Positions 1 through 46,799 of a stretch of DNA of 46,799 nucleotides are shown piece after piece; position 1 is the first letter of the stretch, and each line of letters opens with the position of its first letter. The translations under genes were made by a program, and so were the position numbers. The stretch spans positions 1-46,799 of the forward strand of contig JBBPIG010000024.1 of assembly GCA_038040445.1 (NCBI GenBank), written 5' to 3'. This stretch comes from Acidobacteriota bacterium (GTDB lineage: Bacteria > Acidobacteriota > Blastocatellia > UBA7656). Below the pieces are notes generated by a model that saw only the letters and a program-made list of their open reading frames with translations, searched no databases and was not told the DNA's origin.

Positions 1-130
1 GGGGGGGGGGGGGGGGGGGCGTGGGGGGGCGGGGGGGGGGGGGGGGGGCGCGCCCGGGCGGGGGGGGGGGGGGGCGCCGCCCCGGCCCGCCCCGCGGGCA
101 GGCCCGGCGGCCGCGCCCCCCCGGGGCCCC
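1..130. other. G-homopolymer low-complexity contig end
   Basis: This stretch is almost pure G with scattered C and a single T. It has no codon structure and ends abruptly in normal sequence near position 130. It looks like a no-signal poly-G artefact or collapsed contig end rather than genomic DNA. The gene upstream of ActE (normally ActD in alternative complex III operons) would lie here and is missing. Confidence 0.8.
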
Positions 131-210
131 CCCTATTGGCCATTTTGTCCCTTTCCCCGCGTTGCGGGGCGCCCCCGGCGGGCCGTCCCTACATGCCTGT
201 TGAGGGATCT

Positions 211-771
211 ATGAAGAACGCGCGCTCATGGTTGGGGGTGATTCTGCTGCCGGTTGTCGTGCTCGGCGGACTTTTCCTGATGAACCGCAACAATGCGGCG
301 AGGAATCTCGAGTGGCCGACGCAAATGCAATACTCGCCGGCGTATCTCTCTCAAACCCCCAATCCTGTTTTGCCCAACGGAATGACGCAGCAGATGCCCG
401 TAGCCGGCACGATACCCCGAGGCTATCAGCCGTTTCATTACGGGCCAGGTCCAGAGGAAGCGATTCGCGCGGGCAACGAACTGAGGAATCCGTTTCAACC
501 GACCGAGGAGAACCTGGCGCGCGGGCAGCAGGTGTTCAACAACTACTGCGCAGTGTGTCACGGAGCGACGGGCGCTGGAGACGGGCCGCTCATTCCGAAG
601 TACCCGAATCCGCCGGCTTACAACACCGGCAAATCGAAGGCGCTAGCGGATGGGAATATCTTTCACGTCATCACGGCGGGGCGTAAGGACATGCCGGCGC
701 AGGCGGCGCTAGTGTCATTCGACGATCGCTGGAAGGTGATTCTGTACATCCGCAAGCTGCAAGGGAGGTAG
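211..771 (+). CDS. actE: ActE-like monoheme cytochrome c of alternative complex III
   Basis: This 186-residue protein is a membrane-anchored c-type cytochrome. A hydrophobic segment (about residues 7-24) follows a short positive N-terminus, a Pro-rich linker follows, and one heme site CAVCH lies at residues 113-117. Met161 in a KDMPAQ context is the likely distal ligand. Family knowledge: ActE is the monoheme subunit of the quinol-oxidising alternative complex III and passes electrons toward a cytochrome c oxidase. The assignment rests on the architecture and on the ActF-like protein encoded next. The ATG at 211 is preferred because GAGGGA lies just upstream; an in-frame ATG at 193 is possible. 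Upstream genes are lost in the poly-G end. Confidence 0.82.
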   Translation: MKNARSWLGVILLPVVVLGGLFLMNRNNAARNLEWPTQMQYSPAYLSQTPNPVLPNGMTQQMPVAGTIPRGYQPFHYGPGPEEAIRAGNELRNPFQPTEENLARGQQVFNNYCAVCHGATGAGDGPLIPKYPNPPAYNTGKSKALADGNIFHVITAGRKDMPAQAALVSFDDRWKVILYIRKLQGR

Positions 772-773
772 CA

Positions 774-844
774 GTAGCATAGGCTTCAGCCTGTGTCCGC
801 CGGTGATGCGAAGAGCGATTTGCACAGGCTGAAGCCTATGCTAC
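774..844. repeat. Perfect 22-bp inverted repeat between actE and the actF fusion
   Basis: Positions 774-795 and 823-844 are perfect reverse complements separated by a 27-base loop. The arm contains the word AGGCTTCAGCCTGTG. There is no T-tract, so it is not a standard terminator. It ends 16 bases before the next ATG, beside its ribosome binding site. It is one of several unrelated-sequence but similarly built hairpins in this window. Confidence 0.9.
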
Positions 845-860
845 CTCGGGAGTCTGGATT

Positions 861-3227
861 ATGCCCTACAGGCCGCTCATATCGGATCGAGAGAAAAAGA
901 CGCTGATCGCTCTGGTCGCGGTTGGCGTGCTGGGCTTTGGCGCTGGACTGGCATTCAACAGCGCGCGCCTGTGGCCGAGCTTTCTTCTGAACTCAGTTTT
1001 CTTTTTGACGCTCGCGTTGGGAGCGATGGTCTTCGTCTGCATCCATCACCTTTCGAATGCGGGTTGGAGCGCGGCCCTCAGGCGAATTCCCGAAGCGATG
1101 ATGACCTATGTGCCGATCGGCGCGATCGCGATGCTGTTGGTCTTTTTCGGCAGGCACTCGATCTACGAATGGTCACATGGCATCGCACCGGCCACCGAAG
1201 CGATGAAGATGAAGGCGGCGTTTTTGAACACTCCCTTTTTCTTCGGGCGCATGGCGGTGGTGCTGGTGATCTGGTGCGGTTTCGCGTATCTGCTTTGGCG
1301 TGAGTCACGCCGCCAGGACGAAGACGGCCTGCTGGAACACACCGACCGCAGCAAGAAGTACTCGGCGATTTTTCTCGCGCTCTTTGCGGTCACGTTCTCG
1401 CTTGCGAGCTTCGACTGGTTGATGTCGATCGAGCCTGAGTTCTACAGCACCATTTTTGCCTTCTACTGCTTCTCGGGTCTGTTCGTGAGCGGAATCGCGG
1501 CGGTGACGTTGCTGGTGATTCTGCTCCGAAGGCGCGGATTTCTCGCCCAGATCAATGAAGATCACCTGCACAACCTCGGCAAGATGATCTTCGGCTTCTC
1601 GACGTTTTGGGCGTACATTTGGATATCGCAGTACCTGCTGATCTACTACGCGAACCTGCCCGAGGAGACGGTCTTCTACCTTCGCCAGACATCGACGCCG
1701 GGATGGAAGGCGCTGTTTCTGATCAATCTGCTTGTGAACTGGCTGATCCCGTTTGTGCTGTTGATCTCTCGCAAAGCGAAACGAAGCGAGGGGCTGCTGC
1801 TCGCCGCCTGCGTAGTCATTCTGTTCGGCCACTGGCTTGATCTGTACTTGACAATTTTTCCCGCGCTCGGCGGATCGTCGATGGTGGGTGTCGTCGATCT
1901 GGCTCTGGCAGCCGGTTTCGGGGCGCTGTTCCTTCTGACCTTCGCGACCGCGCTAAGCGGAGTTTCGCTGGTGCCGGTCCATGATCCTTACCTGGCCGAG
2001 AGCTTGACGCTTCATTCCTTCGAAGCGCCTGAAGAAGAAGGGATGCTTCGCGACAAGCACGCGAACCGCGCCCTGCTGCTGTCGACCATCGCATTCGCGA
2101 TCAGCTTTTCGGTGTGGGGGCTCGTCGGTTCGCTCGCGCCGAAGTTTCGCGAAATGTACCACCTATCGGCGTTGCAGACTTCGCTGCTGATTGCAGTGCC
2201 GGTGCTGCTCGGCTCTGTGGGACGCATACCGATGGGCATTCTTGCTGACAAGTTCGGCGGGCGAATCGTCTTCGGCCTGCTGCTCTGCTTCTGCGTGATT
2301 CCTGCTGTGGGCGTCAGTTGGACGGGATCTTATAGCTCACTGATCGCCTGGGGACTCTTGATCGGATTTGCGGGCACCAGTTTCTCAGTAGGCGTGGCGT
2401 TCGTCTCGAAGTGGTTTCCGGCAAAGTACCAGGGCACCGCGCTTGGAATCTACGGCATGGGAAACATCGGGCAATCGGTCGCGGTGTTCGGCGCGCCCGC
2501 GATCGTCGCCGCAACCGGCGATTGGCGCATCCCGTTCTGGATCTACGGCGCGGTTGCTGGAGTCTTTGGGCTCGTGTTTCTCTTGTTAGCTCGCAACGCT
2601 CCGATCAAAGCGCCGCCGAAAACAGTAAGCGAGTATCTGGTCATCTTGAAGCGCGAGCCCATCGCGTGGGTGCTCTCGCTCTTTTACTTTCTAACGTTCG
2701 GCGGATTCGTTGCGTTGAGCATTTACCTGCCGACGCTTCTCAAGGACATCTTCTCACTGAGCCCCACGGATGCGGGCGCTCGAGTCGCGGGCTTCGTGAT
2801 CGTAGCGACTGGGATGCGCCCGGTTGGTGGTTGGCTTGCAGATCGATTCGGCGGCCCGCAGGTGCTCGCGCTGGTTCTCGGGCTGATCGCGATGCTTGCG
2901 ATTGGGCTGACGTCAACGAGCATGGTGCTCTTCACGATCGGCGCTTTAGGCACGGCCGCGCTGTTGGGACTTGGCAACGGCGCAGTCTTCAAGCTCGTGC
3001 CCGAGTATTTTCCGCGTGAGACCGGCACGGTGACCGGATTGGTAGGAGCTGCGGGCGGGCTTGGTGGTTTCTTCCCGCCGCTGGTGCTCGGTGTGATTCG
3101 AGGTCAGACAGGCTCATACACTCTCGGTTTTGTTTTTCTCTCCGGCTTTGCGCTGGTCTGCTTTGCGGTGAACTACCTCGTCTTCTTGCGACGACAAGAG
3201 GAGCGCGAAACCGCACCGGCAGACTAG
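861..3227 (+). CDS. ActF-like quinol oxidoreductase subunit fused to NarK-type nitrate/nitrite transporter
   Basis: This is one uninterrupted 788-residue reading frame with two unrelated halves. Residues 1 to about 388 resemble ActF, the polytopic quinone-site subunit of alternative complex III, and end with the motif VPVHDPYLAESL. Residues from about 395 form a 12-helix MFS transporter of the nitrate/nitrite porter family. The conserved substrate arginines sit at about 455 (GRIPMG) and 653 (GMRPVGG), and the nitrate signature starts near residue 705 (GNGAVFKLVPEYFP, then GAAGGLGGF). An internal ATG at 2043 (residue 395), preceded by GAAGAAGGG, could allow separate synthesis of the transporter, but no stop separates the halves. 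It follows actE after a hairpin. An assembly fusion of neighbouring genes is the main alternative. Confidence 0.8.
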   Translation: MPYRPLISDREKKTLIALVAVGVLGFGAGLAFNSARLWPSFLLNSVFFLTLALGAMVFVCIHHLSNAGWSAALRRIPEAMMTYVPIGAIAMLLVFFGRHSIYEWSHGIAPATEAMKMKAAFLNTPFFFGRMAVVLVIWCGFAYLLWRESRRQDEDGLLEHTDRSKKYSAIFLALFAVTFSLASFDWLMSIEPEFYSTIFAFYCFSGLFVSGIAAVTLLVILLRRRGFLAQINEDHLHNLGKMIFGFSTFWAYIWISQYLLIYYANLPEETVFYLRQTSTPGWKALFLINLLVNWLIPFVLLISRKAKRSEGLLLAACVVILFGHWLDLYLTIFPALGGSSMVGVVDLALAAGFGALFLLTFATALSGVSLVPVHDPYLAESLTLHSFEAPEEEGMLRDKHANRALLLSTIAFAISFSVWGLVGSLAPKFREMYHLSALQTSLLIAVPVLLGSVGRIPMGILADKFGGRIVFGLLLCFCVIPAVGVSWTGSYSSLIAWGLLIGFAGTSFSVGVAFVSKWFPAKYQGTALGIYGMGNIGQSVAVFGAPAIVAATGDWRIPFWIYGAVAGVFGLVFLLLARNAPIKAPPKTVSEYLVILKREPIAWVLSLFYFLTFGGFVALSIYLPTLLKDIFSLSPTDAGARVAGFVIVATGMRPVGGWLADRFGGPQVLALVLGLIAMLAIGLTSTSMVLFTIGALGTAALLGLGNGAVFKLVPEYFPRETGTVTGLVGAAGGLGGFFPPLVLGVIRGQTGSYTLGFVFLSGFALVCFAVNYLVFLRRQEERETAPAD

Positions 3228-3405
3228 CACGTAATCGTCAAATGCATTGCCTCAAGCCATATCGAACGAAAAGTGGCGGACTATCGGATAGGCCGTAGAT
3301 GTTGAGTTGCGCCTTAGACGAGAGCTTCAACCTGCACATTGTCAGCGGCGTGCTGCGGCGGCTTCCAACCGCGAGCAATGTCTTTGGGTCTCAACTGGGA
3401 GATAC

Positions 3406-3747
3406 TTACCGCGCCACCGTCTCCAGAACCTCACCTTCCTCAAGATCTTGGAACTGATTGATTCGAACGTCCCCCTCGGGGAAGTGCGCGATGATTTTCA
3501 GCTCGCCACCCATTGCTTCGATGTACTTGCGTAGAGTGCTGACGTACATGTCAGCACGCCGCTCCAGTTTGGAGATTGCCGGCTGTTCGAGATTAAGCTG
3601 TTCGGCCAGGTTGCCCTGAGTTAAATCGCGCGCGCTTCGTAGCTCGTGCAGGGCCATATCCTTCATCATAAGCGCGGTTTTATCCCGAGAGCGCGTTTGG
3701 GCGTCCGGCTTCATTTGGCCCCTAAGAGTTTTGAATGACTTAGCCAT
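3406..3747 (-). CDS. higA: HigA-like XRE-family antitoxin
   Basis: This 113-residue protein carries an XRE helix-turn-helix at about residues 35-75, including LTQGNLAEQLNLEQPAISKLE. The following segment (YVSTLRKYIEAMGGEL) is typical of HigA-type antitoxins. It should neutralise the toxin encoded upstream and repress the operon. Its ATG lies inside the toxin gene: the two frames overlap by 8 bases, with toxin first, the usual higBA order. Some relatives are annotated simply as XRE transcriptional regulators. Confidence 0.85.
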   Translation of the reverse strand: MAKSFKTLRGQMKPDAQTRSRDKTALMMKDMALHELRSARDLTQGNLAEQLNLEQPAISKLERRADMYVSTLRKYIEAMGGELKIIAHFPEGDVRINQFQDLEEGEVLETVAR

Positions 3748-4105
3748 CGCTTGATCCCTCCTTCTCGACTGCTATCACGTGCTCTTCATAAAGCCTATCC
3801 GCAATCGGAACATATCGGTCGTACCACCGATCATCGCCAGTCTTATCGCCGCCGATCAGGAGTATGCCTACGCGGCGAGGATCGAACGCATAAAGAACTC
3901 GGTATGGGCGTCCCTTATGTTGAATCCGCAGCTCCCGCATAACACCGTGCTTTGACCCCTGAATCCCTGAACTATGTGGATATGGGAGCCTGGGTCCCAT
4001 TTCCTCCAGCAATCCGACGGACGCGGCGACATCTTCTTGTTCTTCTACTGTGAGGCTGCTCCACCAAGATTCGAGCTCATCGGTGTATTCAACCTCCCAC
4101 TTCAT
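3740..4105 (-). CDS. higB: HigB-like RelE/ParE-superfamily toxin (phage Gp49-like)
   Basis: This 121-residue protein has the RelE/HigB fold signature: an N-terminal EYTDELESWW segment, GVMRELRIQHKGRPYRVLYAF in the core, and a C-terminal GDKTGDDRWYDRYVPIAD stretch. The family members cut mRNA at the ribosome, and Arg, Lys and Tyr residues of the core serve as catalytic groups. The gene heads a two-gene operon, its 3' end overlapping the antitoxin. The Shine-Dalgarno is weak. A palindromic operator lies 23-42 bases upstream of the ATG. Confidence 0.85.
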   Translation of the reverse strand: MKWEVEYTDELESWWSSLTVEEQEDVAASVGLLEEMGPRLPYPHSSGIQGSKHGVMRELRIQHKGRPYRVLYAFDPRRVGILLIGGDKTGDDRWYDRYVPIADRLYEEHVIAVEKEGSSDG

Positions 4106-4127
4106 TTACTGAGATTACTTTGATGGA

Positions 4128-4147
4128 ATATTCCTGTCAAGGAATAT
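4128..4147. promoter_or_regulatory. Candidate HigA operator
   Basis: A perfect 8-bp inverted repeat ATATTCCT / AGGAATAT with a 4-base spacer lies just upstream of the toxin start. Part of it also sits in a shorter palindrome, GGAATATTCC (4125-4134). Its position suggests autoregulation by the toxin-antitoxin pair. This is inference from placement and symmetry. Confidence 0.6.
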
Positions 4148-4206
4148 CACCAGATCCTGAACTTCTACAAGGACCGATACAAACAATAGCGTACTCGCGG
4201 CGCGAT

Positions 4207-4279
4207 GTGACCGCCGTCACGAGCGCCCGTGACAGCGCTCACGGCAGTTCGAACCAGTGCTCTCTTATAGTCAACTCGG
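4207..4279 (+). promoter_or_regulatory. Tandem Crp-type operator and promoter of the benzoyl-CoA-reductase-like cluster
   Basis: Two dyads, GTGACCGCCGTCAC (4207-4220) and GTGACAGCGCTCAC (4229-4242), start 22 bases apart. A TATAGT -10 element lies at 4267-4272, giving a predicted transcript start near 4279, 40 bases before the next ATG. The proximal dyad is centred at about -43.5, two bases further out than at the sister promoters. No separate -35 element is visible, as expected for class II activation. Confidence 0.75.
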
Positions 4280-4318
4280 TACGTTCACTCGGCCCAACTC
4301 TACAACCAGGAGATTCAC

Positions 4319-5170
4319 ATGCCTGAGAAGGTCAAAGCAATAGATTTCATGTACTACGTCGCGACTCGCGAATTCATGGAGCAATGGGACCGCGCCAAGG
4401 AGGGCGAGTTGATCTGCCGAATGGAGCGCGCGATCGGCGGCCTGCCGCGATTCGAGTCTATAGAAACGATGCTCGGCAAAATGGACGAGGCCGGCGTCGA
4501 AAAAGTCTTCATCACTCAGACCAAGATGTGGTCTTACTGGCGCAAGTGGATGTACATGGACACCAAGCTCGAAGACGTTCTGCAATACACCGAAAAGTAC
4601 CCCAAGCGTTTCATAGGACTCGCGGGCTACAACCCGTTTCGAATTCGCGAGAGCCTTCGCGAGATCGAGACGGCGGTGACGAAGCACAACTTCAAAGGCG
4701 TTTACGTTCACATCTACGGCTTCGACATTCCGCTCAGCGACGCGAAAATGTACCCGCTCTACGCGAAGTGCGTCGAGCTCGAGGTCCCCGTCTCGATGCA
4801 GGTTGGTCACGTGCTGGAAGCCATGCCCAGCGAGGGAGCGCGCCCGATGTTTCTCGACCGGATCGCCTGCGACTTCCCCGAGTTGAAGATGATCGGCGCG
4901 CACACCGGATGGCCGTGGGTCGATGAGCTGATCTCGGTTTGCTACAAGTGGGAGAACATCTGGTTCGGCGTGGACGCGTGGGGACCGAAGTATCTTTCAC
5001 CGCAGATCATTCAATTCATCGGCAGCCGGCTTGGACGGGACCGGTGCATCTGGGGAACGAACGGCCTGCCGTGGAAAGAGAACCTGCAGCAACTCGACGA
5101 ACTAGGTTTGAAGGAGGAGGTCAAGCGAAAGCTGCTCCGCGATAACGCGATCGAGTTGTTCAAGCTGTGA
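4319..5170 (+). CDS. Amidohydrolase-fold protein lacking the usual HxH metal motif
   Basis: This 283-residue protein aligns by pattern with the amidohydrolase_2 (ACMSD-like) TIM-barrel family. Typical segments are VSMQVGH (His164) and MIGAHTGWPWVDE (His195), and the C-terminal DNAIELFKL. The N-terminal metal motif IDxHxH is replaced by AIDFMYYV, and the last-strand Asp is Asn248 in WGTNGLPW. The canonical metal site is therefore incomplete, so ordinary hydrolase or decarboxylase chemistry is doubtful. A GGAGA-type site precedes the ATG. It is the first gene after the tandem-operator promoter and precedes the BadH-like dehydrogenase, which suggests a role with CoA-bound alicyclic intermediates, but the substrate is unknown. 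Confidence 0.72.
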   Translation: MPEKVKAIDFMYYVATREFMEQWDRAKEGELICRMERAIGGLPRFESIETMLGKMDEAGVEKVFITQTKMWSYWRKWMYMDTKLEDVLQYTEKYPKRFIGLAGYNPFRIRESLREIETAVTKHNFKGVYVHIYGFDIPLSDAKMYPLYAKCVELEVPVSMQVGHVLEAMPSEGARPMFLDRIACDFPELKMIGAHTGWPWVDELISVCYKWENIWFGVDAWGPKYLSPQIIQFIGSRLGRDRCIWGTNGLPWKENLQQLDELGLKEEVKRKLLRDNAIELFKL

Positions 5171-5245
5171 ATTGCCGCGATGAACCTGAGTAGCGCCCAA
5201 ACGCCTGCTGTTCACCGTCAACCGGTTTCGAAGGAGTAAGCAACG

Positions 5246-6019
5246 ATGAAGACTAGGGATTTCGCGGGAAAGTCGGTGATCGTCACAGGCGGCGCGCGGG
5301 GAATTGGCCGCGCCGTCGTGAGCGCATTTGCCGAAGCCGGCGCCGATGTCGCGATCGGCGACTTTCGCTTGGATGAAGCAAAGGCGACGGCGTTCGATAT
5401 CAGCGAATCGACCGGCCAGCGAGTCGTCGCGGTTCGGGCTGACGTCACCAACCTCGACGACGTTCACGCGCTTCGCGACGAGACGCTGCGCCTCTTCGGA
5501 AAGATCGACGTATTGGTCAACAGCGCCGGCTGGGATCGGCTGTTGCCGTTTGTGAAGACAACGCCCGATATGTGGGACCGCATTATCGCGATCAACTTCA
5601 AGGGCGTGGTTCACACTTGCCACGCGATACTGCCGCACATGTCGGAGCGCAAAGAGGGCGCGATTGTAAATCTCAGCTCGGACACTGCGCGAGTCGGTTC
5701 GTTCGGTGAAGCGATCTACGCTGCGTCGAAAGCGGCTGTCATAGCCTTTTCCAAGACGCTGGCCCGCGAGCACGCCCGCGACAAGATCCGAGTGAACGCC
5801 GTGTGTCCCGGTCTCGTGGACACCCCGCTTATTGAAGAGATGAAGCAAGATGAGTTCACTCACAAGATTTTGGACTCGATCGTCAACTACATTCCGTTCA
5901 AGCGGCTGGGTCGCCCCGATGAGATTGCGCCGATGATTCTGTTCCTGGCATCGGACGCGGCGAGCTACATCACGGGACAGGTGTTCAGCGTCAACGGCGG
6001 ATTGAATATGGTTGGTTAG
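5246..6019 (+). CDS. BadH-like short-chain dehydrogenase (2-hydroxycyclohexanecarboxyl-CoA type)
   Basis: This 257-residue SDR has the NAD(P) motif TGGARGIG (14-21), NSAG (92-95), a catalytic Ser near 144 and YAASK with Tyr158 and Lys162. The stretch [18 protein letters not shown] followed by [11 protein letters not shown] closely resembles, from memory, BadH of Rhodopseudomonas, which oxidises 2-hydroxycyclohexane-1-carboxyl-CoA to the 2-oxo compound. The placement between an amidohydrolase-fold gene and benzoyl-CoA-reductase-like subunits supports an alicyclic acyl-CoA substrate. The start has AAGGAG 9 bases upstream. A generic 3-oxoacyl-ACP reductase role is the alternative. Confidence 0.82.
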
Positions 6020-6021
6020 CA

Positions 6022-6110
6022 TGTAGGGGCGTCGCTCCGCCGGCGCCCCTTGATCGCTGGCTGCGTCGCGGATGCGGAAAGAGGGGCGCCGACGGAGCGA
6101 CGCCCTTACA
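6022..6110. repeat. Long inverted repeat between the SDR and BcrC-like genes
   Basis: Arms of about 30 bases at 6022-6051 and 6079-6110 pair with few mismatches. The core word is GGGCGTCGCTCCG. It lies entirely between two co-directional genes and ends 22 bases before the next start codon. No T-tract follows. Confidence 0.88.
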
Positions 6111-6131
6111 GGTCATAACGAAGGGGCTCGC

Positions 6132-7370
6132 ATGAACGAACGCGTATTTCACGAATGGCGAGACAAGCCTCTTGAAGAAGTGCTCTACGAGTGCCGCGAG
6201 ATGTTTGAGGACACGACCTTCCCGACCGTGCGGCGATGGCGAGAAGCGGGCGGCAGAGTCATCGGCCACTTTCAAGTCTACTTTCCCGAAGAGATCGTAC
6301 ACGCTGCTGGGCTGCTGCCGGTCAAGATTCGCGGCGCTCAGGTCGAGGCGATGCAAGCCGACTCACGCTTCGGTTCGTACCTCTGCTCGATTCTGAAGAC
6401 CTCGCTCGAGCTTGCGTTGAGTGGACGATTGCAGTTGGAGATGTTCGTGACTCATCCGATTTGCGACGCGGCGCGCAACCTCGCGGCGGTCTGGGGGAGG
6501 AACTTCAGCTACCCGTGCCAGATTCTGTACCTGCCGCAGAACGCGAACTCGTCTCATGCTGCCACCTATCTGCGCGGCGAATACGATCGGTTGAAGCGCG
6601 CGGTCGAAGCGATCAGCGGAGTTCCGGTCAGCGGTGATCCGCGGCGGCAATCTGAATTTCGGCTGCTTCTTGCCGCTGGTTTTGTCAGCGGCGCGCCGGT
6701 CACCGATGACGCGCTGCGCAAATCGATTGCGATTTACAACCAGAACCGTGCGCTGCTGCGTGAGTTGTATGCGATCAAGCAAACCACACCATGGCTGATC
6801 TCGGCTGACGAAGCATACGTGCTTGTCGCGATCGGCGGCGTGATTCCGCGCGACGAGCACAACGAGTTGCTGCGCTTTGTGCTGCCGATGATCCGTGAGC
6901 GCAATGCGCGGCCGAAGGACAAGATTCGCGTGGTTTTCGAAGGCGGTTTCTGTGAACAGCCGCCGCTCGATTTGATCCGGGCAATCGCTCGGTCGTGCTA
7001 CGTGGTGGACGATGACTTGCTGATCGGCATGCGATGGATAGTGGATGACGTGCCGCTGGAGGGCGACCCGTTGATGAATCTGGCGGAGGCTTACCTGGAG
7101 AAGTCTTCATACAGCCCGGTTCAGCACGACTTGCGCAAGCCGAAGGAGAAGATGCTGCTCGAGCGCATAAGGTCTTCAAGAGCGGACGCGGCGATTATTA
7201 CTGCGGCGAAGATGTGCGAGCCGGGGTTGGAAGAGCAGGTCGCGTACACGCGCGCTCTCGATGAGGCCGGCATACCATATTTCGTTGGCGAGTTCGAAGA
7301 GAACATGACCAGCTTCGATCATATGGAAATTCAGTTGGAGACGTTCGTCGAGAATATTCTGTTCAGTTGA
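6132..7370 (+). CDS. bcrC: Benzoyl-CoA reductase subunit C-like protein (BcrC/BzdN family)
   Basis: This 412-residue protein belongs to the 2-hydroxyacyl-CoA dehydratase / benzoyl-CoA reductase BcrBC superfamily. The region [20 protein letters not shown], then a Cys in YLCS (C85), [10 protein letters not shown] (C111), GGFCEQPP (C274) and KMCEPG (C362), matches the layout in which Cys residues hold a [4Fe-4S] cluster at the active site. With the next gene it would form the catalytic dimer that accepts ATP-driven electrons. ATG 6132 has AAGGGG upstream; the frame stays open 5' into the inverted repeat. A 2-hydroxyacyl-CoA dehydratase role is possible, but the BadH-like neighbour favours ring reduction. 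Confidence 0.82.
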
Positions 7371-7430
7371 GGGCGGGGAGAGAGGGGTGTGAAATACCAC
7401 CCACGGCAGAGACTGTGCGAAAAGGTCCGG

Positions 7431-7459
7431 GAATACCCCAACTTCAGTTGGGGGTATTC
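7431..7459. repeat. Short-loop hairpin upstream of bcrB
   Basis: GAATACCCCAACT (7431-7443) pairs with 7446-7459 across a two-base loop, with one extra G as a bulge. It lies in the 122-base gap between the BcrC-like and BcrB-like genes, 33 bases before the second ATG. There is no U-tract. It may be another copy-type palindrome like those elsewhere in the window. Confidence 0.75.
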
Positions 7460-7492
7460 TTCGGAACGAGGTGACTGCCAAGGACAGAGCTG

Positions 7493-8785
7493 ATGACTGA
7501 GCTACAGGCAACATCTGAAATAGTCGGGCGCGCGAACAACGACGGCGCAACCTTGTTTCGAGCGTGGTTCGAAAGCCTCACCGCAATAGCCGAACGCGGA
7601 GAACAAGCTGCCTACGTCTTCGTTATGGGAAGCATGACCGAATTGCTTCGCGTCTTCGATCTGCCGGTCGTCTTTCCCGAGATCAACTCGCTCCAGACAG
7701 CCGTCCGCCGAGTTGCCCACGAGTACCTGAACCAGGCCGAAGACTACGGCTACTCGCCCGACATCTGCGGCTACGTGAAAGCCGACGTTGCCGTGCAGCT
7801 TCGCGGAGGCGAGCACCCGATGGGTCGCATTCCGAAGCCTGCGATTGCCGTGCTCACCAACGCCTGCAACACCTACATCAAGTGGGCCGAGATATGGGAG
7901 CGTATGTATCACGTTCCTGTTTTCACACTCGACATTCCCGGAACTCGCGCGGCCGGTACCCAGACGTGGCCAGGTGATCGTGATTTTGAAAACGACCGCG
8001 CGTACGTCGCTGCCCAGATCAAGGAACTGATCAGCCTATGCGAGCAAGTCACCGGGAAGAAGTTCGACATCGACAGGCTGCGCGAGTCGATGACTCACAC
8101 AAACACGATGAGCCGCGGGTGGAAGCGCGTGCTCGAATTGAATAAGAACCGCCCATCGCTGTTCAACGCGGTCACCGACGGCACGATCTATCTGGGCGTT
8201 TCGAACGCGTTTCGCGGCGCCGAAGAAGGCGCGAGCTACTTCGATGACCTGGTCGAGGAGATGGAATACAAAGCGGCTCACGGGATCGGCACGCTGACCG
8301 ATGAGAAGTACCGGCTGATCTTCGTAGGCGTGCCGTGCTATCCGATCTTCCGGCGTTTCAACGAGCTGTTCACCGAATGGGGCGGCACGTTTGTGAACTC
8401 GACTTATTTGTGGTTCGCGGCCGGAGGTGCAAACACCGGATTCGAGTACGACCTCAAGCGTCCGCTCGAGAGTCTTGCTGAAGGCGTTCTCATCACCGTG
8501 CGCGATGCGATGGACAGCATGTTTTATCAGGACCAGGCGCTTATTCAGATGATCGATCCGTTTCACATCGACGGTGTCGTGTATCACCCGATCAAAAGCT
8601 GCCGAACAGTTTCGACAGGGTTGGCAGACAATCGCCGCGCGCTGATGGCCTCGCGTGACATCGCGAGCCTGTTTATCGAGTCGGACATGATGGATCGACG
8701 CGTGGTGTCCGAAGCGCAGCTTAAGAATCGGGCTGACGCTTTCTTTGAGGGACTGGCATCACGGCGACTGGCAGCCGCAAGGTAG
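7493..8785 (+). CDS. bcrB: Benzoyl-CoA reductase subunit B-like protein (BcrB/BzdO family)
   Basis: This 430-residue protein is the partner catalytic subunit. Typical segments are INSLQTAVR near residue 64, [12 protein letters not shown] (C92), [11 protein letters not shown] (C125), VGVPCYP, and the C-terminal [14 protein letters not shown]. The three later cysteines match positions used for the active-site [4Fe-4S] cluster in this superfamily. Its order directly after the C-like subunit is that of bcrCBAD and bzdNOPQ operons. Predicted role: ATP-dependent two-electron reduction of benzoyl-CoA or a related aromatic or enoyl thioester in the cytoplasm. The substrate cannot be read from sequence alone. 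Confidence 0.82.
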
Positions 8786-8794
8786 TGAGTCGTG

Positions 8795-8885
8795 CCTGTA
8801 CGGGCGGTCCTCCGTGGCCGCCCCTCCTCCTGTAATAGGTCCTTCTGCTGCAAGAATTGCGGCCACGGAGGACCGCCCGTACAGG
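8795..8885. repeat. Perfect 27-bp inverted repeat upstream of the first BcrA/D-type gene
   Basis: Positions 8795-8821 and 8859-8885 are perfect reverse complements. The core word is GGGCGGTCCTCCGTGGCCGC. It fills the space between two co-directional genes and stops 21 bases before ATG 8907. No T-tract is present. Confidence 0.92.
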
Positions 8886-8906
8886 CCACTGAAACAAGGA
8901 CAACGC

Positions 8907-9722
8907 ATGTCATATGCAGCGGGCGTGGACGTAGGCTCCACGCAGACCAAGGCAGTCATCATCGACGAGTCGCGGCAGATCGTCGGCCGCGCGCTGATCG
9001 ATACCGGGGCGAACGTAGTCGCCGCTGCGGAGAAAGCCTTCGCCGAAGCGCTCGAGGACGGGAGCCTTCAGGAGCCCGAAGTCGAGTACGTGATCGGCAC
9101 TGGCTACGGCCGGTATCGCGTGACCTTCGGCAACGCGCAGATCACGGAGATCAGTTGCCACGGCCGAGGCGCAGTGCAGATGTTCCCCCGCACTCGAACG
9201 GTCGTCGATATGGGCGGACAAGACACCAAGGCGATCCGCGTGAATCCTGCCGGCGAGATCGTGGACTTCTGCATGAACGACAAATGCGCCGCCGGCACAG
9301 GACGCTTTTTGGGAGCCGCTTCTGCGGCGTTGGATATTCCGCTCTCTGAATTGGGCGGGGTCGCATTGAAGGCCGAGCGGCCGGTCCGCATCAGCACCAC
9401 CTGCACGGTTTTCGCCGAGTCCGAAGTCCTGTCCTGGCTGGGCAAAGGCAAAAAGATCGAAGACATCCTGGCAGGCGTGCATCAGTCGATCGCCGCGCGC
9501 TCGATCGGTCTGCTGCGCCGGGTTGGCGTCGACGAGGAAGTGACTTTCACGGGGGGCGTCGCGCGGAACATCGGGATGATCGAAGCGCTCAATCGCGGTC
9601 TTGGGTTGAAGGTCAACGTGAGCGAAGACTCGCACTTCATGGGAGCGCTGGGCGCCGCGCTGTTCGCGCTAGATCGTATTATGACAAGCCGCGCCCCGGC
9701 ACTGTCGGAGGCGCTTGTATGA
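8907..9722 (+). CDS. BcrA/BcrD-type ATPase subunit 1 (ASKHA activator)
   Basis: This 271-residue protein is an acetate kinase/actin-fold ATPase of the BadF/BadG/BcrA/BcrD family. The phosphate-binding motif [11 protein letters not shown] opens the protein, [11 protein letters not shown] lies near residue 100, and DKCAAGTG (C127) and CTVFAESE (C166) supply the cysteines that hold a [4Fe-4S] cluster between two such subunits. It couples ATP hydrolysis to low-potential electron transfer from ferredoxin to the catalytic dimer. AAGGA precedes ATG 8907. Its stop overlaps the next start (ATGA). The size of about 270 residues is nearer the BzdP/BzdQ type than the long BcrA. Confidence 0.87.
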
Positions 9723-10564
9723 CATTCACTGCCGGCATCGATCTCGGGTCTACTTACACCAAGGCGCTGATCTTAAGCGATGAGTTGGAGATCGTAGGCA
9801 GGGCAATCAACAACACCGGTTTCAAGCTGGCGGAGATCGCCCGACGAACATTTAAGCAAGCCTTGAACGAAGCGGGCCTCGAATCGAACAAGGTGTCTTA
9901 CATCATCGCCACCGGCTTCGGCCGGCACATGGTCGGGTTCAGCGATGCTGCGGTGACCGATCTAACGGCCAGCGCTCGCGGCGCCAACTTCCTGTTTCCA
10001 AACACGAGGACGATTCTCGACGTAGGGGGCCAGACAATGAAGGCCAGCCGGTTGGACTCCGTCGCCAAGGTGAAATCCTTTCGCCTGAACGACAAGTGTG
10101 CGGCGGGAACCGGAGCGTTTCTCGAGAAGACCGCGCGATATATGGGCTTCAGCACGGAAGAAATCGGCCCGCTGGTGGCGACTTCAAAAGAAGCGGTGCC
10201 GATCTCCGGTGTGTGTGCGGTGTTCGCCGAGTCGGAAGTGATCAATCAGCTTTCGCTTGGCGCGGCGCCGGCCGACATCATGCACGGCGCGTTTTCGTCG
10301 CTGGTCGATCGCTCGGTGCAGTTGATGAAGCGCGTGCAGATGGAGCCGGCGTTCACGCTGATCGGGGGCATCTTGCGATTCGAAACGATGGCTCGACTGG
10401 TCCGCGAGCACCTGAAATCTGAGGTCAATGTTCCAGGCGGTGACATGGTTCAGTTCACGACGGCGCTGGGCGCCGCGATTCTCGGACAACAGCGATTGAA
10501 AAAGCTGCGTGAGAGCGGCGCTATAGTTGAGCGGATGCCCCTTCAAGATAGAGTGAGTATTTGA
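9719..10564 (+). CDS. BcrA/BcrD-type ATPase subunit 2 (ASKHA activator)
   Basis: This 281-residue paralogue of the preceding protein has [29 protein letters not shown] (C127) and CAVFAESE (C166), the two Cys at identical positions in both proteins. The pair should form a heterodimer with a shared [4Fe-4S] cluster, as in class I benzoyl-CoA reductases, whereas 2-hydroxyacyl-CoA dehydratase activators are usually homodimers from a single gene. Having two distinct adjacent genes therefore supports a reductase assignment. The ATG overlaps the stop of the previous gene, implying coupled synthesis in fixed ratio. Confidence 0.87.
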
Positions 10565-10603
10565 TTGGACGACCGCGGGCGGCAAGTATCAGGGGTAATA
10601 CGA

Positions 10604-10894
10604 ATGGCGATCGATGAGCATTGTGTTCCAAAGAGAATCCTCGAGAGGCTTCCATTCTCCGCGCTTGAGAGTGATGGATGGGAGCGACGTTTCATTACCG
10701 GGGTGGACCGTGCTGACGAAGCGGTTGCTTTGTATTCGCAGCTTGGCTTTGAAGTTCATGTAGAGCCCGTGCTTGCCAATGAACTCGGCGGCGACTGCAA
10801 CGAATGCGCGCTGGTAGCGACATGTCAATTCAAAACGATCTATACTCGCAGAACTCCGGCCGGGACCGGGCCGAATCAGAACAACTCGATATGA
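10604..10894 (+). CDS. Small Cys-containing conserved hypothetical protein
   Basis: This is a 96-residue protein of unknown function. It ends with GDCNECALVATCQFKTIYTR, a C-x2-C-x6-C arrangement that could bind metal or be redox active. The N-terminal two thirds (IDEHCVPKRILERLPFSALE) show no motif I recognise. ATG 10604 has AGGGGT seven bases upstream; a TTG at 10565 overlapping the previous stop is an alternative. It is the last intact gene of the ring-reductase cluster. Its stop codon overlaps the ATG of a hemerythrin-like stub, so the two were once translationally coupled. Confidence 0.65.
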   Translation: MAIDEHCVPKRILERLPFSALESDGWERRFITGVDRADEAVALYSQLGFEVHVEPVLANELGGDCNECALVATCQFKTIYTRRTPAGTGPNQNNSI

Positions 10895-11040
10895 ACACGC
10901 CGATCGAAATTCTCAGGCGCGAGCATCGCGTTTTCGAAGGAGCCGGCGCTGCGAGGGAGAGACACGTGGTCGCTGCCTTACTGGGAGTGCCTGTGACACC
11001 GGTCACCGCGAACCGTGACGATGGTCATAGTTGTCATTAG
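10891..11040 (+). pseudogene. Truncated hemerythrin-like gene
   Basis: The frame starts MNTPIEILRREHRVFE, which matches the opening of hemerythrin-like HHE proteins; the intact gene at 44596 begins with FYILKHEHRVIERVM. After about 16 residues similarity is lost and the frame runs on for about 30 residues into the downstream promoter. No second His-bearing helix is found. The ATGA overlap with the upstream gene suggests a former operon member reduced to its first helix. The similarity is short, so this remains an inference. Confidence 0.5.
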
Positions 11041-11063
11041 GATTTGCAGCTAGACTATGCGCG
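10993..11063 (+). promoter_or_regulatory. Tandem Crp-type operator and promoter of the first secreted protein gene
   Basis: Dyads GTGACACCGGTCAC (10993-11006) and GTGACGATGGTCAT (11015-11028) start 22 bases apart. The hexamer TAGACT at 11051-11056 fits a -10 element and puts the proximal dyad centre at -41.5 from a start near 11063. The TCATAG following the proximal site is shared with four sister promoters. The leader is about 87 bases. Confidence 0.78.
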
Positions 11064-11149
11064 GACAACGGGCTCGCAGGCGCGAGGATGCCTCTCGCGG
11101 GAGATCGCGTGAAAGGGACGGTCGGCAGCCACCGGGCGAGGAGGTGATA

Positions 11150-11560
11150 ATGAGACGCGTTTTGCTGATAAGCTTGATCTTCGGCGCAATGACAATCATC
11201 GTCAGCGCTCTTGGTGCGCTCGCCACTGCCGGGCCGCCCGGCAAGGAAATGGCGGTCGTAGATATCCCGGATAGGACAAAACTCCTGAAGGCCACGCTTG
11301 AGGGGAAGTACATCCTCGTTCACGACGATGAGAAGATGGCGCGAGGTGAGCCCTGCTTCTACGTCTACGAGTACAGCCAGGACCCGGCGGGCCAACCCGA
11401 GCTGAAACCAGACAAACTCGTCGTGTCGTTTCACTGCGAGCCAGTTCAGCACGAAAAGGCGAGCCGTCTAGTGCTGACTTACGGGATGGCGTCCGCCACT
11501 TTGTTCGAGCTTCGCGAGATCCAATTCGCGGGCAGCTCCGAAGGGCACCGCGTGCCCTGA
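11150..11560 (+). CDS. Small secreted protein, family of unknown function (paralogue of 20671-21054)
   Basis: This 136-residue protein begins with a clear signal peptide (MRRVLLISLIFGAMTIIVSA, cleavage likely near ALATA). The mature part has LEGKYILVHDDEKMARGEPC, LVVSFHCEPV and the C-terminal EIQFAGSSEGHRVP. All three blocks recur in the protein encoded at 20671. Two conserved Cys, a conserved His-Asp and a His-Cys pair could form a disulfide or metal site in the periplasm. I do not recognise a function. ATG 11150 is chosen because GAGGAGGTG lies just upstream and the predicted promoter leaves only this start behind it; an upstream in-frame start at 11057 precedes the predicted transcript start. 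Confidence 0.8.
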   Translation: MRRVLLISLIFGAMTIIVSALGALATAGPPGKEMAVVDIPDRTKLLKATLEGKYILVHDDEKMARGEPCFYVYEYSQDPAGQPELKPDKLVVSFHCEPVQHEKASRLVLTYGMASATLFELREIQFAGSSEGHRVP

Positions 11561-11953
11561 CACGAATCAGCGCTATGAACTTTCATTGCCGTGGATCAAG
11601 CGGCGAGCGCGGTAAAAGGAGAACATAAGGCGGAGAGCAGTGCTGCCAGGCTCGGCTCTCCGCTGAACATCGCCGAAAACTCCAAGTCTAGTTGCAACCC
11701 GCCACAAGAGCCTGCCGGGCGAGTCCCACCTTCTCGCCAGGCGATTCTCCGAGTGATGCGCTGCTGAGTCGGCGCTTGGGGTCTTTCACACAGCGGCTGG
11801 GTGAGTTTTCCCAAGATTTGACCGTCACTTCTACGATCCTGCCCGGAAACCGCCTTTCCGCTTCGGCACCTCTATTGCTATGCACTCACATGTGATCCGA
11901 CTGTCTGACCGTAAGTAACCTACCGGTCAAACACGTCGAACTAAGGAGCCGCT
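11561..11953. promoter_or_regulatory. 393-base region upstream of the Crp/Fnr gene
   Basis: No convincing gene is present. Two symmetrical sites lie close to the regulator: the perfect palindrome TCACATGTGA (11886-11895), which is an inverted arrangement of the TGTGA half-site, and TGACCG...CGGTCA (11906-11911 / 11924-11929). Either could serve autoregulation. No tandem 22-bp-spaced operator was found here. Confidence 0.45.
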
Positions 11954-12673
11954 ATGAATTCGCCCTACGGTTTGGAGGTTAACGACAGTTGCGTCAATTG
12001 CAAGTTACGATCAGAGGGCTACTTCTGCGACTTCGACGCGGAGCTGGTGAGATCATTTGAGACGCTCAAGTACGCGACGGTTTTTCCAAAGGGAGCGGTG
12101 CTCTTTGTAGAGGGCCAATCTCCGCGCGGCGTGTTCATGCTTTGCTCGGGCCGAGTGAAGCTAACGACGTGCTCGAGCGATGGCAAGTCTCTAATAACGA
12201 GAATTGCCGAAAGCGGCGAAGTACTTGGTCTGGGCTCCTCCGTTTCCGGGAAACCCTACATGGCAACGGCCGAGACGCTTAATCCCTGCCAGGTGAACTT
12301 CATAAAGCGCGAAGATTTTCTGCACTTCCTAAAAGAGAATGGCGCCGCCTGCCTTCGCGTGGCAGAGCACTTGAGCAACAACTACCACGACGCGTTCGAG
12401 CAGGTACGATCGCTTGGACTCTCGCATTCAGCCTCCGAGAAGCTCGCAAAGCTGATGCTCGAGTGGTGCGTCAAGAGCGGTAAAGAAATCGACAAAGGAA
12501 TCAGCTTGAAGCTTACGCTCACTCACGAAGAGATTGCCCAGATCATAGGCGCGTCGCGAGAGACAGTTACTCGGCTCCTGGGCCTCTTTAAGCGAAAGCA
12601 AATGATTTACGTTAAAGGTTCTACGCTCATCATCCGCGACAAAGCGGCATTGGAGGCGATGGTCAGCTCATAA
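11954..12673 (+). CDS. Crp/Fnr-family transcription regulator with N-terminal Cys cluster
   Basis: This 239-residue protein has a cyclic-nucleotide-binding-like fold (about residues 30-140), a dimerisation helix, and a Crp helix-turn-helix (LTHEEIAQIIGASRETVTRLL, 188-209). The recognition helix R202-E203-T-V-x-R207 is the same as in E. coli CRP, where these residues read TGTGA. The CRP cAMP-phosphate residues (a GE pair and RS) are absent: the loop reads VLGLGSSVSGKPYMATAE. Three N-terminal Cys (C13, C16, C25; C-x2-C-x8-C) resemble an FNR-style cluster, so oxygen or redox sensing is likely. AAGGAG precedes the ATG. I infer that it binds the tandem GTGA-N6-TCAC sites of this window. Confidence 0.88.
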   Translation: MNSPYGLEVNDSCVNCKLRSEGYFCDFDAELVRSFETLKYATVFPKGAVLFVEGQSPRGVFMLCSGRVKLTTCSSDGKSLITRIAESGEVLGLGSSVSGKPYMATAETLNPCQVNFIKREDFLHFLKENGAACLRVAEHLSNNYHDAFEQVRSLGLSHSASEKLAKLMLEWCVKSGKEIDKGISLKLTLTHEEIAQIIGASRETVTRLLGLFKRKQMIYVKGSTLIIRDKAALEAMVSS

Positions 12674-12710
12674 GCGTTCTCGTTTACCGCCTATCAGATC
12701 CAGCCGGGGT

Positions 12711-12781
12711 GTGACAGCCGTCACTTCGACCCGTGACATCGGTCATAGCTTCCCCGACCCACTTGAGAGAAAATACCTCCA
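12711..12781 (+). promoter_or_regulatory. Tandem Crp-type operator and promoter of the ankyrin gene
   Basis: Dyads GTGACAGCCGTCAC (12711-12724) and GTGACATCGGTCAT (12733-12746) start 22 bases apart and are followed by TCATAG. The -10-like GAAAAT at 12769-12774 gives a start near 12781 and a proximal dyad centre at -41.5. The site lies 38 bases after the regulator stop codon, so the ankyrin gene has its own promoter. Confidence 0.77.
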
Positions 12782-12867
12782 GCACGGCGAAATTCCGCCG
12801 CCCGGTTCAGATATCTGGGCCGCTCCAATCGTAGAGGCGTTCTTAAGTAAAGGGTAGGTAAACCGAA

Positions 12868-13326
12868 GTGGCATGTGTCATAGGAACAGCGCACGTGGAG
12901 TTTGTAAGGGCATCGCTGGAACGCGCCAGCCTGGCCCAGAAACCCGATGATAGTTCCGCCGGTATGTTGAGAGCGGCGTTGGTTGGGAACACCGCCGCCG
13001 TAAGCATCTTCCTGGACCACGGTGTCGCCGTAAACGCTACGGACGCAAACGGGCGCACACCATTGATAGAGGCGGTCTTTGGGAGTCATCTCGCTACCGT
13101 CGAAGAGCTGTTGAAACGCGGTGCGGACGTAAACGCGCAAGACGCCGACGGTTGGACCGCCCTTATGGAAGCCGCCTCAAAAGGCCGCTCTGATGTCGTG
13201 AGGATCCTGCTCGCCCACGGCGCAGATGCGCGCATCAAGAACAAGAAGGGATGGTCCGCTTTGAGGACCACTTCAAGGCGCAACACCGAAATCTCCCGAC
13301 TTCTCCGGAACGCTGGCGCAGAGTGA
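12868..13326 (+). CDS. Ankyrin-repeat protein
   Basis: This protein of about 152 residues consists of three to four ankyrin repeats. Recognisable units are GMLRAALVGNTAAVSIFLDHG, then NATDANGRTPLIEAV, DADGWTALMEAASKGRSD and KNKKGWSALRTTSR. Ankyrin repeats bind other proteins; no enzymatic domain is attached. There is no signal peptide, so a cytoplasmic location is likely. An in-frame TAA at 12859 forces the start downstream; GTG 12868 with AGGGTAGG upstream fits, GTG 12895 is an alternative. Its tandem-operator promoter places it in the same regulon as Hsp20 and the cytochrome conduit, which hints at a protective or adaptor role. Confidence 0.8.
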   Translation: MACVIGTAHVEFVRASLERASLAQKPDDSSAGMLRAALVGNTAAVSIFLDHGVAVNATDANGRTPLIEAVFGSHLATVEELLKRGADVNAQDADGWTALMEAASKGRSDVVRILLAHGADARIKNKKGWSALRTTSRRNTEISRLLRNAGAE

Positions 13327-13387
13327 TCGGCGCCTTAGCAGACCGATGAAAGAGGGAGTGCGACAGCTCTCACGCCGGATGCCGATA

Positions 13388-13551
13388 ATCCCACCAACAA
13401 CGTTGGTAATTCGTTCATACCAGCCTACCTACAGCCCGAGTTTACTTTTCCAGTCTGTACTCGGACAGGTCGGATATGAACGATCCACCAACTGCGTTGG
13501 TGGGATAGCCCGTGAACACCTGTGTGTTGTCGACTTTTTCAGCAGCCTGTT
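13388..13551. mobile_element. MITE-like element A
   Basis: Arms of 32 bases at 13388-13419 and 13475-13506 pair with about six mismatches. The segment 13497-13551, which continues from the right arm to TTTTTCAGCAGCCTG, is about 80% identical to 46281-46333. No open frame is present. The shared end sequence resembles transposon termini, so this is probably a non-autonomous insertion. It lies between the ankyrin gene and nifJ. Confidence 0.6.
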
Positions 13552-13609
13552 AGGTGCGGCACGGCATTCTCATTGAACTTGCAGTGTATAGAGAATAGGG
13601 GGATATTCC

Positions 13610-17179
<3,570 letters not shown>

Positions 17180-17215
17180 CTTCGACATGGCTTCACACAT
17201 ACGACATAAGAATTA

Positions 17216-17321
17216 CCCATCTCGCGGTCGGGAAGGGTGGCTTGGCCCCGCCTCTTCTGCGGTTCTGACGTTGGCTTGAAACAAGGCGGGGGCAAGCCAC
17301 CCTTCCCGACCGCGAGATGGG
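17216..17321. repeat. Inverted repeat between nifJ and the DHOD-like gene
   Basis: Arms of about 38 bases at 17216-17253 and 17284-17321 pair almost perfectly, core word GGGAAGGGTGGCTTG. The loop is about 30 bases. It sits 37 bases after nifJ and 50 bases before the next ATG, with no T-tract. Confidence 0.9.
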
Positions 17322-17371
17322 CGCGCACTCTGAGAGATTGCGATGGCGGCTGAACAGAGGAGGGACCCGCG

Positions 17372-18370
17372 ATGAATATGGAAACGGAATACTTGGGGAT
17401 GACGCTTAAGAATCCGATCGTGCCTTCGTCATCGCCGCTGTCGCACAGTGTTGACAGCATCCGGCGTCTTGAAGACGCGGGCGCTTCTGCCGTGGTCATG
17501 TATTCGCTATTTGAAGAACAGATAACGAGCGAGAGTTTCTATCTCGACTATTATCTCAGCCACGGCACCGACAGCTACGCGGAGTCGCTTAGCTATTTCC
17601 CCGAGATGCAGACTTACAACGTCGGCCCCGATGAATATCTCGAGCTAATCCGCCGAGCGAAGGAAGCGGTCGAAATTCCCATCATCGGCAGCCTCAACGG
17701 CACTTCTACGGGCGGCTGGATCGACTACGCTTGCCGCATCGAAGAAGCGGGCGCCAACGCCTTGGAGCTGAATGTCTATTACATCCCGACCAGCACCTAT
17801 CTGATGGGCGCCGAAGTCGAATACATCTACACTGACATTCTGCACGACGTGAAAAGCGCGATAGAGATTCCCGTCGCGATGAAGCTGAGTCCATACTTCA
17901 GCTCGACTGCCAACATGGCGCAGCGACTCGCCGATGGAGGCGCCGACGGACTGGTGTTGTTCAACCGGTTCTATCAACCTGACCTGGATATTGAAAAGCT
18001 CGAAGTTGTCTCGCGACTCGTGTTGAGCAACTCAGATGAACTGCGGCTGCCCTTATGTTGGGTGGGCCTGTTGTACGGCCGCGTAAATGTGGACTTCGCT
18101 ATCACAAGCGGCGTGCATACTCACCAAGATGCGCTCAAAGGGCTGATGGCTGGCGCTAAGGTGACGATGATGGCCTCAGAGCTCTTGCAGAATGGAATCA
18201 ATCGCATCGGTGAGATTCTCGATGAAATGAAACGTTGGATGGAAGAGCACGAGTACAGCTCGGTTAGACAGATGATCGGAAGCATGAGCCAGCAAAACGT
18301 CGTCGAGACAGCCGCATTCGAGCGGGCGAACTACATGAAGATGCTGGCGTCGTATCGACCGCTTAGTTAG
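17372..18370 (+). CDS. Dihydroorotate-dehydrogenase-like flavoprotein
   Basis: This 332-residue protein has the class 1 dihydroorotate dehydrogenase / PreA FMN-barrel pattern: opening [55 protein letters not shown] and a final [12 protein letters not shown]. Genes of this type commonly sit beside nifJ. True pyrimidine-synthesis enzymes carry a catalytic Cys or Ser loop that I cannot identify here, so an alternative FMN-linked oxidoreductase role is more likely. GAGGAGGG precedes the ATG. The gene follows nifJ in the same direction after a hairpin. Confidence 0.85.
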
Positions 18371-18419
18371 ACGCCCGGCTTTTCGTTAAGCCGCTCTTAA
18401 AACTGGAGGCCCCAAGCCA

Positions 18420-20396
18420 ATGGCACAACAAGATGTGGAACAGGCAAGCACGCCTGAACAGCTTCGCGCCTTTATAAAGGCCTTGCTGAATGATCTGCGC
18501 GCGCTCGAGAAAATGATTGCCTCGGGCATGATCGAGTCGGGTGTCCGAAGGATAGGAGCGGAGCAGGAACTCTTCCTGGTCAACTCCGGCTGGCGTCCCG
18601 CGTCGATCGGCGCGGAAGTTCTCGACAGAATTGCCGATCCTCACTTCACTACGGAAATCGCGAAGTTCAACCTCGAGATAAATCTCGATCCAGTTGTATT
18701 CGAAGGTGAGTCTCTTTCGAGAATGGAACGTCAGCTCAACGAGATGCTCGCCAAAGCACGCGCCGCGGCAAACGCCTGCGAAGCTGAGATTGTTCTTACC
18801 GGCATTCTTCCTACGATCCGCAAGTCTGATCTCGATCTCAATAACATGACCGCGAGGCCTCGCTACGCGGCGCTGAACAAAGCACTGACCAAGCTGCGGG
18901 GCGGAGCTTACGAGTTCAAGTTAAAGGGAGCGGACGAGCTCAGTATCAAGCATGATAACTGGATGCTTGAGGCTTGCTGCACCAGCTTCCAGATTCACTT
19001 TCAAGCGGGCTCGGAAGAATTCGCGAATTTGTATAACGTCGCTCAGTTGGTCACTGCGCCTGTGCTGGCGGCCGCCGCCAATTCGCCGCTGCTATTCGGT
19101 AGACGCTTGTGGACAGAAACGCGAATACCGCTCTTCCAGCAGTCGGTGGACACGCGGCGTGTTAGCTACAACCTGCGCGAGCGCAGCCCTCGCGTGAGCT
19201 TCGGTCAGCAGTGGGTTAAGAAATCACCTCTGGAGCTATTCGAAGAAGACATCGCTCGATTCAGAGTTCTGCTCGGTTCGCCTCTCGACAACGAAGACTC
19301 TCTTGCGGCGCTGAACCAGGGGGTGATACCAGAACTGCAAGCGCTTCGGATCTACAACGGTACAGTGTGGCGCTGGAACCGACCGTGTTATGGCATTACC
19401 GACGGTCGCCCACACTTGAGAATCGAGGCTCGTGCTTTTCCCTCCGGTCCCACGGTCATTGATGAGGTCGCGAACGCCGCCTTCTTTTTCGGGCTGATGA
19501 GAGGTGTTTCGCTCGAGTATCCCGACGTCGCCAATGTCATGGAGTTTGAAGACGCACAAGCGAATTTTCTGGCGGCTGCCCGTCTTGGCCTTGATGCGCA
19601 ATTCGCGTGGATCGGCGGCAAGGTGATCCCCGCGCGCGGGCTTATCTGCCGTTATCTTCTGCCAGTCGCGCGCTACGGACTGGAAACGGCTAACATTCTA
19701 CCCGCCGACATCGATCGGTTTCTGGGAGTGATTGAAGAGCGCGTGAGCTCGGGCAAATCAGGATCGCAGTGGCTCTTGAGCTCGCTGTCTGAGATGAGGA
19801 AACGAGGAACGAAAGACGAGGTCCTAACGTCCCTGACTGCTGCGACTGTAAGGATGCAAAAAGAAGGGAGGCCGGTACACCAGTGGCCTCCGGCAGAGAT
19901 AACGGAGGTAACGATGTCGAAGCAGAGCTACCTGTGCGTAGAAGAGTTCATGACCACTGACCTGTTCACGGTCCACGAGGACGAGCCTGTGGAACTGGTT
20001 GCCAACTTGATGAATTGGAAACGCGTTCGGCATATTCCGGTCGAGGATGAACAGGGGCGATTGGTTGGGTTGGTAAGTTCCTTTGAGGTCCTTAGCCATC
20101 TGTTGCGCGCCGTCAACGAAGGCGACGCAACCCCCGCAACGGTCGGTTCCCTGATGAATAGGGTCCCTCTAACGGTCACGCCTGAGACGCTGACTCTTGA
20201 AGCGATCGCGTTGATGCGGCGGGAAAAAATCGATTGCCTGCCGGTTGTCAAGGAGGGCCGGCTCGTGGGAATCGTCAGCGAGCGTGATTTCATCAACGTC
20301 GCGGGCCGGCTGCTTGAACGAATGACTGAGTCGCTGGGATCGGGCGACAAAAAGACGCGGCGATTGCAAGGATATGCGAAAACGGCACACGTCTAA
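18420..20396 (+). CDS. Glutamate-cysteine ligase family 2 domain fused to two CBS domains
   Basis: This 658-residue protein has a carboxylate-amine ligase (GCS2/YbdK-like) domain at about residues 10-480, with GAEQELFLV, FNLEINLDP, and SFQIHFQAG as family landmarks for ATP and glutamate handling. From about residue 505 two CBS domains follow: MTTDLFTVHEDEPVELVANL and MNRVPLTVTPETLTLEAI, ending with CLPVVKEGRLVGIVSERD. CBS pairs bind adenosine nucleotides, so ligase activity may respond to energy charge. GGAGG precedes the ATG by about 12 bases. The product is not certain; many family members are not glutathione enzymes. It stands 49 bases after the DHOD-like gene, likely in one transcript. 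Confidence 0.85.
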   Translation: MAQQDVEQASTPEQLRAFIKALLNDLRALEKMIASGMIESGVRRIGAEQELFLVNSGWRPASIGAEVLDRIADPHFTTEIAKFNLEINLDPVVFEGESLSRMERQLNEMLAKARAAANACEAEIVLTGILPTIRKSDLDLNNMTARPRYAALNKALTKLRGGAYEFKLKGADELSIKHDNWMLEACCTSFQIHFQAGSEEFANLYNVAQLVTAPVLAAAANSPLLFGRRLWTETRIPLFQQSVDTRRVSYNLRERSPRVSFGQQWVKKSPLELFEEDIARFRVLLGSPLDNEDSLAALNQGVIPELQALRIYNGTVWRWNRPCYGITDGRPHLRIEARAFPSGPTVIDEVANAAFFFGLMRGVSLEYPDVANVMEFEDAQANFLAAARLGLDAQFAWIGGKVIPARGLICRYLLPVARYGLETANILPADIDRFLGVIEERVSSGKSGSQWLLSSLSEMRKRGTKDEVLTSLTAATVRMQKEGRPVHQWPPAEITEVTMSKQSYLCVEEFMTTDLFTVHEDEPVELVANLMNWKRVRHIPVEDEQGRLVGLVSSFEVLSHLLRAVNEGDATPATVGSLMNRVPLTVTPETLTLEAIALMRREKIDCLPVVKEGRLVGIVSERDFINVAGRLLERMTESLGSGDKKTRRLQGYAKTAHV

Positions 20397-20510
20397 GTGC
20401 TTGCGGCCGCCTAAGATCCCGCGACTGGCCAGGTTATGCACCTGCAGACTATCAAAGATGGTAAAGCCCGACCCTAAACGATCCCGATAGACAATAATAT
20501 CACGACCGTT

Positions 20511-20581
20511 GTGACAGCCGTCACAGCGAGACGTGACGCCGGTCATAGCCGCTTCTTTGATAACACCCTATAGTGTAAATA
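20511..20581 (+). promoter_or_regulatory. Tandem Crp-type operator and promoter of the second secreted protein gene
   Basis: Dyads GTGACAGCCGTCAC (20511-20524) and GTGACGCCGGTCAT (20533-20546) start 22 bases apart. The -10 element TATAGT at 20569-20574 is the best in the set and gives a start near 20581 with the proximal dyad centre exactly at -41.5. TCATAG follows the proximal dyad. The leader is about 90 bases. Confidence 0.85.
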
Positions 20582-20670
20582 CGGTATCAAACCGTGATCG
20601 CTTGGCAGTGCCGGGAGCTGAAGCGGCCCGAGGCAGGCGGATCCAAAGTGCCATAATCAGGAGGGTAATC

Positions 20671-21054
20671 ATGAAGAAAGTCCTTTTTGCAGCATCAATG
20701 TTCACCGCACTGGTAATAACCATCGGCGTGTTCACAGCGCCGGCCAAAGCAGAACCGAAGAAAGTCGAGAGGGAAAGGATAGAGTTTAACCAGCAGGTAA
20801 AGCTCTTGAACGTGTTCCTCAAGGGCGAATACTTCATCACGCACGACGAGGACAAGATGGCGAAGGGCGAGGACTGCACATACATATACGACGCGAAGGG
20901 AAAGCTGGTCGTCTCGTTTCATTGCACGCCCGTCGAGCGCCCAAAGGCAGATCGGTTCAGAGTAGTCACGGCCCGCAGCATCATCACAAATGGCCCGGCT
21001 GAAGTAAGAGAGATCCAGTTCGCCGGCAGTACGGAAGCTCATTTGGTTCCATAA
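20671..21054 (+). CDS. Small secreted protein, family of unknown function (paralogue of 11150-11560)
   Basis: This 127-residue protein has a signal peptide (MKKVLFAASMFTALVITIGV, cleavage near PAKA) and a mature domain with LKGEYFITHDEDKMAKGEDC, LVVSFHCTPVERPKA and EIQFAGSTEAHLVP. It shares these three blocks with the protein at 11150, including both Cys, the HD pair and the HC pair, but lacks a roughly 10-residue insert after the first Cys block. The function is unknown. AGGAGGG lies six bases before ATG 20671. It is a single-gene unit between the tandem-operator promoter and a strong intrinsic terminator, which suggests abundant regulated expression. Confidence 0.82.
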   Translation: MKKVLFAASMFTALVITIGVFTAPAKAEPKKVERERIEFNQQVKLLNVFLKGEYFITHDEDKMAKGEDCTYIYDAKGKLVVSFHCTPVERPKADRFRVVTARSIITNGPAEVREIQFAGSTEAHLVP

Positions 21055-21097
21055 ACCGAGGGCTCTTGGGGAGCGTTTTGGCTGCTCATTTGTTCCC

Positions 21098-21135
21098 GCT
21101 CCTGCAGTCGAACTGGCTGCAGGAGCCCCGTTTTT
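21098..21135 (+). terminator. Rho-independent terminator
   Basis: GCTCCTGCAG (21098-21107) pairs perfectly with CTGCAGGAGC (21117-21126), and TTTTT follows at 21131-21135. It lies 44 bases after the secreted-protein stop codon. Confidence 0.85.
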
Positions 21136-21211
21136 CAAGCCTTCGGGATCTTCAAGGAGCTGTCCCCCTGCGACATTGCGGGCGCCAGCATAAACGACGG
21201 AGGGGAGTATT

Positions 21212-21577
21212 ATGACTCAAGATGTTCGCGGCACTATCGAGGTGTTGAAAGCGGAGCTCGACTTTGCTGAAAAGGGCGGCTACGGCCGTTCGGTTAAGAC
21301 ACCGTGGCAGCCGACTTCGATCCTTAAAGATTCTCCGAGCTGCCTCAATCTTGGCGACCCGGCGAGGACGCATCCGTGCAGCGAATGCTTGCTGATTGAT
21401 TTCGTTCCGGCGGAAGCCCGTGCAGAAGATGTGCCTTGCCATCACATCCCGCTCAACGCCACCGGAGCAACCATCGACAAGTTGGAGTTGAAGGAGAACC
21501 AGACCGAGATGGAGGAGACGGTCAAGAGTTGGCTCCGCGCAACCATCGACAAGCTCGCGGAGCAGAGAACCGCGTAG
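21212..21577 (+). CDS. Conserved hypothetical Cys-containing protein
   Basis: This 121-residue soluble protein has no signal peptide. Its middle holds DSPSCLNLGDPARTHPCSEC, then LLIDFVP and PCHHIPL: four Cys and a His pair spaced as if to bind a metal or iron-sulfur centre. The C-terminal third is a charged helix (EMEETVKSWLRATIDKLAEQ). I know of similar proteins only as hypothetical. GGAGGGG precedes ATG 21212. It starts a short run with a membrane Cys protein and a cytochrome c, so a link to respiration is plausible. Confidence 0.7.
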   Translation: MTQDVRGTIEVLKAELDFAEKGGYGRSVKTPWQPTSILKDSPSCLNLGDPARTHPCSECLLIDFVPAEARAEDVPCHHIPLNATGATIDKLELKENQTEMEETVKSWLRATIDKLAEQRTA

Positions 21578-21665
21578 ATCGCCTAATTGCGAATAGCGAA
21601 ATCATAGGAGAATTTCGTCCCTTTCGATTCGCCTTTCGCAATTGGCCGAGGGAGGAGGATCGGCG

Positions 21666-22244
21666 ATGTCCGTTGAACTTTACCTTATCGGGCTAGTCCT
21701 TACACTCGCCGTGCTGTATTTTGTAGTCCCGTTCGCTGCGGGTGCGTACTTGAGATACCGAGGCAAGCGGGTCATCACTTGCCCTGAAACCCGGAAGCCC
21801 GCGGCGGTGGAAGTGGACGCAAGGCACGCCGCCCTAACTGCTGCGATCAGCCATCCAGACCTTCGCTTGAAATCATGTTCGCGCTGGCCCGAGCGCGAGG
21901 ACTGCGGGCAAGAGTGCCTGCTTCAAGTCGAGCTCTCGCCTGAGGATTGTCTGGTGCGCAACATGCTGACGAGTTGGTACGCTGGCAAGCGCTGCGTCTC
22001 CTGCGGAAAAGAGTTTGGCGAGATCACCTGGTTAGATCGCAAGCCAGCGCTACTGAGCCCTCAGGGTGAGACTTTGGAGTGGAGCGAACTCACATCAGAG
22101 AAAGTGCCAGACGCTCTAGCGACGCATTTTCCCGTATGCTGGGACTGCCACATAACCGAGAGCTTTTGCCGCCAATATCCGGAGATGATTGTCGACCGCT
22201 CGCAAATAGGCGCAGGCATCCACCGTAGTCAAACTAGAGGATAA
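21666..22244 (+). CDS. Membrane-anchored Cys-rich hypothetical protein
   Basis: This 192-residue protein begins with a hydrophobic segment (residues 4-28) and continues as a Cys-rich domain: ITCPETRKPAAVEVD, DCGQECLLQ, RCVSCGKEFGEI and FPVCWDCHITESFC. The paired C-x2-C motifs look like zinc ribbons; CWDCH also fits a c-type heme motif formally. If the domain is periplasmic a single heme is possible, but the first segment suggests a cytoplasmic domain behind an anchor. ATG 21666 follows GAGGAGGAT. The gene ends 12 bases before the cytochrome c gene, so the two are probably co-translated. Confidence 0.68.
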   Translation: MSVELYLIGLVLTLAVLYFVVPFAAGAYLRYRGKRVITCPETRKPAAVEVDARHAALTAAISHPDLRLKSCSRWPEREDCGQECLLQVELSPEDCLVRNMLTSWYAGKRCVSCGKEFGEITWLDRKPALLSPQGETLEWSELTSEKVPDALATHFPVCWDCHITESFCRQYPEMIVDRSQIGAGIHRSQTRG

Positions 22245-22256
22245 TGGAGAAGGATC

Positions 22257-22679
22257 ATGAAAACAAAAGTAATCACTTTTGCAACGCTTGGGGTTTTAAT
22301 AGTATGTGCGCTGGGCTGGCTCGCTTCGGCTCAGAGCACCAAGGCCAGCCCAAAGTCAGCGGACGTTGAAAAGGGCCGAAAGATCTTCAATCAATACTGC
22401 GCGACGTGCCACGGCCTCACCGGAAAAGGCGGAGGGCCTGCCGCGGCGGCACTGAAGGTGGAACCTCCAGACCTGACAGCAATTCAACAGGTAGGCGAGA
22501 AGTTCCCGTTCAGTCGGGTCCAGACCAAGATCGACGGAGAGAAGGAGGTCACGGCTCACGGGTCGAGTAAGATGCCTATTTGGGGAGCGATCTTCAGACG
22601 CACCAGCGGCGAGTTGCAACGACACGCCGATGTGTACTGCCTTGTGAAGTATATCGAGTCAATTCAGCGGGTGAAGTAG
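22257..22679 (+). CDS. Monoheme class I cytochrome c
   Basis: This 140-residue protein has a signal peptide (hydrophobic residues 5-24, cleavage near ASAQS) and one heme site, CATCHGLTGKGGGP. The probable distal ligand is the Met in SSKMPIWG. The arrangement is like that of small periplasmic class I cytochromes c that shuttle electrons between membrane complexes. AGAAGGAT precedes the ATG. It is the last gene of a three-gene run. Confidence 0.88.
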   Translation: MKTKVITFATLGVLIVCALGWLASAQSTKASPKSADVEKGRKIFNQYCATCHGLTGKGGGPAAAALKVEPPDLTAIQQVGEKFPFSRVQTKIDGEKEVTAHGSSKMPIWGAIFRRTSGELQRHADVYCLVKYIESIQRVK

Positions 22680-23052
22680 CTCGCTTTACATCGGGTTGTC
22701 CAGCGGCCAACCACCGGACGCATCGCCTTTCGCCTCCGCTGCATATCACTGGAGACCGAACAGACGCCTTTGCAAAGAGAGACGGGCAAACTTTTTGGCA
22801 AGCTGGGCAGGCAACGACTGTTAGTTGCTAGTTCGGTGCGGCGGAACGAAGCCCAGACGTTTATCGCCAGATTAGCCCCGCCTGCAAGCGCACGCGCCTT
22901 ATATCATCACGACTGCTGATGAACACTATGCGCATTCGACCTGTACGGGCGTCCCTTTGTTTGTGGACGCCCCTGCAGCTCAATGACCTTTCCACTGACT
23001 CCTAGCCCCGCCTGCCTTCAATCCCGATCTTGCGAGGCCGGCAGCGATTCGC
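22680..23052. other. 373-base convergent intergenic region
   Basis: The region separates the cytochrome c gene from the oppositely oriented citrate synthase. It holds a compact hairpin, GGGCGTCC (22947-22954) with GGACGCCC (22965-22972), inside a sequence resembling the longer inverted repeats of the window. No supported gene and no clear T-tract terminator were found. Confidence 0.6.
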
Positions 23053-24375
23053 TTACTCGGCAGTGGCTGACTTGCTCTCCTGCTCTTTCCTCTGTTCGAT
23101 CGCGACGTAGTTTCGCTCGTCGTAACCCAGATACACTTGTCTGGGCCGCGCGATCTTTTGTTCGCCGTCTAGCAACATCTCTTCCCATTGAGCCAGCCAA
23201 CCGGAGGTGCGCGGGATGGCGAACAGCACCGGGAACATGTCAACCGGAAAGTCCATCGCCTGATAGATGATTCCGGAATAGAAGTCGACGTTCGGATACA
23301 GCTTTCTGCTTACGAAATATTCGTCCTCGAGCGCTATTCGCTCCAGCTCGAGCGCAATGTCGAGGATGGGGTTCTTGCCTGTTATTTCGAACACCTCGTC
23401 AGCGATCTGCTTGATTATCTTCGCCCTCGGATCGTAGTTCTTGTAGACCCGGTGTCCGAACCCCATGAGTTTGACTTCGCCACCTTTCACCCGCTTGATG
23501 TACTCCGGGACTCGCTCCTTCGAACCGATCTCGTTCAGCATCCGAAGCACCGCTTCATTGGCGCCGCCGTGCAGCGGGCCGTACAGCGCGGCCGCCGCCC
23601 CTGCAACAGCCGAATACGGATCGACGTGCGAGCTGCCGATGCTGCGCATCGCATTCGTGCCACAATTCTGCTCGTGATCGGCGTGCAGGATGAACAGGAC
23701 ATCGAGCGCGTGCTCGAGCACTCGATTCGGCCTGTACTTCACCTCGGTCATCTTAAACATCATGTTCAGGAAGTTGCCCGGGTAGCTCAGATCGTTATCC
23801 GGGTAGTCGTAAGGCATTCCGACACTGTGGCGATACGCAAACGCCGCAAGCGTCGGCATCTTGGCGATGAGCCGGAAGATTTGATGCTTTCGCGATTCGG
23901 GGTCGAAGATGTTCTTTGCATCCCTGTAGAACGTCGACAACGCTCCGACCGTTCCTATCAGCATGCCCATCGGATGAGCGTCGTAGTGGAAGCCATCCAT
24001 GAACTTCTTGATCTGTTCATGAATGAACGTATGGTGTGTGATGTTCCAGGACCACTCCTTCAACTGCTCAGCTGTGGGCAGCTCTCCGTAAAGCAGCAGG
24101 TACGCGACCTCGAGATATGTGCTGCGCTCGGCCAACTGTTCGATCGGGTATCCGCGATAGCGAAGGATGCCTTTATCTCCGTCGATGAAGGTGACCCGGC
24201 TCTTGCACGAGGCCGTGTTCATGAATGCGGGGTCATAGGTCATCAGCCCGAAGTCTCCGTCCGAAACCTTTATCTTCCGCAGATCCATCGACCGAATCAC
24301 ACCGTTCTCTATTGGGACCTCGTACTGCTTCCCCGTCCGATTGTCTGTGATTGTTAACGTATCTGACGAACCCAT
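23053..24375 (-). CDS. gltA: Citrate synthase
   Basis: This 440-residue type II-like citrate synthase condenses acetyl-CoA and oxaloacetate at entry to the TCA cycle. Landmarks are [29 protein letters not shown], the active-site [10 protein letters not shown] and [14 protein letters not shown], and a final catalytic segment NVDFYSGI. The frame is open much further upstream, but that part is a malic-enzyme fragment. ATG 24375 is preferred because AGGAGG lies seven bases before it. A short out-of-frame relic ORF stops exactly before this Shine-Dalgarno (TGA-GGAGGTGGTT-ATG), suggesting translational coupling. Expression probably depends on the promoter near 25101. Confidence 0.95.
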
Positions 24376-24408
24376 AACCACCTCCTCAAGTTCTCGGTTG
24401 AATCTCTC

Positions 24409-24931
24409 TTGCACAATCCCTGTAGCGGCCGAGCCGGCCCCGAGCATCACGATCTGCTGTTTGCTTATCTTTGATCCGATCACATCCATAGCGGCGAGCA
24501 ACCCCGCAAGCGCCACTGCGCCGGTGCCCTGGATGTCGTCGTTGAAAGTGCACAGCCGGTCTCGATAGCGGTCGAGCAATCGAGACGCGTTGTTCTTCGC
24601 GAAGTCTTCCCTCGGTGATGTGCTCTTGCAACAATCTGTAGAAGAGCGTCTCGTTGCGATCCTGCAGGCTGGCCAGATAGATATAGCGCTCGAGGTCCGC
24701 GTCTTTCTGGAGGTCCGCGTCTTTCTGCTTGTAGCTTGCGTAGGTGCGTGTCAGCTGCTCCTCGGTCGTCGAAACATGCGGCGGCACCAGTCCGACCAAC
24801 CCGAACTCGCGGCGTTCCTCCTCCGAGAAAGCGCTACCTTTGTTGAGCAGGGGATTCTCCAGCAGGGACTTTCCGGTCAACGAGACCTCGATGGTTTCCT
24901 CCCGAGCGTCCGCAGCCTCAGTTGAAGTCAT
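24409..24931 (-). pseudogene. NAD-dependent malic enzyme remnant with internal deletion
   Basis: The frame from ATG 24931 (after GGGAGGCG) reads as a malic enzyme N-terminus, with [53 protein letters not shown] and EHITE. Near 24607-24612 it jumps, in a different frame, to [19 protein letters not shown] and then [19 protein letters not shown] and [11 protein letters not shown]. In intact enzymes these segments lie well over 100 residues apart, so an internal out-of-frame deletion has occurred. Similarity ends near 24420, where the NAD domain should begin in full. The first frame closes with TGA at 24386-24388, just before the citrate synthase start. No activity is expected. Confidence 0.85.
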
Positions 24932-25100
24932 AAACGCCTCCCCTCAGGCTGAAAATAACACGAACCGCCAAGCAGCGAAACAAGCGTTTGGAGATCCCCT
25001 CTTAGCACCTGAGAGCAGAAAGCGGCCGCCAGCGCTAAGGCTCCATCCGCTCCGCTCGGATTATTGCAGGTATCTAGGCCTCGTTGGCGCGCTCGCGGCC

Positions 25101-25171
25101 ATCAGTGATTGTCGCCTGCTCGCGCCGGCGTCTCTAGCGCGGTCATCACATCTCGATGTGACGGTGGTCAC
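25101..25171 (-). promoter_or_regulatory. Tandem Crp-type operator and promoter toward the malic enzyme relic and gltA
   Basis: On the minus strand the distal dyad reads GTGACCACCGTCAC (25171-25158). The proximal one reads GTGATGACCGCGCT (25149-25136), 22 bases on, with a degraded right half. GACAAT at 25113-25108 fits a -10 element and gives a start near 25101 with the proximal centre at -41.5. It is divergent from the Hsp20 promoter. Confidence 0.6.
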
Positions 25172-25227
25172 CCACAACGAGCGCGGCAGCAAACTTCTCA
25201 GACTACTGGGATCGCGCGCTTGTCATC

Positions 25228-25298
25228 GTGACACCGGTCACCCCGAGGTGTGACAGCAGTCATAGATTTTCCTTTTCAAGATCTATAGGATACGGCAC
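25228..25298 (+). promoter_or_regulatory. Tandem Crp-type operator and promoter of the Hsp20 gene
   Basis: Dyads GTGACACCGGTCAC (25228-25241) and GTGACAGCAGTCAT (25250-25263) start 22 bases apart and are followed by TCATAG. TAGGAT at 25286-25291 fits the -10 position for a start near 25298. This leaves an unusually long leader of about 320 bases before the Hsp20 start. Confidence 0.75.
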
Positions 25299-25617
25299 AG
25301 GCAGAGACTACCTGCCCAGTGCATTGATCGAGAGAGATTCTGCCGGCAGAGATGGCATTCTCGAACCGGTCTGGTGATTGTCCCACTCTCTCTCATTTCA
25401 CGAGTCCTCGATGGTGCATTCGGACCATTTGTTTTTCGCCGTCAAGGACGGAGCGCTGTCGCGAGCGGGAGCAGGCTTGTACTGAACTGACGAGCCGCCC
25501 CGGTCGCGCTGCGGTCACGTGATCAGGCCCCGCCGTCCTCCAGCCTCCGCTCTGGAGGGCGGGTCGGCGGCGGGTTCTCTTGAGACAGTAGGAATTGAAA
25601 GTAAGGAGGAAATGAGA
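25299..25617 (+). other. Long leader region upstream of Hsp20
   Basis: These 319 bases separate the predicted transcript start from the Hsp20 ATG. I see no supported gene. A GC-rich, partly self-complementary stretch lies at 25530-25580, beside the Shine-Dalgarno region; it might act as a thermosensor, but the fold was not computed. Confidence 0.35.
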
Positions 25618-26079
25618 ATGCAACCAGGAACAGCGATGGCTCCAATAAAGAGCCTCCGAAATCTCATGACAACGGACCCCTTCTTCATGCTTCAGAACAG
25701 GTTGAGCCGTCTTTACGAGCCATTTGCGGAGGAGAACTTTCCGCTTACTACATGGGTCCCGGCATGCGACATCTATGAGACAGCCAAAGAGATCGTCGTC
25801 AAAGCCGAGCTCCCCGGTCTCAAGAAGGAAGACGTCTTCGTCAGCATCGAGAACAATGTGCTGACGATCCACGGCGAGCGAAAGTTTGAAGAGGAGGTCA
25901 AGCGCGAGAACTTCCATCGTGTGGAGCGCACCTACGGCGAGTTCCTTAGGAGCTTCACAGTGCCGACCTTCACCGACGCAGACAAGATCCTCGCAGAGTT
26001 CAAAGACGGCCTGCTTATGGTCACCTTGCCGAAGCGCGAGGAATCGAAACCGAAGCAGATCGAAGTCAAAGTCAAGTAG
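25618..26079 (+). CDS. Hsp20/alpha-crystallin small heat-shock protein
   Basis: This 153-residue holdase chaperone has the alpha-crystallin domain at about residues 43-140: [43 protein letters not shown], then the A[13 protein letters not shown] end strand. It prevents aggregation of unfolding proteins in the cytoplasm. ATG 25618 is preferred over 25612 because AAGGAGGA then has an eight-base spacing. A tandem Crp-type promoter upstream and a strong terminator downstream make it a single-gene unit; control by a Crp/Fnr-type factor recalls dormancy- or hypoxia-linked Hsp20 genes. Confidence 0.95.
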
Positions 26080-26127
26080 TTTTCAAGGCGAACCCCTCCT
26101 GAGCACTTCATAGGGAAGTCGCCACTT

Positions 26128-26175
26128 ACAGCCGCAGGTTATATTCTCTCCTTCCGACCTGCGGCTGTTTTCTTT
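26128..26175 (+). terminator. Rho-independent terminator after Hsp20
   Basis: ACAGCCGCAGGT (26128-26139) pairs perfectly with ACCTGCGGCTGT (26157-26168) and runs into TTTTCTTT. It lies about 50 bases after the Hsp20 stop and just before the next tandem operator. Confidence 0.9.
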
Positions 26176-26191
26176 GCGCGAGAATCAGGTT

Positions 26192-26262
26192 GTGACGACC
26201 GTCACGACTAAGGGTGCACACCCTCACGGACTTCTCTCAGTTGTGGCCCCACAATCGAGACG
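26192..26262 (+). promoter_or_regulatory. Tandem Crp-type operator and promoter of a possible non-coding transcript
   Basis: Dyads GTGACGACCGTCAC (26192-26205) and GTGCACACCCTCAC (26214-26227, degenerate left half) start 22 bases apart. CACAAT at 26250-26255 fits the -10 element and gives a start near 26262. No convincing coding region follows before the next promoter at 26834. Confidence 0.62.
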
Positions 26263-26833
26263 GAGGCGGGCTGGAAATTTGAGTCAAACCAAATCCCGGT
26301 ATGCTGATTTTCCACCGAACCTATTTTTCAAACATGTCTAATATTGAACAGACACTTAGTGGCTCGCTTTGTATTATAGAGCGGTTTCCGGTTACGAGTA
26401 TGTCTAAACGATATGGCGATTCAAATTCAAGGATCGGCTTAAACCATTCACTCACTGGCGGCCTGTGTTGGAGTTCGATAAAGATCAACATCGGCGATTC
26501 AAGAGCCTAGAGACGAGGTGAATCAACTAAAGTCCCCTGTCCAACTTCGGATTGTTAGGAACTCCGACTAGACCGAGAGCCTTAAGGACCACTTCCAATT
26601 GTAATTCGGTTTGGGCGTTGAGCAAATCTGCCCACAGCCATGGGGGAAACTCTCATGAGGTTCCTAATGCGCCGAGGATTGACCGCCCGTCATCGCAAGG
26701 GCAGTCGCCCTCATACTACGGTAATCTGTTTGTTTTCACTGAGCACCTCGCGATGCTCAGCCCGGCGCTTCGGCTTAGTGGGTTGTGAACACTAATTGCC
26801 CTTGGTCGCTCTTTGAGTGTGATGACCTGACAC
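26263..26833 (+). ncRNA. Candidate regulated non-coding transcript or gene remnant
   Basis: This stretch of about 570 bases is more AT-rich than its neighbours. Short open frames (26301-26510, 26552-26788 on plus) lack ribosome binding sites and any family resemblance. A minus-strand stretch near 26535-26650 reads ADLLNAQTELQLEVVLKALG, which looks protein-like but has no start, so an old gene fragment is an alternative. Because a tandem-operator promoter points into it, I list it as a candidate RNA. No conserved fold was established. Confidence 0.25.
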
Positions 26834-26903
26834 GTGATGGCCGTCACGCCGACTGGTGACAGCGCTCATAGTTTTTTGGTTACGGAACATGTTAATTCGA
26901 TGG
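26834..26903 (+). promoter_or_regulatory. Tandem Crp-type operator and promoter of the decaheme/barrel operon
   Basis: Dyads GTGATGGCCGTCAC (26834-26847) and GTGACAGCGCTCAT (26856-26869) start 22 bases apart and are followed by TCATAG. GTTAAT at 26891-26896 fits a -10 element within one base of the usual place. The start near 26903 leaves a 24-base leader containing AAGGAGG. Confidence 0.75.
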
Positions 26904-26926
26904 TAGGACTAGAAGGAGGCACAACG

Positions 26927-27997
26927 ATGAGCCCGGTAAAACTATTAAAGACGGCGTTGGTTGCTTGCTGCGCTGCGTTGGGATTGTTGTATACGGCATC
27001 GAGTTCGCTGTCGAGTCCCGTCGATCCCGGCGGTCAGAAGAAGGCCCAACCCACTTCGTCGGCCAAGAGTTCGCCCGAAGACTTTGTCGGAAGCGAGACC
27101 TGCAAGGCCTGCCACGAAGAACAATTCAACAGCTTCTCCCATACGGCGCACGCCAAGCTTTCAAAGGCCGGCTGGAAGACGGAGAAGCAAGGCTGCGAAT
27201 CGTGCCACGGCCCCGGCAAGGCACACGTTGAAGGCGGTGGAGATAAGACCAAGATTCGGACCTTCGCCAATGAATCGCCGAAGCAAATGTCCGAAGCCTG
27301 CCTGCAGTGCCACGCCGGCAAGGAAGAGCACAACAACTACAAGCGGGGTGAGCACTGGCGCAACGACGTAGCATGCACCGACTGCCACTCACCGCACTTC
27401 TCCACCAGGCTCGCCGCGACGCTGGCGGGCGCGCCTCAAGGAAAGTCTGACGCGCCCTCTTCCCTGATCCCGGTAGGTCCCTTCTCGGCGCACTCGAATG
27501 ACCTGGCGCCTCCAAAGATGCTTCTCAAGAACGAGCCGCAACTGTGCATGACTTGCCATAACGAAACGAAGGCCCAGTTCACGCAGCCGTTTCACCACAG
27601 GGTTCTTGAAGGCGCGATGAAGTGCAGCGATTGCCACAACCCGCACGGCGGATTCGAATTGAAACAGGCAAGGCTCAACACTGGCGCGGATGCCGCGTGC
27701 ATGAAGTGCCACGCAGACAAGCAAGGCCCCTTCGTATTCGAGCACGCGCCCGCGAAAGTTGAAGGCTGTGCTATTTGCCACACGCCTCACGGATCAAGCA
27801 ATCCGAAGATGCTCAAGCGCACTAACGTGAATCAGCTCTGTCTGGAATGCCACAGCAACGTGGCGTTGAAAGTCGGTGAGATTGATACGCCTGGCATCCC
27901 AACTTTCCATAATCAGTCGACCGTGCGCTATCAGAACTGCACCACGTGTCATATGAAGATTCACGGCTCGAACAATAGTCCGGTTTTCTTCCGGTGA
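26927..27997 (+). CDS. Decaheme c-type cytochrome (DmsE/MtrA-like)
   Basis: This 356-residue periplasmic protein has a signal peptide (LVACCAALGLLYTAS region) and ten CXXCH sites: CKACH, CESCH, CLQCH, CTDCH, CMTCH, CSDCH, CMKCH, CAICH, CLECH and CTTCH. Ten hemes, the VGSETCKACHEEQ opening and NPHGGFE-type spacers match the DmsE/MtrA family, whose members thread through an outer-membrane barrel and pass electrons across it. ATG 26927 follows AAGGAGG; longer upstream frames precede the predicted transcript start. The barrel gene begins 35 bases downstream. Direction of electron flow (export or Fe(II) oxidation as in PioA) cannot be told. Confidence 0.93.
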   Translation: MSPVKLLKTALVACCAALGLLYTASSSLSSPVDPGGQKKAQPTSSAKSSPEDFVGSETCKACHEEQFNSFSHTAHAKLSKAGWKTEKQGCESCHGPGKAHVEGGGDKTKIRTFANESPKQMSEACLQCHAGKEEHNNYKRGEHWRNDVACTDCHSPHFSTRLAATLAGAPQGKSDAPSSLIPVGPFSAHSNDLAPPKMLLKNEPQLCMTCHNETKAQFTQPFHHRVLEGAMKCSDCHNPHGGFELKQARLNTGADAACMKCHADKQGPFVFEHAPAKVEGCAICHTPHGSSNPKMLKRTNVNQLCLECHSNVALKVGEIDTPGIPTFHNQSTVRYQNCTTCHMKIHGSNNSPVFFR

Positions 27998-28032
27998 GAG
28001 GTTATGTCCGACAAAAGTCGAGGAGGGATCCT

Positions 28033-30282
28033 ATGAAAAGCAAGGTTGGATTTGCGCTGCTGTTTCTGTTCGGGTTTGTGCTGGGACTCGTGCTTTTGGC
28101 TAACGATGCGCGAGCGCAGCAACCCGCCACTGATAAGGACAAGGCGCAGCAACCCGCCACCGATAAGAAGAACAAGGCGCAGCAGCCCGCCACTGATAAG
28201 GACAAGGCGCAGCAACCCGCCACTGATAAGGACAAGGCGCAGCAGCCCGCCACTGATAAGGACAAGGCGCAGCAACCCGCCACTGATAAGGACAAGGCGC
28301 AGCAGCCCGCCACTGATAAGGTCAAGGCCGGGCAGCCTGCCGCGAGTGCACAGAACGGCGTGGAAGGACCTTACACGATAAACTCGAGCATCGAGTTTGG
28401 CGTTCGTGGGATCGCGATCAACGGTAACGCCGACAAGTATCGGAGCGATCTGAACTATACTCCGGGCTTTCGCATCTTTGATTCGAGCCTTTTTATGCGG
28501 TCCAAGGACAACAACGGTCCGGTTTTCGACACGCTCATGATGAGTTCATTTGGCTGGGGCAACGACCCGAACAAGTCCCTCCGAGTCAGCGCGGAGAAGA
28601 CGAAGGTTTATCGCTTCGACGCGAACTATCGGCGGTTTGATTATTTCAACAGCCTCAGGAATATCGCGCTGGGCCAGCACACCTCGAACACCGAGTACCG
28701 GCAGGGCGATTTCAACCTCACCATCCTGCCGCAGAATGAGAAGGTCAGGTTCAACCTGGGCTACTCGCTCGACCGGAACAGCGGGCCGTCGGTATCGACG
28801 ATTCGCTTTAACGGAGACGAGTACCCGGTCGCCAACCCTGTGCGTATGGCTGCCGACGAGTACCGCGTCGGGGTCGACGCGAAAGTCTCGGTGTTCGATC
28901 TGTCATTCCTGCAAGGCTGGCGCTTCTTCAAAGAAGACAATGAGTACCTCGTGACAGTGCCAAATGCCGGCAATAATCTTACAAATACCGCGAAGATTAC
29001 CGATTTCTATCGCAATGCTCCGACGCGCGGTAACACACCGTTCACCCGGTTCAGTCTTCACACGCTGATCAAGAAGAAACTCGACTTCACCGGCCGCTAT
29101 ATCTACACGAGTGGCAGCACCAACTACACCTTCTTCCAGAACGGAACAGGAGTCGATTCGTCCGGAAACAAAGTCACCTCGGACATAATCCAGGTGCAAG
29201 GCAACGCGAAACGGCCGAACGGGATGGGAGATCTCGCGGCGACGTTTTACGTTGCCGACCGGTTCCGGATTTCAGAGACGTTTCGGGTGAACAACTTCCG
29301 CATCAATGGCGGGGACCTGCTCGCAGAGGCCCTCCGCCGGTCGAAGCCGACCGCGTCCGGCGACACGGTGCTTCCGCCGGTGCTCACCAACACGCTCTCC
29401 TTCCGTACGATCGACTATCGCCGCTATATGAACACGATCGAAGCCGACTGCGATGTAAGCCGGTGGCTATCGATTCACGCGGGCTACCGCTACACCGACC
29501 GTCACATCGAGATTGGCAGCAGCGACATCGCCGTCGGGACGACGGCAAACCCGGCGCTCGAGCAACTCGACAACAGTACCAACACCTTTATCCTGGGGCT
29601 CAAGATGAAGCCGCTGAAGATATGGTCGGTGTACTTTGACCTCGAACGGGGCGCCGCCGACAACGTGTTCACGCGGGTTGATAACTACAACTTTACGAAC
29701 GTTCGTGTCCGCAGCATTCTGCGGCCGAACAAAACGCTATCTTTCAACGCGTCGCTGGTGACTAAGGACAACAACAACCCGTCCATAGCCGAGGACAACA
29801 GGAATTTTGGCGTAAACGTCAAGTCCAGGGTCTTCACATCCTCGGCCGACTGGAGTCCTAACGAGAAGTTCTCGCTCAACGGCGGCTATACGCGCGCCAA
29901 CGTCACAAGCGATGCTCAGATCATTTTCTTCCTGACCGGCAGCCTGAAGACATTCGGTGAGAGCCGATACTTCCAGCGGGACAATTTCGTTTTCGTAAGC
30001 GGGTTCGTCCAGCTCCATCCCCGCGCACAACTGTTTGCCGGATCTCATCTCCACAAGGACCCAGGACAGGGTGATCGACTTTCGACCACCTCGGTGTTAA
30101 TCGGGTCGTTCCCGTATGAGTTCCAGTCGTCGGAGGCAAAGTTCGTCGTCAAGCTCAACAAGAATGTTGAATGGATCGCCGGGTATCAGTACTTCGACTA
30201 CAAGGAGCAGTTCATCAACCGGCAGTTTTATCATGCCCACTTGCCGTACACGTCGCTGCGCATCAACTTCGGACGTGAGTAG
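28033..30282 (+). CDS. MtrB/PioB-like outer-membrane beta-barrel protein
   Basis: This 749-residue protein has a signal peptide ending near ANDARA, a repetitive low-complexity segment (residues about 28-98) and then a long alternating beta-strand pattern ending in aromatic-rich SLRINFGRE, as outer-membrane barrels do. The pattern INSSIEFGVRG near the start of the barrel and its place after a decaheme cytochrome fit the MtrB/PioB family, which forms the sheath for an MtrA-type wire. MtrB proteins often carry a CXXC near the N-terminus; none is seen here. ATG 28033 follows GAGGAGGG. Confidence 0.85.
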   Translation: MKSKVGFALLFLFGFVLGLVLLANDARAQQPATDKDKAQQPATDKKNKAQQPATDKDKAQQPATDKDKAQQPATDKDKAQQPATDKDKAQQPATDKVKAGQPAASAQNGVEGPYTINSSIEFGVRGIAINGNADKYRSDLNYTPGFRIFDSSLFMRSKDNNGPVFDTLMMSSFGWGNDPNKSLRVSAEKTKVYRFDANYRRFDYFNSLRNIALGQHTSNTEYRQGDFNLTILPQNEKVRFNLGYSLDRNSGPSVSTIRFNGDEYPVANPVRMAADEYRVGVDAKVSVFDLSFLQGWRFFKEDNEYLVTVPNAGNNLTNTAKITDFYRNAPTRGNTPFTRFSLHTLIKKKLDFTGRYIYTSGSTNYTFFQNGTGVDSSGNKVTSDIIQVQGNAKRPNGMGDLAATFYVADRFRISETFRVNNFRINGGDLLAEALRRSKPTASGDTVLPPVLTNTLSFRTIDYRRYMNTIEADCDVSRWLSIHAGYRYTDRHIEIGSSDIAVGTTANPALEQLDNSTNTFILGLKMKPLKIWSVYFDLERGAADNVFTRVDNYNFTNVRVRSILRPNKTLSFNASLVTKDNNNPSIAEDNRNFGVNVKSRVFTSSADWSPNEKFSLNGGYTRANVTSDAQIIFFLTGSLKTFGESRYFQRDNFVFVSGFVQLHPRAQLFAGSHLHKDPGQGDRLSTTSVLIGSFPYEFQSSEAKFVVKLNKNVEWIAGYQYFDYKEQFINRQFYHAHLPYTSLRINFGRE
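28114..28326 (+). repeat. Seven tandem in-frame 30-bp repeats in the barrel gene
   Basis: Six 30-base units and one 33-base unit encode AQQPATDKDK-type decapeptides directly after the signal peptide. The Gln codons alternate CAA/CAG in later units, implying a 60-base higher-order unit from recent duplication. The array should vary in copy number by slippage or recombination without breaking the frame. Confidence 0.95.
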
Positions 30283-30528
30283 CAGCAAGTGCAACTTTGA
30301 GGGAAGCAGGATCTGCGTAGTTACTCCCAATACTGGGGGAATCTACACGACTCGCTGCGAAAAGCGGTCATCGGGCCTGGGTTACGGCCCATTCTGCAGC
30401 GGAATGGTTGTTGCCTTGTAAGTCAGTGACGAACTCAGGACGGTCACTGGTGAGCGTCGGCGACAAAACGATCCAGCAAGGACTAAGAACGCCGCCGACA
30501 CGATTCGACGGAAAGTGGAGGGAGAATA

Positions 30529-30891
30529 ATGAGAATTTCGATATCGGCAATGAAAAAGGTCGTCGCCGCAACGGCGACGGTTTCGACACTGGCACTGATG
30601 ATTCTGTTCCAGACCAGTTCGCAAGCGATGATTTCACCTGCTGCAGACGGAGCAAGCGTGTTCAAAGCGAAATGCGCGATGTGCCACGCCGCTGACGGGA
30701 GCGGGAGCACCACGGCCGGCAAAAGCATGAAGGCGCGCGACCTTCGCTCAGCAGAAGTCCAGGGCCAAACCGATGAGCAGCTCTACGGCATCGTCGCTTC
30801 GGGAAAGGGCAAGATGCCCGCTTATGAGAAAACGCTCGGGGCAGATTCATGCAAGGCTCTTGTCGCCTATATCCGCACACTCAAACAGTGA
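30529..30891 (+). CDS. Small monoheme cytochrome c, copy 1
   Basis: This 120-residue periplasmic cytochrome has a signal peptide and one heme site in FKAKCAMCHAADGSG. The likely distal Met lies in GKGKMPAYEKTL. The overall pattern (GASVFKAKC, DLRSAEVQGQ, LVAYIRTL) is that of c6/c553-type shuttles. GGAGGGA precedes ATG 30529; ATG 30550 is an alternative. It is a close paralogue of the gene at 31156, sharing about half its residues, and stands between the barrel gene and the Rieske/cytochrome b cluster. Confidence 0.9.
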   Translation: MRISISAMKKVVAATATVSTLALMILFQTSSQAMISPAADGASVFKAKCAMCHAADGSGSTTAGKSMKARDLRSAEVQGQTDEQLYGIVASGKGKMPAYEKTLGADSCKALVAYIRTLKQ

Positions 30892-30934
30892 GGACCACCC
30901 CTGAGCGTCGCGGTTTAGACACCAGTTTCGTTCG

Positions 30935-30966
30935 GACGAGCCATCGTGCACTCACGATGGCTCGTC
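30935..30966. repeat. Strong short-loop hairpin
   Basis: GACGAGCCATCGTG and its exact complement flank a CACT loop. It lies 43 bases after the first small cytochrome gene. A T-tract is missing, so it may be a stability element or a weak terminator. Confidence 0.8.
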
Positions 30967-31155
30967 GAACTGTTCGTTGAAACGCAGCACGTTTTAACGA
31001 ATCAGGACAGGAACAAGATTCAAGCCAGTTCGTTTCTGATTGTGCCGTAGAGTCGGGAACGCCCGACTACTCTAGAGCAGTAACCTTCTCGCCGTGGAGA
31101 AGAGGTTGCTGCTCACGTTTGCTAATAGCGGGATACAAGAAAGGTGGAAATGCGC

Positions 31156-31509
31156 ATGAAGATTCTCGTCAAGCGACTAGGCCTCACGGCGGTCACGATT
31201 GCCGTGCTGCTTGCGCTGTTTTTGATCCAGAGCCAGACGCCAGCTATGGTCTCACCAACTGACGACGCCGCAGGGCTGTTCAAAGCAAAGTGCGCTGCGT
31301 GTCACGGCTCGGACGCGAGCGGTAACACTAAGATGGGAAAAACCCTTAAGCTTCGCGATCTGCGATCCGCTGCGGTGCAAGGCCAGTCGGATGCCCAACT
31401 ATTCAATATCATCTCCAAGGGTAAAGGCAAAATGCCTGCTTACGGAAAAAGCTTGAGCCAGGAGCAGATTCACCAGCTTGTGGCCTTTATTCGCGGGCAG
31501 AAGCGCTGA
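31156..31509 (+). CDS. Small monoheme cytochrome c, copy 2
   Basis: This 117-residue protein has a signal peptide (about residues 8-27) and a single heme site in FKAKCAACHGSDASG, with a probable Met ligand in GKGKMPAYGKSL. It is a paralogue of the cytochrome at 30529 (shared DLRSAxVQGQ and LVAxIR blocks). ATG 31156 is favoured over ATG 31150 and GTG 31144 because AAGGTGG then has normal spacing. The Rieske gene follows 42 bases later, so it could be the soluble acceptor of that complex. Confidence 0.9.
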   Translation: MKILVKRLGLTAVTIAVLLALFLIQSQTPAMVSPTDDAAGLFKAKCAACHGSDASGNTKMGKTLKLRDLRSAAVQGQSDAQLFNIISKGKGKMPAYGKSLSQEQIHQLVAFIRGQKR

Positions 31510-31551
31510 GTGACCTCGCGAGTGTAGTGAGCGCGAACTGGAGATCGTGCT

Positions 31552-32070
31552 GTGAAAACACCAACCCACCAAGAGTCTGTGGAGCACCTCGGAGAATCCT
31601 CGCAACGCCCAAACGGCAATTCCAAAGCGCAAATGGAGCTAGATAATACCGGCAGGCGACGGTTTCTCAACTACCTTCTCGGAACCGGCTTCGGCGCCAC
31701 GCTGATTGCGATCTTCTACCCGATTATCAAGTTCATAACACCGCCGCAGGTAATCGAAGCAACACAGAATTCCGTTACCGCGGGAAAGGTGAGCGAGCTG
31801 GCGCTCAATTCGGGAACGATATTCAAGTTCGGCAACAAGCCCGGCCTCTTGATTCGCTCGGCGGCGGGCGAGCTCAAAGCTTTTTCTGCTGTGTGTACTC
31901 ACCTCGACTGCATAGTTCAGTATGAACCCGACAAGAGACAAATCTGGTGCGCCTGTCATAACGGGCAATACAACCTTAGTGGTCAGAATGTCGGCGGCCC
32001 CCCGCCTCGGCCGCTTGAAGAATACGTCGTGAATACCCGCGGCGAGGAGATTGTCGTTTCAAAGGCATGA
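31552..32070 (+). CDS. Rieske iron-sulfur protein of a cytochrome bc-type complex
   Basis: This 172-residue protein has one N-terminal membrane helix (about 41-62) preceded by [12 protein letters not shown], and a Rieske domain with CTHLDC (115-120) and CACHNG (133-138). These supply the two Cys and two His that hold the [2Fe-2S] cluster and the two Cys that form the disulfide. It takes the first electron from quinol. The start is GTG 31552 with TGGAGA upstream. Its stop overlaps the cytochrome b ATG (ATGA). Confidence 0.95.
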
Positions 32071-33137
32071 AGCTTATGAATGCAGAAACCGTGAGGCTTT
32101 GGCTCGATGATCGCTTGGGCATTGGCTCGATCGCCGCGGTGGCCCGCAAGAAGGAGATTCCGGTTCACCGCCATTCGATCTGGTACTACTTCGGCGGAAT
32201 GACATTGTTTCTATTCAGCGTGCAAGTCGTCACCGGAATACTTCTTCTTTTGTACTATCGCCCCAGCGCGGAAACCGCCTTCGAGAGCGTCCAGTTCATC
32301 ATCACAGAAGTGAAGTTCGGATGGTTGATCCGCTCGGTGCATAGCTGGTCGGCCAATCTGATGATCGCAACGCTCTTCATTCATATGTTCAGCGTTTATT
32401 TCATGAGTGCGTATCGCCGGCCGCGCGAGATGACATGGTTGAGCGGAGTGATGCTGTTGCTCCTCGCCGTCGCTTTTGGCTTCAGCGGGTATTTGCTTCC
32501 GTGGAACAAGCTCGCTTTCTTCGCCACGAAGGTCGGGACCGAGATTGCAGGAGTGATTCCCCTGGTCGGCAGGCCGATGCTTAGATTTCTTCGCGGCGGC
32601 GACGATGTCACCGGAGCCACGCTCACCCGGTTCTTCGGTTTTCATGTGGCGGTGCTGCCCGCGATCACGACCGTCATAATCGGCACCCACCTGATGCTCG
32701 TGCAAATGCATGGTATGAGCGTTCCGCCCGGCTTAGAGGGACAGAATATCAAGAAGATGAAGTTCTTCCCGAACTTTTTCCTTCGCGATTTGATTGGGTG
32801 GGTCCTGGCTATCGGCGCTCTTGCAGCGCTTGCCGCGCTGTTCCCGTGGGAACTCGGCGAGAAGGCCGATGCGTTTGCATCGGCTCCCGCGGGAATCAGA
32901 CCGGAGTGGTACTTCCTGTTCATGTTTCAGACGTTGAAGTTGATTCCGCCTAAGATTCTTTCTTTTGACGGCGAAGTCATAGGCATCCTCGCGTTCGCGG
33001 TCGGGGGGTTGATGTTGTTTATCGTGCCGTTTCTGGATAAACCGGGGAACCCTCGCAGAAAACGCGTGTTTACGGTTATCGGAGTGATCGTCGTTCTCTA
33101 CATCGTTGCGTTGACGATCATCGGTTACCTCGATTGA
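32067..33137 (+). CDS. Cytochrome b subunit of a bc-type quinol oxidoreductase
   Basis: This 356-residue protein has about eight membrane helices. The heme-ligand His pairs lie in [12 protein letters not shown] with FIHMFSVY, and [10 protein letters not shown] with [12 protein letters not shown]. The quinol-site motif PEWYFLF is present in the C-terminal part. The sequence combines the b6-like and subunit IV-like parts in one chain, as in many bc complexes. The final six codons overlap a TTG in the frame of the next gene. A nonaheme cytochrome follows instead of a cytochrome c1. Confidence 0.95.
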
Positions 33138-33151
33138 GGGAGACTACGGCG

Positions 33152-34450
33152 ATGAAGCCAAAGAGTATCGCGGCCACGAACGCAAAAAATCGCTTTCGCG
33201 CTTTCAAGCTGGCTCCGCTGATCGCGCTTCTTATGTTCGCCACCGTTTCCGCGCAGAAGAAAGACTCTTGCGTCGAATGCCATTCACAAATGGAAGGCGC
33301 GCTATCTGAAGCTGTGCGTTTGTCAAAAGGCGACGTGCATGATGCTCGTGGTCTGTCATGCGTCGATTGTCATCGTGGTGATGCGACTAAAGATGATATG
33401 GCTGCGGCCATGGATCGACGGAAGGGCTTCATAGGGAAGCCAAAACCAGCAGACCTGCCGGCATTCTGCGGAAGGTGTCACAGCAACGCTGATTTCATCA
33501 AGACGTTCAATCCGGGACTGCGAGTAGATCAGGAACGCGAATATTCCACCAGCGTTCACGGCAAACTGCTTAAGGGTGGAGATCAGAAGGTCGCCACCTG
33601 TGTAAGCTGTCACGGCAGTCACGGTGTTCGAGCGATCAATGACCCGCTTTCGAAAGTTTTCTCTCTTAACGTGGCCGAGACCTGCGGCTCGTGTCACGCG
33701 AACGGCGAGTACATGAAGAGCTACAACATTCCGCACGATCAGTTCGACAAGTACAAAACAAGCGTCCACGCGAAGGCTTTGTACGACAAGCAGGATCTCT
33801 CTGCGCCGACTTGCAATGATTGTCACGGCAATCACGGAGCTGCCCCCCCGGGCCTTGCGTCCGTAGCCAACGTTTGCGGGCAGTGCCATGTGCGTCAAGC
33901 CAGTCTGTTCAAGTCGAATCCTCACAAGACCGTGTTCGCACTCATGCAAGTTGGGGAGTGCATTCAGTGTCACAGCAATCACGGAATAATGCCTCCGAAC
34001 GATGAAATGCTCGGCGTCGGGGACCAATCCGCATGCACTCAATGCCACGGTCAGGGTGACAGCGGATATGCAGCAGCCGAAAAAATGAAAGCGAGAATGG
34101 ATGAGATGTCGGCGAGCATAAGCAGATCCAACGACATCCTCAACCGCGCCGAAAGAGCGGGCATGGAAGTCAGCAAAGCCAAGTTTGAATTGACTGAGGC
34201 GAAGGACGCGCTAACTCAAGCGAGAGTTATGGTGCACACATTCTCGACCGACGAACTGGATAAGGTCATAAATCCCGGGCTCGATATTTCAAACAAAGGC
34301 TACAACGCTGGCGGAGCCGCCCTGGCCGAGCTGAGTTTCAGACGAAAGGGACTCGCCGCATCGCTATTCTTCATTCTCTTTTTCGCTGCTTTGATCTATC
34401 TGAAAGTGAGAGAGGTCGAGAAGAGACAAGCTCTTCAGAAACAATCGTGA
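33152..34450 (+). CDS. Nonaheme cytochrome c subunit of the bc-type complex
   Basis: This 432-residue protein has a signal peptide, nine CXXCH motifs (CVECH, CVDCH, CGRCH, CVSCH, CGSCH, CNDCH, CGQCH, CIQCH, CTQCH), a helical segment of about 90 residues and a C-terminal membrane helix ([15 protein letters not shown]). It lies 14 bases after cytochrome b, so it probably replaces cytochrome c1 as electron exit and anchors itself by its tail. Similar multiheme bc-type complexes are known from metal-reducing and anaerobic bacteria. ATG 33152 follows GAGGGA. Confidence 0.92.
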
Positions 34451-34558
34451 GTCGAAGTTTTGATTTCACCAGCAAAAGCTAGTACTCAGTCACGCTCAAG
34501 GTGATGGACCAAACCAGTCGAGTTCGCAGTCTGGCACTAAGACGGGAGGGCGCAGAAA

Positions 34559-36199
34559 ATGGCCTCTCCGGATCCGCACGGACTTAACCAACCGGCCTCG
34601 TTGCAAGAACTAGACGCGAGGCTATCCCGCATCGAGCGATATCTTGGATTAGAGTCGCTCGACCGCTCTGCTTCCAAATCCGCCCCGGCCGACTCCGGCA
34701 ACTTCGTCGCGCAGAAAACTGACTATCAGGAGGGCTCCGGGCTCGAAGCGAGTATAGGAGAGTTCGGGCTCGCATGGATTGGCAGTATCGTGTTCTTTCT
34801 CGGCGTCGTTTTCCTTATCACTTATACGTACAGTCTCGGCCACAGAGTGGTAGCAACGATCGTGGGATATCTTGCCGGCGCAGGCCTGTACTTCGCTGCG
34901 GGCTTCTGGAAGTCACGCGCCTCGCATTTGTCTCGCATACTGGTGGCCGGCAGCCTGTTGCTGCTGTTCTACACGACAATGCGGTTGCATTTTTTCTCCC
35001 CCACCCCCTTGATCGACAACTCTTATATCGTTCTAGTGTGTCTCTTGATCGTAGTGGCGTTTCAGCTCTACCTGGCCGTTCGCCGCGATTCTCAATCCCC
35101 GGCAACCGTTGGGATTCTCATGGGAATGGTAGCGGCGCTGTTGATTGATCGGACCCATATTGAATTGCCGCTTGTGGCCACATTCTCAGCCGTCTCGGTG
35201 TACCTCGCGGTCCACCGTGGTTGGCGGCGTCTATTAAATGCGAGCATCGTCCTTGCCTACGCTGCGCACTTGTTCTGGCTGTTGAACAATCCTCTGGCGG
35301 GTCATCCCGTACAAGCCGTAACCGAACATCACTACCATCTTGTTTATTTGTTTCTATACGCCGCAATCTTTTCATTGCCATTGCTTCTTGAGAAGCAATT
35401 ATCGGCCGAGGATGTTTCTTCGGTCGCGATGATATTTCTCAATTGCATAGGATTCAGCGTCCTGGTGTTCCTTGCCGTGCTGACTCATTTCCAGAAAGAT
35501 TTTGCTGCAATTTCCAGCGGCGTGTTCGGGCTCTTGATGGTTTCCTCGATTGCCCTCTGGATAAGGACCAATCGCCAGCTTGGACCTGCCATCTACGCGT
35601 GCTTTGGATTCATGGCGCTGAGCATCGCGATCTACGGATACGCGGCGATTCCAAGATCATTCCTCTGGCTATCCTTGCAGAGCTTACTCGTGGTATCGAT
35701 CGCATTGTGGTTTCGATCCAAGGTCCTAGTCGTAGTGAACTCGTTCATATATGTTGGAATTCTCATCGGGTACTTTGTTCTGTCGCCTTCTTCGCATCCG
35801 GTCAATTTCAGCTTTGCGTTGGTTGCGCTAGCAAGCGCGCGAGTGATGAACTGGCAAAAAGAGCGCCTGACTCTTCGCACGGAGATGCTGCGGAATGTCT
35901 ACTTGTTCATTGCTTTCGTTCTGATTTTTTACGGGCTTTATCGATCGGTGCCAGGGCAATACGTCACGCTTTCCTGGACTCTGACCGCGGTTGGATATTT
36001 TCTGCTGAGTTATTTGCTGAAGAGCGGCAAGTATCGTCTGATGGCTATATCGGCGATGCTGGTGTCAGTTCTTTACCTCTTCCTGGTTGATCTGGCGAGT
36101 CTGGACCCGCGATTCCGTGTTGCGGCGTTTCTGTTTCTTGGGTTGATGGCGGTGATGATCTCGCTTTACTACACGAGAATTAGAAAGCTATTGCACTAA
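34559..36199 (+). CDS. DUF2339-like polytopic membrane protein
   Basis: This 546-residue protein has a short soluble N-terminus with a coiled-coil-like segment (LQELDARLSRIERYL) and then about 14 or more hydrophobic helices with few polar residues. The layout (coiled coil, then FGLAWIGSIVFFLGVVFLI) resembles DUF2339 proteins, which have no established function. GGGAGGG precedes ATG 34559. It is co-directional with the bc-type cluster, 108 bases behind it, and its stop codon overlaps the stop of the opposite multiheme cytochrome gene. Confidence 0.72.
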   Translation: MASPDPHGLNQPASLQELDARLSRIERYLGLESLDRSASKSAPADSGNFVAQKTDYQEGSGLEASIGEFGLAWIGSIVFFLGVVFLITYTYSLGHRVVATIVGYLAGAGLYFAAGFWKSRASHLSRILVAGSLLLLFYTTMRLHFFSPTPLIDNSYIVLVCLLIVVAFQLYLAVRRDSQSPATVGILMGMVAALLIDRTHIELPLVATFSAVSVYLAVHRGWRRLLNASIVLAYAAHLFWLLNNPLAGHPVQAVTEHHYHLVYLFLYAAIFSLPLLLEKQLSAEDVSSVAMIFLNCIGFSVLVFLAVLTHFQKDFAAISSGVFGLLMVSSIALWIRTNRQLGPAIYACFGFMALSIAIYGYAAIPRSFLWLSLQSLLVVSIALWFRSKVLVVVNSFIYVGILIGYFVLSPSSHPVNFSFALVALASARVMNWQKERLTLRTEMLRNVYLFIAFVLIFYGLYRSVPGQYVTLSWTLTAVGYFLLSYLLKSGKYRLMAISAMLVSVLYLFLVDLASLDPRFRVAAFLFLGLMAVMISLYYTRIRKLLH

Positions 36200-37113
36200 A
36201 AGCGGAATGTAGGACCCTGATGGCACCGCTTGCAATTTGCAAAGCTCGCGATGCCAAAGGCTCTCTCGTCGTTGTGACATGTTTCGCAACTCTGCCCGCG
36301 CTGCGATGCAGGATGCTCGGTCGGTAGTGGCGAGCTGACCTGTGCCGCGCGCGACGGGAAGCTGGTGATCTTGTGGCATTCCAGGCAGCTGATCCCCTGC
36401 CGTTTGTGTTGCTCGTGGCTGAAACTAACTTTGAACGCTTTCGAGGACATCGAAGCGCGGGAGTGCTGACCGGGCTTGTGACAGGTGGCGCAAGACGAAA
36501 TATCCTGGCCGTTCGCTTGAGCGCGCGGGGTATGACACTGATAACAGGTTGTGTGTGCGGCGGCTCCCGACGGTATCGACAACGCGACCCCCTTGCTCGC
36601 CGGTTTATGGCAAGTGGCGCACGCAACATTCCGATGTCGCGGGTGCGCAAAAGTCATGTTGAAGCTTCTCAAAGACGGGAAGGGTTTTATTTGCGCGCTC
36701 ACTGATTCTACGCTGGTATGGCAAATGGTGCATATCGGGCCGCTCGAAGCAGCAAACTGTTCCTTGTGGCAGCCGGCGCACGGCGTGTGCTGCACAGAAC
36801 GAATGGGCCGGGGCGCATTGCTCTCCCGGCGATGGCACAACAGGCAAGGAAGCCGCTCATGACTTCGATCGCCGTGTGAGAATTTAGAGAAATCCTGGTT
36901 GCCTTGCTGCGCTCCTGCCGAGGCTAAAGCGGCAATCGAGAACTGAGACTTCGGTTTCGCTGACACCGCGGACAGATGCCAGTCATACACAACATCTGAC
37001 GCCACGCAAAAGCATCCAGCGACCAGGAATACAAGCTGGATCCAACGTCGCTTAGGATCGCCCGGCGGCCTCGGCCAGACGCTTTGCTCAATTGGTTCTG
37101 GCGAGTTCGTCAT
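36196..37113 (-). CDS. Nonaheme cytochrome c with N-terminal anchor
   Basis: This 305-residue protein has one hydrophobic segment near residues 24-42 and nine CXXCH motifs: CLLCH, CAGCH, CTICH, CATCH, CYQCH, CATCH, CLECH, CETCH and CKRCH. Repeated FSHxxH-type segments (FAHPRHRNVAC, FSHEQHKRQGIS) supply distal His ligands, as in cytochrome c3/c7-like proteins. The specific family is not recognised. The gene starts six bases after the stop of 37120-38379, a coupled pair. It ends tail to tail with the DUF2339-like gene, overlapping by three bases. Confidence 0.88.
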   Translation of the reverse strand: MTNSPEPIEQSVWPRPPGDPKRRWIQLVFLVAGCFCVASDVVYDWHLSAVSAKPKSQFSIAALASAGAQQGNQDFSKFSHGDRSHERLPCLLCHRRESNAPRPIRSVQHTPCAGCHKEQFAASSGPICTICHTSVESVSAQIKPFPSLRSFNMTFAHPRHRNVACATCHKPASKGVALSIPSGAAAHTTCYQCHTPRAQANGQDISSCATCHKPGQHSRASMSSKAFKVSFSHEQHKRQGISCLECHKITSFPSRAAQVSSPLPTEHPASQRGQSCETCHNDERAFGIASFANCKRCHQGPTFRF

Positions 37114-37119
37114 AACCGA

Positions 37120-38379
37120 TTACTTTTTTTGGGCTGCAGAGACTGCGCTAATATGAGTTTCCGGCGGCGGATTCTTCCCGTTCAGAGCGTGACACTTGGT
37201 GCACTGAAAAGTCGGATTCGCTTTCTTCTTATCGATCTCCAAATTCAGAATACCGTCGGCCGTCGCTTCGATATGACACCCGGTCCCTTCGCCCGCGCAC
37301 GATTTCACCTGGGTCCTCGTTCTCTTATCGAGCGTGTTCAGGGTCGCGACATTGTGACAACTCGTACAGCTCAAGCTCGAATGAGAAATCCACTCGTGTC
37401 GAAACTTCGCAGTGTGCCGTCCGCTCCACCTCTCTAACGTCAGTTTGTCGTTTATTCCCATCGCTGCCGCGAGCTTCGGATCTAAGTCGTCATGAGCTTG
37501 TGTTAACGAGGGGCGTTGGGCGGGCGGCAGAAGCTTATGGCAAGTGCCACAGTCCGACGAGGCAGGTTGTATTCCGTCCTGTGCATGACAGGTGAAACAA
37601 ACTGCGTGTGTCGGCGTGGTCTTGAACGCGCCCTTCTTCAGCCAGAAAGCATCCTCCGGCAAACTCTTTGGGGGCTTGGTGACGTACTCTTCATCCGACT
37701 CGCCTTGCGGCTGATAAGTCTTGTGGCAGACTGCGCAACTTTTTGGCTCGCTTTCTTCAGCCTTCGGCTCGTTCTTCTTTTCCGGTTTATCCTGCTCGAA
37801 TATGGCAGGCAAGAACCGAACGGGCCGCTTGGTTTTCTTATCGGGCTGATATAGCCCCACGATGTCCACGTGTTTGTCGTGAGGGAAACCGATGCCAAAT
37901 TCGGAAACGAAGGTCTGTCCTTGTTTCGAGGCGTTAAAGATTTCAATCGGATTGGGGAATGGATGTCGTGAACTGTCTCGCGGCGAAGGATTCGTGTGGC
38001 AGATCGTGCAGATCACCGGCTGGGCCCCGGTGAAGAACTGTTGGCGGTGGCACTTTACACACGAAGAATGCTCAGGGAAATCCGTCACGTCCGGGAAGGC
38101 GGAATCGCCGGTACGGACTTTGTTCCAGTTAGCCGTCGGAAACTTGTGGCAAGCATTGCAGGCTAACTGATGCTGCGCGATGCTGTGAGAAAACTGCGAA
38201 TAGTTGCGGCGCTGAGATGGTTTCGTCGCCGTTGATTTCGTATTGCGCTTTGCTTGAGACGGGCGCTGGGGTTCGTTTTCCGGGCTCGACCCGATCGCCA
38301 TCGAAGACAGGAACATCTGCCCGAGTCCCAGCAAACAAGTCACGGCGAGAATAGTGGACTTAGCTATTCGACCTCTCAT
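37120..38379 (-). CDS. Multiheme cytochrome c (eight CXXCH plus one CX6CH)
   Basis: This 419-residue exported protein has a signal peptide (about residues 8-28) and eight canonical heme motifs: CNACH, CVKCH, CTICH, CAVCH, CFTCH, CGTCH, CTSCH and CTKCH. Between the last two lies CAGEGTGCH, a C-x6-C-H that could be a ninth, non-standard attachment site. A Lys/Glu-rich linker (EQDKPEKKNEPKAEESEPK) separates an N-terminal triheme part from the rest. It is the first gene of a two-gene minus-strand unit with the nonaheme protein. Its partner and terminal acceptor are unknown. Confidence 0.87.
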   Translation of the reverse strand: MRGRIAKSTILAVTCLLGLGQMFLSSMAIGSSPENEPQRPSQAKRNTKSTATKPSQRRNYSQFSHSIAQHQLACNACHKFPTANWNKVRTGDSAFPDVTDFPEHSSCVKCHRQQFFTGAQPVICTICHTNPSPRDSSRHPFPNPIEIFNASKQGQTFVSEFGIGFPHDKHVDIVGLYQPDKKTKRPVRFLPAIFEQDKPEKKNEPKAEESEPKSCAVCHKTYQPQGESDEEYVTKPPKSLPEDAFWLKKGAFKTTPTHAVCFTCHAQDGIQPASSDCGTCHKLLPPAQRPSLTQAHDDLDPKLAAAMGINDKLTLERWSGRHTAKFRHEWISHSSLSCTSCHNVATLNTLDKRTRTQVKSCAGEGTGCHIEATADGILNLEIDKKKANPTFQCTKCHALNGKNPPPETHISAVSAAQKK

Positions 38380-38875
38380 TCGTTCTCAGATCAACTCTAC
38401 TCAGGCGCCTGTACAATTTACTATGATCGCGCGCGCCAACAATGATTTGCCCTGGTTTGAACCTGCAAACCGTGATCCAATTGCTTTCGGATTTCAACCG
38501 CGATCGATATCTCCGCACATATTGCTACGCGCGGTCGACGATCCCGCGAACGATTTTGATGCCAAATCGTTGCCGGGTCAAACGGAAGAGAGCCTCACTC
38601 AACACTCTTAGCCACTGATCGTTTGTTGCTGAATACCACGCACAATTCGCTGCGACTGTCACAAATAGCTTTGCGAAACGTCTCTGTCCTGCGCAAACTT
38701 CCCCACACTTCTGCGAAAAGACCCCAATCGACGACGAACGACTCCGCAGTTCAACTGGTTTTCCTCAGATAAAGGTAGCTTTCATCAAGTTGAGACCCGG
38801 CATAAACGTTGCTCTTTGTTGACTAATAGGGACTCGCGCGTTTCTTTGTGCTGAGTCCTCGAGAGAGGCGTGATT
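38380..38875. other. 496-base divergent intergenic region
   Basis: The region lies between the minus-strand multiheme unit and the plus-strand small cytochrome gene and must contain both promoters. A 62-codon frame (38423-38611) has no ribosome binding site and no recognisable family. No tandem Crp-type operator was found here. Confidence 0.5.
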
Positions 38876-39187
38876 ATGCTATTAGCAATTCGTAAATCGA
38901 TGAAACTTGCCGCGACCCTACTTGCGTTTCTGGTCTTCGCCGTACCCGTTCTGATGTGGACGCCCGCACTAGCGCAAGGCGAAGCAGTCGACGCGACCTA
39001 CAAAGCCAAGTGTGCGATGTGCCATGGGGTCAATGCCGAGAAGGCGTTCGATGCCACGAAGACTGACGAGGTACTGCTAGATGCCGTGCTGAAAGGCATC
39101 AAACCGAAGATGCCGAGCTACGATCAGAAACTCAGCCCCGATCAGGCTAAGAGTCTTGTAGCGTACATGAAATCGCTTAAGAAGTGA
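38876..39187 (+). CDS. Small monoheme cytochrome c, copy 3
   Basis: This 103-residue protein has a signal peptide (cleavage near PALAQG) and one heme site, KAKCAMCHGVNAEKAF. KPKMPSYDQKL probably provides the Met ligand. It is a divergent relative of the two small cytochromes at 30529 and 31156 (shared AKCAxCH and SLVAYMKSLK). ATG 38876 follows GAGAGG; GTG 38870 and ATG 38900 are alternatives. It precedes the CbcL-like gene across a hairpin, suggesting that it carries electrons from that complex. Confidence 0.87.
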   Translation: MLLAIRKSMKLAATLLAFLVFAVPVLMWTPALAQGEAVDATYKAKCAMCHGVNAEKAFDATKTDEVLLDAVLKGIKPKMPSYDQKLSPDQAKSLVAYMKSLKK

Positions 39188-39193
39188 GGGAAT

Positions 39194-39289
39194 CCTGGGA
39201 GCGCAGGCATCCCTGCCTGCCTTTCTTCTTCCCAGGGATTTTGTCGGCAGGCGGCAACGCGCGCAGGCAGGGATGCCTGCGCTCCCAGG
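39194..39289. repeat. Perfect 27-bp inverted repeat upstream of the CbcL-like gene
   Basis: Positions 39194-39220 and 39263-39289 are exact complements, core word GGGAGCGCAGGCATCCC. The right arm ends at the GGGGAGAG that serves as Shine-Dalgarno for ATG 39300, so folding could influence initiation. Confidence 0.92.
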
Positions 39290-39299
39290 GGAGAGATCA

Positions 39300-41240
39300 A
39301 TGAAGCGCTCTGTTTCGATCGGGACGGTGTTGCTGTTCATCTTCTTTGCGACCTATGAGCTCACAAGCAGGGCTCACGCGCACGATCAGCCTGCCATAGC
39401 TAGTTCGGCTCTGAGTTTCGAGACGACTCAAGCTTCCGATGCCAGATCGGCTGCGAAGGAAAAGGCCAGCGGTCCCGCGCTTGACTGCAGCGCCTGTCAT
39501 GGAGCAGGAAAGGCTCTCCCTTATCTAGGGGGCGCCCTCTTTCATGCTGGCGCACATAGAGCTTACGATCGCGGTTTTCACGGGCGGGCGATTCAAAACG
39601 GGAAGAAAGCAGCTAGTTGTGTCGATTGCCATTCGATCGCCGGCGATATGAAAACAATCCTGCCGGCGAGCGACCCGAGATCCACAATCAATCGAGCCAA
39701 CCTGGCCAAGACCTGCGGCTCCTGTCATGGTGACAAGTCCGCTATGACCGGGACCGGCATCAGCAATCGCCCGTTTATCTCGTATCAGGAGAGCGTTCAC
39801 GCGCGCGCAGTTTCGCGAGGCAACACGAAAGCCGCGGTCTGCACCGACTGCCACAACAGCCACGACATATTGCCCGCGTCGGATGCCGATTCCCCCATCT
39901 TCAAGCCGAACATCCCGAGGACCTGCGGCCAGTGTCACTCAAAGATCGAGGCCGAATACAACCAGAGCGTTCACGGCGAAGCGGTAGCGCGTGGCGTTTC
40001 GCGCTCGCCGGTGTGCACTGACTGTCACGGCATTCACAGCATTAAGCCGCACCTCGATCCGGCCACCTCGAAGACTTCGCGATCGCTGGCCACTGGAAGC
40101 TGCTCGCAGTGCCACGAAGGGGTTGCGTTGTCGCAGGAGTTTGGCGTTGCCGGAGGACGCGTAAGCAGCTATCAAGAGAGCTATCATGGCCTTGCGTCAA
40201 AGCTGGGCTCCAAGTTTGTGGCTAATTGCGCAAGCTGTCACGGGGTCCACAACATCTTGCCGTCTTCCGATTCGCGCTCGATGATCAACCCCGCCAATCT
40301 CATCAGTACGTGCGGCCAGTGCCATCCGGGAGCGAGCGAAAACTTTGTTATCGGTAAACTCCATCTCAATGTTCCTGCGTCGCAGGACACTAGCTCGGCG
40401 TCGCCGGACATTGGCAGCACCATGACGGGCTGGGTGCGGTGGGTATATCTCTGGCTGATCGGTGTGGTCATCGGGGGAATGATCGTTCATAATGTGCTCG
40501 TCTGGCTCAGGAAGGCCCTTGCAAAACGCCGGGATCCCGAGCGCTCGATTCCCCGAATGACTGGTATGCAGCGCTTCCAGCATTGGGTCTTGCTCACAAG
40601 TTTCATTGCCCTCGTGCTGACAGGCTTCGCGCTCAAGTATCCGGATTCCTGGATCGCCCCTTTGTTGGGCGGCAGTGAAGCATTCAGGCGCGTCTGCCAT
40701 CGCGCTGCCGGCATGATCTTGCTGGCAGTCGGGCTTTTTCACCTAGGCTACCTCGCCTTCACAAGAGAAGGCCGCAGAGGATTGATCGACTTGTTGCCGC
40801 GTAAGAAGGACGTCACGGATTTTGCGCAGGCCGTGTCCTACCATGTTGGCGCGAGAACGTCTAAGCCGAAGTTCGCCAGGTTCAACTACGGCGAGAAGTT
40901 AGAGTATTGGGGCGTAGTGTGGGGCACGACTATCATGGGCCTCACAGGAATGATGGTGTGGTTCAAAGTTGAAATGTTCAGCTTCCTGCCGAGATGGTGC
41001 ATAGACGTTGCGCTGTCAATCCACTTCTATGAAGCAATTCTTGCAACTTTGGTCATCGTGGTCTGGCACTTCTACAATGTGATCTTTGATCCGGACGTGT
41101 ACCCCCTCAACTGGTCACTGGTAGACGGCCGCGTTTCAGAAGAGTATTACAAGGAAGAGCACGAACTCGACTATGACCAGATCATGTCTGCTAGGCGAGA
41201 GCCGCAAGAGAAGCAGGATCACACTGGAGAGATGAAATGA
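39300..41240 (+). CDS. cbcL: CbcL-like fusion of nonaheme cytochrome c and diheme cytochrome b
   Basis: This 646-residue inner-membrane protein has a signal sequence, nine CXXCH sites in its first 370 residues (CSACH, CVDCH, CGSCH, CTDCH, CGQCH, CTDCH, CSQCH, CASCH, CGQCH) and a C-terminal HydC/FdnI-type b-cytochrome domain. Likely heme b ligands lie in FQHWVLL, VCHRAAG, LFHLGY, SIHFYE and VWHFYN. Known case: Geobacter CbcL has the same design and oxidises menaquinol for low-potential extracellular acceptors. GGGGAGAG precedes the ATG. Its last four bases (ATGA) overlap the start of the ImcH-like gene. Confidence 0.85.
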
Positions 41241-42847
41241 GTGAAGACCGGGAGGTTTCCCGCAAGCCGCCTCGGCTGTTTCGCAACTTCATTAGTCTTA
41301 TCGGGGCGACTATTGTTGCCGCAAGCCTCGCCAGCATCCTTTTCCTATTCCTCACCGAGATGCTTGGCGCAAGAAGCAAGCCCTATCTCGGAATATTCAC
41401 CTACATCGTCTTTCCGGCCGTCATGATTTTCGGTTTGGTGACTGTACTCGCCGGTATGCTAATCGAGCGGCGACGTCGCCACAGGGCCGGCGCGTCAGGG
41501 TCGTCAGGCTTGGGGACTTACCCACACATAGACTTGAACGACCCTCGGCGCCGGCGCTCGCTGATGACTTTCATCGTCCTGATGTTTGTCTTTATCTTCG
41601 TTAGCGCATTCGGCAGCTACCGCGCATACGAGTTCACCGATTCAGTCGTATTCTGCGGCCAGCTCTGCCACGCGGTGATGAAACCCGAGTTCGTCGCCTA
41701 TCAAGCTTCGCCACACGCGCGAGTCAAATGCGTGGAGTGTCACGTTGGCCCGGGCGCAGGCTGGTACGTGAAGTCAAAGATGTCGGGAGCGTATCAGCTC
41801 TATTCCGTCACGTTCAACAAATTTCCCAGGCCGATTCCAACCCCTGTGCACGACCTCAGACCCGCCCAGGACACGTGCGAGCAGTGTCACTGGCCCGAGA
41901 AGTTTTTTGGCGCGCAGTTGAAGATCTTCAACCGGTTTGGATATGACGAAAAGAACACGCTAAATCAAACTCGCATGCTGATAAACACGGGCGGTGGCGG
42001 CGCTTCCAGCGGAAGGGTCGAAGGTATTCACTGGCACATGAATATCGCGAATGAGATTACCTACATTTCGACCGACGACCAGAGGCAGACAATTCCGTGG
42101 GTAAGGGCGAAAGACCACGACGGCAACATAACGGAGTACAAGACGCCGGATTTTCAAATGTCAGCAGCGGAAATCGAAAGCGCCCAGAAGCGACGAGTCG
42201 ATTGCGTCGATTGCCACAACCGGCCCGCTCACATTTATCTTCCGCCCGATCGCGCTGTTGACGAAGCTCTCGTCGGCGGGAGGCTCGATGCTTCACTTCC
42301 ATTCTTGAAACAACAGGCGGTCGCCGCGTTAACAACAAACTACGAGACGACCAGTGAAGCTGTGAGCGGAATCGCCTCGAGCCTCGGTGACTACTATGCC
42401 CGCAATTACCCCGACGTTTATGCGAGCAAGCGCGATTCGGTTAATGGGGCAATCGAGGAGTTGCAGCGCATCTTTCAGACCTACTTTTTCCCCGAGATGA
42501 AGGTCGACTTCCGGACTCATCCGAACAACATCGGCCACTTCTACAACCTCGGTTGCTTCCGGTGCCACGACGGCAACCACGTCAGCGACGCGGGCAAGAA
42601 AATCAGGACGGATTGCAACATCTGCCACACCGTGCTTGATCAAACCCAGGGCGAGACGCATCTAGCCGTGCAAAAAGGGGCTTTTCAGCATCCTGTGGAT
42701 GTTGGGCCGTTGTCGGGGTTCAAGTGCACCGACTGCCATGAAGGAGCCGGCGCCTTCAAGCATCCAGTCGATCTCGGTGATATCTCGCAATTCAAGTGCA
42801 CTGATTGTCATTCGGGAACAAAGGCCGAAGGAAAAAAGATTCGGTAG
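41237..42847 (+). CDS. ImcH-like NapC/NirT-family multiheme quinol dehydrogenase
   Basis: This 536-residue protein has three N-terminal membrane helices (about 20-45, 52-75, 110-130) and eight heme sites: CGQLCH (C-x3-CH) followed by CVECH, CEQCH, CVDCH, CFRCH, CNICH, CTDCH and CTDCH. The stretch [12 protein letters not shown] with [16 protein letters not shown] is the NapC/NirT quinol-site signature. Three helices plus a multiheme tail is the design of Geobacter ImcH, the menaquinol oxidase for higher-potential extracellular electron transfer. The C-terminus has two near-identical FKHPVDxGxxSxFKCTDCH repeats. It is translationally coupled to the CbcL-like gene. Confidence 0.83.
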
Positions 42848-43122
42848 CCCTGCGTTTTGCAAAGAGCCTCACGCGCTGCCTCAGGCGCAGGCGATGAGCG
42901 AGGACGAGATCGCGGCTGAAATAAGCAGCTTACCGGATCAATGCGCAACCGGGGACGCCCGAAGCTCGTTCTTCCTCTGCGTAAATTCACGCCAGATCCT
43001 GTGAAATTCTCCGCAACAAGACGCCCCCAACCAGGCAAGATAGCGCGGATTCGCATTCTGTTTCGACGGAACAGTGATTGCCCTTTCAACGCGCGGCTTC
43101 GAAGATGCCCGCGAGAAATCCG

Positions 43123-44544
43123 ATGAGCACGAACAACACCCTGGAAGTGGTAATCGACGGGCAGCCGGTCGCAGTGTCAGCCAAACTGCTGGAAAAGTAC
43201 AACCAGCCGGGTCCGCGCTACACAAGCTACCCGACCGCGCCCGAATGGGACGACACCTTTGGCCCGGCACAACTGCGCGAGGCTTTTCGCGAAGCCAACG
43301 CCAAGCCTCACCCTGCACCCGCATCTCTCTATTTTCATATCCCCTTTTGCGAGTCGCTGTGCCTCTACTGCGGCTGCAATGTCGTCATCAACAAACGGCA
43401 CGAGGTAGCTTCTCCATACCTGACTCATCTCAAACGCGAAATCGATATCGTCAGCGCTGAGGTGGATCGAACTCGCAAGGTTGAACAGCTTCACTGGGGC
43501 GGAGGCACGCCCACTTATCTCTCTCCAGAGCAGATCGAAGATCTTTACGCGTATATCGAAGAGCGGTTTTCTTTATCGCCCAGTGCTGAAGTCAGCATCG
43601 AAGTCGATCCGCGAGTGACAACCGAGGAGCACTGCCGCGCGCTGCGCCGGTCGGGCTTTAATCGCATCAGCATGGGCATTCAGGATTTCGATCCTCTGGT
43701 GCAGAAGACCATTCATCGAGTGCAGCCCTTCGAAGACACGCGTCGCTTGTACGACTACTGTCGCGAGATTGGCTTCGAAAGCATCAACGTCGATTTGATC
43801 TACGGACTGCCGCATCAGACGGCTGAAAGCTTCAGCGATACCGTCGACAAGATCATCACCATGAACCCGGATCGCATAGCGGTCTTCAGCTATGCTCACG
43901 TTCCGTGGATGAAGAAACAGCAGGGCAGCTTCGCGCAATTCCTGCCTGAGGGCTTCGAGAAGTTCCGCATCTTCACCAATGCGATCAGGAAGCTCACGGA
44001 CTTTGGGTATCGCTACATCGGTCTGGACCACTTCGCGCGGCCAGACGACGAGATATGCCGCGCCCAGGACAATCGAACTCTTCATCGAAACTTCCAAGGC
44101 TATACGACAAAGGCAGGCTGTGATTTATACGCGATGGGGGTTAGCTCAATCAGCGGCCTTGAAGACGCGTACGCGCAGAACAGGCGCGATCTGCCGAGCT
44201 ACTATTCATCCATCGACGCCGGTCAGTTGCCCGCCATGCGAGGCTTACGCGTGAGCAATGAAGACAAGTTGCGACGCTCGGTCATCAACCGCATCCTGTG
44301 TCACACGGTAATAGTGAAGTCGGAAATCGAGCGCGATTTTGGAATTGACTTTGATGAGCACTTCGCTCGCGAGCTGGAGCGTCTGCGCGATCTGGAACGT
44401 GACGAATTGGTGCGGCTCGACAACGGCCGTGTCGAGGTAGCGCCACTCGGGCGGATATTCATTCGGAATATAGCGATGGTTTTCGACGCGTATCTCAACA
44501 AACCCGAGACTGCGCGGAGCCAGGTGTTCTCGAAAACGTTATAG
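43123..44544 (+). CDS. hemN: Oxygen-independent coproporphyrinogen III oxidase
   Basis: This 473-residue radical-SAM enzyme converts coproporphyrinogen III to protoporphyrinogen IX without oxygen, a late step of heme synthesis. Marks of the family are NQPGPRYTSYPTAPEW, the cluster motif CESLCLYCGCN (Cx3Cx2C plus the extra Cys of HemN), HWGGGTPTYL and the RISMGIQDFDPLVQKTIHRVQ segment. ATG 43123 is chosen by similarity; ATG 43105 and TTG 43078 are in frame and the ribosome binding site is weak. Anaerobic heme supply suits the many cytochromes next door. Confidence 0.95.
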   Translation: MSTNNTLEVVIDGQPVAVSAKLLEKYNQPGPRYTSYPTAPEWDDTFGPAQLREAFREANAKPHPAPASLYFHIPFCESLCLYCGCNVVINKRHEVASPYLTHLKREIDIVSAEVDRTRKVEQLHWGGGTPTYLSPEQIEDLYAYIEERFSLSPSAEVSIEVDPRVTTEEHCRALRRSGFNRISMGIQDFDPLVQKTIHRVQPFEDTRRLYDYCREIGFESINVDLIYGLPHQTAESFSDTVDKIITMNPDRIAVFSYAHVPWMKKQQGSFAQFLPEGFEKFRIFTNAIRKLTDFGYRYIGLDHFARPDDEICRAQDNRTLHRNFQGYTTKAGCDLYAMGVSSISGLEDAYAQNRRDLPSYYSSIDAGQLPAMRGLRVSNEDKLRRSVINRILCHTVIVKSEIERDFGIDFDEHFARELERLRDLERDELVRLDNGRVEVAPLGRIFIRNIAMVFDAYLNKPETARSQVFSKTL

Positions 44545-44595
44545 ATGTCGAAGAGGGTCTTCCGCGCTGTAGGAGGCACCTGCTAGGAGCTAGAG

Positions 44596-45150
44596 ATGTC
44601 AAAAGCGTTCTACATTCTGAAGCACGAACATCGGGTCATTGAGCGAGTAATGCGCGCTGTTGATGGGGTCTGTTTCAGGCTCGAAGGGGGCGTTAAGGTG
44701 CCGGCTGAGGTGTTGCTCGAGATAGCCGATTTCATCGCGACGTTCGCCGATCGCTACCATCACGGCAAGGAGGAGACACTTCTCTTCCCCGCCCTTGCAA
44801 AGCAGGGTATTACTCGCGAAGGCGGACCCCTCGGCGTGATGGAGTATGAGCACCAAGTCGAACGCGAGCTGATCGCGGACCTGCGCCAGGCAATCGACCT
44901 GTACCAGGAGGGAGACGTTGAGGGCACTCAGAACTTCATCGGGGCCGCTCGCGCCTACCTGCGGCTGTTGGTTGGCCACATCGAAAAGGAAGACAGCATA
45001 TTGTTCCGAATCGCCGATGAAATACTGGACGATGAAGAGAAGGACGCACTAGCCGAGAGCTTCAAGCAGCTTGACGTCGCCTTAGGCGACCGCAGTCTAC
45101 AAGACTATGAACGGATCGCCTCGGAGATGGAGGCGAAGTGGGCGTTGTGA
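44596..45150 (+). CDS. Hemerythrin-like (HHE) domain protein
   Basis: This 184-residue protein has the four-helix hemerythrin pattern: KHEHRVIERV, DRYHHGKEETLLFPAL, MEYEHQVEREL and VGHIEKEDSILFRIAD. The His and Glu residues hold a di-iron site that can bind oxygen or nitric oxide. The remaining C-terminus (EMEAKWAL) is helical. TAGGAG precedes ATG 44596. It follows hemN by 51 bases. A stub of a related gene lies at 10891-11040. Likely roles are oxygen or NO sensing, or protection of anaerobic enzymes. Confidence 0.92.
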   Translation: MSKAFYILKHEHRVIERVMRAVDGVCFRLEGGVKVPAEVLLEIADFIATFADRYHHGKEETLLFPALAKQGITREGGPLGVMEYEHQVERELIADLRQAIDLYQEGDVEGTQNFIGAARAYLRLLVGHIEKEDSILFRIADEILDDEEKDALAESFKQLDVALGDRSLQDYERIASEMEAKWAL

Positions 45151-45189
45151 GAATGATAAGGCAGCGCGCGCAGCTGCACCGCGTCCGGC

Positions 45190-45277
45190 AGAAGCGCATG
45201 GAGTTCAGGCTTTAGCCTGGTAGTACCTTCCTCCGGCGACGCACAACCAGGCTAAAGCCTGAACTCCATGCGCTTCT
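45190..45277. repeat. Perfect 32-bp inverted repeat between convergent genes
   Basis: Positions 45190-45221 and 45246-45277 are exact complements with a 24-base loop, core word GGAGTTCAGGCTTTAGCC. The same word type (AGCCTAAAGGCTGAACT) recurs near 46765 at the window end. It lies 40 bases after the hemerythrin gene and 34 bases before the end of the opposite ABC gene. Confidence 0.93.
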
Positions 45278-45310
45278 CCTGAAGACGATGGCTTAGCCAC
45301 CCTTTCGCTT

Positions 45311-46216
45311 TCAGGATGGCTCATTCTTGATTGCATGCTTTTTTGTCCACGGATCGGGGATATATGTATCGGTCCCTTGTGCGCTGGATACCGGGTGAGT
45401 CAATTGCGTGACTTGGGGCAGGTCGCTTGACTGGAACTCGGCCGGGGTCCCAAAAAAGACCGGCCGCCCTTGCTCGAGCACCATCACCCTCATCCGACTA
45501 GATTCGCGCTCGGGAAGTTCATCGCTGTTTGTTATGCGCTCAATAGAGATCTCGCCCGACTCGTGTTTCAGCGCGGAATGAGTTTCCAGATACGGAATTT
45601 CATGCAGCTCCTTCGTGACGAACAGTGATGAGATTTGATGAATGTCTCTCGCTCGAATCACCAGGTCAAGCATTGCTCTCGCATTTATCGGATCAAGGCC
45701 CGCGGTCGCCTCATCGAAAAGCATGATCTTAGGCCAACCGACCAGCGCACGCGCGAACTCCAGCCGCCGCCCCATCCCTACTGAAAGCTCTTCGGGGAGC
45801 GTATCCATTTCCTCTTCGAGCCCGACGAAACTAAGAATCTCGCGGACCGCGCGCTCGGTATCTTCTTCACGCCATCCGTGCTCATCCAAACGATAAGCGG
45901 TGTTATCGTAGACGGACATTCCGGTAAAGAGCGATTGTTCTTGAAACAGTATGCCCATTGATGCGCTTCGAAGCGCCAACAGTTCCTGTTCGTCTAGCGC
46001 TGTGATCTCGCGCCCTTCCACAAGAACCTCGCCAGCGTCAGGCGCGAACAGGCCCGACGCTACGCGGAGAAGCACCGATTTGCCCGAGCCCGAAATTCCC
46101 GTTATGCAAATCATCTGTCCGCGTTCTAGCCGGAAGCTCAGGTCGTCGAGCGCGCGCTTATCCTCGAAGCTAATCGAGACGTGTCGAAATTCGATGGCAG
46201 CCGGGTTGTTCGTCAT
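45311..46216 (-). CDS. MlaF-like ABC transporter ATP-binding protein
   Basis: This 301-residue ATPase has Walker A GISGSGKS near residue 44, a Q-loop in MGILFQEQSLF, a signature region LSVGMGRRLEFARAL, and Walker B with DEATAGLDP. The pattern fits the MlaF-type family that drives phospholipid or solvent-related transport with MlaE and MlaD proteins, none of which lie in this window. An appended tail of about 90 residues follows the H-loop region. ATG 46216 follows CAGGAAAC; the longer frame upstream reads into a MITE-like insertion. Confidence 0.85.
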   Translation of the reverse strand: MTNNPAAIEFRHVSISFEDKRALDDLSFRLERGQMICITGISGSGKSVLLRVASGLFAPDAGEVLVEGREITALDEQELLALRSASMGILFQEQSLFTGMSVYDNTAYRLDEHGWREEDTERAVREILSFVGLEEEMDTLPEELSVGMGRRLEFARALVGWPKIMLFDEATAGLDPINARAMLDLVIRARDIHQISSLFVTKELHEIPYLETHSALKHESGEISIERITNSDELPERESSRMRVMVLEQGRPVFFGTPAEFQSSDLPQVTQLTHPVSSAQGTDTYIPDPWTKKHAIKNEPS

Positions 46217-46228
46217 TTCAGTTTCCTG

Positions 46229-46334
46229 GCAGGCTGCTGAAAAAGCCAAAACGGGCCTCTCCCTGGGGAGTGCCGATACGTTGGTGGGATTGCACCTGAA
46301 CACTTGTGTGTCATCGACTTTTTCAGCAGCCTGC
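46229..46334. mobile_element. MITE-like element B
   Basis: Perfect 17-bp terminal inverted repeats GCAGGCTGCTGAAAAAG and complement bound a 106-base element. Its right part (46281-46333) is about 80% identical to part of element A (13497-13551). No coding capacity is present. It sits between the DUF5335-like and ABC genes, its left end touching the Shine-Dalgarno of the ABC gene. Confidence 0.75.
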
Positions 46335-46356
46335 TACGCGAAAACTCTTCCTCCAA

Positions 46357-46737
46357 CTATTCCAAAATGGCGTCGGGCACGAGATCGGGGAACTCCGGAG
46401 ACCGAAAGCGCACCAGCGTCGTTGCCTCGCTGGCCGACTCGATTTGCAGAGCCTCATTTGCGCCTTCTTCAGTCTGGTCGAGCCTTACATGCGTGGGCGC
46501 CATGATGGTATGCGTCATATGTTCATCCGGCGTCCTGCCTACCATCAGCGAGATGCTGTCCCTATCGGCATTTCGCAAATCAGCGGTGATGCCTTCGAAA
46601 GGTAACTCACGCACTTCGACCTGTGCCCCGAACTCAGAACCGAACACTTCGATGGTGGCGAGCCATCCCTGATGTGCGCTGCTGAAGCCGTGGAAGAATT
46701 CAGACCAGGCTTCGCGGAAAATCTCTTGTGTTGGCAT
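46357..46737 (-). CDS. DUF5335-like hypothetical protein
   Basis: This 126-residue soluble protein has the pattern EWSEFFHGFSSAHQGW then VEVRELPFEGITADL and ISLMVG, ending FRSPEFPDLVPDAILE, which I associate with DUF5335, a family without known function. No signal peptide or metal motif is present. AGGTAGG lies upstream of the ATG. It is co-directional with the ABC gene, separated by a MITE-like insertion that may have split an operon. Confidence 0.68.
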   Translation of the reverse strand: MPTQEIFREAWSEFFHGFSSAHQGWLATIEVFGSEFGAQVEVRELPFEGITADLRNADRDSISLMVGRTPDEHMTHTIMAPTHVRLDQTEEGANEALQIESASEATTLVRFRSPEFPDLVPDAILE

Positions 46738-46761
46738 ATCGAACCTACCTTTCCGAACAGG

Positions 46762-46799
46762 CGCAGCCTAAAGGCTGAACTCTGAACGCACTACCTTTC
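46762..46799. repeat. Partial palindromic repeat at the window edge
   Basis: AGCCTAAAGGCT lies inside a sequence that resembles the arm of the hairpin at 45190-45277. The partner arm, if any, is beyond the window. Confidence 0.45.

Follow-up and report, generated by a model that had tools for sequence, protein, structure and literature searches.

Does this stretch of an acidobacterial genome encode a wire that carries electrons through the outer membrane and, if so, which way do the electrons run, and what meets them at the surface? The stretch, which we call the window, is 46,799 nucleotides long and comes from an Acidobacteriota bacterium (Blastocatellia; UBA7656; assembly GCA_038040445.1, contig JBBPIG010000024.1, positions 1-46,799). 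For comparison we use a set of 147 related genomes and, out of 115 confirmed related stretches, the 80 best, in 79 loci. The titles of these loci all name metagenome-assembled genomes, many from soil, so that genes are the chief source on how the group respires. Profile searches of the 147 genomes scored only up to 4-15 candidates per genome, depending on the search, so absences in them are not firm. Table 1 collects the features of the window.

Table 1. Features of the electron-transfer locus and its presumed control elements, in window coordinates.
Feature	Position	Strand	Details
Crp/Fnr-family regulator, CX2CX8C and further conserved Cys C112	11954..12673	+	Pfam cNMP_binding and HTH_Crp_2
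CRP/FNR-type palindrome GTGACGACCGTCAC	26192..26205	.	~720 bases before decaheme start codon
CRP/FNR-type palindrome GTGATGGCCGTCAC	26834..26847	.	80-93 bases before decaheme start codon
DmsE/MtrA-type decaheme cytochrome c	26927..27997	+	356 aa, signal-like N-terminus; TIGR03508, MtrA match, conserved His
Beta-barrel with the MtrB fold, outside sequence family PF11854	28033..30282	+	749 aa; AlphaFold2, Foldseek, VIA
30-bp tandem repeat, 7.1 copies	28114..28328	+	Codes charged N-terminal linker ahead of barrel
Mono-heme c-type cytochrome	30529..30891	+	Pfam Cytochrome_CBB3
Mono-heme c-type cytochrome	31144..31509	+	Pfam Cytochrome_CBB3
Rieske iron-sulfur protein	31552..32070	+	Pfam Rieske; NCBIfam PetC-like, below cut-off
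Cytochrome b, b6/bc type	32067..33137	+	Pfam Cytochrome_B E 1.6e-54
Nine-heme cytochrome, C-terminal membrane anchor (read by eye)	33134..34450	+	9 CXXCH, Paired_CXXCH_1
Nine-heme cytochrome, candidate partner (terminal or docked at the outer membrane)	36196..37113	-	9 CXXCH
Eight-heme cytochrome, paired with the nine-heme one above	37120..38379	-	8 CXXCH
Nine-heme cytochrome fused to b561-type membrane domain	39273..41240	+	Pfam Ni_hydr_CYTB and Cytochrome_C7
Membrane cytochrome of NapC/NirT type with seven hemes, possibly a quinol dehydrogenase	41237..42847	+	Pfam Cytochrom_NNT

The first gene of the pair has ten CXXCH motifs in its open reading frame (26834-27997, plus strand) and scores 257.5 bits with TIGR03508, the DmsE-family decaheme model (cut-off 192.2), which bears out its preliminary description as a ten-heme DmsE/MtrA-like protein. 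It is the sole place in its own genome above that cut-off, and all 46 aligned decaheme sequences match the model at 0.001. Its match to MtrA (6r2q_A) has an E-value of 1.3e-32 by sequence and 1.5e-47 by profile. Could the protein be too short for the barrel, as the preliminary description had allowed? The alignment with the MtrA of that solved complex is near full-length and spans its ten motifs, which argues that it is not. In the 46 aligned decahemes, that of the window included, the ten heme motifs never vary and neither do exactly ten histidines outside them; this conservation implies that all ten hemes are probably bis-histidine ligated. A structure model of the decaheme alone is too poor (pLDDT 63.4) to be used as evidence, and we have set it aside; its only structural match under 0.001 is MtrA. 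The start codon is very likely ATG 26927, giving 356 residues, and not the GTG at 26834 from which the frame had earlier been read, because that GTG lies within a palindrome, as the first base of GTGATGGCCGTCAC, and a Shine-Dalgarno sequence (GAAGGAGG, 26912-26919) stands upstream of ATG 26927.

The decaheme stop codon ends at 27997 and the barrel begins at ATG 28033, so the spacing of 35 bases given earlier for the 749-residue barrel is correct. AlphaFold2 predicts the barrel with confidence (pLDDT 81.9; low at residues 17-110), where the preliminary description had named failure of such a prediction as the outcome that would count against a conduit. Among the solved chains listed, the best match of the model is MtrB, 6r2q_B (Foldseek E 9.8e-15); VIA aligns 565 residues with Z 24.6 and rmsd 3.7, at 12% identity in the structural alignment. 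The model has approximately 26 strands, of which the first four are short, and a cap helix (133-139) between strands 1 and 2; MtrB, too, is described with a helix at this place and four short first strands (in part of PMC7198977). The link to MtrB rests on fold, since searching the barrel sequence against solved sequences gave nothing above chance.

On the other hand, the barrel does not belong to the Pfam MtrB_PioB family, PF11854. That model matches neither the window barrel nor anything else in its genome, and among barrel relatives it matches 1 of 30 (set A1) at E 3.5e-4 and 0 of 39 (set A4) at 0.01; the PF11854 members found in other places in the class reach 335.9 bits (six checked). A comparison by hhalign of the barrel family with PF11854 members of the same class finds weak similarity (41.2% over 38 columns, 8.6% over 105 columns). 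We have therefore rejected membership, and the label "MtrB/PioB-like" holds for the fold and not for the sequence family. The genome has no second match of the barrel's kind.

The two genes stay together. A decaheme gene adjoins 77 of the 80 barrels (those of the best 80 of 115 stretches), and the other three barrels begin at contig ends, so that adjacency holds in 77 of the 77 cases where it can be tested. In 25 loci on the Terriglobia side, contigs that end early included, the pair appears without the other modules. The barrel family is present in 76 of the 147 related genomes; with the Pfam MtrB/PioB model, a barrel is detected in 12 of the 147, and none in the window's own genome. Surveys of extracellular electron transfer that rest on that Pfam model alone would undercount these bacteria.

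In the window, the pair is not the "minimal" wire of the preliminary description, as genes for electron carriers of the inner membrane and the periplasm lie next to it (Table 1). A nine-heme gene like that at 33134..34450 also comes after Rieske and cytochrome b genes in related loci, three of which serve as examples, and NapC/NirT-type relatives occur in 36 of 52 Blastocatellia-side loci (contigs that end early included).

What would then take the place of MtrC at the surface? The OmcA/MtrC model, run on the window's own genome with 20 of 20 candidates scored, gives a best score of 16.3 bits where the cut-off is 209.3, in agreement with the earlier remark that no gene of that type follows the pair. 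Among relatives, OmcA/MtrC lies next to the pair in three genomes and on the same contig in three others, and it exceeds the cut-off in 9 of the 76 genomes with the barrel versus 0 of the 71 others (up to 7 candidates scored per genome). Besides these nine, weak matches below the cut-off occur in 28 of the 147 genomes; some of the weak matches are themselves eight- or nine-heme genes, as we observe in three genomes.

The eight-heme and nine-heme genes at 36196-38379 occur in the window's lineage in place of OmcA/MtrC and, in the genomes searched, never alongside it: neither was found in the nine genomes above the cut-off, among at most 15 nine-heme and 12 eight-heme candidates per genome. This exclusion is confounded by kinship, because those nine genomes come from three families. 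Each of the two genes is also found in 21 genomes without the barrel. For the nine-heme gene, one pattern picks out a lipobox in 12 of 37 rows and a second pattern in 18 of 35 loci; read by eye, it is there in 14 of 35. The counts over 35 leave out two decaheme rows. With kinship uncorrected, the pair at 36196-38379 is the best candidate for the partner of the conduit, and an unproven one. A five-heme gene that follows the barrel in four loci of near relatives was also considered as the partner and dropped, as it has no match in the window's genome (in a search run without a positive control).

How is the conduit controlled? A scan for CRP/FNR-type palindromes gives 20 matches with up to two mismatches on both strands, against 2.17 expected. 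The one at 26834 has two mismatches to TGTGAN6TCACA and for that reason is missing from the one-mismatch matches. Among 50 related cases, 32 have such a palindrome before the decaheme gene versus 0.6 expected, where the control is a shuffle in two-base steps and not a strict dinucleotide shuffle, and where the 50 include two loci titled Terriglobia and two genes of one locus, with four shortened decaheme reading frames left out. On the Terriglobia side, the operator is found in 0 of 23. Of the "tandem operator" first described, the two palindromes (26192 and 26834) stand, but they are 642 bases apart and there is no direct repeat in 26080-27000. A scan for sigma-70 promoters across 26000-34700 finds 3, against 3.4 in shuffles. 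Further palindromes lie elsewhere in the window. One, at 12711, is separated by a short reading frame from a pyruvate:ferredoxin oxidoreductase gene; another, at 4207-4220, lies about 100 bases before the reading frame at 4319, which opens a gene run with 2-hydroxyacyl-CoA-dehydratase- and BadF-type members.

The Crp/Fnr-family regulator, 14 kb from the conduit in the window, is a possible controller. A regulator of its family is found in 36 of 52 Blastocatellia-side loci (contigs that end early included). In an alignment of the window protein with 33 relatives of at least 36% identity and more than 200 residues, CX2CX8C is present in 27 of 34 and the C112 column is cysteine in 29 of 34; the cluster motif of E. 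coli FNR is CX2CX5C. The nearest solved relatives include both CRP- and FNR-type proteins.

We think that the pair is an MtrAB-like wire exporting electrons to an external acceptor, most likely under low oxygen, and we give this reading a probability of roughly two in three. That it is an outer-membrane electron conduit, as first proposed, is supported by the fold, by the bis-histidine conservation, by the adjacency in every testable case and by the OmcA/MtrC genes beside the pair in relatives. For the wider reading, the operator conserved in relatives, the CX2CX8C regulators and the putative quinol-reactive modules of the locus also count. Points against it are the barrel's failure with PF11854, the two mismatches between the window's nearest palindrome and the relatives' operator, the 14 kb to the regulator gene, the eight- and nine-heme genes in genomes that have no barrel, and the Terriglobia-side loci, with the pair but no other modules in 25 and no operator in any of 23. 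We infer a complex in which the decaheme sits inside the barrel, the barrel insulates it from the outer membrane, and the ten hemes carry electrons from the periplasm to the cell surface. The electrons would most likely come from quinol by way of one of three membrane modules (NapC-type, b561/nine-heme, or Rieske/cytochrome b/nine-heme) and would pass through periplasmic cytochromes to the conduit. Outside, Fe(III), humics or some other acceptor may receive them, straight from the last heme or by way of the anchored nine-heme cytochrome (36196-37113) in MtrC's place, and the Crp/Fnr-type regulator would switch the genes on when oxygen is scarce. Control of the Crp/Fnr type does not by itself set the direction of electron flow.

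A bolder proposal would be that in this branch of the Blastocatellia MtrC/OmcA has been replaced by a membrane-anchored eight-heme/nine-heme pair, a partner class new for MtrAB-like conduits, docking on a barrel family that Pfam's MtrB/PioB model does not detect, with the whole chain under a Crp/Fnr-type regulator. As a whole we regard it as speculative and rather unlikely. If it were true that the outer cytochrome was swapped while the wire stayed, the group would let us see, as a natural test, whether the wire or the outer cytochrome decides on the acceptor.

The wire could also run inward, with Fe(II) or some other donor outside the cell supplying the electrons. This is the alternative that survives best, and we hold it to be unlikely. 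PioAB and MtoAB, as far as described in PMC5566968 and PMC4245776, are also decaheme-barrel pairs without MtrC, and homologues of PioA and PioB have been reported from Acidobacteria (in part of PMC10654088). Speaking against uptake, a palindrome of the same kind (4207-4220) precedes the run with 2-hydroxyacyl-CoA-dehydratase- and BadF-type genes, a heterotrophic type of enzyme. Such enzymes are also of an oxygen-sensitive type. A further point against uptake is that relatives have OmcA/MtrC along with the pair, a family in which the best-studied members are reducers of minerals. It is quite improbable that the electrons go to an enzyme at the surface that reduces a soluble acceptor, in the way DmsE/DmsF supplies the DMSO reductase DmsAB: the curated family of the decaheme is indeed DmsE, but there is no molybdopterin oxidoreductase among the 20 window reading frames scanned with Pfam, and the clusters common to the 25 Terriglobia-side or the 52 Blastocatellia-side loci show, by eye, no enzyme directly tied to the pair. 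Finally, we can nearly dismiss the idea of an ordinary barrel, a transport porin or TonB-type receptor set by chance beside a periplasmic decaheme, for although TonB-dependent receptors are the next-best structural matches and TonB_dep_Rec_b-barrel weakly matches 1 of 39 relatives, MtrB, with 565 residues aligned, is 8 Z units ahead (next-best solved chain among the matches listed, Z 16.3), adjacency is complete in 77 of 77, and OmcA/MtrC lies next to the pair in three relatives.

Returning to the exporting wire, how does it compare with known systems? With MtrAB of Shewanella (PDB 6R2Q) it shares a decaheme alike near its full length, a barrel fold with a cap helix, and adjacent genes; it differs in a barrel of only 12% structural identity outside PF11854, and in that no MtrC was found in the window's genome. 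By sequence, the named family nearest to the barrel appears to be GSU2204 of Geobacter sulfurreducens, which we take together with GSU2203 (OmcK). The GSU2203 model, NF041028, matches all 46 aligned decahemes at 0.001, and the GSU2204 model, NF041027, matches barrel relatives in two sets, 17 of 30 with E allowed up to 1 (best 1.5e-6) and 13 of 39 with the limit at 0.01 (best 2.3e-10); the differences are that the window decaheme, at 223.5 bits, is below the curated cut-off of 325, and that the window barrel has no NF041027 match. A review table labels the GSU2204 family as an MtrB/PioB-family barrel (PMC13188914), both Geobacter genes are reported as up with hematite and magnetite (in part of PMC4070692), and another table gives OmcK as extracellular (PMC13194489); we found no paper linking OmcK with MtrA, Geobacter and porin. 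PioAB and MtoAB are alike in having a decaheme and a barrel and, as described, no extracellular cytochrome, and differ in being known for Fe(II) oxidation (parts of PMC10654088 and PMC4245776).

Two further sets of clusters are close in composition. PCC4 of He et al. 2017, as described in PMC5566968, has a porin and periplasmic multihemes and no extracellular cytochrome; its proteins have 4, 5 and 10 hemes and are accompanied by a five-helix membrane protein, whereas the window multihemes have 10, 9, 9, 8, 9 and 7 CXXCH motifs. In the "Group 2" clusters of cave genomes (section in PMC13264449), which we liken to the window pair by description and not by sequence, a small decaheme adjoins a porin of 25-36 strands, 6 of 8 clusters have ImcH- or NapC/NirT-like proteins and several have petB/petC; that section describes no regulator, operator, eight-heme/nine-heme pair or relation to OmcA/MtrC. 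According to the same source, 21 of the 36 PCC-bearing cave genomes are Gammaproteobacteria or Acidobacteriota. Similar decaheme-porin clusters in Acidobacteriota are already in print, and the window pair is a device of known kind whose barrel is a separate sequence family.

Both genes claimed in the preliminary description are present in the window: an open reading frame with ten CXXCH motifs (26834-27997) is followed, after the 35 bases it gave, by one for a 749-residue barrel with its ATG at 28033. Its choice of GTG 26834 as the cytochrome start has to be revised. That codon falls inside the palindrome GTGATGGCCGTCAC, and since the Shine-Dalgarno GAAGGAGG precedes ATG 26927, translation very likely begins there, giving a protein of 356 residues. 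With 257.5 bits the cytochrome clears the 192.2-bit cut-off of the DmsE-family decaheme model, which nothing else in its genome reaches; against the GSU2203 model it falls short (223.5 bits, cut-off 325). Among solved chains, MtrA of the Mtr complex is closest to it (6r2q_A, E 1.3e-32), and a profile search matches the same chain with E 1.5e-47 over profile positions 9-336 of 342. A structure model without hemes is poor (pLDDT 63.4), and its only match under E 0.001 is again 6r2q_A. In 46 aligned sequences, the window's included, the invariant positions include every one of the ten motifs and, besides these, exactly ten histidines, from which we infer one distal ligand per heme.

Positions of the features discussed (window coordinates unless a protein or another contig is named)
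Feature	Position	Strand
Apparent fusion, ActF-like and MFS transporter	861-3227	
Palindromes in intergenic gaps	4207, 10993, 12711, 20511, 25158, 25228, 26192, 26834	
Benzoyl-CoA-reductase-like cluster (putative)	4319-10564	
Crp/Fnr-type regulator	11954	
Decaheme cytochrome (favoured start)	26927-27997	+
Invariant non-motif His (356-aa numbering)	75, 100, 143, 157, 224, 240, 273, 288, 328, 346	
Barrel	28033-30282	+
30-base tandem repeat in barrel gene	28114-28328	
Mono-heme cytochromes	30529, 31144	
Rieske protein	31552	
Cytochrome b	32067	
Anchored nine-heme protein	33134	
Nine-heme gene	36196-37113	-
Eight-heme gene	37120-38379	-
b561/nine-heme fusion	39273	
NapC-type protein	41237	
Multiheme cluster, own genome, contig C3	L131 1342-8064	
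1056-residue heme/flavoprotein-like protein, contig C3	L131 10773-13940	

The barrel matches zero Pfam families at 0.01, and it is the fold that places it. A model from a 30-sequence alignment (pLDDT 81.9, of good quality after the first 110 residues or so) ranks MtrB (6r2q_B) first in Foldseek, at 9.8e-15 against 2.6e-12 for the second entry, and VIA-align gives Z 24.6 over 565 residues at 3.7 A, with 16.3 for the following entry. In the published Mtr structure a cap helix lies between strands 1 and 2 and the first four strands are short (PMC7198977); the modelled barrel shows both features, strands 114-125 and 145-157 being separated by a helix (133-139) and the first strands measuring 12, 13, 7 and 10 residues. 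Membership of PF11854 by sequence is ruled out by zero matches in the genome and weak profile-profile scores against PF11854 members of the same class. With a limit of E 1 the GSU2204 model matches 17 of 30 barrel relatives; with 0.01 it matches 13 of 39 (best 2.3e-10). By these matches GSU2203/GSU2204 of Geobacter comes out as the nearest named pair; one published table lists both genes as up in the presence of iron oxides (PMC4070692). The N-terminal linker of the barrel carries a repeat of 7.1 copies coding AQQPATDKDK, of which a relative in the same genus (L004) has about one copy.

The barrel turns up in 76 of 147 related genomes, and a profile search at 1e-10 detects it in 67 of 297 genomes drawn from the phylum. 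The titles of the named relatives include Blastocatellia bacterium, Pyrinomonadaceae and Chloracidobacterium, which places the host among Acidobacteriota of that neighbourhood. A multiheme reading frame lies directly upstream in 77 of 80 cases (named genomes), the remaining three barrels beginning at a contig end. Ten motifs are found in 70 of these 77, eleven in 3, eight in 2, and six and four in 1 each. Adjoining the pair in the window are genes for two mono-heme cytochromes, a Rieske protein, a cytochrome b, an anchored nine-heme protein, a b561/nine-heme fusion and a NapC-type protein. Among 52 Blastocatellia-side loci, NapC-type proteins and Crp/Fnr regulators are each found in 36, eight/nine-heme proteins in 35, small mono-heme cytochromes in 33, and Rieske and cytochrome b in 10 each; the 25 Terriglobia-side loci have zero further multiheme genes common to at least four of them. 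Three Blastocatellia loci (L138, L139, L141) hold two adjoining decaheme-barrel pairs, one PF11854-type, with a cytochrome ending IHGSNHPSGINLQR, the other of the window barrel's family. Elsewhere in the window, a 788-residue protein appears to join an ActF-like first half (alternative complex III; by eye) to an MFS transporter (Pfam).

The lack of MtrC/OmcA, also claimed earlier, extends to the whole genome, with zero genes at the model cut-off. Among the candidates scored, OmcA/MtrC exceeds the cut-off in 9 of 147 relatives, all barrel-bearing (9 of 76 with the barrel vs 0 of 71 without). We looked at the OmcA/MtrC stretches of all nine genomes, using for G038 the one with a fragment beside the pair. 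The gene is just upstream of the pair in G010 (separated from it by a NapC-type gene), G022 and G038 (truncated by the contig end); on the barrel's contig and strand, some 6-10 kb away, in G014, G018 and G030; and on a different contig from the barrel of the window's family in G026, G034 and G041. Downstream of the pair, G022 and G038 both carry Rieske, cytochrome b and nine-heme genes resembling the window's. Thus, OmcA/MtrC can be a neighbour of the window's barrel family; the window's lineage is without it.

Could the nine-heme and eight-heme genes supply the terminal partner instead? Among the candidates scored, the nine-heme gene is present in 54, and the eight-heme gene in 52, of the 67 barrel genomes that have no OmcA/MtrC over the cut-off, and the nine OmcA/MtrC genomes have neither, an exclusion with Fisher p 3.5e-6 among those candidates, kinship ignored. 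Against this role, 21 barrel-less genomes carry the nine-heme gene and 21 the eight-heme gene, and 13 barrel genomes are without nine-heme, eight-heme and OmcA/MtrC genes alike. A lipobox can be made out by eye in 14 of 35 relatives of the nine-heme protein; the start of the window's own copy is hydrophobic and of ambiguous class. Further multihemes are encoded in the same genome: among the stretches that the family models pointed to, contig C3 holds another nine-heme protein, one with a lipobox-like start. The cluster there (L131) consists of a 1377-residue nine-heme protein, a four-heme protein, and eight-heme and nine-heme proteins (the latter with the lipobox-like start) distantly similar to the window's two. 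The 1056-residue protein on L131 combines, by eye, an FHA-like domain, eight heme motifs, ferredoxin motifs and a flavoprotein-like domain. A terminal partner may also be unnecessary for the conduit: MtrAB delivers electrons to soluble Fe(III) in the absence of MtrC (PMC7198977; PMC4245776).

The window contains 20 matches to the CRP/FNR-type palindrome family (at most 2 mismatches, both strands counted) vs 2.17 expected, a recurrence that makes a putative regulon partly readable from a single window. As an operator test, we searched for TGTGAN6TCACA with at most one mismatch within 350 bases upstream of the decaheme gene. Of the 50 Blastocatellia-side cases 32 have such a site, vs 0.6 expected; the 23 Terriglobia-side cases have none. 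Six of the 32 (L047, L069, L070, L071, L073, L082) show a second site exactly 22 bases on, two helical turns, which reads as a true tandem operator. A tandem of this kind is seen in these six relatives and not in the window, where the preliminary description placed its "tandem operator"; the window also fails the operator test itself, its site 80-93 bases before ATG 26927 having two mismatches and its one-mismatch palindrome lying about 720 bases upstream of the cytochrome start. The window's Crp/Fnr-type regulator shares CX2CX8C, a motif suggestive of an FNR-like iron-sulfur sensor, with 26 of 33 selected relatives; CRP-type and FNR-type proteins are both among its closest solved relatives. 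The palindrome at 4207 lies about 100 bases upstream of ORF 4319, which starts a run with 2-hydroxyacyl-CoA-dehydratase- and BadF-type genes, and this position would be in keeping with anaerobic use. The run looks like a class I benzoyl-CoA-reductase-like cluster, in which amidohydrolase- and SDR-like genes (by eye) are followed by 2-hydroxyacyl-CoA-dehydratase-type and BcrAD/BadFG-type genes (Pfam for 7493 and 8745, the others by eye). The palindrome at 12711 precedes a short ankyrin-like ORF, with a pyruvate:ferredoxin oxidoreductase gene 0.9 kb on.

In the open-access literature, judged mostly by listing, we found nothing on this barrel family in Blastocatellia, on its operator or on the putative eight/nine-heme exchange. 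The kind of system is itself published: porin-cytochrome complexes in Holophaga (PMC7399161; PMC11748539), PioA/PioB homologues in Acidobacteriota (PMC10654088), MtrABC in three hot-spring Acidobacteriota MAGs (PMC9671151), and acidobacterial clusters of a small decaheme and a large porin with NapC-like proteins and petBC (PMC13264449). Decahemes of acidobacteria in peat were described in 2013 (PMC3669403), and a wastewater study gives multihemes in 50 of 50 Acidobacteriota MAGs, 31 of them Blastocatellia, with substrates stated there as unknown (PMC8100337). Porin-cytochrome complexes in Acidobacteriota are therefore already known, and the window's system is, within the open-access literature, a new variant of them.
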